The position numbers were made by a program, and so were the translations under genes. This document shows positions 1-64,000 of a stretch of 64,000 nucleotides of DNA, piece by piece. The notes beneath the pieces were generated by a model that was not told the origin of the DNA, ran no database searches, and was given only the letters and a program-made list of their open reading frames with translations. Within the stretch, counting starts at the first letter, position 1. The number at the start of each line of letters is the position of its first letter. Source of the stretch: Paramacrobiotus metropolitanus (Eukaryota; Tardigrada; Eutardigrada; Parachela; Macrobiotidae); NCBI RefSeq assembly GCF_019649055.1, contig NW_026570223.1, positions 558,001 through 622,000 on the forward strand, in the 5' to 3' direction.

Positions 1-54
1 AGACACCAGTAACCAGCACTCTGTGCGTCGTAAGACATTCTGTTTCGTAACATA

Positions 55-641
55 ATGTTGGCACCAATAATCTGCATATTCGTCATCGCGCTAGCAGAAA
101 GAGCTGTTTCATTGACCTTTCCCTGGGGCACTTCAGGATGCAGTACGTGTAGGCTTGATCAGCTGATTATGCTTAAAAAATTAATTACTATTTCTGTGTC
201 GTATAAGGTGTTGTTCATGCCGTTTTTTACTTATGGTTAGTCGACTGCGGTTTTGGAATGTGTCCGGAAGGCCGGCAGGTCTGTGACATATCACGTGGCC
301 GGTGTGTGTGTCCCAGCGAGCTGCGTCGAAATCCAGGGAGAACACCAAATCTCCCGCAGCTAGTTTCTGGGTGCCGTAAGTATTCTGCAAAACCACCTGT
401 AACCGATAGTACTGTTATATATAGCTATTGTACGTACTTGTAGGCGTAGTTTTTTCTGAACAACAACAAAACGATAACCATAGAAGTAGTTCTAATAGAA
501 ACTAAAACCTACTGTAAAAATTGGTTGCTGTCTTATATTTATTGGTTCTAATGATGCATGGTTACAGTGGACTGTGGATTTTGTCGGGGATACTGCGACA
601 CAAGCCGGAATCAGTGCGTGTGTGGTGCGGCATCACCCTAA
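55..641 (+). CDS. small secreted cysteine-rich protein, three exons
   Basis: Exons are 55-142, 241-375 and 568-641, giving 98 residues. All junctions are GT-AG (donors gtacgt and gtaagt; acceptors ttag and acag) and both introns are phase 1. The N-terminus (MLAPIICIFVIALAERA) reads as a signal peptide. Exons 2 and 3 each carry one copy of a module: Asp-Cys-Gly-Phe, then two or three further Cys and a closing Cys-x-Cys. The 88-nt first exon, the phase-1 introns and the DCGF opening are shared with the genes at 9968 and 12704, so this is a third family member. I do not recognise the family; extracellular role inferred only. No database search was possible. Confidence 0.72.
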
Positions 642-781
642 ATACCAGAAAATTTGAGGCCTGGGACTGGGCGTAGGATTGTGCTGATGGATCGATATTT
701 TGAATTTTTTGGAACAAAACAAGATCCGTTACAGTTATTAGAAATATTGCCGGGTTGCAAAATCCGATCTTCGACCATTAG

Positions 782-1389
782 TATTAGTTACACTCAATCT
801 TCAACTCCTGCACGGGCTGGCAACCCCGTGGAGAGGGGGAGTGTTTCAAGCAGCGAATAAGAAGACGTCTCCCAGTTCAAGTTAAAAACGAAGATTGAGA
901 GTGATTTCCAGTGTTTTGCGTCCGGAGTTGTCCCTTTTACGGGGTAGGTAACGGAGAATCAAAAAAACTTTCATTGTACTGACAAAATTTTATTTTATAA
1001 CTTCAGAGACTGTACTTACGACAGTAAGTACTTAGTATTCTTACGACAGCGTACAAATGTGCGCGATAAAATGAAAGAAGCAAAAATTTATTTTTAGAAA
1101 GTTTAAATTTTTTGAATAGTTAAGATGTGCTTTTGTTTACGGAAATGCATGAAAATAAATTTTTGCCTGTCTATGGCATCAAAGTTGAAAATTGAATTCA
1201 AAATTCAGGTTAGTTTGGTCGGGGTACGTCCACGGCGAAGCTTTACCAGCTATTTAGCTGGTCTAAGCCGTAGACCGTAGTTGCAATTCCGAAGAGCACA
1301 GCGACCAATCACGGCGCAAGGCGGTGCCAATCAGCTCCACGGAGTTACATCTCCCTGCAGGGAGTTGAAGATTGAGTGTAACTAATCAG
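782..1389. mobile_element. small TIR element (MITE-like), 608 bp
   Basis: The two ends are inverted copies: TTAGTTACACTCAATCTTCA near 784-803 reappears reversed near 1367-1387, and similarity continues inward for about 50 bp to CCGTGGAG. TTAG flanks both sides (778-781 and 1390-1393) and may be a 4-bp target duplication. There is no coding capacity. A small internal hairpin (accagctatttagctggt) lies near 1246. Superfamily not assigned. Confidence 0.55.
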
Positions 1390-1590
1390 TTAGCTTACTG
1401 AAGGTTTTTTCTCACGGATAGATGCCATAATGCCAGCTACTCTAGGGTAGTTTTCGGTGTGCCGTTTTCAGAGAGGAGTGGTATAAATTACGTTCAAGCA
1501 GTCATTCAGTGCCTTGTTTTGTGTATACTTGTATACATTCTGTGCAGGACAGTATTTAGCTAATCTCAATAACGATTACGAAAACTTGAT

Positions 1591-1592
1591 TA

Positions 1593-1623
<31 letters not shown>

Positions 1624-1624
1624 C
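1591..1624 (-). repeat. TAA microsatellite at LINE 3' end
   Basis: A run of ATT/TAA trinucleotides preceded by an A/T-rich stretch. In the orientation of the LINE it sits exactly at the 3' terminus, next to the proposed target duplication, as expected for the tail of this class. Confidence 0.8.
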
Positions 1625-1692
1625 ATCAAGAGCAGACAACCCGATTAACGGGACTTCAACGTCTGGTCGGTACAAAAGTAAACAACATAAGA

Positions 1693-4572
1693 TTACGACA
1701 GATCAATCATTCGGAGAGCAAATTTGAAAAAACCAACACCATCAACACTGAGTATCTGCATGTTAACTTTTTGTATGCGCTCGAAAATATCCCTTAAACG
1801 ATAGGCCAACGTGCCTTCTCCGATCTTCTTCTTCGCTGAAGCTTCGATTCTCTTTGGCTTCCGAAGATTATACCGCGGAGTGATATCCGTGAAGTCAATC
1901 ATGTCAACCATGTACTGCGGCGGACGGTACGCTTCGTGGTTGTAGATCTTGTACAACCATACTGCTTCGGACTGCTTCCAACGGTCGTACACAGGCAGGA
2001 TGCGCAATTTTTGGTACAGCTCGGGTGTTACCCGCTCCTTGTAATCAAAAATCGCCCGCAGTGCTTTCCGCTGTGCTTTAGCCAGTTTGCCGCGCAAAGC
2101 CAAAGATGCCGGTGACCACGTATCCGACCCGTAGTCGAAGTGTGGCTGCACACAAGCATGGTAAAGGCTCCTACGCTGGGGCAGATCCAGGCCGTCTTTC
2201 CCGCAGTTAATCATTGCGATGCCGTAGTTAACTTTTCGCAGCACGTGATCTATATGCGTTCCCCACTTCAGATTGCGGTCTATGTAGATCCCCAGATATT
2301 TTACGCACTTCTCTTCATCCATCTGGTGGCCATTGATCATCACCGCTGGAGAAGGTTGGCTGTTCTTCGATTCGGAACAGATGTACATGAGTTTGCACTT
2401 CTTTTCGTTTATGCAGAGGGTGTTATCTGCAAGCCAAGTTGTCACATTTCCAATCTGTACGGTTAACTTTGCTGCAGCTTCTTCTTTCGTACGGCCGATG
2501 CCATACAGTACCGTATCGTCGGCGAACAATTCTGCGTCGTTTCCATTTGGCATATCGTTTACGTACACAATAAACAACACAGGCCCCATCCTTGTGCCTT
2601 GTGGCACTCCCGACCGCACTGGGAGCCAGTCCGACACATGCGCTGTTACTTTCACTCGCTGCTTACGAGACGTCAGGTAGTCGTGAAACCATAGCAACGC
2701 GTTTCCTCCAACTCCAATGGCCTGTAGTTTTTCAAGTAATTTGGCATGGGAAACAGAGTCCAATGCTTTCTTCAGGTCCAGAAAGCATACGGCAGTTACC
2801 TGTCCCTCATCCATCGCTTTTCGCCATTTTTCGGACATCTTCAGCAGCAATGTTTCGCATGAATGGCCCTCTCTGAATCCGGACTGTTTGTCAGAAAGGA
2901 TGTTGTTGGCTTTTAGGGTGGCAACGAGCTGGCTCTGTACAACTTTCTCAAAGATTTTTGAGATGTTGCAGAGAAGCGAAATGGGTCGAAAATCGTCCGG
3001 TTGCTGCGCATTATGCTGCTTCGGAATCGCAATGATATCAGCGCTTTTGAAGATGGTCGGATACACTCCCGCCTTGAGTGACGCGTTGATCATTCCCGTC
3101 AGCGGTTTTGCAATGTGCTTGTTTAGTCCACCGAGGATTTTCACGGGCATTCCGCACGGTCCTGCGCTTTTTCTCCTCTTGGCCATTTGCTGTATCAGGA
3201 ATGATACAGTATCCACGGTAACGTCTTCGAACCTGCAAAGCAATGGGTTAGTACTGCCACCTCCTGAGGGGGCGGCTGGCGCGGTGTGCTCGTTGCCGTG
3301 CAGACCCTGAGCTGCAAAATGTGCGTTAAGGACGTTCGGATCCAAGGTTAGTTCATCGTTCTGCTTCCCTTTCCGAAGTAGCCTGCCCAGCTCGCGCCAA
3401 ACAACTTCCGCTTTATCCTGATTTTGTTTGAAAAACTTTCTTTTCTCGTCCAGTATCATACAATACACTTGCTTTTTCAAGCTGTGGAATTCCGCGTTGC
3501 ACTGCAAGTATTCATCTGTCCCACGGAGCTGACACCTGCGGCGGTAGCACTTGTTCTTTTCTTTAATTAAACTTTTCAGTGACAGACTCATCCAGGGGGG
3601 ATCGTTCTGACGCACTCTCCGGGATCGCAGTGGGAAGCTTTCGTCTACGATCTGGTTCAGTTCTTGGACAAAATTGGTGACAACGTTGTCGATTGGAACA
3701 GACTCATCGTACACATCGTACTTTTCACACACAGTTTCAACTCGCTCGTTAAATGCTTCAAGGGTGGTATGTTTCCATAATCGAAACGTAATCGTTTTGT
3801 GTAGCGGGGAAACTGACTTGTAGGACGCTACAGTTCTGCATAGGCGGTGATCCGAAAAGCACACGTCATCGGCTGGTAGACAGGAGTAACTTTCTGCTGG
3901 TGAACACAGCAACACATCGATCTTTTTCGCACTGTGCATTAACATACCATCGCGTTTTCGTGTGCGACAAGCTATCCTAGTAAATCCCGAGACTTTATCC
4001 TCCAGCGCATGGTTGTTCAGTAAGTCAGAATAATGTCGAAAAAAAGGGGAACAGGGTGATGAAACGTCTATGTTGATATCACCGCAGACAATGTGATCAA
4101 TACCAGGATACTTCAAAAGCATTTCATCCGTATGGTTAAACAGAAACTCAGTATCAATCGCGTTTGCGTCAGGTGCTCTGTACAGAAGTCCCAGTAGTAT
4201 TTTACGTTGTCCGATCTGAAGAAGAACCCACAAACTTTCACAACGGCCACATGTTTCCGTTCTCCGAATTTCCTGGCATGGGATATGGGCAGGAACATAT
4301 ATTAGGAGACCACCACCGCGTGATTTGCCCGATGCTTTCGTACGGTCTTTACGAAATACCTGATAATCAGGGAGCGAGTAGAGCTGATCGGGATCGGTCA
4401 CAGATAAATGAGTTTCCGAAAGGCATAAAATTTTCGAGTGATTATCGTGATTTGAAAGTAACTGATGAAGCAGATCAACTTTGGCATAGGACAGCCCTTG
4501 AACGTTTAGGTGATGGTATACAACGGTCGAAAGCCTACACTGTTTTTTGTTACCCATATTACGAATACTCAC
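1693..4572 (-). CDS. LINE endonuclease-reverse transcriptase polyprotein
   Basis: This is an uninterrupted 959-codon frame. The N-terminal quarter is an APE-type endonuclease: SETHL (catalytic Glu, near residue 55), CGDINID (GDxN, near 165) and SDHRL (near 240). The reverse transcriptase follows at about residues 470-740, with FRPISLL, FLDLKKALDSV, SGVPQGTRMGPVLF and the catalytic FADD box (FADDTVLYG). The C-terminal 200 residues are a basic thumb/connection region containing KYLGIYID. Together these would nick target DNA and prime reverse transcription from the RNA 3' end. The usual Phe in FLDLKKAFD is Leu here, a mild change. The frame is open, so the copy is young or still active. Confidence 0.92.
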   Translation of the reverse strand: MSIRNMGNKKQCRLSTVVYHHLNVQGLSYAKVDLLHQLLSNHDNHSKILCLSETHLSVTDPDQLYSLPDYQVFRKDRTKASGKSRGGGLLIYVPAHIPCQEIRRTETCGRCESLWVLLQIGQRKILLGLLYRAPDANAIDTEFLFNHTDEMLLKYPGIDHIVCGDINIDVSSPCSPFFRHYSDLLNNHALEDKVSGFTRIACRTRKRDGMLMHSAKKIDVLLCSPAESYSCLPADDVCFSDHRLCRTVASYKSVSPLHKTITFRLWKHTTLEAFNERVETVCEKYDVYDESVPIDNVVTNFVQELNQIVDESFPLRSRRVRQNDPPWMSLSLKSLIKEKNKCYRRRCQLRGTDEYLQCNAEFHSLKKQVYCMILDEKRKFFKQNQDKAEVVWRELGRLLRKGKQNDELTLDPNVLNAHFAAQGLHGNEHTAPAAPSGGGSTNPLLCRFEDVTVDTVSFLIQQMAKRRKSAGPCGMPVKILGGLNKHIAKPLTGMINASLKAGVYPTIFKSADIIAIPKQHNAQQPDDFRPISLLCNISKIFEKVVQSQLVATLKANNILSDKQSGFREGHSCETLLLKMSEKWRKAMDEGQVTAVCFLDLKKALDSVSHAKLLEKLQAIGVGGNALLWFHDYLTSRKQRVKVTAHVSDWLPVRSGVPQGTRMGPVLFIVYVNDMPNGNDAELFADDTVLYGIGRTKEEAAAKLTVQIGNVTTWLADNTLCINEKKCKLMYICSESKNSQPSPAVMINGHQMDEEKCVKYLGIYIDRNLKWGTHIDHVLRKVNYGIAMINCGKDGLDLPQRRSLYHACVQPHFDYGSDTWSPASLALRGKLAKAQRKALRAIFDYKERVTPELYQKLRILPVYDRWKQSEAVWLYKIYNHEAYRPPQYMVDMIDFTDITPRYNLRKPKRIEASAKKKIGEGTLAYRLRDIFERIQKVNMQILSVDGVGFFKFALRMIDLS

Positions 4573-4742
4573 TCAATTACGTTTACCATACAATCAATAG
4601 ATGCAGAAAAAAATTTGACGCATTTCAGTACGAACAAACTTAGCCATTGTTGTATGTGGAAGTAAAAAACAGAAGGAAACTTGAGCTGGCGGGACGGAGC
4701 TAGATTTAGCCCGCCAGCATAGTTCCTAACATAGTTGAGATG

Positions 4743-4991
4743 TTGAGATGTTGCAGAGAAGCGAAATGGGTCGAAAATCGTCCGGTTGCTGCGCATTATG
4801 CTGCTTCGGAATCGCAATGATATCAGCGCTTTTGAAGATGGTCGGATACACTCCCGCCTTGAGTGACGCGTTGATCATTCCCGTCAGCGGTTTTGCAATG
4901 TGCTTGTTTAGTCCACCGAGGATTTTCACGGGCATTCCGCACGGTCCTGCGCTTTTTCTCCTCTTGGCCATTTGCTGTATCAGGAATGATA
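4743..4991 (-). pseudogene. detached fragment of the LINE RT region
   Basis: Bases 4743-4991 repeat 2958-3206 in the same orientation; by eye I find no mismatch over 249 bp. It encodes the segment from about SFLIQQMAKRR to the FRPISLLCNIS motif and is cut off on both sides. It lies 60 bp upstream of the LINE 5' end. The left junction carries a short tgttgagatgttgagatg repeat. It is not functional alone. A local template-switch duplication or an assembly artefact are both possible. Confidence 0.85.
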
Positions 4992-6242
4992 ACACCCTTT
5001 AGCGGATTCGGGAAAAATTAAACTTCATGATGATGGTGTACGCATTGTTTTAGTAGTACGGACTTCATTTTTGCCCAAAATAAGCAAATTGCAATAGCTG
5101 ATCAGTTTAGGGCGATGCTTAACAATATTACCAATCAATACAGAAGGAATTTGGGATCGCTGCATGTTCTATGCTTCCAAATGGATGGATCTTCGGATTT
5201 TGAAAGATAGTCTACATCGAGCGCGGTTTGGATTTGGATGGGTGACCACTCTGAGTTCAGGCTGCGAGTGCATGGCCCGCAAGGCTGTGTGCGACGTGGT
5301 TAGTCGGCATCAGCGCTGACCGTACTGAGTGGCGTGTGCGTTTCTTCGACGCCTGGGCTTAAACGGATCCTCCATGGTTCAACTCGCTCGTCGCATCAGG
5401 ATAAAGCACCCGCGCTCCATTCCTCATTCAACTACGGATACGGCCGAACGATACGGATCTTGTTGTCTATAGCGTTTAGTCTGCGTGCTTTATACACGTT
5501 TATGTCAATGCTTATTAGCCATTGTCTAGTGTGCCAGTGCATGGGTCTAATAATGCTTGCAATTCTGAGCTGTGTTGTATCATATGCCTTCTGTAGCGGA
5601 GTTTGATAATGAGCGTGTGTTGTGTTCGGCCAGGTTTAAATTCCCATGCTGTGTATGCAAAACACAGCAGGTTAATGGGTTACCTGCTACCGAGATGAAA
5701 CTATTATTAAATTAAACAAATAAATTTCAACATGTGCAAAGCATGAAAACTCACGGTTGTACAGAGTACTTTACTGAAAGGATGCAGTAATACGGGATGC
5801 CTTTTTTTGTTTATTATCGGTAGAAGTAGCGATCACAGGCTTTGATTACGAAGTTCTGCACAAGGCAACTACTGTTAACACGGATCTGCGAGTAATGCGT
5901 ACTTGTAAGCAAAGCCTTCTGGCAGATGCCAAGGAAGAAAATTCAAATTATACAGACTACAGCTAGCCAATCTAGCTCTTTACAAAGGTCGATAATTTTT
6001 AACTTACTTGTTAGTTTTCTATTACAAATTCCAGACCAATCAATTTTGAAGTATGTCTGCTGGCACAACAGAGTCAGAATAGGAAGAGTAGCCCAACATG
6101 CCGTTGCTCCTTGCTTCCGGTAGAAATTGCGAATTTTCTTTCAGCCCATTTCGAAGTCAAAATTAGAAAACTCTTTTGTTTGACGTGAAATCTGTTGTCC
6201 CTTCCGAGCTGGTTTTGCTAATTGGCGCCGATACATGCCACC
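4992..6242. other. intergenic stretch with a 5S rRNA-like fragment
   Basis: I see no gene here. At 5234-5247 the sequence TTGGATGGGTGACC matches the conserved 3' half of eukaryotic 5S rRNA (loop E/helix IV region), in a context that loosely resembles the rest of that half (about 5220-5275). No 5' half or terminator run is convincing, so it is at best a 5S-derived relic or part of a 5S-type SINE. Confidence 0.35.
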
Positions 6243-8251
6243 ATGCTCAAACGAGCTCATAGTGCCCCGGCTATTTTCGATATTTCTAGAAAGCATAGTG
6301 CTTCGCCGCTCGGTACCAGACGGCGATTTTCTTCTCTCCAGGCCCTACCAACAACAGAACAGAATTCAGCAGGACCATGCGTTCAGCGTAAGAAAGCTGG
6401 AGTATCCGCGGATAACCGACCAGCGATATTCCAGAAAGCCGTTACATTTTTGCGCATGCTGCTGTACATTTGTGACATCGGAACGGACTGGTAAGGCATT
6501 CGAACTGCCGAAAGTTTTTGTGAATATTGATATCTGTGCTTGCACTAATGCCAAGTACCAGCACATGTGATTACGTACGATAGCTTTATTTAAGTATGGC
6601 AATGTACGAAATCATATTATAAATGCCTAAAAGGTACTATCAATCCCCTGCACGTCGTATTACCAATTCTACGCAGTACCGTCTATTACAGTTATAAGAA
6701 GCATCAACCTACTTCAGTTGAAGTTGCTGCTTTTTAGGTACAATGCCGTGAGTTTGTTACTGGGGGGCCATTTTCAATGGGCTGGATTAACACTTGCGTT
6801 TATTTTGATTCCCCAGTGCGTTACAGCGTCGCGAAGTCTTATGCTGTACACCGATATTGTGGAATTTCAGCGGCAAGATATCGACACCATGGAGTCATTT
6901 GCCATACAGTCGGTTAGAAGAAATGGTTCGTGCGAAGTTGGGACTAAAGTTACGGCCACTGATATAAAAATGAAAGCTGGCAGTGGCCGGCATACCAGTT
7001 AGTAGAAAGCAGTTTTGTAAACGTAAAATTAGCAAGAAATTATAAACCTGCTGTGTAAGCCCCAACCAAACCTTTACGACATTTTTTCAGTGTCTCTACG
7101 CGCAATGTTGTCGCAAATACCAACATCAATAATCATCGCGCACATTTTTCAAATGGGTCCCGTGATAAGGTATTGTTTTGCCTACAAAAGGTGGTCACAT
7201 ACACAAAACTTAATAAGTGAACCTTCTTCTGTAGCGTTGTTTTTGTTTTGGTCGTAGGTACATCACTTACCTTCGGCATGGAGAAATTCATTGTCCTTCT
7301 ACCGATAATAGTCGTGTTACAAAATATCAGCTCATAAAATACTTGTTCTGGAAGAACACCAGTACCATCACAAAGCGTTTATGCTTACTGGAAGCTTATA
7401 TGGAGGCACTGCCGCAAATGACCTTACAGCTTTACATCTTGACAAAGCAGGATTTGGTGGAAGAGCTTTTCCGCATTTCTCACGCTGCACAATTTGCCTC
7501 CATTTTTTTCTCCCTGACCTCCGTTGCGTACGGGATTGGTTTCACCAGGCTGACGTCATTTAAAATGAGCGGTCGCAAGTGGAAGAAGTTGATCCTGAAA
7601 GTAATCCACTTGGCTGGCCGTTGGATTCTGATCGGGTTGCGCATGCTCATACTGGTTGCTTTTGCGCAGCGATTCGGGTCATACATTTTCGCTGTATTTG
7701 CAATACATGCTGCGCTGGTGACCATTGCGCTGTACTGCAACTGTTTTCCTCGTTGGAATTATTACGACCTTTTATTACTGCGTCAAGTAGATGTGACCTT
7801 TGACAGTTCTCCACATCAACTGTGGGCTTACCGATGGGAAGTCGTATGGATAAAGGCATTTATGTGGATATTCCACCCCTGGACATTGTTTTTCGATCTT
7901 TGTGCGGACGCGAGAGACCGTGAAAAGGACAATAATTTTTTATGTAAAATCGGACGGGGTACGGTTATGCTGCTTGTTTTTTCATACGGCATTTGCTTTT
8001 TGGAGAACTGCGTCTTATTGGCATTATGGTTGGTACCGTCGGAGCTGTCGTATTCACAGAAGCTGACGGTTTTTCTTTTTGCTACTATCGGATATCTGTC
8101 TGGAATCTTTCTTGTTATGATTTTCATACGGTTTAGCAAACCGCTTATCAGTAGACCTTCAAGAGGAAACTTTACACTGACGCGCTTGCAGGTGCCAGTC
8201 CATCTTTTAGTGGAACGCATTGAAGTGGCGCCCCCCGTAAGGATAGATTGA
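6243..8251 (+). CDS. XK-related (XKR/Kx family) membrane protein
   Basis: Four exons: 6243-6490, 6738-6997, 7091-7169 and 7258-8251, giving 526 residues. The frame is continuous across all GT-AG junctions. The ATG at 6243 sits in an excellent Kozak context (gccaccatg). Family landmarks appear in order: a TM segment with DIGTDW, then FQWAGLTLAFILIPQ across exon 2, HIFQMGPVIRYITYLR across the exon 3/4 joint, and LLEAYMEALPQMTLQLYIL in exon 4, followed by five or six further hydrophobic helices. XKR proteins are plasma-membrane proteins; several vertebrate members are caspase-activated phospholipid scramblases and XK partners Kell. Scramblase activity here is inference. No caspase site was identified. 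The N-terminus (about 65 residues) is basic and Ser-rich. Confidence 0.88.
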
Positions 8252-8569
8252 AGGACACGCTCTAACGCAGTATAAGTATAAATGCCAGAGGTCCGAGAGG
8301 CCCTAAAGCAAAACGGTGTTGTCTAATTTGAATTTTAAAGATAGAGAAGCTGCTATAGCATGTAATCTTTAAAACGGCCTTTTTGTAACTCGGAAATCAT
8401 TTGGATTAGGCATTGCAATGCTTCGTATTTGCAACGTCGTTACCGTGTTTGTTCCTGTTACATGCAGTGGACTTCATAAAAATGTTGCATCCACAGCTGT
8501 ATAGCGCAACGCATCTATGTGGATATTGTGTACTACCTTTTGAAGTTCAGTGTAAGTACTAGGTTTGCA

Positions 8570-8575
8570 AATAAA
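8570..8575 (+). terminator. poly(A) signal of the XKR gene
   Basis: AATAAA lies 319 bp after the XKR stop codon in an otherwise empty A/T-rich stretch and is the first canonical signal downstream. Confidence 0.5.
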
Positions 8576-9967
8576 TCTTTGAATCACCAGTTAAGAAAGA
8601 TTTTTTCGCCAACTTGATACGCTTAATGAAATGCGTAATGGAAAACAACAGCAAAACTCAGACTCCTTCAGTCGTGTGGAAAGACTCGTGCCGTTGAATG
8701 CAGAGCCTAAACACTTCCCTTGGCCTTTTACAACGAATCAGTGATAGAGAAACTTTTATCTTAACTGTTACGGTAATCTGGACGAAATCGAATGCTTATC
8801 AGGAACACCGAACACACAAACTCAGAAATCCTTAAAGGAATTCCAACAGGAGTCCTACACGACCGTCTTACTTCTCACTTCCGATCGTCAAAGTTGTCGG
8901 CCCCAAGATTACGACTCATTTACGAGCATACCACACGTCAGGTCAATATGCACATATAGTACTTCCCGTCAAAGATTATCACCAAAGCACGATACAAAGA
9001 AATTTGTCACACATAAGTAACTAATCGTTAATAATGTATAATATTGAAGTAACACAATTTTTAGTGAACAGCTTGCTGATTACGTGGCTCAGGCCCCTGA
9101 CCGGCATTACATTGTACGAGTACATGAAGAACTCTGTGGTATCTTGCACGAAAATATCTGCTCTCTTGTTTCAGAGTTGAGCAGAAAATTAATCTATACA
9201 TGGAAAACGGTCGCTTTGGCAAACCCTCTTTTTTTCCCATGCAGTTAAGTTTCTGCTGCAAGTAAATTAATTACTCGGCACAATACGCTTTTTCCGTCTG
9301 CTAAATGCTAGTTTTCGATATCCGACTTCACCCATGAAGTGAATTGCCGGCAGTTACAAGAACGGTAGCGCAGTGATTTCATAATTAACCTTCTGTGATA
9401 CAGGAAATGCAATTAGCTGCACCCATTTTTCACGTAAGATATTTGGCATTCATTCAGCAACCGATCGGTACAACTGTAATTGTACTCACAACACAGTTCA
9501 TGGAAAACAGTATAATACTTGGTTCCGGTCTTCGTGTGAAAAAGATATGTGATCGTATGCCACACTGCATTTTTTTCTACGTTCCTATAACGATAGTACT
9601 GTACAGATACGACTTGTAGTAGACGATAAATACCAAATTGAAGTATTTTATTATCAGAAGCATAACTCAGACATTAGCATGTTTTTTTTAGGAATAACTT
9701 TTCTGTGGCGTTATTAAGCTGCGGGCTTTCTCCATGCAGCTTCATGTACAGATAACCGGTTCATATGCTACTTTTACACATATGACATATGCTACATTTT
9801 CAGAAAAAGTTACTGGAACGGATCACGCTCAGTCCGAAGCCGCAGTTAGTGGCCGTTCTCAACACTAGCATCCTATCTGTTACCGCACTGATATACCGAA
9901 GACACGTGGAAATTAAACACGCTAAGCAGGAATATTACTGGAATTAGGAGTGCGGCTTTGGTCAACG
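8576..9967. other. intergenic; start of a tandem duplication
   Basis: I find no gene. From about 9230 the sequence is a diverged copy of 11944 onwards: matching landmarks include the Ctcggcac stretch, aattgccggcag/aattgccagcag, a ttcataattaa stretch and gctgcacccatttt. These conserved blocks lie upstream of the paralogous cysteine-rich genes and may include their promoters. Confidence 0.5.
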
Positions 9968-11734
9968 ATGTGGATATCAACCGTGTTGATACTGATAGTC
10001 TCGTTGGCAGCAGTCGGTGTATGTGATCCTTCCTCTTTCGTCCGTATTCGGTGCTGTAAGTTGGACTAATACGAACTCCTTCTGCTTTTAGGTACTTAAT
10101 ACTTTTACCAGCATGTGGCAAAAGTGCATTTTGCCCTGTCTGGTCCCACTTTTAAGTATTTAAATCATTCGCGCTGAGTGGTACTGAAAGTACGACCAAT
10201 TTTGTTGCTACTTTGTATAAGGCTATCGTAGTAATACCTTGCTTAGGCTATCGTAGATATTCTTTGCTCTTAAAGTTAGTTATGTAAACACGCATAGTAA
10301 TGCGAGCTTAGTAGGTAATCACAGAAATGGCTATTTATTTCTTGAATGGGTGTTCACCACCGATTCACCAAACCTGCTAGTAGTTACCTTGAAAAATGTA
10401 ATCTGTCACCTGTGACCTTTTGTTGAATTCACATAGCGGACTGCGCCCTGCGAGGGTGTACGTGTGATACAGAAAACGACATATGTGCGTGCTCGCGCGA
10501 TTCAGTAACCGGGCCTAAAAAAACGGTGGCTCGACGCCTTGATGGATGCAGTAAGTCTTCCGAGTTCACCATGCAGTAAGTTCACCATGCTGTCGGCAGC
10601 AGTTTTTAAAATCGTTGTCTGCGGAATGCTTCTTGCTACGTCGCTTCTAAACTATTGAATTTTAACGGGTGTCCCCAGATCTGGCTGCAATCGACGCGCA
10701 GAATATTTGTACAGACTCATGCATTTTGTTATCATTGTAATTAATAAAATAATAGGTGCCAGCATTTTGCATAGGAAATATAATTGTTCTCATCTGCAGT
10801 TGACTGCGGGTTTTGCTCTGGTGTTTGTGACGAAGCCCAAAACAGATGTACTGTATCCGCTCGCACATCTTGAACCACAGAGTCCGTGTACGGGAAAAAC
10901 ACGCATTCAATATACACACTCTAACCGGGCAAAATGCACGACTACGAAATATTCCTCATTTGGTTTCAAGATGAACAGTTCTTCTTGTGAATTTTTGTTT
11001 ATTAAATCAAGTCTTTTCATTTAAATGGCAATTCACTCTGGAAAAAAAGGTTCTGTAGCTGAAAGCTCGCATTGTTCGGTGGTTCATCGCCATCAAGAAT
11101 GTTGACGCGGAACGTACCCCTCCCCCTCCAGGGGCACCCCAAAAACCACAACAAAATCCGTTTGTAACTCGTGCTTACGCCAAAGCTGTATGTTAATGGC
11201 TGCTTTCGAGCCTAAACATGATAAAAATTGTTAGAGCTCTAATTTTTTTCATTATTCAAGAAGTTCTCCAGTCCAGATGTTGTAAGACATCAGAAATTTA
11301 TCAAATCGCGAATCGCGCGTTTGGCCCGGTTAGAGTGTGTATATTGAATGCGCGTTTTTCCCGTACACACACTCTGTGGTCCAAGATGTGCGAGCGAATA
11401 CAGTATATGTGGGGACGAACTGATGAGAACTACAGAAGGACCGTTTAGCCGTTTCCGTACCACTAAAAATAAGCCCCTGTTCTCTTTCGGATGTACAGAG
11501 AGTAAGTAAGAAAGACGATTAACCGCGCTCAGCAATGTGTATATTCAGGAATATGCGATCTTCTTATATCACCCAAGGGCCAGTAAAATTAATTATGTTA
11601 TTTATGTATTGTCCCACATCAAATCATGAGTTCGGCCTGTTGTAGAAGAATGCGCGAAGAAAATTTGTCCGGATGGATCTGGTCATCAGAGTTGCATTAA
11701 TGGCTTTGGATGCGGGTGTCCAGTGGCTGCTTGA
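9968..11734 (+). pseudogene. cysteine-rich secreted gene with exon 3 split by a transposon
   Basis: Exon 1 is 9968-10055 (signal peptide MWISTVLILIVSLAAV, then CDPSSFVRIRC), exon 2 is 10437-10550 (DCALRGCTCDTENDICAC), both ending in phase 1 with gtaag donors. Exon 3 begins at 10800 but is interrupted at 10834; its second half is found at 11420-11501, ending in a gtaagt donor, and exon 4 is 11646-11734. Omitting 10835-11413 plus one GACGAA copy makes exon 3 117 nt and in frame, matching exon 3 of the gene at 12704. Read through the insertion, the frame stops at 10873, leaving a 91-residue protein that may still be made. That shortened end (DCGFCSGVCDE...) resembles the normal end of the gene at 55-641, so a functional short form is possible. 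Confidence 0.7.
10835..11413. mobile_element. TIR element (MITE-like) inserted in exon 3
   Basis: Left arm about 10844-10932 and right arm about 11322-11410 are inverted copies; by eye about 80 of 88 positions agree (shared core ctctaaccgggc and its complement). GACGAA occurs directly outside both ends (10829-10834 and 11414-11419) as a 6-bp target duplication. The interior of about 390 bp has no transposase. The paralogue at 12704 shows the uninterrupted exon, which dates the insertion after the gene duplication. Confidence 0.75.
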
Positions 11735-12703
11735 CGGGCGCAATGAAGAAGCAGAAAACAAAAAGAGTCACACTTAAGAAAATGGTGATACTGATAATTA
11801 ATAAATTAAATGGAGTTTTGTAGCGCAACGTGGCAGAGATACGCACTATCTGGCACGAAAATCTGAATGTTCTCCTCTTTCATGGACCATATTTAATAAT
11901 AAAATAGCGCACAAAAATAATCGCATTTACAAAACAACCTCTGTTTTCCATGCAGTTTAGCCTAATCACATAATTTAATTGCTCGGCACGGTAATATATT
12001 TTCGCTTACTTAAATCGGTTTATTTGGTTGCCTGCTTTGGCCCGGTTTCACCGAGAGGTAAATTGCCAGCAGCTAGCCGAATGAAAGTGGAGTGGTTCAT
12101 AATTAAACTTGTGTTCTACGGAAAATTAATGTTGCTGCACCCATTTTCAGCGGTACGTAACGTGTTTGACATTTATTTAAGCGTTCCAAAGTCCAGAAAT
12201 AAATATCTCGCAACATAATTCACGGTATAATAGTTATGACCATAGTTTGATTAATGTCTTTATGCGACAAAACTAACGTACCTATTCGTGTATTCTACTG
12301 CTTTTCTACATATTCAAGCATCCGACACGGATTTGTAACAGGTGTTCAGTTCAACGCCAATAAGGTACTATGTATATTAAAACGTTTGGTTGACTTCAAC
12401 TGAACAATTTTGTAGTTGCGTTATGATACATTCAGGGCTCTAGGAACGCTGTTTCATGTATTCGTAGTCATACAAACTACTGTAGTACGAGTACATTTAA
12501 TTTTTACTCGTACTTCAACACTTTTCTGTGAAAACTTGACATCAAAAGAGGTCACGCTTAGCCTGCAGGCTCAGTCAGTGGCCACTCTCAGAATTATGAA
12601 AATGAAAAAAGTACCTCATGATTTGTTGCACCGCTGATTTACGGGAGACACTCGGGAAGTGAAGTGCACTAATTAGAAAATACTAACTTTATTTTGGCCA
12701 ATC

Positions 12704-13680
12704 ATGTGGGCAACTATCGTTTCGTTATTGATCGCTTCACTGGCAGTATTTTGTGTTTGTGATCCTTCTTCGTTCGTCCGCATTCGGTGCAGTAAGTGGA
12801 ATAATCGACTTTGGTAAACTTTCCCGCTAGTACTTTCAGTTAGTTATGTAACATTAAATTTGTCCGATTTGTGTCAGTTCTCATCCTCAATGTAGAATCA
12901 AAACAATAATTGTCTAAAAGGTCGGATTCAGCTCAATGTATCTGCAGCTGCTGCTGCTTGCAATAGGTGCCTTTCGTCAGTAACCCTGTTTTATTTTACG
13001 TAGCGGACTGCGCCCTGCGAGGATGTACGTGTGACACAGAAAACGACATATGTGCGTGCGCGCGAGATCCAGTCACCGGACCTCAAACACCCGTGGCTCC
13101 ACGCCCACGCGGCAATGAGTGCAGTAAGTCCAACAGTCCACCATGTAGTCTAGGGTAATTTTTTTCAGGCATAAAGTGATAACCTGCCTGCTAAGTCCTC
13201 AGTGTATCGTTCCTAAAACTGGTCTAATCGGCGATCGCCTCGATTTTATTAGATTTGGTCGCAGGGGTATCCAGGCTCTCACCAATATAGTTATCATACT
13301 ATGGAAATGATACGATCCTATCACATTGAAACGTTTTCGTTTGCAGCTGACTGCGGGTTTTGCGATTGTGGTGTCGAATCGACGAAAAACAGGGATTTTC
13401 CGTGGGGTTTCCCTACTACCAAAAAATTCCAATTAATGTCCTTTGGCGGATGTAGACAGGGTAAGTAGGAAAGGCAGCTTTTCATTCACATTTGACAATT
13501 TGCATTTTTCTTTTTCGTATCAAAGGTGTTGGAACAGTAATGATATGCTCAAATTAAAATACTGTCGTTTGGCTTGTTGCAGAAGACTGTGCCAAGGTCA
13601 TTTGCCACGATGGATCTGGTCATCAGTTTTGCAATTACCCCATTGGTTGCATGTGCCCAAGCCAGATGAAGGGATTGTGA
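12704..13680 (+). CDS. secreted cysteine-rich modular protein, four exons
   Basis: Exons 12704-12791, 13004-13123, 13347-13460 and 13583-13680 give 139 residues; all three introns are phase 1 and GT-AG. A signal peptide (MWATIVSLLIASLAVFCV) is followed by CDPSSFVRIRC and three exon-encoded modules, each opening with Asp-Cys directly at the intron: DCALRGCTCD..., DCGFCDCGVE... and DCAKVICHDG... ending in Cys-Met-Cys. The one-module-per-phase-1-exon design allows exon shuffling. It is the intact partner of the gene at 9968. Family not recognised; a small disulfide-rich extracellular protein is all that can be said. Confidence 0.8.
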
Positions 13681-15235
13681 TCTAATAATAAGTCTAATCA
13701 ATTATCAATGACGTGCACTAATGGTAAAAAAAATTGAAAAGTGCCACTGTTTATCCGTACACTGGCGTACAGTACAGAGAAACAGTTATGCATCGGTGCC
13801 ATCGAAACGTACAAGCCTGTCCGATAATTTCTGTCGTAAAGGTACAGCTAGCGCGAAATTTGCGCTTAAAACCATAGCCACGTCACTGCGCTTATCAGAT
13901 TGCCTAAATGCGCTCCGCAGTTAGATTGTCCATTACTACACCGACGGTTTTTGAGCCGCCTTGCGCCAGGCAGTTACTGTTATGCTCATTAAATTATCTG
14001 GCATGCACCAGGCCACCAGCCAGCCAGGTGCATGTTACGTATTAAAACAGTGTGGCGTGGCGCGTCGTAGCATGGAGTTTGGCGTAACACGCAAATTTGT
14101 GTTTTTCGTTGTATTGAACCGGCAGAAATTACCGGACAAGCTTGTACACAGTTGGCGAACGAATTAAGACGCTCATATGATCGAATAACAGGTTTTCGAA
14201 CCATTTACGGTATTCAGTTTACTTTATTCTTAGGAATTGTTTGAAGTTATTGGCGGTAATTTAGAGACTGTTGAGTACACTTCTGCTTCTTGTAAAATGG
14301 TACTAGTACCAGTACCACTGTAGTCTGTACAAAAACAAATCTACACATGTTTTAGTAAGACTGTTATTACTTGTTAAGTCTATAGTACGCGACACGCGTT
14401 GAAAACATTGAATTATTTTATTCTTCAATACGTGCATTCACTGCATTGGTAGACGAGAGCGCAGCTTTAAGGAGTGGAGTAAGTTTTAACGCATACGGAG
14501 TATTTGATTAGTCGTTGCGCTTTCACCAGCTCACCAAAGCTCCCGTATGATGAGACATGCTATTATGATTTGTTCAAAAGTTTATTTTAAGCAGTTAAGC
14601 TTTGTTCTTCTTCGAAAAATTTAAGCGCTTCTACGTCTTTATGTCGGAAAGAAAAACCAGAAATTCACAAGAAAACTAAGCTGCGGAATATTGAGGCAAG
14701 TTTTTAAAAACTGTGGCGGCGTCTTATGGTTAGCGGAAATTAATCATCTTTGCTGGAAAAAACAGCTTTTGGCCTCTTCCGAACTTATAAATCGAAATTG
14801 CTGGAGGGTTATTACTTTTTGAGTACTTTGGGTTCGCCTTTTTCGCAATGTGTGCATTGGTTTTGCTGATCCAGTTTCAGAACTGGTCAAAGCTGCACCT
14901 ATATGTATTTAGTTGCGTCCACGTTTTCCGGTGCTACATAAGCCACTTTGTGTACAGCATCATGTACTGACTACATGGCAAATGCAAAAACTTGTGCTTG
15001 CTTATAAAGAAAGGTATGAGCAGTAAAGCTGTACGAGGTACGAGTAATTCAAGTTACCGGTAGTCGCCACTTCTGTTTTATCGTTTCTGGTTGCATTCGC
15101 CCTACTTTAAAACGAAGTTAAACGATCATAAGTCGTATTCTCGTTAGAAACAGAGGTATTAAGACCCAGTAAACTTTTACCAAATTAGCTTAATTAAGAG
15201 AAGCAAATTAATGCCATGTACTGTCGTTGTAGAGT
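13681..15235. other. intergenic, nothing recognised
   Basis: Short spurious frames only. No splice-consistent exons, inverted ends or tandem repeats were found by eye. Confidence 0.4.
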
Positions 15236-16500
15236 TTAGTCCCGTAAAAAGTGAGACCGGACAACAATCACAATTAAACCAAATAAACACCACTCTGACA
15301 GCACTGATTTTGCAACAGAACTTTTAAGCGCAAGGGTAGAGTTGACGCTAAAATTTCCTCCTATGGGAACAGACGAACGGAGAAGCGTATTGGATAGTAG
15401 TCTAGGAATATAATAATCAAGTGAGGTTGCGTTGGAGTCCTCCGGTGTCAATGGTAGCGGTGGGGGACAATTGTCGCCCCGTGGTCCGTTACATCGAAAG
15501 GCCTCCATGATAGCGTTATTAACGCGCTCGTTGAGATCTTGAGCCTGCACTCCGCATTTGTCAGCCACTTCTGCACGGTAACACTCTCCATATGCTTTCC
15601 AGGCGCTACAACCAAACAAGTGTTAATTATGCATTAATGTAAACAATTAGGGATAAAAGACAGTTCCGGCGATCATTAGTTAGTAGCGGTAATTATGAAC
15701 GTAAGTCTAAACCAATATGGCAACATTTATCTAAAGTTTCGATTTCGACGAATTCGAATATGTTTGAAAAATATTTTTAAATTTGAAGCAATACTGTATA
15801 ATACCCTTTATGTGAGACTTACACCGAAATTATTCAACCTGGAATCAGTACCTTACCAACAATATTGTTTCATTCTGCTACCACTGCGCCATGCTGCCCA
15901 TACATCGGTGCTATTCTCAAAAAAGCTGGTTTGCCCAATCTCCTTGAAAGCTGATCGGCCACAAGCAATTGCCGGGCTGGCAATCTGTTCAAGGACGTCC
16001 TGGCAGCGCAGTATCGTTTGGAGGTTGCTATACGAATCCGGAAGATCGCAGGCTGTGAGCAGCTCCATCCATCCGGCATACAGATCGTGAATGTCCGGAA
16101 AGAAGCGAGTACTACCTCTGCATTCCATGCTTTCTTTAGTGCATCCAAGTGTAGTCTTGCCAAATCTTTAACGGAAATGGTTGAAAACAATTGTCAATAT
16201 GGTTTACCAGACCTTGGTCTTCCAAGAAGAATTTCCTTGCGCTTTGAATGTTTACGTAATGTACAAAATAAATATATGTTCGTACCGGCAAATATCCGCG
16301 AGCAGCGATTCATTGACGTTTGCGCTTAGTCTCATCCGGAGCAGTGGCACAAATTCCTGGTTTTTTTTGTATTTTTGCACCGGATCATAACATTTTGTGA
16401 AGTTCTGAGTTTCACAGTTTATCGACACATTCATAGACACTACGAAACTTAGCGAGACTGAAACTAGAATAAGTGCGAGGAACGCCTTGACGTTTGGCAT
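15236..16500 (-). CDS. secreted cysteine-rich helical protein, three exons (copy A)
   Basis: Exons (minus strand) 16286-16500, 15857-16165 and 15236-15605 give 297 residues, both introns phase 2. The start MPNVKAFLALILVSVSLSFV is a signal peptide. The mature part has a spaced Cys pattern (NCETQNFTKCYDP, CTKESMEC, ACDLP, LRCQD, YCCAW, GECYRAEVADKCG, FRCNGPRGDNC) in an otherwise helical-looking sequence. It shares exon layout, phases and these cysteines with the gene at 24736. The C-terminus is different: a Ser/Thr-rich stretch then a hydrophobic segment (WCLFGLIVIVV), which could be a GPI-anchor signal or membrane tail. The family is not identified; insect 27-kDa haemolymph-like (DUF1397) or nematode DUF19 proteins are the comparisons I would try. 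Confidence 0.75.
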
Positions 16501-17249
16501 TGCTTGGTACTTGCAGTTCGTAGTCTGTATAAAGTATAAACGTTTAAAAACAGTCCCGTAACGTCTAAAAGTATAGCGATAAACGTTTCGGTTGTTCCAT
16601 ATGCACTTCCTTTTTGATACTAAATTTCATGCGTGCATTAGCATTCGAACCAGTTTTAGAGCATATTTACTTTTACACGCTTGCGGCACTTCCACATTCA
16701 GTTTGCTTTTCCGTTTTCCGCCACCACCCGCATGACTACATACCGCGAAACTAGCGCTGAACTCTGTTGTATACTCATACGTTTCCAGTAATATTGTCAG
16801 CGCAGCTTTGGATTTCTCTGAAGACACAATACGCATAACCTACCGGTTCTAGGATTACTTAATAGATAACATTCGGCTTTCCAAAGATAAACAGAGAAAA
16901 CTTACACTTCTATGGATTGGAACAACACTTGGAAACCTTTTTCGCTTCCACACACCGCCCAAAAATACCATTGCGTTTACTCTGTTGATTGCTATGAATT
17001 GGAATACTATGAACGAATTAAGGGTTTGTTACAGTTTTCAAGGTATACAACTGTATTTATAAATTCTTGGGATAATAACGAAATTGAAGTCATTTTGCCA
17101 GCACAGCTTGCTCGGATGCATCGCTCACCAACCCTGCGTTTAAACGAAGCTAGGGACTATTCTACGTAGAACAAATTACAAGTTTCTTCTTCACCAAAGG
17201 CTATTGCGCAGCAGTAAAACAAGCAACAGACCTGCAAGAAGTCACCGTG

Positions 17250-17535
17250 GTTAGATTTTCGTCGAAAAAGGGATGATTCCCTTAGGCCACTCGAACCAAC
17301 AAAGCCACCGGTACCTCTTAAACCATCCACTCCACTGAAACACCCCAACCAACCCTTACCGGCGCGGCGGCGCCTAATGATTTTTGGATATACAGTACAA
17401 CCCGCGTACCTCATCCTCGGCCGTCGGGGCCGATTGTACCGGACAGCTTTCCCAACGTGCACCAAAGCACTTGAATGGTACTCGTACAGCATTATTCACA
17501 CTGGGGACGATGTCTGGCGCCATTGGTCCACACAT
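17250..17535 (-). pseudogene. relic of exon 3 of a 24736-type gene
   Basis: On the minus strand this aligns with 24745-25020: the block for NNAIRETFKCYGPRGENC, the acidic TAEDE region and the Gly-rich tail are recognisable but frames are broken and many codons changed. No exon 1 or 2 is seen nearby. It indicates that the Gly-tailed type once lay next to copy A. Confidence 0.6.
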
Positions 17536-18840
17536 TTTTTAACAATCTCTGTTTTTTATGCAATTAGATTTGCTAAGGTCAGAATTAAGAAAATACAAAA
17601 TCATTTATCCTCTTTCCGTTGCGAAATTCAAGTACGAAAAATATACAATGTGCAATAATCGTAAATGGGCTGAATAAACACCAGTCTGATACGAATGCTC
17701 TTGAAACGTAGCTTTTCATTAGAAGACTGAAGCTGACATTAGTTTCCTCCTATAGAAGCAGACGAGCGCAGCAGCCCAGGCATGTAATAATCGAGTGAAT
17801 GTTTGTTTGAGTCGTCCGTTGTCAACGGTAGCGGTGGGGGGCAGTTGTCACTTGTCACCCGTGGTCCGTTACATCGAAAGGCCTCCATAATAACGTTAAT
17901 AACGCGCTCGTTGAGGTCCTGAGCCTGAACTTCGCATTTGTCAGCTATTTCCGCACGGTAGCACTCTCTGTATGCTTTCCAAGCGCCACAACCAAAGAAA
18001 CGCTAATTATGCAGTTCACACATAGTCACATATCTGTACAAGACCGTGCCGAAAATTAGTAAGTAATAAGCACAAGTAACTACGAAGACAATTCTAAACT
18101 ACAAACGTAGCGGTTGCCTGCTACTTCCAGACAGATTTAATTACTGTATATGGTTGAAAATTCTTTTAAAATTTGACTAGAATACAATGCAACTTGTTTA
18201 AGATTTAGAAATGCGTTCATAGCTATTAGATACGTAATTTACAAGAAAGGACGTAATGAATCCTAAATGCACTTTAACTGCAGCACTCCGTAGGTGACTA
18301 TTACAGACAAACAACGAAACTATTTCACTCGATATTAGTATTTTACCAACAATGCTGTTTCATTATACTGCCACTACGCCATGCTGCCCACATATTGTTA
18401 CTATTCTCAAAAAATCGGGTTTGGCCGATCTCCTTGAAAACCGATCGAAAATAGGCAGATGCCGGGCTGGCAGTTTGATCAAAGGCATCCTGGCAGCGCA
18501 ATATCGTTTGCAGGTTGTTATACGAATCCGGAGGATCGCAGGCGTTGGAACAGCTCCACCCACCCGGCATATTCCGGACATATTTTCACAACATGGGTAA
18601 ATGGCGTACCGGAAATTAGTGACCTGGTATTCTCGGTGTTGTGCAACATGAAAAAGTTTTCAAAAGCTGATTTCATGAAAATCGTTGTTCTTAAACAATC
18701 TTGTATGTGACATTGATCAAAAATTATCAGGTTTTCTAAGGAGGAACAGCGTAGAGAATACTGTATCTGGTGTCCGGTATGCAAATCCATATTGTGAAAA
18801 CGTCTGGAATGCAAAACACGTCGCACTATGCGCAAATGTA

Positions 18841-19088
18841 TGTAGCGGCGGTGCCGCTTACGTGTGTACGAGTGCAGTTGTATGAGACGTACGGGTAGTT
18901 CAGATTGCCCAGTTTAGGCTATTTAAGCGCAGCGACGACTAATGTGATGAGGTCATTCTCTGGCTTTCTTGGATTTCGGTCTGGAATTAAAGAGAATCTG
19001 GCCCGTAGTCTGGGTTTCTGGTGTTTCTATCCTCCTAGTTCTAATAGAATGTAAGGAAATAGGGACCCGTTTATCCAACTACGCTACA
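18841..19088 (+). repeat. left LTR
   Basis: 248 bp, TG...CA ends, TATTTAAG promoter-like box near 18922; differs from the right copy at two positions seen by eye. Confidence 0.9.
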
Positions 19089-20060
19089 ATTGGCGCTCCT
19101 GGGTGCTACGACGGTAGCCGACTTTTCGACGGCATGGACGTTTTCCATCGTGGATCCTGTATTTGCCTGGCAAGGACCGCGCAACCTCGCCGTGGAGGAG
19201 AAGAATCCACAGTGGATGACCTTCCGTGACCGTGGATTGTCAGCCGAAGCAAGAGCATGAAAGGAAGAATGGATGGAGAGAAGTGTCTGTGCTGATTTTC
19301 CTATTCTCAGGAGTTACAGTGAGATTAATTTTCTTGAAAATTCATTATTTCCTTTTAGTGAGGAGTGTCTAAAATCGCTGAAATTTTCTTGACAGAAATA
19401 TTAATGAATTATTCTCGCATTTCACTTCAGTAGTTTCCTTGTGCGCGATTGTTTACCGTTGATGTTGCTTTTCCGACTGACGGTGTTCTTCTATTCAGAA
19501 AGTTTCTAATGATAAATTAAGGCACAGTTTAAAGGATTGCGAGAATTTTCAAGATTTTTCGATTTTGTTAACTGAATGATTTAGTTTACTAATAGTCTGA
19601 AATTTGCTGCGACTATTAGTTCCTTCATTGAGGATTGTTTTAGAATGTGATGACTCTGTTAATAGCTGATTTTCCTTCAGTAGGAATTAGAAGGTGATAA
19701 TTTCGCCCTTCTAAATTTTATTCTTGAATTTAGTTGGTTGTTATTTGGCTTAAGTATTGGAATATTCTAATTAGGAAATACCGAAATTAAGAATTTGTTT
19801 TAATTGAGAAATGAATATTCTGCGTTCAGAAATAATTGTGCAGATGGTGTTATGATGATGATGTATGTTGTGATGATTTAATGGTTGTTGTTCTATTTGA
19901 GAATTTATTTGTGCCGGAGTTTTTTCTGAAGAATGACGATGTTGTGTAGAAGTTAGAGTAAGATCTTTTATTATTATTTTACGGAGAAAGGGGTCTTCCG
20001 CCCATGGTTGTTTTTTTTGTTAATGGCATTCCTGTTTTTCTATCCCGGAGAAAGGGGTAG

Positions 20061-20308
20061 TGTAGCGGCGGTGCCGCTTACGTGTGTACGAGTGCAGTTG
20101 TATGAGACGTACGGGTAGTACAGATTGCCCAGTTTAGGCTATTTAAGCGCAGCGACGACTAATGTGATGAGGTCATTCTCTGGCTTTCTTGGATTTCGGT
20201 CTGGAATTAAAGAGAATCTGGCCCGTAGTCTGGGTTTCTGGTGTTTCTATCCTCCTAGTTCTAATAGAATGTAAGGAAATAGGGACCCGTTTATCCAACT
20301 ACGTTACA
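20061..20308 (+). repeat. right LTR
   Basis: Direct repeat of 18841-19088, preceded by a polypurine tract and followed by the TGTA target duplication. Confidence 0.9.
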
Positions 20309-20478
20309 TGTACGTACTTGCAAAAATCCGTGAGCAGCGATTCGTTGATGTTTGTGCTCAGTCTCATCTGGAGCAGTTTCTCGGTCATATCATACTGGTA
20401 TTTTTGCACCGGATCATAACATCTTATGAAGTTTTTAGGTTCACAATTTATTGACAAGTTCATAGATACTACAAAACT

Positions 20479-21214
20479 GATATATGGACGATTTCGTACC
20501 ACTCCAAGTATTCGACCCATTGTTTTTCAATACGTATGCTTGTTATTCTTGCGTATTCCACCGGCATTCTGGTGTGTTTTGCCGGTATTCCGCCTTACCG
20601 CTCAGCATCCATTAATCCACTGTACACTAGGCCCTGTATTCCTCGTATTCCACCGGTATTCTCGCGTGTTCTGACTGTATTCTTCCGTATTCCTTCACGT
20701 CTCCTTATGTTTTATCAGTCAGAATACCCGCGTAATACAGGCAGAACACGCGACAATACCGGTGAAATACGGGGAATACAGGGCCCGCTGCAGAGAGACA
20801 AGAAACCTAAGAAACCTAAGAATATCTTGGAATACCTAAAACTGCAGAGAGAATACGCACGAACACCGGTGGAACCGCTCCGTTTTCAGTAAGTGTCTCT
20901 CTGCAGCGGGTTCTGTATTCCCCGTATTTCACCGGTATTTCGCGTGTTCTGCCTGTATTCCGCGGGTATTCTGACTGAGAAAACATAAGAACACGTGAAT
21001 GAATACAGAAGAATACAGGCAGAACACGCGAGAATACCAGTGGAATACGGAGTAGGACCCCCTGTAGAGGAACACTTAATGGATACGGAGAGGATAAAGG
21101 CTAAATGCAGGCAGAACACGAACGAATACCGGTGGAATACGCGGGAATACTAGGAATACGTAACGGAAAATAATGGGTTGCATTTTTGGAGTGGTACGAA
21201 ACGAGCCATAGGTG
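20479..21214. mobile_element. foldback-type element in exon 1 of copy B, 736 bp
   Basis: Both ends carry inverted copies of TTTCGTACCACTCCAA and about 90 bp beyond, ending with CGTATTCCACCGG. The outside 8-mer ACAAAACT occurs at 20471-20478 and 21215-21222, an 8-bp target duplication as in hAT elements. Inside lies a second palindrome: about 20719-20802 is inverted at about 20885-20985 around gctgcagagagac. GTATTC/ACCGGT motifs recur throughout. No transposase. Confidence 0.8.
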
Positions 21215-22639
21215 ACAAAACTTGGCAACACTGTTATTATCTTAAGCACGAGGAATGCCTCATCGTTTAGCATTCTTGTTTAGCTACAGTAACTAACTTG
21301 TATAACAGTTTTAACAGCAAGTAAAGTCTAAAAAATTAGCAGTAAATCCTTTTGCTTGTTCCGTGTACACGGCTGTTTTGATACTAAATTTCATGTGCAC
21401 ATTAGCATTCCAGTCAGTTTCGGCAATAACAAAATAAGATTTTACACGCTTACGGCATATCCGCAGTTCGTTGCTTTTCAGTTTGGACCACCACCGGAAT
21501 GACTGCATGCCGTGAAACAGATGCTAAACTTTATTGTGCTTTCCGGTGTTTCCGGTACAAACTATCACATAATTTTTGGATTTTCTCTGAAGACAGAACA
21601 GGAACAGCCTGCGGACTCTAGCATTACTTAAAGTTTTCTGCTTCCACTCTCTGTTTAAAAATACTACTGGCTTTAATCTGTGGATTTGTAAGGCTATAAA
21701 TAAATTAGTATTTTCTGCAAATTTCTCATTGTTTTACAGTAAGGGTTTTTTTATATATGTCGGATAGCAATCATATATGTTCGTTTATGCATCGAAGATT
21801 TGTTGATCCGTAAAGTTTATATCCGTCCTGTTTGCTTTAATTGTATTTATTTTGTAAATTAAAGTCAGTTGTACGCAACAACTATTACGCTGAACTATAA
21901 TAAGCATGATTTACAGTGATCGAAAATTTAGGAAAAACGGAAGTAGTACTCCAATGCAGTGAGAAGTTGCGCCGCATTTTACTGCTATCCAAAAATGCCA
22001 TCAAATTACAGTACAGTTGACCCTTTTATTAGTGGTAACCAGTTGCTCTTAAAATGCCGTAAGCTCCTTTGCTACGATTTATCTGCTATAGTTAAGTAGC
22101 TCCTGCTCTTCTCCTCTGGTTCGAAACACGAGTAATAATTAAAACACCCATGTGTTCGGTATTAGTAATATTATCAGCATGCGCTACTTTATCGTTGCTT
22201 CGATAAGGCTGACAAGACCTACGGCTGATAAGCAACTTAGCAGCTCTTGTAATTCGTAAATGCGAATGATTATCCTTGTGGCTCTGTTCTCGTTTAACGT
22301 GCGTAAACAACAGAATCACAAAATAATCGGATTTATTCGTACTTTGAAGTATGCTTAATCGAGTACGACGGATATGTATCTCCGTTTCCGTTTTGTTCGG
22401 AGTATGGCGCAGGCTCGGGTTGTCTTTACGACACCTGTTCGAGGTTGTACGGAGATACCTGGAGCCGCATCAGCATCAGCTACCAAGTGGACGAAAGTAA
22501 CCGAAATCAGCCGATCGAAGAGTGGTAAGGTGTCTCCACCAGCCCATCCCGTTACTAGTGATGCACATACTGTAAATAATGCGCTCAAGTAAATAAAATT
22601 AAAGCAACCGGTAGAATACACTGTCTTGCGTTTCTGCAG

Positions 22640-23576
22640 ATGATACCGAAAAAGGCAATGCGGAAAATTTCGCTAGCACAGCAGCAGACAAGAGAAATTC
22701 TTCGACGGAAAACGGAGGGCACGGCAGTTCGCCAAACTGTGGAAACCAGAAGTGGGTTTCCTTGATTGCCTGTTTCATCTAATTATTATGCTTTTCTTTG
22801 CTTCGGAGTGAGCTTATCTCGGAAATGTTTAGCTGCGCACCCATCAATGGCGTTCATGACAATTGTAAGCGTTATGGCCATGCAGTTGCAAATACGGTAT
22901 TTGGTGTAATTTATTGAATATAAGTTGTAGGAGATTATTTTTTGTGACTTTTCAGTGAGTCTGCCTTTTCTTCACAATGGAAGGGTTCTAAATCCAGTGC
23001 GAGATAACAACAACAATGTAATTGGATACATGTTTGAAAACCAAATATCTGCAGGTACTGCTGATTTCTAAGTCTGAACATAATAATTATACTTTAACTC
23101 GGTGCTATGATGGCGGCAAACCTGACTGATGCAGCGGCATGACCGCCAACTGTGCCAACGGCAGTGTATCTGTATGCTAAGTTGCAGACTTTAGTTAATG
23201 ATAGTCGTCTTTCTTTTCGAAAATAAGAGAATGCGGATTTGACAAATGGTAAATGTGATGAAGGAACCGATAATGCAAAGGAAAAACCGGAAAGCCGCGA
23301 CGCAACGAAGAATACTGCCGGACAAGGAGGACAACCAATTACTAAGGACGACCTGGTAGCTAAAACATGGGCTCATTAGATAATGCCAATAATGTACACA
23401 TGTTATCATGCTAGGTGATAGTGACAATAACAGTTTTTTTTATACAGCGAGCTGTCTACCGATTCATCATGGAAAATATCCATTACGTCTGGGTCGCAGC
23501 TGCGTTCGGTATCACTTGTGGATTTAAGTATTTGATTTTGCTAGGCCTGATAATGTTAATGTTTATAAAACTCTAA
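22640..23576 (+). CDS. possible exons of an unrecognised gene
   Basis: Weak evidence only. 22640-22782 follows a tttctgcag acceptor and reads a hydrophilic frame (DDTEKGNAENFASTAAD...) to a stop; it is in phase with an open stretch ending at a gtaagg donor at 22525. A similar hydrophilic frame (NGKCDEGTDNAKEKPESRD...) runs to a stop at 23377-23379. A third stretch after a tatacag acceptor near 23443 encodes MENIHYVWVAAAFG and a hydrophobic tail, ending at 23576. These could be alternative last exons. Transcript data would be needed to connect them. Confidence 0.25.
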
Positions 23577-24372
23577 CCAGGGCACATAGGCATCCTCCAA
23601 ATTCAGAAAATTTTCGTTTTTTGTAAAAAGATAGTATACTATTCTAGTATGCTTAAAAAAATATTTTCAGCTGCCATCGTCAAGGAGGCGTGGCCACAGA
23701 ACAATTGAAAGTTTAAAAATCACATACTTGATACTGCTAAATCATATACTTGCACAAGTACTGGATTTTTTTTATTTCGCGTTACGAGCAACAATATTTT
23801 TCACACATTCTACATAAGATTATGAGAGGCTAAAAACACAAGCGAGTTACACAGCAACATCTAAAAACACAGGCGGGCGAATAACAGAAAAGATTAACAG
23901 AAAAGACTGCACAAGTTTTTCGTAATACTATGCTTGCTTCTTACTGCAGCACAGTGGACTTTCACAGCTGTCGAACAGCGATGTCGTAAAAGAAGCCCAC
24001 TTGCGGCGGCTCGTGCCGTTGATGCCTAAGTGCACATTTTCGAAAATTTGTTATGAAGTGCAGCACGTTCTGCTTAGAAGAAAAAATTTTTTTCGCACAG
24101 GTTATTGTTTACAACGCTAATCGACAGCTGAAAAGTCCACGGTGCTGAATCAAGAAGTAAACGTACTCTAATAATTACGAATAACTTGTGCAGTGCTGCA
24201 CTGCAATACACAGTATGAAGTATGTGATTTAGCCCACTTTTAATTGTTCTCTGGCCACTCCCCTTTGACGATGGCAGCTGAAAATATTTTTTTACGCATA
24301 CCATAGTAGTATACTACCTTTTTACAAAAAAATGAAAATTTTTTGAATTTGGAGGGGGCCTATGTGCCCTGG
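23577..24372. mobile_element. TIR element (PIF/Harbinger-type MITE), 796 bp
   Basis: The ends CCAGGGCACATAGGC are inverted copies and the similarity runs about 165 bp inward at roughly 85-90 percent by eye, including atattttcagctgccatcgt on both sides. A TAA trinucleotide flanks both ends (23574-23576, 24373-24375), the 3-bp target typical of Harbinger elements; hAT-like CAGGG termini are an alternative reading. Interior without coding capacity. Confidence 0.8.
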
Positions 24373-24735
24373 TAAGTGACCGACAGATCACAATGGGCCA
24401 GAAACAACCCAAAGCCATAACAAGCAAACATGTATCACATCATAACGGTCGTACGCTTGGTATCCAGGCTGTAGCAGCCATTTTCATACCGTGAAGATTA
24501 TATAAAATGGTAAAATCGTGATTTAGCTTTATTGACAAGCACGAGCAAAGCAGTAACCAAATAGTAACCAAATTATAGCTTAAAAGCTGTTTTGATATCC
24601 TAGCCCTGTGCATTTGCGTCACCCACAACCTCTCCATCTAAAAGACCCCGGGACTATTCAAGGAAGAATTGAAACGTTTTACTTTCACAAAATGCTAAAC
24701 TGCGCAACGTAAAGCTAAGTTACCAAGATGAGCTA

Positions 24736-25750
24736 CTATCCTTGAAAAAGTGACGTTCCTCCCAGGCCACTCAAACCGCCGAAACCACCGGCTCCTCCTA
24801 AGCCACTTAAACCGCCGCCACCCCCTAAGCCTCCCATACCCCCAAAACCACCCATACCGGCGCCGAATAATTTTTGAATATCGAATCCGCCTGCTTCGTC
24901 CTCGGCTGTCGGAGCCGGCTGTACCGGGCAGTTTTCTCCACGTGGCCCGTAACACTTGAACGTCTCTCGTATAGCATTATTCACACGGGTGGCGATGTCT
25001 TGCACCTCCGCTCCACATTTATCGGCAATCTCGCTTCCCGTGCATGTTTCATACGAATTCATCATGCTAAAAATATTATGCACGATTTTTATTTTTTTAC
25101 TTGTATTGTCCAACCGCCACGGTGCATATTTACCAGCACATATTCCGGATAAGGTCACGTCTTTTCACCAAGGCTAGCGCGTTTTCGACGCGGCCCGGAC
25201 CGGCGTTCGTGGGATAATCATTCATAACGGTTCTCATTGCCGCATTAAAACACCCACGTGTCTTACTGGATGTCTGGTTTATAATTTTGGTGCATTGTGC
25301 CATGAGATGATATTTGCTGTAGAAATCCGGCCGGTCACAGACGTCCATCAATTTGATCGAACCGGTCAGCATTTCGTATGTGTCGGCCATTTGGCTGGGT
25401 TCTAAATAGCACTCTGCCATATCCTTGACACAACCCATAACAGTCCGACCCATTCTGTACAAAGGAGAGATTGTAAAACATTTTTAAAACCGAGGCGTAC
25501 AGTAGCTAAAACCCAAACGGACTAACTTGCAGATGCCGACGAGCTGTGCTTCGGTGATTTGCGAGGCATCCTTTGTGTTCATGATTTGCTGATAGTCCGG
25601 ACCGAGGATGTACATTAAAGTTGGGGCCATGCACATCAGTAAGCTGTTACTGTCGGTGTTAGCACACGAATTTGTTGATGACAATGAGCGCGCTGAAATC
25701 GAGACAACGGCGGCCATCGCCAATACAACAAAAATTCTTCCTAAATGCAT
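24736..25750 (-). CDS. secreted cysteine-rich protein with Gly-rich tail (copy C)
   Basis: Exons (minus strand) 25527-25750, 25134-25454 and 24736-25066 give 291 residues; introns are phase 2 with gttagt and gtaaat donors. Signal peptide MHLGRIFVVLAMAAVVSISA. Cys-bearing blocks (CANTDSNSLLMCMAP, GCVKDMAECY, VCDRPDFYS, AQCTKI, NMCCMMNSYETC, ADKCGAEV, FKCYGPRGENC) match copies A and B in order. The last 55 residues are a Gly-rich tail (repeated GGFGG/GLGG), which could form a flexible or matrix-binding segment. The sequence suggests export; role unknown. Probably the closest to the ancestral type, because its exon-3 relic also occurs at 17250. Confidence 0.8.
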
Positions 25751-27395
25751 TGTTCTTGCCGCCCTGTTTTGGATAAAAATTAGATAAAAGAATTACGAGT
25801 ATTATCTTTCGCTAACTCGCTAGTAGGGTTGGCATCTGCACTGATTACTTTGCTGATATACGGTATTTAAGATCAGTTGCATCATAACCATATGATTAAA
25901 TCATCGTTCGCCTAAGGCAGACGATGAGTTTTGGTAGTTTTTTCTTGTTTTTACGACACAAGGCCCAGTAAAAGTGTGCCATAAAACAGCCAATTCTTTG
26001 CAAACTCGTTTGTACTGCAATAAAAATACTGTATGATGTATATGCTGTTTATTCGGACAGTTGCAATAGACTGGATTGGGCGTATTTCCGAGAAAATGTA
26101 TGCTGTATGTACTTTCAGGATTGTTTGTTCATAACAGCATATTCCAAACTACAACAAAATATAGGGAGCCGAGCAATGAAATAAGTGGCACCTTAAAGTA
26201 CAACAGCAATAAGCTGCGGACAAAAAAATACAGCAGCAACATGGACATATCACACAACCGTCGCTGTGCTTAGGCGTGATCGAAACTCACATATAAACCT
26301 GATTAAAAAAACCTGTTCTGTCTTCCAAAACAGCTAAACAAATTGTTTTGAATATGAAACACTGCCACTGGGTATAACCAGCCGAATAACGTATAAACTT
26401 TGCAGCTTTACATGGACAGATGCACTGAGATCCATGTTTTCTAAGTGTTTTGTAAGGCATTGCCGAGCGTACTGTCACAAGGGATGCGTGAACTCAAAAA
26501 CCCTCGCCTTCGAACATTATCGCCAGCTTTACTTAAGAAAGAACAAGACCCTGCAAAATTGAGTTCTAAAGCGTTTCAAAGTTTTTCTCAACCCTACAGA
26601 TCACAACGTATTGGGGTGGAATGTAGGCTAATATTCCCAACTTACTAAGCAGAACAATTGACCAGTACTTATAGAAGTATGTTCAGAGATCGTGCAGCTA
26701 CGTACATCCTGCACTTTGAGTTAACCCCGTGTTGCATTCACCAATGAGTTCTCGAAATTGCAAAAGAAAGTCTCACTGATGACATGAAAGAAAGAAAGAC
26801 TCACTGATGACATGAAAAACAGGGTGGACCAGTGGGATACTGCATATAGTTTTAGCTCTTAAGGTACTGGTCCATTGTTCGGTTTTTATGAGTAGTGCAT
26901 GCGAACGATACTTCTGCCAGACAGAATCAGCGACGTTTTAATGGCAATGGCAACGAGTAAACGTACTCAGTTGATCTCATGTGCTCATGAAAAAGGACTA
27001 TTTGGTCGCAACTAACCGTAGCCGCCAATGCTCGGCGAATGGTAACCGTAAGAGTGATACATCTTGATCCGTGTATTGTTACGCACACCGGCAGGGTTAC
27101 TTTGTAACAGAAGAATCCGTCATATCGCATGTTATTGAGAGTGTCTTACAGGATTTCTAATTTTTCTTTGATTGCCGATTAATTGGCACAGCAATAAAGA
27201 ATAAGTAGATACAATCAAAGGATCGGGATACTATAGTATAAACTGTATAATTATGTAATATGGTAAACATTAGCGCTATATCAAGAAAAGTAGAAAACTG
27301 GAACAAAATCTGTTAACCAGGCAATGGCGGGCAAGGACTGCAACACTAAATTTAAATACTTATTTACCCACCACGAAAGACAAAAAAATGCGATT
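25751..27395. other. intergenic, nothing recognised
   Basis: Only short spurious frames. A small direct repeat (tcactgatgacatgaaa, twice) lies at about 26773-26818. Confidence 0.4.
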
Positions 27396-28398
27396 TTATG
27401 ATGCATTATTTTTTGTATTCTGGGCGTTATTCTGACGGCCTCTGCCGTTGCCCCGATGCTTTTTGCAGCGACCCTTTCTTGTCTGGTTCTCCAGTAATGG
27501 CGCACCTGGACTATTGCTTCCCATGTTTTCTTCCAAATTACACAGCATCTGTTGCGCAGACTGACCACCGTTACCAATGATCCCTCCGGCATTGATCCCG
27601 GCACTTGGTACACTGTTTCCAGACCCCGTTCCTGATGCCCCGTTAAGGCTAGGCAGCAGTCCAATTGGAGGCAGACCGGCCAACCCGCTGTTAGGAAGAG
27701 TCCCGGTATTGGGAGTACTTCCGCCGGTGTTTGGCAGTGCACTCACGGGACCGCTGGACGGACTGGCATTGATCTGGGCGCCGGCTCTGGGCGCGTTTCC
27801 GCTATTGCCGCTGCTGGCGCTAGAACCAACCGCTCCGTTGCCGTTGACTTTGGCATTGCTGCTGGACGATTGAGCCTTATTACTGTTGGATACGCTCGCT
27901 GCACCGCTACCAGTGTTGTCTGAACTTCCGCCGATGTTCGTGCCGGAGGATCCTCCGTTTGTGGTTTTGCCTCCGCCGTTGTTCGAGTTTCCAGCTATAG
28001 CAAGTACAATCAACCGTAAGAAAGTCTTATCGAGATATCGTTCGTTATCGCCACGTAGGACCGATATGCCAGTAAAGGTGATTCCAAGTACTGTAATACT
28101 CACACTTTGCCAATGTTTAACGGTATATAATAATAATTAGATTGTATATTATAGTAACTGTGGTTAATACAGCTCATGCCATAATACAGTGCTTGTGTGG
28201 TGTCGCACTCTTTGCAATGTCATCATTCACATCTGGGCATTTTAACATTACAGGAAATGCTGCAGTGTATTAAAGTACTTCTACAGTAAACCATGTACGT
28301 AGTCAAGACTTACAAGCTCTTCGGCTCCTTATACTTTGGTCGTCGGTTGGCAGGCCCTCAATAGCTATAACGCAACAAATTAATAGCATAACATTCAT
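27396..28398 (-). CDS. secreted Ser/Gly/Asn-rich protein, two exons
   Basis: Exon 1 is 28314-28398: MNVMLLICCVIAIEG reads as a signal peptide, followed by a dibasic SRR site just before a gtaagt donor (phase 1). Exon 2 is 27396-27994 after a ctatag acceptor. The product is 227 residues. Most of exon 2 is low-complexity, dominated by Gly, Ser, Asn, Ala and Pro (for example GNSNNGGGKTTNGGSSG), with a single Cys in MLCNLEEN and another in the basic C-terminus (KGRCKKHRGNGRGR). This is consistent with a mucin-like or extracellular-matrix protein. A start at 28103 within the intron is less likely as it lacks the signal peptide. Confidence 0.6.
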
Positions 28399-30149
28399 TT
28401 TGCTGGGTAATTCCATTTGAACTGATACAGAATAAAATGCGGCGTTACGACCGTACTAGTGCACCCGCCGGCAGATAAAGCAGTTCACCAAATACAACAA
28501 AAAAGCTTTACTACAACACTACCATTCTTGGTAGCGCATATATAACCTTTAACCTAATGCTTATTTGGGGTTGATGATTCAACTGGGTGGAAGAATCTTT
28601 GACTGCGAACTATATATCCACCAAACTGGCAATATCAGTAGAGAGTCCGCGTCTGCTCGGTGAAAATGGGTGAAATCAACGCGCATTTGTTGGAAGTTGG
28701 AATGTCCCCGTCTCCGTTTGTAAACACTTTATTAATGAAGCCTTATTGCTGTTTTGACCGAATGTTTAGCAAACGGCACAAAAATAAAGAATGCCGCAGG
28801 CCGTATATGCGTATGGACATAAATAGTAAAACGCTTGTTTACGGAAAACTGTACCGGCATAAACAAAGGTAATACAATCAATACTGTGGTCGGCATTTTA
28901 CGTAAAGACTCAAAAGTGTAAATCTGTAAAAGGCGCATCACCCGAATATTCATCACGTAAAAAAACATGACTCATCAAAAACCGTGAGTAATGGTTGTAC
29001 GCGGTATAAAGTTATCTTCTGTTCTACGGTTGGAACAAGTGCTACGGTTTAGTTTATTATAACTGGTGTTACGATTAGCGAAATACGTCCGCCACATTCG
29101 TCGGCTGCTTGTCGTGCCTGCTGCGGATAGGAACACAAAAGGCACTGTATGGGATCCAACAAAATCAACAGTGAGTGCACTGTTGCCTGAAAAAGACGAA
29201 AGCGCCGGATGCGCACTAAGCGCTGACTGGATTAGTACTTGCATTCACCAACCATTTCATTTCTCGACAACTGGACCCTCTTAGTTAATATTTTGACCAA
29301 CCGACCACCAGCCCCGACCCCCGTTTGATGTTTTGATAGTTAGCAGTCAGATTAACTACTGATCGCATTTGCAATAATGAAAATACCGCATATTTTGATG
29401 TTGCATCTAAACTGGGCTTTGCGGCTATATCCGGTTTCGGAACTGAATGGGAGGGAGGAATGGAGCACAGAAAGAGAAGAGTGACCGGTAGTTGATAAAT
29501 CATAGCAAGCAGAGCGGAAGGTAGTTTGTAGTAAGTAAAGAACCTGCGTCGGTAGCCAACACCCCGTAAACCCATTGCTAAACGGGGCGCACCAAAACGG
29601 TTGCGCTCTGTTGCTGCGGCTTGCCACTATTGCTCGGTCTGCTCCTAATTTTTCGTTCGTTCGTTATAAATATCTGAGCAACAAGAGCGGATAGTAGATC
29701 GGGATAAATAACGTCGTAACGCTTTGCATGGAAGAGAGTTGCGGGTTAAATGGACCTAAATCGAATGCAATACCAATTTGGGCAGCGCTACAAAGCTTGG
29801 TTCATTATTCTGTAGGAAATACGGTGAGATGGTTATCTCGATGCCTCTCTTAAGAACAACAGGGATTATTCTTTTACATTTTGTCATCCATGCAATTTTT
29901 GCGAATTGTGCCGGTTAAGCTGTACTGATTATGCCATTAGGAGATTTGATATCTCGAAGCAGCTAGGATGGGTCTTGCATTTTTGTACATGTTACATATA
30001 ATTAACTTACGGACGGATGAACCGCACACTGCTTTAAAAAGATGAGCACCGTAAATGTTTTTCATCCCAACTGTTTTTCGCTTCGATAATATATGTATAA
30101 ATAAAAGGTCTTGGTTCAAAATTTTGTACGCAGACGATTTTGTCAAATG
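28399..30149. other. intergenic, nothing recognised
   Basis: Several 60-100-codon frames overlap one another on both strands around 28660-29630 but none has splice support, family motifs or signal peptide. Confidence 0.4.
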
Positions 30150-30151
30150 TA

Positions 30152-31266
30152 CAGCTCTATCGCACCAAGTGTGGACAGTTGCATAAAATAAATTTAAAAA
30201 TAATTTGGTACGTCATTTTGTTTATTGTTTTGCATTATTCTAGTGTAGTTTCTTATTGCGGATCCAGAAACATCAAAACCAAAATATTTTGATGTGCCAG
30301 TAGGGAGACGAGCGGTATTTTAGGGGAGGGGGTAGCGGTCGTTTGTTTTATGCTCATGAATGCTCCTGCAAAAGTATCACCATTTAAGATTTTTGCGTGC
30401 AATTTTTTGGAAGTTATTCAATGATCCACAAGGTGTCCGTTACGCGCTATCAGAGGCATCATGTATAATCACTGCTTGCGGTAATCCCGGAACAAAGTGG
30501 TTCTCCCATAGACTTCTATGGTAAAAAGAACATACCGAGAAATGCGGTTGCCTAGCACACGGAGCTGAGTGACCTCGAACTGATAACTTCCATGAATCAG
30601 TCGTGGGTTACGTTAGTTTATTTTAGAGTGTTGACAAATATCAACAACACAGGCGAGGAGGTATAAGTGCCGGACGAATGGAAGAAAAAACCATTAAAGC
30701 GGCGACTAAAAAAAGCTACGACTGCTGCTTAATCTTGCTGGAACGAGATGCCTCGGGCTTACTGTGCGGACGAAAAGTTTAAAAAGGACGCCCAATACCT
30801 TCTGAATGAGATTTTATCAAGAACGGGTGCTTGCGACATTCGGCGGCTGTTCGGCGAAGGCGCAAAGGAGGTCATCCCCGTATTTAACGGGGCCCGCCGT
30901 AACTTTGCAAAGGTCACGCAGGCTTCATGGGATCCGATGGGTGTCCTGCATACATCGCAAGAGCCTTGTTGCGAAACAGCCCCAACGTATTAATTTTGCT
31001 TTGCGGCATCAGTGAAATTTTTAAACAAATTTTAAGTCGGAAGATGGCAACCACAGTCAATGGGTCGAGCCACATTTTTAAACCGGTCGGTTTTTGGTTT
31101 TTATATCGCAGTAAAGTAGAACACGCTTTCAGCAGGGCAAACCAAAATCCAAAACATGCTAAACACATGCAGCAACCATATCATAATAAAATAATTATAA
31201 ATTTGTCGACTCCTGACCTTTAGTGATTTTTGAGAAAAAGTGTCCACACTTGGTGCGATAGATCTG
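30152..31266. mobile_element. Tc1/mariner-type TIR element, 1115 bp
   Basis: The ends are inverted copies of about 26 bp: CAGCTCTATCGCACCAAGTG at 30152 and its complement (with one A/C difference) at the other end, both continuing to TGTGGACA. TA dinucleotides flank the element at 30150-30151 and 31267-31268, the target of the Tc1/mariner superfamily. There is no transposase of the usual 340 residues. The only sizeable frame is 30748-30993 (81 codons), which does not look like part of a transposase; it may be a captured fragment. Therefore non-autonomous. Confidence 0.8.
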
Positions 31267-31268
31267 TA

Positions 31269-33159
31269 ATTGACAGTCGAACAGGTTTGCCGCCTCTGGA
31301 CAGTAATGGCAACGCGTCATCAATAGCTCTCTTCAGCATTGGACCCATCGGAAGTACATGTGGTATGTGTATGTATTCATTCAATTCCATTAATGCAAAA
31401 AGTTTTCAAAATAGCACCTAAAACTGAGTGCGAAAGTAACCACGTTTTCAGGCCAGGAGGCACTAAAAAAGTTCACAGGTTACGCATATACAGCATAATA
31501 ATTATGATATTATTCATACATTTTATAACAACATCGTAATCATGCATTATATAATATTATTCACATCTGGTAAACCAGTACACGTGTCCACCAGCTTGTA
31601 GTTATGGAAGTGTCGATTTCAGAACGAAAGAGAAAGAGTTTGGAAAAAAAAATGGTTGGCTGAATTATAAAGCACGTAATAAATTTATTTAACTTACCAA
31701 TTCATTGGATTTTGAATAGCCGGAAGCAACATTTGCTTGCGGCACGTTTGTTGCACTTCAAGAATACGTTAGTCGCGTCCGCCGGCTGGCACAAAACACG
31801 GCGGTTAACAAGCGATTGCTGATACCTACATTTCTTTTTCGCCACTTTGAAGCGGATTCAGACGGTTATAAACCCATTCCTGATTTCTACTAATACAACT
31901 TCCGCTTTGTTCGTTCATAAAGTCGGGCGTGCACTTGTGTTCAAACCTGTAACCACTGATTTTAACTCAGTTGATAACTGATTGATAACTCAGTTTAAAT
32001 AGCTGTTGACAGTGATTTTTATGTACTCTGTACATCAACCAAAATGTAATCGCCATGATACTCCTTATTTATGCCAGCTCCTTTTTTATGTCGTCTCTTC
32101 TTTTACTCTTCCTGTATTAAGGGATCACTCCTGCTGATTTTCCTAAAACATTTGAAAATTATTCAACATGATAATTATTAACCATATTTGTAAATGCCAA
32201 ACACGTGGCATTTCTGTGAATGTATGGAATTGTTCTACTCTAGGTAAAACGCGGGAGAACAACACTGGGATGCGCTCGCGCAGCTCTGGGACCAAGACAG
32301 GCTTTCCGTGGATGATATGCGAAGCTATACCTCAACGCCAAAGCTGACAAAGACCATCCAAACCCGATTAACATTCACCCCGGGAAATTCTGATTTTGGT
32401 GCCCAAAAGCAGCTTGGATTTTATGCCGATGTCGACTCGAAGTTCATTCACAATTTAATTTCGTCCTGTAGCAGTGTCATGCAATCCAGTGCGTTAGTTT
32501 CGTTGTGCATACGACTACGAGTGTAATTTGGTATCCCAGTAGAACCTTAATTTTACGAGTAACAAGGAAATGAATGGCAACTACACTGACAAGAATGAAT
32601 GGCAAAAATGAATGTTTCAGAAATGCAGAGCAGTCATGCTCTCTTCTTGTACCCAGATTATAACAATATGATCCGTTGAAGTTGTGAGAATGTCCAGAAT
32701 GTCCGAAGCTAAACAAACCGAACACCGTTGTTTGGTTGCAAAGTTTATTAACGACAAGTACGTTTTCAGCGCAAACACTCCGACAAATGGGACTACTGAA
32801 GAATTTTATAAAATACATATTCATGAGATAACGATAAATGACAATGTCTATAGTTCTGTAACCGTCTGTACCGTTTCTTGTTGCGCCTGTTCTTATGGTT
32901 AGGCGAAATCTGGAATGTGTTAATCAGTTGCAAGTGAACAATCAACCAGTTTAACCGGTCAAAGAAAAAGCCGCTGTTTGTGACATGATTGTATACTTGC
33001 TTCTAGCGTTCTTATAATACCGCACGACATTCTATTTCGAACATCTCCTTTCTAATGATGCTCAAAAACCTTGGATGTAAAACAGTTATTTTGGCGCACA
33101 GTAACTTTTGCACATTAAAAATCCTTTACAGGGACGTTCAGTTTGAAAGTGTGGTTCGA
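31269..33159. other. intergenic; one unassigned open stretch
   Basis: An open plus-strand stretch at about 32247-32526 (HWDALAQLWDQDRLS, then TPGNSDFGAQKQLGFYADVD) could be an exon, but I see no acceptor in phase. Nothing else is supported. Confidence 0.25.
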
Positions 33160-34333
33160 TTAGAATTTCTGAGGAGTGGGAGCCTGAACGGGATTTCCGG
33201 TGGGCCCAGCAAACCCCGACGGATTAACCACCATCACCGGTTGTCCATACGGCATATTGTACACAGCAGCCGGTCCACCGGGATAAAATCCGGGCGACAC
33301 AGGAGGGGCCTGCGTGACCACGTACTGCACGGTGGTACCCTGGCTCGGCAGCTTGCACATATTAATCCCAGCGGCGATGGACTGTCCCAGACTGGCCACG
33401 AAGGCCATGAACTGAAAGGCCAGATTGGCTGACAGCAGTGCGTTGCCGACGTCGCGGTACCATCCGCCAAAGGGGCAGTAGAAGCCCTGACAGTTGAAGT
33501 CGAAGACGCCGGTCTGCAGAAACACCAGCAGGATGGTAAAAGCGACGGTCATGGTGATGGAGGAGATGGTGGACAGGATGCTCATGACCATGGACGTGAT
33601 GAGGTAACAGCGGCGCTCCACGGCGGAACGCCCCATCGGCAAGGGGCGTCCGCTGGCAATACCGAAGGCGCCCGTGATGACGAAGAAGATGCCGGTGTAG
33701 AATCCTGATCCGGCACAGGAGAAGATGATGGCATGATCCACAGTGGTGCTGAACGCTGTAATGCGGAGACTGTTTAGTCTGATCACACATCACTGTAGAA
33801 TTGCTAATCTTTGTTAATTGCTATCAATGCCATACCAAACAAATATCGACAATATCGTCGTCGCATGTTATCTTCGACTCAATATTTTTACTTTGTATTG
33901 TGCGGTGCAAATTAATACTGCGCTCATGCAAGAAAAAAATAATTTTATTGTGAGAAAACAACAAAGTCGCAATGTGAAATGCGCAGCAACTACTGCATAA
34001 AAAAAGGGAGTACGCTTTTAATACAACCATGTATCACCACAGTCTACACTCCAAATATTAAATATCAGGTTAAAATTGGACTAGTAGTGCTAGTAATAAT
34101 GATTTGCCGTATTCGCAGGATTTTGGCGGTGAGCTAAATGTTAATTTTAAATCAGTGCGGCATGGATTAATTTTCAGGCTTAGGTTTTTTTATTTTTTTA
34201 AGAATTACTTACAGACAATGTCGCTAATGATCAGGGCGGCACCGAAGATCAGCTGCATAATCCCGAATGTTAACACCGGCGCTGCATTGTGCAGGCGCGG
34301 GGCGGTGCCCAGATGGTTGTATGGTGGAGTCAT
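33160..34333 (-). CDS. four-TM MS4A/CD20-like protein 1
   Basis: Exons (minus strand) 34213-34333 and 33160-33755, phase-1 intron, 238 residues. TM1 (VLTFGIMQLIFGAALIISDI) ends at the intron; TM2 (GFYTGIFFVITGAFGIASG), TM3 (CYLITSMVMSILSTISSITM) and TM4 (LAFQFMAFVASLGQSIAAG) follow, with a short Cys-containing loop between TM3 and TM4 (FNCQGFYCPF). The G-x-x-Q-x-x-x-G TM1 motif, Y-x-G-x-F-F before TM2 and short cytosolic ends match the MS4A/CD20-like topology. The C-terminal 50 residues are Pro/Gly/Val-rich (QAPPVSPGFYPGG). Function in invertebrates unknown; membrane organiser or channel-associated roles are inference. Confidence 0.75.
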
Positions 34334-36336
34334 TCTCTAATAGGCAGCAAAAATCTCCACGGTCGGTGTAGCGTTTGAATACCACACTTCCGGGATCAGA
34401 CAATTGAATAATCTACCTAATTCGACAACCAGCACTTGCAAAATCTGAACGTGATCAGTGATGCGTCTTATAAGAAGAACGACGACGAGCGACTGTATAT
34501 TCCATGAGCTATATTGTCAGCGTATTCAAGGCCAGATATGATAATCATATGGTCCAGTCTAATTGTCCGATAGTTGATTTGATAAAAAGACGATGATTTC
34601 CTGTTCATTACGCGGGAAAAACAGAATTTTATGGCTTGAAATGACAACAAGCGTAGAGAAAATTGATATTTGCCGCTTCCATTTCCACACAGTAGTATCG
34701 ATATTATACATCGTAATTTTTGCCAATCAAGAAGATAATATTAACAGATAAGCTGAAAGCAGCGATTAGATAATTACTGTATATACGGTTAAATTAGCTT
34801 TTTGATTTCTTTTGTTAAGGTTATAGCAGCACTTTGACTTCGGGTACATAAGTAATTACTCGTATATACGCTGCGCCGGCTGCGGCAACGATAACGATGT
34901 TCAATGTTTGTACCAGTCATGCTATGAGGTCATCTGTTAGCACTCAGGAAACTTACGAACCAGAACGCATCTGCTAAATTGTAAGAGAGACAAAATCCTT
35001 AACTACAATTTTGCAAATAGTACAACTGCAGTTGGACTTCTTCCAGCTATGAAACTGTTCATCAGTTTCAAGGGTGATCGGTCTTGTTTATCAAACCGTT
35101 TAGGCATATTGCTTCTCTTATGCTTTAATCGTTCTTTATTTCATAATCTAATAATTCCACCTCAGTTGCGCTTGCATCGGGGGGTATACAACAAAATTTT
35201 AGTTTTAGAAGTTTAATCATAACTGTATACAAAGGTCACCCGGTGTTTCTGGAAGTGGTAAACTCACTTGCTTAAGTAAATCCAAGCATCCACAAGAAAG
35301 CATGCAGGAGTTGTGAGTAAATACTACGTGATCCTCTCTAACTTACATATAAAATTAAGATGAAGTCCTTTTTTTCTTTACGCGAGTCTTTCGTACCAGG
35401 TACGTTTTGTTCTCAAACAGCCACTTCCGGCAGGCCAACGGTCTGTTGATATTAGCGCTTGCACTTTGCACATTTCCCAATGAAAACCACCAAGCAATAT
35501 CTCAAACGAATAAAACAGGGCAAGAATTTTGATACCAAGCAGGTTGTTTTTTATGGGATGTACCGGAAAATCGAGTCATTTAAGTTTCTCGTAGGCAAAG
35601 CACAGGATTTGGACCAACGGTTTGGTTGCATTTTTTAAGCAGAAATCGTATGCTTCGTCTGCGACAAACAAAAATGGCTCTATTTTCTCTTGGATCTCGT
35701 AAAGGATAACCGGCTTGGTAGCGAAAATCTTGTTCGGTCTAGCCATCTATTATACACGTTCTAAAGAAACGGTTAAAGAATGGCACTGGAGCGCTACTTA
35801 CCTTATTCTTGTGTAACTGATTTTCAGTTTAGGTATTTGGGACCGGGGAATGCGAAAGGAAATTTTTATTTATACCGTGCAGTTTAATCACTTTAATGTG
35901 CTGTGAAACTCCATGAAGCTACTGTACTGACTGCACAAATCGATCAAACTTTTTCAACCTTTATAGCGTGCTACACAAGCAATAATTGACTCCGCATTCC
36001 CAGCTTTTGCATTGTCGCAGTGTTCCAAGATCTTTTGGATCACGATTTTTTAATAATGATTTAACATAATTTTTTAATAATACAACGCTTAACGTATATA
36101 AATTGTTCCACTTAGAAGTAACGTGAAATTTTGTAAAGTACGTAATACTGTGTAAATAATTCAATAGCATTCTTTTCAACACGGAACCTCATTGTCAAAG
36201 TGACCAAGTAGCATTGAAAGATACAAAATCTGTTTTCTGTACGAGTCTCTATGATTGGTCGTCCGGTCTTTTAACCGACCCGGCTTCAGTGACAAGATCA
36301 TCTGTTCGGCATTATTCCAAGTTTCCAATCACGAGC
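34334..36336. other. intergenic, little recognised
   Basis: A short cysteine-rich open stretch ending in a stop (CAGCGNDNDVQCLYQSC) lies at about 34870-34940 and might be a terminal exon, without further support. Otherwise nothing. Confidence 0.3.
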
Positions 36337-37143
36337 CTATTTTGGGGCTTCCGTTGCAGGTGGGCCCACTGGAATCGCGGCAGTGGACAATTTAGGCAGT
36401 CTACTGAGATTCTGCACCGACGCAACGGTCAGGCCGATGCCGACGATACAACCGCAGATATGGACTATTATAATAATTGCCCGTAATGCCTCGCTCCGTG
36501 TGAAGTCATGGTCAGTGATAATCTGCAGCAGAACAAGCAGCGCACCCCCATAAGACATTACGCTTAATGTCAGGCACAGGACGAGAAGCATATAGGCCAT
36601 AGCTCGCTCTCCCTTGACGAAAAACTTCCCAACACAGAAGATAATCGGTCCACACATCACGAACAGACAGCCCAAGTAGAAACCCAGTCCGAACGTTACG
36701 GTGATGCCAAGCCCGTTAGCTAAAACATAATACAACCGAATCCGAATGAAGCCACAAGATAACTGTACTTTCTTGGCAAATTCAAATTATACGGTACGGT
36801 TATTTTTTGGCACATAACTGTACAGACTGTATAAAGAGTCGAAAATACCATCATGGTTAAGTCTAACCAGCATATCTTCACACGCAAATGGCGCATGTTA
36901 TTTAGTAACGGATTTTCTATGCATCTGAACCGCGAAAAGATTTGTCGGAGTCACGATGAAGACAACTCTACATCTTTGAAAACCCTGTGCTTTTCCCACG
37001 CTATATAATCGCTTACCGATGCTATGGCAAATGATCATTCCTACACCTGCGGCAAGCTCCAAGATCCCAAATATCCTTAAAGGACGAGAATTATACAAGG
37101 CAATCTGCTCCACGGAAGGAGTTACCGGAGTGTAGGAAGTCAT
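36337..37143 (-). CDS. four-TM MS4A-like protein 2
   Basis: Exons (minus strand) 37017-37143 and 36337-36719, phase-1 intron, 169 residues. The ATG at 37143 begins MTSYTPVTPSVEQIALY. TM1 is LRIFGILELAAGVGMIICHS; the second exon opens ANGLGITVTFGLGFYLGCLF, then TM3 (MLLVLCLTLSVMSYGGALLV) and TM4 (IIIIVHICGCIVGIGLTVAS). The G-x-GFYLG motif groups it with the genes at 45349, 46814 and 49002. The TM3-TM4 loop is short and the C-terminus lacks the long Pro-rich tail of the genes at 33160 and 38559. Confidence 0.75.
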
Positions 37144-38558
37144 TTCCAAAGAAAACAAAATCCCTTCTCCGGAAACCAGCTATTGCCAAAAGCTCGTTAA
37201 GCTTTCGTTAAACGTTGACTCCTATAAAGAACAATTAAACCAACAGAATCCATTTCTCTCCGTAATTCCGTAAAAGCTATAGAACATTTGTTCGAAAATT
37301 TTCTATCTCGTGGCGGATTCATCATGCAGTGAAAAGTTTAACTGCATGTTTTGCTTGAATAGGAACACTTCGCAGTTTGCACTTTGCTGTACTCGCACAC
37401 TGTCAACACTTGTACACTGGGTCTTTCGGCAGCGCGTTTTCTGCACAACATTGCAGTGTCAGGCTACTGGATACCGGTACCGTTGGCACGGGCCGTAGTC
37501 TCCGTACATGTGCATACTGCATCATGCAAGCACACCATCCAGCCGGCAACATACAAATCGATGAAACACTGCGTTCTCGCAGTCTGTCGGCGACTCGGCA
37601 TGCTCATTAGTCATACGGACAATTTTCTCCCAAGACGCATAATGCAGATCGTGTACTGTACCACGGAGTATTTAGATAAACATTTAACCACAAATAACGG
37701 TCTTTTTATGTAAAGGCGTAAAGACTGCAATGAACTGTGCAAAACGTTTTTGGGATTACCGTATCTCTGTCTGCTGCTTTTTTTCTTGTCGATAAAACCA
37801 GCAAGCAGCAGTGCGGGTTTATGTCTAACCAGTTCAATAAACACTTGCTGAACAGACTTCGCAGTTGAATGAAGTATGAGAGATTATGGAATATGATATG
37901 CTGACAATGAGTGCTTGTTGAAAGATAACAAAATCTACTCTTTAGACGCGCGATCTTGCTGATTACTAGTCATAGGTATATTGTACAGTATACCGGCGTG
38001 TGTTTACGGGCTTTAATGCCACGTACTTCTCGATAATCGACTTTGTACAATAATTTTTATGCGCGGTAATTGTTGCTAATATTAGCGTGGATATTAGCCG
38101 GATGTATTATCGCGCACCAGTTATCGAGTACATTGTTTACGGCCGTCACCGGAAGTTGGTCAGATGAGCTGCTCGCGTGATATACTTAATGTTTCGCTTA
38201 TTGATACATTTGATAATTCCGTGCTGCTAATCGCTAAAGCACCAAGTCAGTACGGGTCACTGGACCGGATTCTGATTAATACATGACGACACAACTTTCA
38301 CCCGCTCGTCAGTCGTCATTTACTGGATTGTCGCAGAAATATTGTTGAAATGACCATATTTTTTAAATACAAAAAAACTCAAGAAAATTTACAGCTCACG
38401 ACAAACGGATTTTAACACGCTGCTGTGTGCATCAACGATAAAAAAGATGGTCAAGCACAAATAATCCTAGCATTGCGGTACTCGCTTGTAACATGCTCAA
38501 TTACGGTTGAGCTAAAAGATGCGCCCTACTAGTTTGACTTCGTTTAATAACCATTCTT
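37144..38558. other. intergenic, nothing recognised
   Basis: Spurious short frames only. Confidence 0.4.
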
Positions 38559-39531
38559 TCACGACTTTTGTACAACTGGCGCTGGGTCCGGGTTCACCAT
38601 TTGAACGGGCGGATCCGCCATCACTGCTGGTTGGCCGGGCACGAAATAGACAGGCTGTCCTGGCACCGTAGGATGGAACGGAACACCTTGTGGATAACCG
38701 TAGCCAGGCTGTACATACACCACTTGTGTTGCAGTTTTGCTTTTGGGCAGCTTGCACAGATTGATTCCAGCGGTGATTGCCTGGGCCAAACTGAATATCC
38801 ACATTACACTTTGGAATGCCAGGTGGGTGCCCATAATTGCTCGGCTATAATAACGGAAAACGTAACACAGACGTGAACTGTAATTATAATTGGAGGAGCA
38901 ATAATAACTGATGCGCCAAGCAGTAATATTGGAAAGTAAAACCGCGAGAACAATGACGAGAGCCGTTGCCATGATGGTGGACAATATACTCATGACCAGA
39001 GAGGTGATGAGAAGGCATTTCCGTGAGCGCGGTGAACGGCCCATCGCCAGAGGTCGCCCCGCTGCGATACCGAACGATGCTGTTATGATGAAGAAAACTC
39101 CGGCATAGAATCCCGAACCACCGGCACTAAATTCTACCGCAGAATACCAACTGATGCAGAAATCTGGAAAAAAATTTCCGTCACAATTCGCTTTCAGTGG
39201 TCTTACGGGCGTAATTAATTGTGATGGCCGTAAATTTCAAAGCAAAGAAACATCCTCGGTGTACCATGTATACGAGTACAGACAGATAATAGTATTTGCA
39301 AAGGAAAATTGTATAAAATGTTATGCAAACGCGGAATATATATAATTTTTTTGTTGTATAAATTTTATTGAAAGTGCTTATTAGGTACTGTAACTTACTG
39401 ACAATGTCGGTGATAATCATAAAAACTCCAAAAAGCAGCTGGAGTATGCCAAATGCCAAAACCGGTGTCCGATTGTACAGCCCCATAACCGGGGGCTGTT
39501 GGACAGGATATGCACCATAAGGAGCCGCCAT
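38559..39531 (-). CDS. four-TM MS4A/CD20-like protein 3
   Basis: Exons (minus strand) 39399-39531 and 38559-39163, phase-1 intron, 245 residues. TM1 is PVLAFGILQLLFGVFMIITD; exon 2 includes GSGFYAGVFFIITASFGIAAG, RKCLLITSLVMSILSTIMAT and AFQSVMWIFSLAQAITAG. The extracellular loop has two Cys (YYCSSNYNYSSRLCYVF). The tail is Pro/Val/Tyr-rich (VQPGYGYPQGVPFHP). It is the closest relative of the gene at 33160 (shared GRPL.MGRS and INxCKLP). A TATATAT box lies about 80 bp upstream of the start, and an upstream ATG at 39602 is out of frame. Confidence 0.78.
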
Positions 39532-39951
39532 TTCTGTTCTAGTAGAGAAAGCTGCAGTATAGCAGTGCTAATCCGTGCAACGAACCACCACTGGTTCATC
39601 ATTGTTACGATATATATGCAGACAAACTCGCTCGTACTTGCGTGAGTAGTAGATTAGGCAACAATTACTTTGATAATCGCGTCGATAACATTGTTAAGTT
39701 CAGTAGGTACTGATTCTTCTAGTAACATTTTACGTTGCACGTTATCGACAAAACACCATATACATAGTACATACTTGTTTTATCCTTGTTAACCGGGATT
39801 TCTATTACAGCGTAAACGTGATGGTAAACGTTTGGGTCTATGAATAATGAATAATGCTCATATTTCGGGCTAATGAGGTAGCAGTTAGCAGTTAAACACA
39901 TAAAGTAAAATTAAATAACTGCTTGTTTTGAATTGCTACTCCCGCAGTCTC

Positions 39952-40080
39952 ATCAGTTTATTCTGGACATTATCGGCGGAATTGTCGCCGGGGGGACGAC
40001 AGTAACGGCCCTGCCAAGTTTTACTATAAATTGTGATTCGACTGATGGAGATCGACTTTCTTCCTCTGCTCCAGTCACCG
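39952..40080 (+). pseudogene. inverted relic of an MS4A-like second exon
   Basis: The plus strand encodes LDIIGGIVAGGTTVTALPS, clearly like LDIVGVIVAVGSTVTAAVN of the gene at 45349, and a following DSTDGDRLSSSAPV like its PSTPDGAIQLTPSASAP. The rest of the gene is missing. All other members lie on the minus strand, so this is an inverted, truncated copy. Confidence 0.55.
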
Positions 40081-41106
40081 ACAAATATGAGCTTGTGTTT
40101 AGCTCTTTACTAATTACTGGGCGTGTTTGTATGCGCATAATCCTTTAATGCGATAACAGTAACCCCAGTTTTAATACGTACTTTTTACCTCACTAAGGGT
40201 ATTTTTAACCCAAATGAACCGTTTGGATATATGTTTAAAGTAGTTAACAATCTTTTATAGATGGGTTTGCATTGGCAATTGTCTGGCACACATCATGCAA
40301 ACAGTCCCTTTGATAATTAATCGTGCACCCTATGGAGATTTCCGATTGTGGAATATTTATACGAAACAATCGCGAAACCCTTCATGACATCAGAGGTTAT
40401 CAAACTAATAAAAGCTTGAAAGTTAACAAGACAAGCTTGTCTGCACAACCAGCGTTGATGTGGCGCTGTGTACATTCGGCAAAAGCCCAGTACAGCATGC
40501 ATTTTGTTCCCATTGCGGCAACCGGCTGGCTCACTGGGCGTTTGCAGTGACCTTAGAGAATGTGATCTACATACCGAGTAATGACTACGGTTAGGCATAT
40601 ACCTCACAAACATGATATATATCTCATAAATAATGACTACAGCTTGCCGGAATAGTTTTCAATTCTTTAAACCAGCCCTTTGTTCAGGCTTCTTATTTAA
40701 AGGAGCCAACAGCGTTTGTTTGCTCGTAGGAAACGGTTAAAATAACCTGAAACAGGTGCAGCTGATGAGTTCTGACGCGCAGGAACAAAGTACACCGGAG
40801 CAAAATATATAAAAATGTGAGCGACACATTTTTCGGTTATCGGTGTGCTCTCTTTGCTAATCACCGAAGCATATTCACGTCGATCGTCACTAGAAATTCT
40901 TAAAACCCGGACTGCGATCATCAGTCTCCGTACGGTCTGCATTCGTAACCCTTACACTTCAACGGGCATTAACAAAAATTAATGAGCCTTAATTATATTC
41001 CACGGTTGGATTCGAAAGAGAGGAAAATTTCAAATTACAGGCATGAAAGATTTTTCACGTTTACATTTTCCAAGTTTAAAGCTTCTTATGATTATAATAA
41101 AATTAT

Positions 41107-41398
41107 CCTACAGCAAGTGTACGATTTTACGTCATACTCGTACTGTGTTTGTATTGATCAGCATGTTGCTGTTGGATGTTGTGTTCATCAAAATTAATGC
41201 TAACAACGATTGTTTTTTTGGTTCTACAGCCAGCTGTAGATGCATGGTTCTACAGCCACCTACAGCAAGTGTACGATTTTACGTCATACTCGTTCTGTGT
41301 TTGTAATGATCAGCATGTTGCTGTTGGATGTTGTGTTCATCAAAATTAATGCTAACAACGATTGTTTTTTTGGTTCTACAGCCAGCTGTAGATGCATG
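41107..41398 (+). repeat. 152-bp tandem duplication
   Basis: 41107-41246 is repeated at 41259-41398 with only about two base differences (gtactg/gttctg, gtattg/gtaatg). Each copy contains an open stretch MLLLDVVFIKINANN followed by three Cys. No gene could be assembled around it. Confidence 0.8.
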
Positions 41399-41852
41399 AT
41401 GCCGGCTGCCATCATAAATATAATGAGTCATCTTTTGGCAACTTTCAACATTCAAGTCAAATCCTGAAAGAATCCGATTGCAGGCAAAATCTACTGCTTC
41501 TACGTATAACTTGTATCGCGAAAATTTTACTAAACATTACCGCTATCTGGATGGGGAGCATTATTCGATTTTGAAAAACAATACTTCAAATTTATATCAG
41601 CAAGGGAAATGCCAGAAACTTGGAATCTTTAAGCTGTAAAAAGGCTTAACAAAGTGCATTTAATACTCGAGAAGAATTAAAGACGCTTGTATATACTGTA
41701 TATGTCTCTTTTATAAATCTTTTCACCATGCACAAGGTAAACTAAAGTAATTCATGCTGAGCATATAATTTGTACAAAGCAGGAGCCATTACTACACAGA
41801 ACTTTGTTAAATTTTGACGCCTTGAGAAAATAATAAGCAGTTGCAAACCAAT

Positions 41853-42997
41853 TTACGCAGCCGCTGCTTCAGGTGCAGCCGCTGCTTCTGATGCTGCTGC
41901 ACCGGAAACCGCATTGTCCACCCAGACCCAGTTTCCGTTGGGACCCGACGCGCTGCCCTGGTTGGCTCCTTTGCCGGGGGTATCGAAGAGGACTTCGCTG
42001 GTATACAGGCGACGGTTACCGAAGTATTCATCTTTGATGAAGCTGTTAAGCAAAAACTCGGTTAATTCATTTTGTTGAAAAAAATTTCATTAAATACCCT
42101 TACGCATCACAGTCAACGTTGAACCAGTAGTCGCAGATGAGGGTGATCGGGTTGAAGAGGGTTCGGTTGACACAGATGTAGCTGGTCATGTTGCCGTTTG
42201 GGTCACAGCGATGGAATGTCTGGCATTTGGTAGCGGGATCTTAGTAATTAAATTCTTATACATGCACAGCTTAACTGTTTATGTACCTAATAATCAATGA
42301 AAGTCCTTGTAAACACACATAACAGCGTTCGCTTTGCTGTCAGTTGGTATCTTGTACTACAGTATAAGAGCCAGAATTTACTGGAAATTTCTATGAACTT
42401 GAAACGCTTTAGCTAACTGGTAAGTACTAAAAGTTTGAAACGGTTTTAGAAATGTTCCGGAAACCAAAACTTTTTTTCCAAGCTGCATTTAGAAAGCTTT
42501 GGAAGATGCTGGATTTTATAAAACTATCAAAAGCTTCACAAACTGAATCTCGAATTAGAACATATTTTCTAAAAAATAAGGATGTATAACATACAGCCGC
42601 TGAGCCGCGTAAAGTTTGTATAATACGAGTATTTTATATATGCATATGATGCATATGATATATGTATAGAAAATACATTTACGTAAAATGAAAATTACGA
42701 TTATCGACCATCACTAACACTGCATAAAGATTAAATCGTAAACTTACCTGCATAATAACCCGGGTATTGTTTTTGGTCACAGGTAAAGCTGGGCGCCGGA
42801 ATATCGTACTCGGATCGTTCCGGCCATACAACATCTCGCTGTGCCAAGAGAGCGTAAATTTCGGGATTGGTCAGCACCTTCGTCCAGTCGAAGACATACT
42901 GATGGCTGAACGTCGCTCCACTACTGGCCTTGGCCTTGACCGTCTTCTGCGCTAATGCCGCGCCAAGCAGAGCGAATACGGCTACCAGTTTAAGCAT
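41853..42997 (-). CDS. chitin-binding peritrophin-A (CBM14) protein, Ala-rich tail
   Basis: Exons (minus strand) 42748-42997, 42104-42239 and 41853-42042, 191 residues; introns phase 1 and phase 2, all GT-AG. Signal peptide MLKLVAVFALLGAALA. The CBM14 domain spans exons 1-2 (about residues 71-128): FTCDQKQYPGYYAD, KCQTFHRCDPNGN, YICVNRTLFNP and LICDYWFNVDC, giving the six-Cys pattern with the aromatic residues that stack on chitin. After it come KDEYFGNRRLYTS and a C-terminus of Ala with Glu/Pro (AAAPEAAAA). Proteins of this kind sit in cuticle or gut lining and bind chitin. A TATA-like stretch lies 30-45 bp upstream of the start. Confidence 0.88.
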
Positions 42998-45348
42998 GGT
43001 GCGATTTTACACAGGCTGTATAAATAATATACAAGGAGAAGCTTTTCGGTATATTTCGACTAGACTGGATAGCTGACATTTTTCGCATGTAGAGATCGTG
43101 GTATTTTATACTAACAAAAAGCCATGGCACATGTCTCTGTTCCTCCAAATTTGGCGGCAGACGGTCAGTCGAGCGTTCGAGCCATCCAAGTAATGCGCTC
43201 AGGGCATCACCGGATCTGGCTGCCAAGCCGCCGTTAATTGAATGCGAATTATGCAAGCGTAAAAAGAGCTTCTTAAGAATGCAGATTGCAATCAATGTAC
43301 TTAAGTCAACGGTACAGTTATTAGTTGCACACTGTGGTGATCAAACTTAAATGTGGATGATCAATGCCCGCAATGAACGGCAAGGTCGAAATCACAATTA
43401 ATTAATTAGCCATAACGTAACATGCATTTGGCTCTCAGTTAGGTAAAGTGTATTAAACCTGCTCTCTGATCGAAAGGAAAAAGCTAATAACTGCCGTAAA
43501 AAGTCTTTTCAGGCATATGTGTTTCAATACATTGTTATTCGATAAAGTAAGATTTTCTACCAAAAATGATGTCCATCAGTGCTAACGGTTGGCGATGCTT
43601 TAAAAATCAGGAAAATTTAGTTAGAAACAATAGAAAGATCAAGGACAAGTAAAATATTTCCTCGAGCGAAACCACTTGAACTGCTTGAAGTTTTTCTATA
43701 AAAGGTGGTAATAATTTCAAAGAGCAGTTGTAAAATGCAAATTAGGTTCAGTTTATAATGATTTTAGAATTGTTGCTGCACAACTCCAAGAAGAAGCACC
43801 GATACGTTGTTTTAATTATGTCTTACCGCATGCGTATGTGTACATGGCGGATACCTGTTCATGACTTTTAAAATGTTAACGAAAGCCATTTTGTCAAATA
43901 TTTTTGACAAATCTCGGAGATAATAAATCTATTGTAACAGATTTTCGTCGTAGAAGATGATATTAACGATATCTTTCCGTTTAAGCAGAGCGACTGAAAA
44001 TTCTGGCACTGGCAGTATTGTGGAACACAATGCAGATGCATTTTTAGTACAGTGCAGCGGTTTATCTGAATGGTTCTCTCTGTTCTACTCGTGAACTTCA
44101 AAAGCGTATTGGCGTATTGTGTAAGCTGGAATCGTTTTTATTTAGCACAAAGTAGTATATGAATGCACAAATGCACAACGACATCGTACTTGATTACTGT
44201 AATATTACATTGTATTATTTTGGACATTAAGCGCTAGCGCAATGCGGCTTTGGCTGGAGCTAACTGGCACAAAATGATCTGCGGGACAATCTCATGCAAG
44301 AGACGTTTGCCCTTAATTTCAACAACTATGCCTTTTTACGAAGGGACCACTAAAGTAAATCAAACGGGGGGTCCAGCGAGGTAGCTTACCAGGGTACAAA
44401 TACGGGATAAACGTTCCGTTGCCGAACAAAGTGATCTGGACCAAAACCCACATCGCTATCAACAGGGTTTGAACGGTGACCTTTCTCAAGTCGTATCGCC
44501 ACATACATTCGGTTCGTTTGGTGTTGTACATAAGCATCGCGAATTGGATGCTTGTAGTGTTGCACAATATATGTACATGCCTTATGTCAACGTGTGTGCC
44601 TTTTTTGGTATGCATATGGTTTACCGGCAAATTTATAATGATGTCAATTAAATTCGTTACAAATAAGGTTGACGGCTACGTTTGAGTTGTGGAAATTGTT
44701 GTGGTGAACTTTCCGGTAATATTCAAGCACACATATTCGTTGAGGAAAACGATTCGATGGAGATGTATAAAGTTTTGTTGTCAGAAAAACTGTTCGTGTA
44801 ATTTCAAATTAAAGGAGGCCACCAAGCTTCAAGTTGCAAAGGAAAACAAACAGCATTTGTTGTGTTTGCAACTTAGCACTATCAACTATCAGGGGGATCA
44901 TAAAGTTCGGACCATTTGCACTAGTATACATCCATAAGCGCTTTGATCATGATCGTGCAGCGCTCTCACTATAGCGGAATAAGCGGATGCATACAGTGGC
45001 TTAATATTTTTTTGAGTCGCTGAAATGTACATGTACACATGAAAATTTAATGTACACTTTATCAAAGACGTTACAGTTTCGTAAAATATATGCACGCACA
45101 CTGCGTACATGTTGTGAACCATGTGTGTAGAGCACACGTATTTTTTTGCTTTTTTTGTTAAAAGCAAGAACAGAATCCTTTAACATATTCAATATCCATA
45201 TTTAATATTTAATCTGAATAAAAACAACGGTAGTTATTGTGTAGCAAACTGTATGCCAGCTAGCAAAAAAAATTGTAGTTTGAGCTGCATTAACCCCATT
45301 AGAAAGTATGCCATACAGAGTAGTGCGAAACTCAAGCGCTACATGAGA
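42998..45348. other. intergenic with one candidate first exon
   Basis: On the minus strand 44390-44504 opens with ATG and runs MWRYDLRKVTVQTLLIAMWV... to a gtaagc donor (phase 1). It looks like the signal-anchor exon of a membrane or type II protein, but I could not find the following exon. The remainder holds only spurious frames. Confidence 0.25.
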
Positions 45349-46091
45349 CTATTTCCTGGAGATCGGAGCAGAGGCAGAGGGCGTCAGCTGAATTGCACCA
45401 TCCGGCGTACTCGGCAGTTTACATAAATTAACCGCGGCTGTTACGGTCGACCCCACGGCGACAATAACACCGACAATGTCCAAGGCCAAACTGGCGCTCG
45501 ACAACGCCGACCGTTGCTGATGGTACTGGGCACATTCGGCAGAAAATCCCGTCATTGTCATATTGGCCGAGGTTTCCCGCGACCACATTCTTCCGTTTCG
45601 AGGGTCACATGGAGTACCTGTACTGTTCGAATGGAACTCGCTGTTAAATGCGGACATCAACAGGACAAACAGCGCACGCAAAAACGTAATTATGCTTAAC
45701 ATCACGCATTTGAAGAGGAGGAAGTTGACGAAGCCACGTTGACCCTTGACCAGAAACATTCCCACAGCGAAAATAATTAGTCCAACTAGAAAGAATACAG
45801 TGCCCAAATAAAAGCCCCATCCGAGCGTGCCGATGAGACCGATGCTGTACCCTACAACGCTACATTAACGGCCAACTGTAATAGAGTACTGGAAATCGAA
45901 AAATTAGCAAACAGCTAAGGATGCGGATAGAAAATTACGAAGGGTATTTTTTGTATGCACTTACAGATGCTGTTGCAGATTATCAGTCCAATGCCAGTTA
46001 AAAACTGCAGGATGCCGAATATCCATAAAGGACGAGGACAGAACAAAGCAACTCCGTCGGTGGCAGCAGGAACCAGGGAGTAGGTAGCCAT
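45349..46091 (-). CDS. four-TM MS4A-like protein 4
   Basis: Exons (minus strand) 45965-46091 and 45349-45851, phase-1 intron, 209 residues. TM1 PLWIFGILQFLTGIGLIICN; exon 2 starts WYSIGLIGTLGWGFYLGTVF, then TM3 (FKCVMLSIITFLRALFVLLM), a longer extracellular loop with two Cys and probable N-glycosylation sites (NSTGTPCDP, NMTM), and TM4 (LALDIVGVIVAVGSTVTAAV). Ends in a Ser/Pro tail after NLCKLPST. The first residue start MATYSLVPAATDG resembles those of the genes at 46814 and 49002. Confidence 0.78.
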
Positions 46092-46813
46092 TTTCAGGAA
46101 ACCGTAAGCAATCAGAGGAATGAATCGTCTTCCGATTGCCGATGGATATCTTAACTTTAGCGGCTCATAAAAGCAGGAAACTTTGGCATATCAGTGAATG
46201 ATTTGAAAGTACATTGTTGGAACTTACAAGTTAGAACGTTTACACCTGCTAATTTTTAATCACATACAACGTTAACGGCCATCTTGTTGTCCAGTTTACT
46301 TCATATGCAGGAAGTTTACAAGTTTACGCTTTGCACCCAGAAAAAAAAGCACTTTAATAGCAGTCAGTCCTCAGCCGGCATACATACTTCTATAGATAAC
46401 TTTGCTGCAGGCAGCAAGTTCCAGAGCACGTGCAAGTAGCGCATTGGTAAAACTATCCGCTGATCGGCGCTACATAAACATAAACCTAAAATAAGGAGCA
46501 TAAAATCTGTTTCCGGAAATCTAGAGCAAAGCGGCTGAGTAACTGTCGCATATTTCGGAATGCGCTCATTAAAATTGTGGGAAGTTGTAATATGCTGTAC
46601 AGTGCTCGTATAGTCGTATTTAAAGCCACAACCTTTCCTTGTAATTGATAGATCTGACTGTACCAATCAGAAGTCATTTTCCTCAACATGAGCAACGTAA
46701 TGAATCTTTTTGTATCAGCAAAAAGAAAAAGACATAATGGGAATCAAAATATTTCGTTCCAGCAGCGCCTGAATGACCGAAACAAACCGTATTTCATTTA
46801 GCAAAAATAAAGC
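46092..46813. other. intergenic, nothing recognised
   Basis: Overlapping short minus-strand frames near 46364-46695 have no supporting features. Confidence 0.4.
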
Positions 46814-47471
46814 TCATCCCTTTCGTGTCCAACAACACCCATAAGCCACGGATGCAATAATTAAACCCAGCCCGCTCATTAAGCCAAGGAACAGGATTGC
46901 GTTGTTTATGCCCTGGAATGCATCCCTCCATTGGAAATAGTTTTGGCACTCCGGAGTTTTTGATTTATCCATCGCGGGAGTCGTGCTGTCTGACCACGAC
47001 CATTTCGAAGAACTAGTTCTTACGGCACAAACATCGTCGTACGGGTTTTCATGATCGGGCCCGATCACGAGGACAAGAAGCGCGCCCAAGAAGCAGATTC
47101 CCCCGAGAAGCTTACATGCCATAAGGAAACAGGACACCGCTGATGGACCTCCTTTCACCATATACTTTGCCACACCATAAACAATCAGTCCAATAAGAGC
47201 AAAAGCTATTCCCAAATGGGAGCCAATACGATGGGTCGACGTTACGCTCATACCGTTACCTGAAATAAGTTACGTACCATTTAGTAGTAGGGAAAAAAAT
47301 CGACGAAGGTTTTTCTCGAAGCAACTTACTTATGCCGTAACTGATCATTAGAGCAAGACCGATGGCTGACATCACGATACCAAGTGTCCGCATAGCACGT
47401 GGATCTTTCGGGATTGTCTGGGGAGCAGGAACCGGAACGAGAGAGTATACGGTTGTAACAGCCGTACTCAT
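46814..47471 (-). CDS. four-TM MS4A-like protein 5
   Basis: Exons (minus strand) 47330-47471 and 46814-47259 with a 70-bp intron, phase 1, 195 residues. N-terminus MSTAVTTVYSLVPVPAPQTI; TM1 TLGIVMSAIGLALMISYGI; TM2 HLGIAFALIGLIVYGVAKYM; TM3 ACKLLGGICFLGALLVLVIG; a loop with two Cys (VCAVRTSSS and TPECQNYFQW); TM4 AILFLGLMSGLGLIIASVAY, then a short CCWTRKG end. The GxGFYLG motif is replaced by GSHLGIAF. Nearest relative by loop and end is the gene at 49002. Confidence 0.78.
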
Positions 47472-49001
47472 TTCCAGAACTAGATGTTCAACGTACTATC
47501 ACTTCCTGTTCCTTCACGTAGCGATCCGAACTACTTCATTTTAAAAAATACAGCCAAAACTTGAATAACTTCTGTATATGTGTTAACCTGACATCAACAT
47601 CTCTGAGACCGAAACCTTTCAATACATTTTATTCGCAAAAAGTAATGCAAACTTCCATTTTGCACTTTACAAGGTGGACTTCTATGGCTTGATATTTTAA
47701 GGGAATAACGTTGGGTAGATCAATAACCAAGTCAGAGGATATCGATCAAGAGGATCTGCTGAGCAGTAACAGTACGTTTTGCGCTATTAATTTTAGCTGT
47801 GCGCAGTATGGTTTGTACCGGTGTGCAGTCGCACAAATAATGCAGTAATATTCAGTTAAGTGCGCAAATATTTGCACACCATGCAGTGCATTATGATAGT
47901 TAAACTATGAATACTTCGAAGTATTTTTAACAGATGGAAAAATTATTAGTGCTGTAAAATTTGCAGTAATAAATTGTACGGGATTATTTAATAGTTCTGT
48001 ACAAAAGAGTACCGTTTACAGCGGCGATATATATACGTAGTGCAATTTCTACAAAAAAATTATGTCGAAAAAATTGTAGTCACATCAGAAAACCGGGAAA
48101 GGCTGAGTCAGGGAGGCAATGCTGTACTGGACACTTTTTTAAACAAGCAGATGCCCCTCCTAGAAGGCTTACGAAAAGGTTGATAGTAACCTCGAGAAAC
48201 TACATACTTCGTAAAATGCGATTTTTATAGCCGGTTCTACAGATATTTTTCATTACAGGCAATAAAGTTTAATACAGTGTCATAGAGAAGTGTCACATAA
48301 GTGGACTTTCCGTTTTTTACACGTTTATAGCGTGGATCACAAAGCCACCATGAATCACAAAGTCAGTACCTTTCATGGCTTACATTTTGACTTTGAATTT
48401 GCTACATTAATAAATTAGCGTAGGTCGTAAGAGTGAGAGCAGGCTATATCCATGCTGCCTGTGACCCCTAGATTTTATTATTTAAATTTTCACCGCACAA
48501 CGCCACAATCATAGTCGGCAAGTTTTGAGAACATATGAGGCGATAACCAAACGATGGTAAAAACTATTACAATTTTTTAGTCAGCGAGAGAGCACCAGAA
48601 AGCAGAGTCGGCACGCCACAATTAACACAAGGCGGTACTTTGCGAGCAAAAAATTGAGTGATTGTAGTTAATGGCAGACACTGTGTAATTCTTCTCATGC
48701 CGCCGCATAAGACGACGATTCAGCGACCCCACTTGCCAGATTTTGCAGCCAGACGTTGGCTGTTCCCATATCGCTAATTGCGGAGGCGTGAGGAAAGGGC
48801 AAGAGGTGCACACAGAACGATTTCTGATTCCTGATTAATCAGTCGGTTGACGCTTTACGGGATAGCACGACGACTTAGTCAGCAACACGCGGACTGACAC
48901 AATGATGAGCACGGCTGTTATTATAATGATAGTAAAAAAAAGGCTCCTTCGGTTCTCTCCATCATGACCTTCGGGAATTCTTTCGACACAAATGAATGAT
49001 G
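47472..49001. other. intergenic, nothing recognised
   Basis: No splice-supported exon, no inverted ends found. Confidence 0.4.
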
Positions 49002-49827
49002 TCACCTATTTGTAATGGAGCAACAGTAAACTATAGATGCGATAGACGCACAAAGACCCACTATCAATCCAAAAACCAAAAAGACGTTGATAGCGGCTGC
49101 TAAATTTGCACTCTGGCGCATAAAGTTTATACACTCCACTGATTTCAAAGGATCAGGTGTAGTAGTCGTAGTGGTCGTAGTGGTCGTCGTTCTGGACCAG
49201 GAAAGCAGTGATACCCAGTCGTAATCTTTCTGTTTTGGTAGACATGGATTATTATCACGACTAGGGTGTGAGAAATCGTCTGCCGTCTTGGATAGCACCA
49301 GGATAAATAGGGCTCCCAAAAAGACGCATGCGCTGAGAATCGCGCATTTAGTCAGGAATATAGACACAAACGTTCGATCTCCCGTAACCATGCATTTGCC
49401 GACAATGTACACGATCGGCCCGATGAAGGAAAGGAACACACCCAGATAAAATCCCAAGCCCATTACAGCCGTGATGCCCTGGCCATATGCTGCAACAAAA
49501 AATTCTCTATGTAAATTTTGAAATATTTTGTTTAACATGTACGTAGAATTATTTTACACGGAACCAACGTTTCTTAAAAAAATTGTATAAATAGGTAAAG
49601 CCAAGCGCTAAACAACGTAATCCATGAACATCGGGACCATATCCAGCTCGTCTCAAAGAGAAACATGGGTGCGTTAATGCAACTTTTGACTCACCGATAC
49701 TGTGGCAGACCACCAGGCAGAGGCCTACAACGGACTGCAGTATGCCTAGTAATGGCAGAACGCGCGGATAAATTGGAACGGTTTTTGGAACGGGAACGGG
49801 TACCATAGGAACAACCTGAGTAGTCAT
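49002..49827 (-). CDS. four-TM MS4A-like protein 6
   Basis: Exons (minus strand) 49695-49827 and 49002-49489, phase-1 intron, 206 residues. N-terminus MTTQVVPMVPVPVPKTVPI; TM1 LPLLGILQSVVGLCLVVCHS; exon 2 opens AYGQGITAVMGLGFYLGVFL; TM3 KCAILSACVFLGALFILVL; then a loop with a run of 11 Thr encoded by an ACN-type microsatellite, between two Cys (NPCLPKQ and VECINF); TM4 INVFLVFGLIVGLCASIAS and YCCSITNR. The Thr tract is a likely length-variable, O-glycosylated segment. Confidence 0.8.
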
Positions 49828-51719
49828 GATCAAAACCGAAAAAACGGTGAGCGTATTAACACTCGTATTATCCGATAATCTTTCTGTCGAACTCTCTTAT
49901 CCGGGAGAAATTTTTACTTGCGATAACAACAAAGCGTCGTGGGCTTTATGTATAACTATTGTGGAAGGCAGTCACCTGACATAAAATCTTACAATAAGTA
50001 CAGCAACAAATGCATTAAATTACAATGTTCAACCCATCTGTAGCATGATACATCTGTAAAACGCTTTGTCTGGAAGGCTGAATCGAATAGTGCCGGTCTC
50101 ATCGACATCCAGATCGATAAGTGAGCAGTGTGTGCCGGGAACTGGTAGTGACTTGTATAAAGGTAGTATATATCACAGCAATACAAATATCACGCACGCG
50201 AGAATGAGAAGTGTGAACAGACATTACCAGGAACAAGTGCTAATGCTTTTTGGGAAAAGGTCGAAGGTTGGGTGCATGATTCACAAGCGCTCTTACGACA
50301 AGTTGCTCGACTTCCTTCGAGTTGGGTGTCACCTGTGATGCATTGATGAACGTTCGATATTTGTTAACTCTGCGTCAATCACAGGCAGCTATCAGTAAGT
50401 ATTTTTAGCAGGACTTCTGATGTACTGATTTTATAATAATTATTATTCCTGCGTACGTTCTAGGGTTGCTTTGTCTGTGAGCTTGTGGCGAATAAATTTT
50501 GAATGTCTTAAGTTATGAAATTCTGCGGCATTATTTCAAGTTTATTGCATTGTTATGAACGTGTCCTTCGAATATTATGTAGTTATAGCGATTGAGCATT
50601 ACGCAGGATTTATATCTGGCTGGGATGATGTGTAAATTATCAATATTATTACATTGCTTGAGTTTTTTTTTGCTACGTGATCACTGTACGTTCAGAACAC
50701 ACAGTGGGAACTGGGAAGCATTAGTGCACTGATGTGCAACTGCCGCGTTTAGAACAGCATAATCTAGCCGATTTTACCGGATCACTGGTCGACGACTTGC
50801 CAGGTCCTGGAAGTGCTAATTTCATATTATTTTCTCTTCGCGTGCGTTGAAACAGCTGTTTGGACATGTGCGATGAGTACCATGAAAATCAATTCACAAT
50901 ATCATATTGCCCTAATTCTAACTCCAAACCAACACAATTATGCGAACTGTTACTTGTACATGTCCAGACAATAATAAATACAATTATACAATTATGCGAA
51001 ATAATAAGACAATTATGTGAACTGTTACATGTCCAGACAGTAATAAGGACTTGCGGTACGTAGGTATAGTATGTAACTGCATTTTCGTCGGCTCTCACTG
51101 TTAGTTGACGGCCAATCGTCATCAAACCTGTCTACTGATTCTTTTCGCCGCCAAAAGATTTGTAGAAATGTTAGATGACCTAATAAAAAGCCTGATTTTG
51201 AACTTCAGCCTGGGAAAACATTCACGAGCTTGTTCGTTTGTTGTGAAAATTTACCTTCAGCAAATTGGTAACTGAGTGATTAAAGCTAAAGATGGCTATA
51301 TTGTAGTTTAATTACTCATTAAGCTTTACCCTATATTGTGGTTTTGAAAGGTCTGTTTCGATTACAAAAGTAACTTCTGATTTCAAAGATTGCTCATAAA
51401 TTCGTGTACGCTTGTTTAATTGCTGATAAAATTCATGGGTGTCTGGTTCAGTGTTATTCGCAGTCGCAGATACAGTAATTATCGAATTTGTGGCACTCCC
51501 CCTTTTAATAAGCCCATTTCCCCTTTCATGTTTGAAAGATAAGAGACTACATATATGCCGTGAAACATGTGTTTTCAAGATTAAGCAGATCCAAATATTA
51601 TATACTCTAGAGTAATGTTTTTGGCGGACTTCCGCTATTAGCGCGTGAATGATGATCAGCCAGTGCCACACTTGTTACTGTACATCTGCACCAAAAACAA
51701 AACTGACTCCTTACAACAA
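49828..51719. other. intergenic with a short tandem repeat
   Basis: At about 50937-51053 a roughly 70-bp unit (caattatgcgaactgttac ... catgtccagacaataataa) occurs twice, slightly changed. A 119-codon minus-strand frame at 51312-51671 has no recognisable features. Confidence 0.4.
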
Positions 51720-51929
51720 GCTAACAATAAACATCTTTACAAATAACAGAATTAAAGCTCTCTAATGGTAGATCCAGAATAGATCCACAGACGGAGACAG
51801 AAACGGAATCTATCCCGTAGAAGTGAGCGATACGACCTGGATCGCGAGCTATGCGGAAACACAAACGTCGCACCGTAAATCGCTGACTTTTAATAATATT
51901 GAAAGTCTGGAGAACAGAAATCAACAAGT

Positions 51930-52245
51930 GATCGGCGCAGCTCGATCGTAAAACGTAGAGCCAATTCAACAGCGTGCAACGCTGTGCAGCACGTGCTATG
52001 CCGCGCCCACTAATAAAGCGCAAGCCAATCAGAAGCGAGACACAACACAGACCGTAATCCAAAGGCGTAGCGCCTAGCGCCACGGGCGTGAACGCTAGTG
52101 AGGCCTCGTCTCACATGCCTCTGGGGGGATGCCGAGCTCTTGTGAGGCCCAACATACTCCCGAATCCACGAAAAGACGGTCGCCGGTGTCTGTGCGTGCT
52201 CGAAAACATCAAATTCTCTTATTCCATTTATCATATCACATCAAT
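51930..52245 (-). other. GC-rich block, candidate part of the 3' LTR
   Basis: This block is richer in G+C than its surroundings and has no ORF with support. On the minus strand it follows the 3' repeats of the retroelement, in the position of a terminal repeat. Inference only: the matching 5' copy is not in the window. Confidence 0.25.
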
Positions 52246-52389
52246 TCCATAAGGCACAATTCCATTTTAATACGATATGAATAAAGAGATCCAATTACAA
52301 AAATACTATCATAAAAACAGATCAACAGTTATAAGATCAACAAAAGTAATAATCAAATTGTAGACTAGGATCCTCCATTTCTGACTCGT

Positions 52390-52797
52390 AAAGGTCACAG
52401 GTCCTGTCCACCGTTTTCCGCACTTTGGCCCATTCCGCTCTGTTGAGCAATTCCGCGCATCCGTAGTGCGACTTTTCATCACAATCCGCTTGAGAATCAG
52501 GTGCGTATCAAGTACGACTTAAGAATACTGCTTCAGTCTTTGGAATAAGGTGCGTATCAATTGTACGACTTCAAATGAGATCCATAAAGGTCATGGAGGG
52601 ACGTCATGTAGACAAGCGTAGTTCGCTTCCTCCCTAGTAAAGGTCATCCTTTGTTGAGATGATCCGTTGAGATGTGCAACTCGTTTTGGGTTAATGGTCC
52701 CAAAGGTCATGCGACTTGAATTCCGATACGGTGACTCTGTTGGGCAATTGATGATCCCAAAGGTCATCCCACTCGTCAAAACTTCCATTAAAGGTCA
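52390..52797. promoter_or_regulatory. cluster of six AAAGGTCA sites
   Basis: Exact AAAGGTCA occurs at 52390, 52586, 52639, 52702, 52759 and 52790, all on the plus strand, in non-coding sequence. AAAGGTCA is the known extended half-site bound as a monomer by NR4A-type nuclear receptors (NBRE). Binding here is inference. Around them are short repeats such as catggaggga and gatccca/tggtcccaaag. Confidence 0.55.
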
Positions 52798-52914
52798 TGG
52801 AGGGACTTAGCCAATTTTCTGCGGCTTTCAAGCACTTCTTCGCTTGCCTCCCTGGTAAAATTTGCAGTTTGACCTTTCCGTCGCACATCCAACTTCAGTA
52901 TGCCTCGAGCGGCC

Positions 52915-53400
52915 AGAGTGCCGGCAAATTTACCGTAACATCTCTGATGGGGCCGGCTAATTACCGCATTAAGTTTACCCCATGAAATTTCCACCTTAAA
53001 TCTTTTACTCTTGTTCGCCGCCTGTGGCCCATGTCAATACGAGAAATCCGGCTCGATTACCGTAGTTTTTCTCGTTTCACCTTTAACACTGAGTCGCTTA
53101 AGAAGAGTGCCGGCAGAGTTTACCGTAACAACTCTAATGAGGCCGGCTGGTTACCGCATTAAGTTAACCTCATCAATATTCCACCTGTTGTCTTTCTCTT
53201 TTTCGCCGCTTGTGGCCCCGTTTCGTATTCAAGAGATCCGGCTTGATTACCGTAGTTTCTCTTGTCACTTTATAACACTGAATCGCGTAAGGAGGAGAGC
53301 CGGCTAACTGCCGTAACTACTCCCTTGGGGCCGGCTTTATAGACTGAATCAATTTCAACCCCAATAGATATTCCACATGATTTCTTTCGGCAATTCTGTG
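52915..53400 (-). repeat. 189-bp tandem repeat, about 2.5 units
   Basis: Units start near 52915, 53104 and 53294 (agagtgccggc, agagtgccggc, gagagccggc). Each contains two CCGGCT...TTACCG boxes, a ttcgccgc(c/t)tgtggcc box and an (a)gatccggct(c/t)gattaccgtag box. The third unit is cut short. It lies just 3' of the last retroelement ORF on the transcribed minus strand, so it would be in the 3' untranslated region. Confidence 0.75.
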
Positions 53401-53551
53401 CTACAATTGCTGCAACCAACAAATACACAAATACAATTAATGTTAACATGTCAAATGTCACGCCCTTTATACAACACCGTTTTTCATTTTTGTGACGTAC
53501 CGACAAAATGCCGTAGACGTCCTTTCGATAGTGTGATCCTAACGATCAACA

Positions 53552-56293
53552 CTATTCCATTTCATTTGAATCGCCCTCGCCATCTCTTGGCGGGCGTTTC
53601 TTAGCGCTTTCCGGTTGGTTTCGATCGGAAGTTCGGTCAACTGGTTCCGTCGAGTCAACTTCCATGACCTTTGTCGGGTCGACTTTGCGCTGGCCTCGAC
53701 CTTTACCTTGGCGACTTCGCTTAACCGCCTCAAGTCGATGGCGTGCGTCATTTTCTTCTAGTCGCAGTCTTCGGTTATCGGGGTCTTCCGCCGATCGACG
53801 CTGCACGTCGGCGAGATTATCCCGCAGCTGTTGGTTTCGTATGCCGCGTCGTCCCATCTGGTTAGGGGCGCGTTCCGGACGTCGGTCGCTTTTCTTTACC
53901 AGGAATTCATCGATGTACGTTTCGATTCCGTCCACCGGTTCGACGTAGTCGCTTCCCAGAGAATCTTTGATCTTATTAATCCTTTCTTCAATTTGGGATG
54001 CATGGCGCTGTATCAAGTTGCCCTTTTCCATCCGTGTCTTACACTTCTTCAGCGCCTTGCGAGCCGTATGCGCTATGCTGATGTGTTCCATCGGTTGTCC
54101 CAATTTAGCGACATGAGCTCGGAAGAACGGTGGAATGTCGTCCTTCATAGTGTTAGACACCAATTGATTCTGTGTCTTGTAATGTGCCAATCTCGCAGCG
54201 AAGACCTTTTGCCCCATCCTTTTTGCGGCATAGTCCTTCGGATCCACCTGTAATCCGATCGACGCTCTCGCAGCTAACAACTTGAAAGCTGGATTCACAT
54301 ATCGTAAAACGAACTGGGCCACGTATTCTTGTCGTTCCGGATAGTCGCGATAATAAAATTGGGTCATCCCAATTGGGTCCGTTGTTTCCAGTGGCACATC
54401 CAGTAGGCTCAAATCGACCAAACTGTGTAACCCATTCCGTCTAATAGGGAGATAGCAGTCCCGTGCCGAATCGCGGTGGATGAATAATCGACGAAAAATT
54501 CCCTTTTCTACTCCCTCTTTAATTTCTTTTGCGTAGCCCGAGTCAAGTAAGAATTGGCTCAACTGTCTCAGAATTGTGGCAATTTTGTTGGCTTCAACCG
54601 AGTCCGATTCAAGTCCAAAGTATCGACAAATTTCGACCGTTTGCTCATCAATATCAGTCGTCTTATATTCCATGTCAATGCTTTCAGGTTGTCGGTTATC
54701 AAATCTGGAGTTTAATCGGTGATCACCTTGGCGACGATTATCCGGTTCGCCTTGGCCTTCCAGTTCACGTCGCTCTCCTGACTCAGGCTGCGACGGTTCA
54801 TTACTCGTCGGTGTAGCCAGTTGAAGGTCACTATCCAAAATCACATTTCGTCGATGGGTCACGTTTTCTTGAGACGCTTCCACAATCGAGCTGGTTCCTT
54901 CCATCGCATCGTCCTCTTGTACGACGCTCACAATTGGATCCACGACGTGAACCATTGACTCCACCCGCTGATACTTTGGGGGTGAATCTTCCCGTTCAGT
55001 GCTTGATGACCTTTTGCTTGTGCCCGAGTCAAAGGTCGCATAAAATGCGGCTCCCTGTTGCCATCTTTTATCCTGTGGATCGGGTGTTCGATTCCGCGTC
55101 TGTTCGCGTCTTTTGTCCCATGACCTTTCAGGTGTTGACATTCTGACATTGCGATTCCGGAATGCAACTCCCATCGGCACCTGATGTCCTTGCTTCTCGG
55201 GTTCTGTACGGAATGTTTCCGCACGCCGTTTCTCTTCACGTCCTCTTGTGGCTGCTGAGATCTTTGCCGTGTCGATTTTCCTCTGAACACTCGTTTCTGT
55301 TACTTCATCTCCATGGCGCACCCATCCTCTTCCGCCACGGTAATCTCGGTCGCGAGAGTGTTCGCGTGACCTTTCACTGTGGTAGTCACGTGTCCTTTCA
55401 CGAGAGTGTTCGCGTGACCTTTCGCTCCGTCTTTCAGAAATCCGTTCATGTTCACGTGAATGTCCGCGTGACCTTTCTCTATGCGGAGGCGATCGAGGTC
55501 GAATGAAACCTTCGTCCCGTTTAAAACTTCTGAGTGCTTGCAGCACATCGCTTCCGGTTCGGCGAGATTTACGTAGGTCATCCATACGTCTTTCGACTTC
55601 CTTCTTTATGTATGGTGCCGGCGCGAACCCGTCTTGCAGTCGTTTCTTCTCCCGCAACAGCATTTTGAATAACTCGTCTGACATAGCAGCTGGATCTTTC
55701 GTTAACGTTTCGATTTGTATGATGAGCGACTGTCGTACAAGTTGCATTTCGTCTTCATTAAGACTGGCCATGCCCGTGGGTGCAGCTAAACCCGACGTAC
55801 TGGGCAATGCTTCCCGTGCGGCCTGTTCATTTGCTCTTTTATTTTCCGCATTAATTTTCGCTCTGATTTCATCCTCCATTTGCTGAACACGCATCTTCTC
55901 TTGATCTTCTTCAAACTTCTTTCGATACGCGTCTGTTTGTGGACATTTCAACGGTTCCAAGGTGTCATCCCAACCAGGTTCGTTGTTTCGGATCGCTTCC
56001 CGATAACGATCCTCAAATAGCATTCGCTCTTCTACTGGGATGCTGCCGTAATTTCTTGCGCTTATGAGATTTCGAAAAACGTCCAAATTCCCACGTTTGG
56101 CTTCCATGATCCCAACAAGCGTGACGGCATGTGGGTCTTCCAGCTTGTGAATACAAGTGTAGCAAGGGAATTTCTTATCAACCTTTTTGTTGTTCCGTAA
56201 GCAGTCCGGACATTTTGGATTATAGCCCGTAAACTGATCGATGTCTGCCGCCATTCCCGAACGTTTAGGGGTGGCTTGACCTTTTTGTGCCAT
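53552..56293 (-). CDS. retroelement ORF, CxxC zinc motif and RS/RE-rich region
   Basis: 913 codons, ATG at 56293 (MAQKGQATPKRSG). Residues about 27-46 hold a double CxxC (CPDCLRNNKK...CYTC), a probable zinc knuckle-like ribbon. Residues about 110-250 are charged and helical (KKFEEDQEKMRVQQ). A region at about 265-330 is made of Arg-Ser/Arg-Glu repeats (SREHSRERTRDY), like splicing-factor RS domains and nucleic-acid-binding Gag parts. The last 350 residues (VEICRYFGLESDSVEANKIA... to YVEPVDGIETYIDEF) look globular and helical, then a basic tail with NRQP and GKGRGQRK. A Gag-like RNA-binding or capsid role is inference; its position after pol is unusual. Confidence 0.7.
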   Translation of the reverse strand: MAQKGQATPKRSGMAADIDQFTGYNPKCPDCLRNNKKVDKKFPCYTCIHKLEDPHAVTLVGIMEAKRGNLDVFRNLISARNYGSIPVEERMLFEDRYREAIRNNEPGWDDTLEPLKCPQTDAYRKKFEEDQEKMRVQQMEDEIRAKINAENKRANEQAAREALPSTSGLAAPTGMASLNEDEMQLVRQSLIIQIETLTKDPAAMSDELFKMLLREKKRLQDGFAPAPYIKKEVERRMDDLRKSRRTGSDVLQALRSFKRDEGFIRPRSPPHRERSRGHSREHERISERRSERSREHSRERTRDYHSERSREHSRDRDYRGGRGWVRHGDEVTETSVQRKIDTAKISAATRGREEKRRAETFRTEPEKQGHQVPMGVAFRNRNVRMSTPERSWDKRREQTRNRTPDPQDKRWQQGAAFYATFDSGTSKRSSSTEREDSPPKYQRVESMVHVVDPIVSVVQEDDAMEGTSSIVEASQENVTHRRNVILDSDLQLATPTSNEPSQPESGERRELEGQGEPDNRRQGDHRLNSRFDNRQPESIDMEYKTTDIDEQTVEICRYFGLESDSVEANKIATILRQLSQFLLDSGYAKEIKEGVEKGIFRRLFIHRDSARDCYLPIRRNGLHSLVDLSLLDVPLETTDPIGMTQFYYRDYPERQEYVAQFVLRYVNPAFKLLAARASIGLQVDPKDYAAKRMGQKVFAARLAHYKTQNQLVSNTMKDDIPPFFRAHVAKLGQPMEHISIAHTARKALKKCKTRMEKGNLIQRHASQIEERINKIKDSLGSDYVEPVDGIETYIDEFLVKKSDRRPERAPNQMGRRGIRNQQLRDNLADVQRRSAEDPDNRRLRLEENDARHRLEAVKRSRQGKGRGQRKVDPTKVMEVDSTEPVDRTSDRNQPESAKKRPPRDGEGDSNEME

Positions 56294-56631
56294 CTTTCTC
56301 CTTCAATCTGCAATTATAAAACAATCCGTCATATTAACCTCTCCACGTTAATCCTTTCCATTCCTATCCGTTATCAAGGCTTTCTATCATTTTTACGCCT
56401 ATCCGTTACTGAGCTGAGACTTTCCTAGCTCCTGCTGGCTTTTCTATCACTGTAACGTGGTGACCTTTCTCACGTTATCAGCACTCTCTGACTACTGTGA
56501 CCTTTTCTATTAGTCCTATTGCTGCTTTCAGGTGACCTTTCCTAACACTTTTCTCTTTCGTTTTGAACTATTTTATGCTTTTTCTGTAATATGCAGGGTT
56601 CATTACTCACTGCATATTACACTGTCGACAT
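56294..56631 (-). other. spacer between retroelement ORFs with three motif copies
   Basis: This 338-nt non-coding gap contains TGACCTTT at 56461, 56498 and 56533 on the plus strand. It might hold a splice acceptor, internal promoter or ribosome entry for the 913-codon ORF; none is recognisable. Confidence 0.45.
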
Positions 56632-59517
56632 TCATTCTGCTTCTTTCTCCGGTGGTGGTAACGGTGGAAAATCTATCCGGCCATCGCTGTTGATGTGAAC
56701 TGCTTCGTCCGCAATCAAAGCTTCCACCGCATTCTTGATCCATTCCTTATCTTTCTCGATGTTCAATTCGCCCAATTCATAACGAACGGCCATGAAATTT
56801 GAAAGGTCACCCCATGACGCTCCGTTGGTACCTCCGATGGCGTCCAAAGCCACGTCTGTGATGGCTATCTTCCATGCCTCTAATACCATTGGAAGTCTGG
56901 GAGTACGCTCTCGGCCCTGTTTCGGTAGGTAATAAATGACCTTGTTGTCCTTGTTGTATTTACATCCTAGTTTCCCTTCCTTGTATGCTCGTTTCAGAAC
57001 TCTTTCGGTCATATTGAGTGACGACCTCCCCTTCGAGTTTTCAGCCACTTGTCTCTTCAGTTCGGGGCCAAGTAGTTCGCCTTCTCTGACCATCTGGAGC
57101 GTATTTTGGACTTCCTTCCATGTACGGTTGTTTACGTCCAATGCCGGCCCTAACGTGTAATCTGTAGCCTCCTTCGCTGGTGTATCGCTACTTTTCTGGG
57201 AGGATGTCGAATCCGTTGGGTCAGCTGTCGCTGTTTCGTCGATCCTCAGCTTTGCCAACGATCCTGATGATGACCCCGCTGATTTTGGTTCGGCTGTCTT
57301 CTTCTCCTCTTGCGGCAAAGTCTCTTGACCTTTTAGATCGCCAACCGACTTCGATCGTTCCTTCTCCAAGACCTCCTTTAATGGTATGAACAGTGATTTG
57401 TGAAACACCTGTCGCGCCGAATCCGCTTCAGCTTCTGCCGCTGCCTTATCCATCGGGAGCATGACCTTTTCTTTCTCCCGTTTATCTGAAGTCTCGTGAC
57501 CTTTCGGTTGAACTCCTGCGGTAGATTCCGATGTCTCTTGACCTTTCGACTGTTCGTCTTTTTCTGTCGCAGGTCCAGAAGGAGCCGTTATTGTAGTATC
57601 GTCATCACTTCCCGATTCCGAGTCCATTGGTCCTTTTTTTCTCGACACTTTCGGGGCTTGTGATTTCAACCTCGCCGCATCTTCTTCGGCCGTTTTCTGT
57701 GCGATCTGATCCAATATCGGAGTTGACGGGTCTCCGCTCAATGGGGCTGTGACCTTTTCCGTATCCTGACTGTCAGACATATGACAGTGGATCTGTCTTT
57801 CCGGTGGTATCAAACCAACTCTCGTGTATCGGATTGGATGTCCTTTATTTGCGTTTGTTGTGGCAAGGACATTCTGTTTAATCAACTTTGGCAGTACGCG
57901 TTCGGTTGCCGTGTCGATCTCCTTTATCATCCCGTTCCCATCATTCCAAACTGCGTTAATATATTGGCTAATCCGATGGCTTGTTGATCCTAACGGGCTT
58001 GTCATTCCTGCGATTGCCCTTTCTACTCGCATTGGGACCGCTTCATTCGGAGTAGTCAGCGTTTTGTCCGAACTGGCAGGTCTGAACAGCTTGGCCTTAT
58101 ACGAAAAGTTTGGGTGCTTTTGGATAAGTTTCCCTGCACTCCGTGCGAATTCCAATACAACGTCGAACTTTCGTTTAGTGAAGCTGCGACTCTGTTTCTT
58201 CAGATAAGTCTTCAGGCCCGCTTTAAATTTCGCTGTCACCGATGCTGTTCTTATTCGTGTGAAATTCTTCTCGGCTCCGTTATACGCGTTGATGATTTCA
58301 TCGACCGTGGTCAAATTGTCGTCGTCTGAACCATCGAACTCTTCATCTGAGGTGAAATCCAGTTCACTCTCTCCATCTGGTTCAGTGTAATTGATCATTG
58401 CCATTGCGTCGACTTTTATGGCTGTCTTGACCTTTCCTTTTGTCTTAACGGGTTCGCTCTTTGCTTTTTGCCCTTTATCCAGTGCGTCCGCTAAGCTCCT
58501 TGGTTCAGTGGTTCTTGATCGTGTCGTTTTCGAATCCGCATGTGACCTTGCACTGACCGTCGAGGTGCTTGCAAGGCTCACTTCCGATGCCTCCGATTCA
58601 CGCGACGTCTCCCGTTTCGCTTTTTCGCGGATCTGTTTGTCCTTGCGCTCTTTTGGCGTGGATGCAGAGATGACGATGGGGACAACTTGTTTCACTGCTA
58701 TGACCTTTCCTTTGGGTTTTGATGGCTCTGCTGTAGCCGATTGGATAACTTTCTTTGACTTCGTAGGTGTCGATGACCTTTCTTCAACTTCGCCAACTGA
58801 CTCGTCCAATATCTCAACGTCATGAGACGCTGGTTCGTCTCTTTTCTTTGATCCTTCCCTTTTCTTCTTCCCGGTGCTTGTGCTATCGCTTTCATCACCG
58901 CTCTTTTTCTTCTTATCTTCTTCCTCCTGTCGTTTCTTCTTCTCTTCTTCCTCCCGTCGTTTCTTGAGGAAATCGCCTTTCTTAACCTTGTCACGGTTCA
59001 TGGCCACTTCTAATCTGGGCGCTTTCCTCGGTTTGACTTTTGAGGGCTTCACTTTTGAGGGCTTTTTATGCTTGTCGGCCGTTTCTTCGTCTGAGCCTTC
59101 TTCCTCAGGTGGGTTATTGTCTTCCGACTCTGGTTCGTCGTCACCAGGTGGATTACAATGGGCACAGTTTGGTTCATCACACTGAAGGTGCTCATGACTT
59201 CCTTGGGCAATCTCGAGTACTCTTTGTAGCGAGCGTCTGGCCCCTCCTGTTTCAGTTACATTTGCCGACGTGCCCTGCGCCTCTTCCGTCTCTCCGGCTC
59301 CGCCTTCTTGTGCCGGGGGATGAATTTCCAAGTGTCTTGTCTCTTTCGGAGATCCCTGTGAGGCGACCTCCCACAAAGGGTTCTTCTTAGCGTCGTAAAA
59401 TACCGTTTTGTACGTTCCGTCTTCCATTCGTCTTGTGAGTCGGAAATGTGCTCCATCGATCTCCGCTCGATGCCGCATCATGCTAATGAGTGTGCTTGCT
59501 TGCTTGAACCACGGCAT
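56632..59517 (-). CDS. retroelement ORF with acidic/Lys-rich core and C-terminal winged-helix-like end
   Basis: 961 codons from ATG 59517, overlapping the preceding ORF by 35 nt in another frame. The N-terminus (ISMMRHRAEIDGAHFRLTRR) continues a domain whose first copy lies in the 720-codon ORF. Residues about 130-390 are low-complexity Lys/Glu/Ser (KKRQEEEDKKKKSG). A globular stretch follows at about 410-600 (AYNGAEKNFTRIRTASV ... ERVLPKLIKQNVLA). The C-terminus, about 877-950, has spacing like a linker-histone H15 winged helix: ALDAIGGTNGASWGDLSNFM, a helix KEWIKNAVEALIADEAV and a final SDGRIDF strand. That resemblance is judged by eye. Function unknown; DNA or nucleoprotein packaging is an inference. 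Confidence 0.65.
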   Translation of the reverse strand: MPWFKQASTLISMMRHRAEIDGAHFRLTRRMEDGTYKTVFYDAKKNPLWEVASQGSPKETRHLEIHPPAQEGGAGETEEAQGTSANVTETGGARRSLQRVLEIAQGSHEHLQCDEPNCAHCNPPGDDEPESEDNNPPEEEGSDEETADKHKKPSKVKPSKVKPRKAPRLEVAMNRDKVKKGDFLKKRREEEEKKKRQEEEDKKKKSGDESDSTSTGKKKREGSKKRDEPASHDVEILDESVGEVEERSSTPTKSKKVIQSATAEPSKPKGKVIAVKQVVPIVISASTPKERKDKQIREKAKRETSRESEASEVSLASTSTVSARSHADSKTTRSRTTEPRSLADALDKGQKAKSEPVKTKGKVKTAIKVDAMAMINYTEPDGESELDFTSDEEFDGSDDDNLTTVDEIINAYNGAEKNFTRIRTASVTAKFKAGLKTYLKKQSRSFTKRKFDVVLEFARSAGKLIQKHPNFSYKAKLFRPASSDKTLTTPNEAVPMRVERAIAGMTSPLGSTSHRISQYINAVWNDGNGMIKEIDTATERVLPKLIKQNVLATTNANKGHPIRYTRVGLIPPERQIHCHMSDSQDTEKVTAPLSGDPSTPILDQIAQKTAEEDAARLKSQAPKVSRKKGPMDSESGSDDDTTITAPSGPATEKDEQSKGQETSESTAGVQPKGHETSDKREKEKVMLPMDKAAAEAEADSARQVFHKSLFIPLKEVLEKERSKSVGDLKGQETLPQEEKKTAEPKSAGSSSGSLAKLRIDETATADPTDSTSSQKSSDTPAKEATDYTLGPALDVNNRTWKEVQNTLQMVREGELLGPELKRQVAENSKGRSSLNMTERVLKRAYKEGKLGCKYNKDNKVIYYLPKQGRERTPRLPMVLEAWKIAITDVALDAIGGTNGASWGDLSNFMAVRYELGELNIEKDKEWIKNAVEALIADEAVHINSDGRIDFPPLPPPEKEAE

Positions 59518-61645
59518 CTTTTCGGTCGCTTTCAGGTATCAAATCCCATAACTGGTCGATGGCTGCCTGATTCGCATTTCGGGCGCTCTCTTCTGATACA
59601 TCCCATGGGGCATATGGAATCGGGTCTCCTGTTATTGGGTCGACTATTACTGCAGTTATGGTTTCCACCGCTTCTCCATTACTAGCGAAAAGTCTGAGGG
59701 TGACCTTTCTGCTTGTCGCCTCTGTATATCTCTGGACCGACTCATAATCATCTGACGATCGTTTCTTCGGATCTGGATCCGCCGTCGGTTTTGAACGAGT
59801 TCTTTCTTTGGTCAACAATTTGCCGTCCGTTGTGTATGTATATGCCAAGTGGTCATCATTTGTGCCCACTTTGATACGGATCCATGCATCTTCGTCAGTC
59901 GCAACTTTAGATACCACGTGCTTCATCATCTGAATGATAACTCTTGGGTTATGATGTTCTTCTGGGGGAATAAACTGTAGCGCCTCGTTAACTACCGTTT
60001 TTGACTCTTCCCCAATGGCATCCTTAACTGACCTATCCGCGAGGGGATTATACGAGTCGATCTCTTTATTTGTTTTCTTGTCAACTATTCGTGCGGTGAC
60101 CTTTCGTTCTTTATGGTCTTCCCCAGTGTATTTGGCAGTGAAACTTCTACACTTCGGGAATCGAATCTGACCTTCTGTTCCAACTGGTGTGGGTGGCGCA
60201 CTCTTTCTACCCACTGGGACTGGGCCTTGTGGCTTTGCCGGCTCAGCTGGTGTTGCTTTACCTGACGTGGCCTTCTTCGTTCGCTGCCCTTTCTTGTCAG
60301 TTTCTTTTGGGCTTATCGTTGGTGACCTTGCTCTTTTTCCACTCTTCGTGGCTCCGCTAGATGGTTCTGTAACCGAACTAGTGCGTCCACGTATTGATCC
60401 TGCGGTCGAGCTGGCCCGTGACCTTTCTGCTCGTTCAGTTAACTCGGCATCAATCTTTCTCTTTGTTGCCAACAGGTCCTCGTCCGTCATTTCATCGACC
60501 GGGGCGTCCCTTTCAGCTATTGGTTTGGATGGTCCCGCGACGCTGGTAGTCGGCGTCTGTCTTGTTTCTGGGAACACCTTGAGATATCGAAGGATCTTTT
60601 CGACAGTCTCCGGCCACCTTCTACCTTTTATTGTCGGGTGATATTGCCACATCGATGCAACTTGGATTGCGTATTCCTTACGCTTTGCTTCAACCTGCTT
60701 CGTCTTATCTTTCATGGCAATGTGGCATGGTTTGATAACAGCTTCCAAGCTGATTAACTTTCCATACCATGCGTGTTCGTCTTCAACTCGCATGTGGATT
60801 CTGTAAAGGTCACGGCATTTCCGATTGAAGTCGCGAATGGCTTCTAAATCGGTTTCCGTCAGTTTTTCCTTTTTATCCACGATTAAATTCAGGTTTGGGT
60901 CATCGTCCCTCAAGTCCAAAGGGAGCTTCGGTGCGTATTCGTGTAATGAGGGTTCGCCTGGGGGCGTAAGCCGTAAGCCATCTGGTCCAGTCTGCTCCAA
61001 GTTGGGACCCAGTGACGGTAGAATGCCTCTCGGTCGCCTTCCTCCTCTGTGTGGCGAATTACGATGAGGGCGCTGCGCTCCAAGTTGCTGCGGTGTTCTC
61101 ATGCGAGGCGCTCCGATGTCCGACAGTGACAAGCCTCCCGTCTCCGGAAAAGGCGGTAATATCGGAGATGACCTTTGTGATCGCGCTGGAGTTACCATCA
61201 TTCCGCCGAATCCTCCCTGTCCCGTAAATCGGCTCGGTGTAGTCTGTTGTGGTGGCGGCATTAGCATTCTTGCCGGTCCCATTATCACCTGCGATGATCC
61301 CGGTGGGGTGTACGATCCCGGATACGGTTGATAGGGGGCGCCCATCGCTTGTCCCGAATACTGGGTTCCGGCAGGTGAGCCGTGGTGCACCCAGTTAACC
61401 GTGTCCTGATAACTCGTCTGCTGTCCTGGATCGTGATACACGTAATACCCCTGGCCGCCATAGTAACCTCCTTGACTTGTTCCAGGTTCATTCTGAGCCG
61501 TTCCCACTGACGACGTTGATCCTTCACCATATGAGGTGTCATAACCGTATTCACCTTCCATTATTATAGGTGTTGATGCTTTTAGTGGGTTTCCAATACT
61601 TTCCGAGTCTGAATTATCCGAGTTTTGTCGTTCCAATCTGTCCAT
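59483..61645 (-). CDS. retroelement ORF with Gly/Pro/Tyr-rich N-terminus and repeated domain
   Basis: 720 codons from ATG 61645 (MDRLERQNSDNSDSESIG). Residues about 30-240 are Gly, Pro, Gln and Tyr-rich (GGYYGGQGYYVYHDPGQQ), prion-like or Gag-N-like. A helical part follows (DLEAIRDFNRKCRDLYRIHM ... WYGKLISLEAVIKP). The C-terminal 220 residues contain a domain once complete (KVTARIVDKKTNKEIDSYNP ... IIQMMKH ... WIRIKVGTNDDHLAYTY) and a second time up to the stop (ITAVIVDPITGDPIPYAPWD); the missing end of the second copy is encoded in the other frame by the start of the next ORF. No enzyme motif seen. Probably structural. Confidence 0.65.
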   Translation of the reverse strand: MDRLERQNSDNSDSESIGNPLKASTPIIMEGEYGYDTSYGEGSTSSVGTAQNEPGTSQGGYYGGQGYYVYHDPGQQTSYQDTVNWVHHGSPAGTQYSGQAMGAPYQPYPGSYTPPGSSQVIMGPARMLMPPPQQTTPSRFTGQGGFGGMMVTPARSQRSSPILPPFPETGGLSLSDIGAPRMRTPQQLGAQRPHRNSPHRGGRRPRGILPSLGPNLEQTGPDGLRLTPPGEPSLHEYAPKLPLDLRDDDPNLNLIVDKKEKLTETDLEAIRDFNRKCRDLYRIHMRVEDEHAWYGKLISLEAVIKPCHIAMKDKTKQVEAKRKEYAIQVASMWQYHPTIKGRRWPETVEKILRYLKVFPETRQTPTTSVAGPSKPIAERDAPVDEMTDEDLLATKRKIDAELTERAERSRASSTAGSIRGRTSSVTEPSSGATKSGKRARSPTISPKETDKKGQRTKKATSGKATPAEPAKPQGPVPVGRKSAPPTPVGTEGQIRFPKCRSFTAKYTGEDHKERKVTARIVDKKTNKEIDSYNPLADRSVKDAIGEESKTVVNEALQFIPPEEHHNPRVIIQMMKHVVSKVATDEDAWIRIKVGTNDDHLAYTYTTDGKLLTKERTRSKPTADPDPKKRSSDDYESVQRYTEATSRKVTLRLFASNGEAVETITAVIVDPITGDPIPYAPWDVSEESARNANQAAIDQLWDLIPESDRKDAVVQASKHTH

Positions 61646-61771
61646 TAACTGTGCTTACCTTCTATAAAACGAAACAATAAAGGTTAACTTTTTGCACAGT
61701 GGTGACCTTTCTTTTTGCCTTCCCAACTCCTATTTTTAATTTAGTGTGACCCCTTATTTATGTCTATGTGG
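61646..61771 (-). other. 126-nt spacer between pol and the 720-codon ORF
   Basis: Non-coding, holds one TGACCTTT (61703). Too short for an LTR. Confidence 0.5.
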
Positions 61772-64000
61772 TTATTTGTTCTCTCGTCCTTTAGTTATCC
61801 GATCAAGAAGTTCCTTCTCGGCTGCATCCTCAGGTCCGCCTTTTTGGGTCAATAAGTCCGTAGGGGTCGGTTTCTTTTTCTTCTGTTTGACTTTCCGCTC
61901 GTTAATTGCTTTCGCTATATCACGGCCCAATTGTTCAGCTTTTGATTTGACCGCTTCTATCTCCTCTTCTCTCTTTTTTATGAGGTCATTCTCATAACCG
62001 GTAACAGTGCGTGGTTCGAAAAAATTCGGGTCACGCTCTGACATCTCACCGTCCGTACGCTGTTTCGAAAGGTCATCCTTATCTTCGGTAGCAGTGCGTG
62101 GTTCGAAAAAGGATTGTTGCAGGTCCTTTTTGGAGGTACGCTCTGGTACTTTGGAGGTCGGTTCGTTGTCTTGTTCCAGTGACCTTTCTGCCAAATTACC
62201 AGCCTCTGCGTTCAACTTGATTGTGACTGCTGTTTCGAAATCCTTATCCTCTTTCCGCTTTCTTCCTCTTTTCTTTGTAGGTTTGTCTTCCTTTTCCATT
62301 TCAGGTAGCAGAGGTGGTTCGAAAAATTGATTGGTACAATTTTTTGAAGCATGCTCGGTTTCTACCATTTCTTTTTCGTTCGACATTCGTTGCGAATCTT
62401 TCTCTTCGGGTAATGGTGGGTGCCACGGCTTGAACCGATCAATCGAAACCACTTTTAGATCCGCTTCCTTCTTCGGATTCTGTTCGATGACCTCCGCTTC
62501 ATTTGTTCGCGGGAAGCTAAGAATTTTCCACACTTTATCGTATTTCGACTTGAAATCTGACTGGTTTTCTTTCTTCCCCTGTTTCGTATCTTTTGGAAGT
62601 CGTATAAGTACCAAATCGCCCACTTTGAAGTTCGGCTCCGATTTCTTCTTATTATAAATTTCCGCATTTTTCTCGTATGCATCTTTAATATTGCATTTGG
62701 CTACTTCTTCTGCAAAGGTCAAGTTCTTCTTCATGGTCTCCACCCATTCGTCTGGAGTCCCATAATCATCGGGTATATTCGTTTTTGTGACTACATCTTC
62801 CGGCATTGTCATCTCTCTGCCGTGTAGCATATAATATGCTGAATATCCCGTTGTGGCGTGCACGACTCTGTTCATCGCCGAAATAACATATGGGAGATAC
62901 TTGTTAAACTTTCGTTCATTTCCCGCTTTTAGGTATTGCGCCAAACCATCAGCAATCGTCTGCATCTGTCTCTCCACTTGGCCTTGACCTTCTGGATGAT
63001 ACGCCGTTCCAAATGTGTGTTTAATCTTAAACACATTTGTGACCTTTGTCAGTACTTCAGCCGTAAAGTGCCGTCCCCGATCCGTGTGTAGGATGTGCGG
63101 TGCTCCGTGTACCAATATCACGTGCTTCACGAACACTTTAGCGAATTCTTTGGCCGTTGCCGTCTTCATTGGTACCGCAATCACATATTTCGTCAGTTGA
63201 TCAATAAACACCGCTATGTATTTATATCCACGTTTCTTGGTCGGTAACAAAGGTCCTTTCAGGTCAGCGTACACTCGAAAGAACGGATGTCCCACTTTAA
63301 TCTCTTGCAGTTTTCCCGGTGGGCATTTTCTTGGTGTCTTGCGGAACTGGCAACCTTGGCAGGCGAGTATGTAATTCTTCACATCTGTACTCATCCTGTC
63401 CCAGTAGTATCGGAGTCTTATCGCTGACAATGTCTTTTCGAATCCCAAGTGACCTGCTGCTTTCTCGTCGTGCAATGCGTGGATTATAGCTCTTCGCATT
63501 GACAACGGTACCACATATGACCTTTCAAGTCTCCCATTCTTATCTTTTACCCGGTACAATATGCCGTTCCACAACTGGTAATGTACTTCGAATTTCGATC
63601 TTGTTTCCGCATCTGGTAGATGTTCCAATTCGTCTATAATCATCGCCAGATGAGGATCTTTTAACTGTTTATTCCGCAGCTGCAGATTCGAGTCATCCTC
63701 TTCTTCTTCGTCGCCTTGCAGGTTAACAATGCGGACTGTCGCTGTACTGAGTTCGTTCCAATCTCTGATGACCTTGCAGCGTGGTAACGGTTTGTACCTC
63801 TTTTTCATCTGTTTTGGAAATCTCAGCAACTTAATGGGACATTCGTTCAACGCTTGTGTAACTTTGTCCGTTTCCCAAAGGTCATCTCTCTTCTCCGCTG
63901 CTTCATCGAGTCCAGTGACCTTTCCATTTTGAACTTCGGCGTCTATTTCAAGTCCGGTGACCTTTAAGTCACTAACGGTGGGCAACCAACTTTTTACACG
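61772..64000 (-). CDS. Ty3/gypsy-type pol, integrase part (5' end outside window)
   Basis: The frame is open from the window edge to the stop at 61772; no true start is expected here as RT and RNase H should precede. The HHCC zinc domain is seen as HDEKAAGHLGFEKT and ILACQGCQ. The catalytic core follows with D (YADLKGP, about 63266), D (HTDRGRHF, about 63075) and E (GQVERQM, about 62980), spaced as in retroviral-type integrases. A GPY/chromo-like C-terminal module includes NFKVGDLVLIRLPK and VSIDRFKPWH. A 190-residue charged extension after it carries three FFEP motifs (QFFEPPLLP, SFFEPRTAT, NFFEPRTVT). The core is uninterrupted with all catalytic residues present. It would insert element DNA in the nucleus. 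Confidence 0.9.
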   Translation of the reverse strand, partial: RVKSWLPTVSDLKVTGLEIDAEVQNGKVTGLDEAAEKRDDLWETDKVTQALNECPIKLLRFPKQMKKRYKPLPRCKVIRDWNELSTATVRIVNLQGDEEEEDDSNLQLRNKQLKDPHLAMIIDELEHLPDAETRSKFEVHYQLWNGILYRVKDKNGRLERSYVVPLSMRRAIIHALHDEKAAGHLGFEKTLSAIRLRYYWDRMSTDVKNYILACQGCQFRKTPRKCPPGKLQEIKVGHPFFRVYADLKGPLLPTKKRGYKYIAVFIDQLTKYVIAVPMKTATAKEFAKVFVKHVILVHGAPHILHTDRGRHFTAEVLTKVTNVFKIKHTFGTAYHPEGQGQVERQMQTIADGLAQYLKAGNERKFNKYLPYVISAMNRVVHATTGYSAYYMLHGREMTMPEDVVTKTNIPDDYGTPDEWVETMKKNLTFAEEVAKCNIKDAYEKNAEIYNKKKSEPNFKVGDLVLIRLPKDTKQGKKENQSDFKSKYDKVWKILSFPRTNEAEVIEQNPKKEADLKVVSIDRFKPWHPPLPEEKDSQRMSNEKEMVETEHASKNCTNQFFEPPLLPEMEKEDKPTKKRGRKRKEDKDFETAVTIKLNAEAGNLAERSLEQDNEPTSKVPERTSKKDLQQSFFEPRTATEDKDDLSKQRTDGEMSERDPNFFEPRTVTGYENDLIKKREEEIEAVKSKAEQLGRDIAKAINERKVKQKKKKPTPTDLLTQKGGPEDAAEKELLDRITKGRENK

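Follow-up and report, generated by a model that had tools for sequence, protein, structure and literature searches.

A short word under purifying selection throughout a giant Ty3/gypsy-type retrotransposon of Paramacrobiotus metropolitanus

An LTR retrotransposon of 24.4 kb and Ty3/gypsy type in Paramacrobiotus metropolitanus carries 95 copies of the octamer AAAGGTCA, and this word is kept by purifying selection, synonymous codon positions included. The element extends beyond the end of the window (the whole 64,000-nucleotide stretch of DNA that was analysed). The preliminary description had taken 52390..63965 to be an entire retroelement saturated with the word; the saturation stands, but the interval is the 3' half of the element, with ∼12.2 kb more past the window.

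The element and the distribution of the word

The LTRs, the target-site duplication, the primer site and the pol order identify the element as a Ty3/gypsy-type LTR retrotransposon. The 5' LTR (C3:633853-634207, equivalent to L010:1853-2207) is 355 bp long and has 100% identity to the 3' LTR, and a 4 bp target-site duplication, GAGC, is found on both sides of the element. Immediately downstream of the 5' LTR is TGGTAGCAGAG, a candidate tRNA primer site, which we take to be a match to initiator tRNA-Met. The Pfam matches run in the order protease, RT-RNase H, integrase, which is the Ty3/gypsy-type order; the sole Pfam match of the gag-position ORF is to SWIRM-assoc_3 (E 0.03, below the cut-off). 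The features of this copy (copy A) are as follows, with the continuation beyond the window read in the loci L009 and L010.

51761..52115, minus strand: 3' LTR, 355 bp, zero words
52116..53551, minus strand: 3' noncoding tail, 7 words, 6/7 antisense to the element
52390..52877: terminal array of 7 words, on the plus strand at 52390, 52586, 52639, 52702, 52759 and 52790 and on the minus strand at 52870
52915-53336: tandem repeat inside the 3' tail, unit of ∼190 bp
53552..56293, minus strand: ORF913, with 7 words (7/7 sense), an N-terminal CxxC...CxxC pair and no Pfam family
56461..56540, minus strand: spacer upstream of ORF913, 3 sense words
56632..59517, minus strand: ORF961, 9 words, this copy without a Pfam family
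59483..61645, minus strand: ORF720, no Pfam family, 5 words
61646..61771, minus strand: spacer, single sense word at 61703
61772..63985, minus strand: integrase ORF with 8 words, matching Integrase_H2C2 and rve, its frame still open where the window ends
63986..64000, minus strand: entry to the part of the element beyond the window
L009:1-1917: RT-RNase H ORF
L009:1921-6723: protease ORF
L009:6654-9998 and upstream: gag-position ORF
L010: 5' leader with 9 antisense words, and the 5' LTR

The seven ORFs contain 74 of the 95 words. Among the matches found, neither ORF913 nor ORF961 has a relative outside P. metropolitanus.

The counts of the preliminary description had been made by eye, and computation returned the same figures: 40 exact copies in 52390-63965 and seven in the remaining ∼52 kb, with words in all three codon phases, on both strands and in the spacers. 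The 47 words of the whole window compare with a mean of 2.72 and a largest value of 7 in 100 dinucleotide shuffles. AAAGGTCA is the top 8-mer of 52390-63965; the runner-up, AAGGTCAC (n = 22), overlaps it. The word is not equally dense elsewhere, which the preliminary description had named as one way in which its claim could fail: the density is 3.9 per kb inside the element and ∼0.1 per kb outside (seven words in 51.76 kb of the window), and four 6-kb stretches at arbitrary sites hold a single word. The preference is sharp. One-mismatch neighbours of AAAGGTCA occur 0-16 times each against 249 exact words in copies A, B and C taken together. Across the genome (170 Mb) there are 42,562 occurrences of AAAGGTCA and 15,522 of the reversed word, an excess of roughly 27,000. 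Five comparison copies were picked on contig C1 for dense words in its listing rather than from the 69 RT places found in the genome, and their densities are thus a biased sample.

Selection on the word

When the codons of the seven ORFs of copy A are shuffled synonymously, so that the proteins stay the same, the mean is 5.8 words and the highest of 2000 shuffles has 15, compared with 74 observed; the preliminary description had held that similar counts in such controls would tell against it. The excess is also found in copies B, B2 and C, and among the 8-mers with the largest excess over such shuffles no non-overlapping one exceeds 9.

Alignment of the copies shows the word being kept while synonymous neighbours drift, the pattern that had been proposed as a check. 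Between A and A2 (83% identical) 65/81 and 65/70 words are kept, compared with 26% for any 8-mer, and between A and B 17/21 and 17/23, compared with 12%. B and D count against this, with 20/31 and 20/24 kept over a background of 53%. Codons for the same amino acid are unchanged between A and A2 at 175/187 positions in words and 3080/4792 elsewhere; the corresponding values are 48/50 and 697/1392 for A and B, and 53/61 and 922/1716 for A and C. The conservation footprint between A and A2 comprises the eight word columns only (0.92-0.98 against a background of 0.83), while the footprints in A/B and A/C are noisy and count against so sharp a picture. The word is identical in A and B, though the detectable stretches of the accessory ORFs are only 24-44% identical. 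The codon shuffles, the synonymous conservation and the footprint (sharpest in A/A2) bear out the earlier statement that selection targets the word and no peptide.

Sense and antisense words are both retained within ORFs: of the antisense words, 10/15 are kept in A2, 6/7 in B, 5/10 in C and 3/3 in D, and of the sense words 45/59, 12/16, 13/22 and 2/6, respectively. The preliminary description had left the choice between a DNA and an RNA word; this retention indicates a word that acts on DNA, or at least in both orientations. In a sister lineage the word is nearly absent: the 12 loci sampled there, ∼5.2 kb apiece and 62 kb in total, contain a single word, the sample being drawn from nearer members than those at 62-70% to P0002. 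Codon shuffles of the sister copy E give a null result (0 words observed, 0.2 expected), and no other saturating word was seen among the eight commonest 8-mers per locus in the 12 loci, none of which exceeds 6. A DNA word is taken to be under selection because of the codon shuffles, the codon conservation, the antisense retention and the near-absence from the sister lineage.

Candidate binders of the word

The earlier identification of the word as the monomer site of NR4A-type receptors holds for the exact octamer AAAGGTCA, with A favoured as the first base. In the available parts of one paper (PMC4777543) the NBRE, the NR4A monomer response element, is given as AAAGGTCA in the introduction, while the discussion prints another string. 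The host has an NR4A gene (L052) in which RTDSLKGRRGRLP is intact and two stretches, of 26 and 46 residues, are 92% and 80% identical to the human NR4A1 domain used as query; that domain itself matches 1cit. The extended site of ERR/FTZ-F1 is TCAAGGTCA. The word differs from it because A is strongly favoured as the first base: copy A has 95 AAAGGTCA, eight CAAGGTCA (C), six GAAGGTCA (G) and four TAAGGTCA (T), which rules out the ERR/FTZ-F1 site. A Rev-erb type extended site is ruled out by the counts of TAGGTCA.

At least one unrelated gypsy-type element in P. metropolitanus also bears an array of AAAGGTCA. In ∼9 kb read, this element (RT 37% identical) has five words upstream of its ATG, in sense orientation, and two coding words. 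Together with the host NR4A orthologue and the near-absence from the sister lineage, this array makes us lean towards a host factor as the more likely binder. Our preferred reading, held tentatively, is that the giant element recruits a host NR4A-type receptor over its length and stays accessible as a result; we infer both the binding and the benefit. A giant (∼24 kb) Ty3/gypsy-type clade in P. metropolitanus would have built up the double-stranded DNA site AAAGGTCA to about 4 per kb, a host NR4A-type nuclear receptor would bind along the element, and in germ cells the bound receptor could keep so long a unit open to transcription, shield it from silencing, or both. A bolder form of the proposal, which we consider possible but would not lean on, is that a single host nuclear receptor tiles the 24-kb body, genes included, and forms a body-wide anti-silencing coat; several unrelated elements of the genome would tap the same factor, and selection for the coat would rewrite synonymous codons and shape disordered parts of the proteins.

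The spacing of the words is as would be expected from bound proteins that exclude each other: same-strand pairs number 701 at gaps of 0-15 bp (44 per gap length) and 4230 at 16-46 bp (136 per gap length). No 10.5-bp helical signal was found in 181 pair distances, all under 160 bp. Several observations count against the NR4A reading. The terminal arrays are almost entirely antisense (9/9 in the leader before the gag frame and 6/7 in the tail of A; 7/7 and 6/6 in B) and the inner spacers carry sense words, an arrangement unexplained by a simple orientation-free model. Promoter sites usually lie in U3, and the eight LTRs examined contain zero words, although these are non-independent as all come from copies A, A2, B, B2 and D. 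Some 95 sites across a coding body seem more than ordinary transcription needs, and other host receptors may be able to bind the same octamer.

A protein encoded by the element itself (ORF720, ORF961, ORF913 or the gag-position ORF) might instead bind the word, coat the copies and counter silencing or mark self in the manner of VANC; we think this unlikely. It would suit the large accessory ORFs ORF961 and ORF913, the relatives found for both being from this species, the Cys pairs of ORF913 common to copies A and B, and a saturated clade that leaves out the sister lineage. In the available text of PMC5735166, VANC21 motifs are likewise dense, in the same orientation and rare in other elements. 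The array in the unrelated element speaks against a self-encoded binder, yet VANC6 motifs too occur in an unrelated element, according to the same partial text (PMC5735166). The accessory ORFs of A and B have also diverged around an unchanged word, and Pfam gives nothing for ORF961 of this copy, even with E values up to 5 admitted. A linker-histone domain in ORF961 is suggestive in one paralogue, P0052, which weakly matches linker histone H1/H5 (E 2.4e-4, 21.7 bits, cut-off 22.4), and linker histone is matched by 2/7 members of alignment A3 (best 0.0019); the H1 profile comparison, run with an unrelated control, is unsupportive for the first domain and weak for the C-terminal domain, and the candidate was rejected. 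PDB profile searches gave one unrelated match for A3 (E 0.53) and three Arc-type matches for A4 (best E 0.013) and were set aside.

Orientation-independent selection at the DNA level along the full length, with short-range exclusion between words, would also fit a word that acts on the free 24-kb cDNA through a protein coat for compaction, protection or nuclear entry. We regard this as improbable: the LTRs are part of the cDNA and are without the word, the sister lineage also has a long accessory ORF and manages without the word in the loci examined, and the words of the unrelated element lie mostly upstream of its ATG.

Action in RNA is about as improbable. Sense AAAGGUCA in the body could pair with UGACCUUU in the leader and tail, where the arrays form the complement of most words of the body, or Gag could bind the word for packaging. 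Antisense words within ORFs are, however, kept about as well as sense words, and the upstream words of the unrelated element are in sense. The ORFs of copy A hold 59 sense and 15 antisense words, a sense excess that codon constraint predicts since the shuffles give 5.3 and 0.5. An artefact of codon bias, base composition, a repeated peptide or a duplicated stretch is hardly credible: some clusters are tandem copies (55353-55423 and the tail repeats), but the codon tests, the mixed flanks and the use of three frames and both strands contradict peptide selection or duplication as the main cause.

Relation to known systems

In the parts of PMC5735166 available, VANDAL21 and VANDAL6 of Arabidopsis encode VANC anti-silencing proteins whose motifs lie mainly in noncoding tandem repeats, and the VANC21 and VANC6 targets carry different motifs. 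The likeness, on that partial text, is a short exact motif crowded into one element group in dense same-orientation arrays and rare elsewhere. Here, in contrast, the word fills coding DNA and is kept at synonymous sites, it does not vary among the lineages examined, the element is an animal LTR retrotransposon and the binder is putative. The planarian Burro elements, in the available passages of PMC6431247, share a gypsy-type core, an internal region of >20 kb and additional coding capacity. They differ in that the LTRs here are just 355 bp, and those passages do not mention word saturation (PMC6431247). The seven ORFs gave no Pfam match to the Burro domains BIR, MATH and ankyrin at the thresholds used. 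Regulatory NBREs ordinarily occur singly or a few at a time. Here the same octamer, a monomer site in the part of PMC4777543 available, recurs across a coding unit. The literature listings contained no word-filled retroelement of this kind and no giant tardigrade element; in the parts available, PMC11191345 does not mention NR4A, nuclear receptor or transposon, and PMC11071193 does not mention Paramacrobiotus or giant elements.

In this element purifying selection maintains a short word through mobile-element coding sequence, and the word is dense and sharp enough for its binder and the binder's effect to be tested directly. Should the word be a binding site, anti-silencing by motif arrays would extend from the noncoding stretches of DNA transposons in plants to entire retroelements in animals, and the genomic excess of sites would be likely to affect the host factor's own targets. 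Bacterial DNA uptake words are dispersed through genomes and resemble the present case in that a scattered exact word is preserved both within coding sequence and outside it; the biology differs, the word here belonging to one animal mobile-element clade.

The giant element and its word density

The region flagged in the preliminary description (52390-63965) belongs to an LTR retrotransposon, referred to here as copy A, of which it forms the 3' half; copy A lies on the minus strand and runs past the end of the window. The 8 bp word AAAGGTCA had been said to saturate an entire retroelement; the whole of copy A does carry it (95 words in 24.45 kb, or 3.9 per kb, on both strands), although the flagged stretch covers only the 3' half. 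By the coordinates of its contig (C3, in an assembly of 169.8 Mb) copy A is 24,447 bp long, with GAGC flanking both LTRs and TGGTAGCAGAG immediately inward of the 5' LTR. Its features and others in the window are as follows, L010 being a fetched locus beyond the window.

51761-52115 and L010:1853-2207, LTR pair of copy A, 355 bp, 100% identical
52116-53551 and L010:1-1852, tail and leader of copy A, with word arrays almost all antisense to the element
Copy A, gag-position ORF, at least 1115 aa
Copy A, protease ORF, 1601 aa
Copy A, RT-RNase H ORF, 639 aa
Copy A, integrase ORF, at least 737 aa
Copy A, ORF720, ORF961 and ORF913, after the integrase ORF, without Pfam families
7343-8251, XK-related host ORF
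41107-41398, tandem repeat, about two copies of a 152 bp unit, 98% matching
49002-49553, CD20-like host ORF

The top relatives of the integrase ORF are annotated Paramacrobiotus metropolitanus proteins, which identifies this tardigrade as the host; searches with ORF961 and ORF913 found relatives in this species only (about 8000 candidates scored in each search). Giant gypsy elements are already known, Burro and Ogre being described in the available part of PMC6431247; among the papers that our literature searches listed, none dealt with a retroelement saturated in this way. The AT skew of the plus strand is strongly negative over the element (-0.25 to -0.38 at 54001-64000) and differs in the rest of the window; the sense strand of the element is thus A-rich.

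The remainder of the window holds seven words in 51.76 kb, which bears out the contrast in density first noticed by eye; four 6 kb stretches at arbitrary sites hold one in total, and none occurs at 1693-4572, a LINE-like ORF that has an RT domain and matches an endonuclease weakly. Five further copies or part-copies on contig C1 (A2, 76 words; B, 108; B2, 100; C, 46; D, 43) have 2.4 to 5.2 words per kb, a biased sample of densities as they were chosen for dense words in a listing. Over the whole genome the word occurs 42,562 times and its reversed form 15,522 times; were the excess confined to such elements, it would amount to some 285 full copies, making up 4% of the genome.

Selection on the word

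Coding or composition as the source of the words is ruled out by synonymous-codon shuffles and by sparse one-mismatch neighbours. Shuffling within each of the seven ORFs of copy A (2000 times), named beforehand as a possible refutation, gave 5.3 sense and 0.5 antisense words with a combined maximum of 15; 59 and 15 are observed. Selected ORFs of other copies, shuffled 1000 times each, gave 5.9 + 0.1 (sense + antisense) against 45 + 3 observed for B, 2.7 + 0.2 against 31 + 6 for B2 and 1.1 + 0.05 against 9 + 0 for C; the selected ORFs of a sister lineage, E, hold no words against 0.15 + 0.03. The word has the greatest excess of all 8-mers in the copy A ORFs (74 versus 5.5), the next to pass the overlap filter reaching 8 versus 1.2. 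Copies A, B and C together hold 249 words, whereas the 24 one-mismatch neighbours occur 0 to 16 times each; the base after the word is C in 135 cases, T in 63, A in 43 and G in 8.

Alignment of the copies shows the word retained while neighbouring sites drift. Between A and A2 (82.7% identical where aligned), 65/81 words of A and 65/70 of A2 are kept, compared with 26% of all 8-mers.

Words kept (of first copy; of second copy) and any 8-mer kept, other pairs
A and B (76.5% identical): 17/21; 17/23; 12%
A and C: 18/27; 18/21; 13%
A and D: 8/13; 8/8; 11%
B and C: 9/15; 9/10; 10%
B and B2 (94.4% identical): 96/105; 96/98; 69%
B and D (weakest contrast): 20/31; 20/24; 53%

Per-column identity between A and A2 is 0.92-0.98 in the eight word positions (88 words) against a background of 0.83, and drops directly outside the word on both sides (flanks 0.72-0.90). 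The A/B (27 words) and A/C (30 words) profiles run in the same direction but are noisy, with one A/C word column at 0.79 and single flank columns up to 0.89 (A/C) and 0.96 (A/B). The proposal that the word rather than a peptide is selected agrees with the codons: at positions with an unchanged amino acid, 175/187 codons whose third base falls inside a word are identical between A and A2 against 3080/4792 elsewhere, with amino acids only slightly more conserved in words.

Conservation in ORFs, copy A against each copy
Same-amino-acid codons identical, in words and elsewhere: B, 48/50 and 697/1392; C, 53/61 and 922/1716
Amino acids conserved, in words and elsewhere: A2, 187/207 and 4968/6058; B, 50/56 and 1455/1846; C, 61/77 and 1788/2316
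ORF words kept, antisense and sense: A2, 10/15 and 45/59; B, 6/7 and 12/16; C, 5/10 and 13/22; D, 3/3 and 2/6
Same-amino-acid codons identical, antisense and sense words: A2, 31/37 and 144/150; B, 17/18 and 39/40; C, 18/23 and 43/46; D, 8/8 and 11/13

Judged from these sequence comparisons, selection on AAAGGTCA as a DNA word is all but settled. Antisense ORF words are preserved about as well as sense ones, which shows that its function in the coding body is independent of the RNA strand and argues for double-stranded DNA as the acting form.

Layout and age of the words

Among 240 gaps in A, B and C, three are under 20 bp (18 expected) and 69 are of 20 to 60 bp (32 expected). Genome-wide, same-strand pairs number 701 with 0-15 bp between them (44 per gap length; reversed control 36) and 4230 with 16-46 bp (136 per gap length; reversed control 33). 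This short-range avoidance agrees with mutual exclusion among bound proteins; tandem repeats also contribute to the pair counts. The LTRs lack the word (none in eight LTRs from five copies). By eye from coordinates, the leader arrays are all antisense (A 9/9, B 7/7, B2 8/8) and the tail arrays mostly so (A 6/7, A2 5/6, B 6/6, B2 6/6); A, A2 and B each carry three sense words in the spacer lying upstream of ORF913 or its counterpart. Among described systems VANC/VANDAL of Arabidopsis comes nearest, and its VANC21 arrays likewise share one orientation (available part of PMC5735166).

In the RT tree A, A2, B, B2, C and D group together (support 0.998), with E, whose RT is 68% identical to that of A, as sister (support 1.000; 11 of 12 E loci included). 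The twelve E loci, which are nearer to the protein P0002 than the members 62-70% identical to it, have one word in 62 kb; the E accessory ORF, which follows the integrase and whose frame stays open over at least 999 aa in locus L053, has none in 3 kb. With A-D saturated and the sampled E near word-free, saturation most simply arose after their split. The word is the same in A and B despite divergence of their accessory ORFs (24-44% identical where detectable) and gag region (30-48%). Lineage E (L031-L042, L053) could serve directly as a control in work on expression and chromatin.

Candidate binders

The identification of the word as the NR4A monomer site holds for the octamer as printed in the available part of PMC4777543. 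The host has an NR4A gene (locus L052), with stretches 92% identical over 26 residues and 80% over 46 to the human NR4A1 domain and with RTDSLKGRRGRLP unaltered. The query was what we take to be that human domain, and it matches 1cit. The first base of the word in copy A (A 95, C 8, G 6, T 4) fits NR4A better than ERR/FTZ-F1, given the ERR/FTZ-F1 consensus that we assume.

Of 100 array places listed, all on C1, 11 were not placed in the giant family by inspection. Three of these belong to a gypsy-type element that is unrelated, its RT being 37% identical to that of A.

L046 and L049 (C1:2894001-2903200), unrelated gypsy-type element, five sense AAAGGTCA upstream of the ATG

Two words stand in its coding part as read, the first near the start of the ORF and the second within the following 8 kb. 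A word common to several elements suggests a host factor; for VANC6, an element's own motif can be shared by an unrelated element (available part of PMC5735166). A self-encoded binder has one candidate in ORF961, a paralogue of which matches linker histone (E 2.4e-4, narrowly under the cut-off), but ORF961 of copy A itself has no such match and profile comparisons were weak or negative (control, ORF913 alignment).

As the predicted binder, a host nuclear receptor of the NR4A type has about an even chance. That the element recruits such a receptor, which would aid its expression or accessibility, is possible if a little short of probable; the narrower form, a body-wide anti-silencing coat in germ cells, is more tentative and, from sequence, rather doubtful.

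Four words lie within about 150 bp of AT-rich DNA at L043:428-580 (C1:331501-332500), matching no locus compared; a possible minus-strand ORF adjoins and partly overlaps this array, which may have a regulatory role in the host or be the remnant of something old. Short units with paired words, of AAAGGTCATCCACCTTTCTG and AAAGGTCACGTGGCGACCT types, also recur, plus and minus copies lying about 0.5-4 kb apart; they are perhaps inverted-repeat elements or their ends. Among others these are:

C1:566902, 567695, 4319390 and 4319871, paired-word units
C1:1543687, 1547784, 2686083 and 2688826, paired-word units
C6:2485993 and 2486693; C7:413480 and 416445, paired-word units
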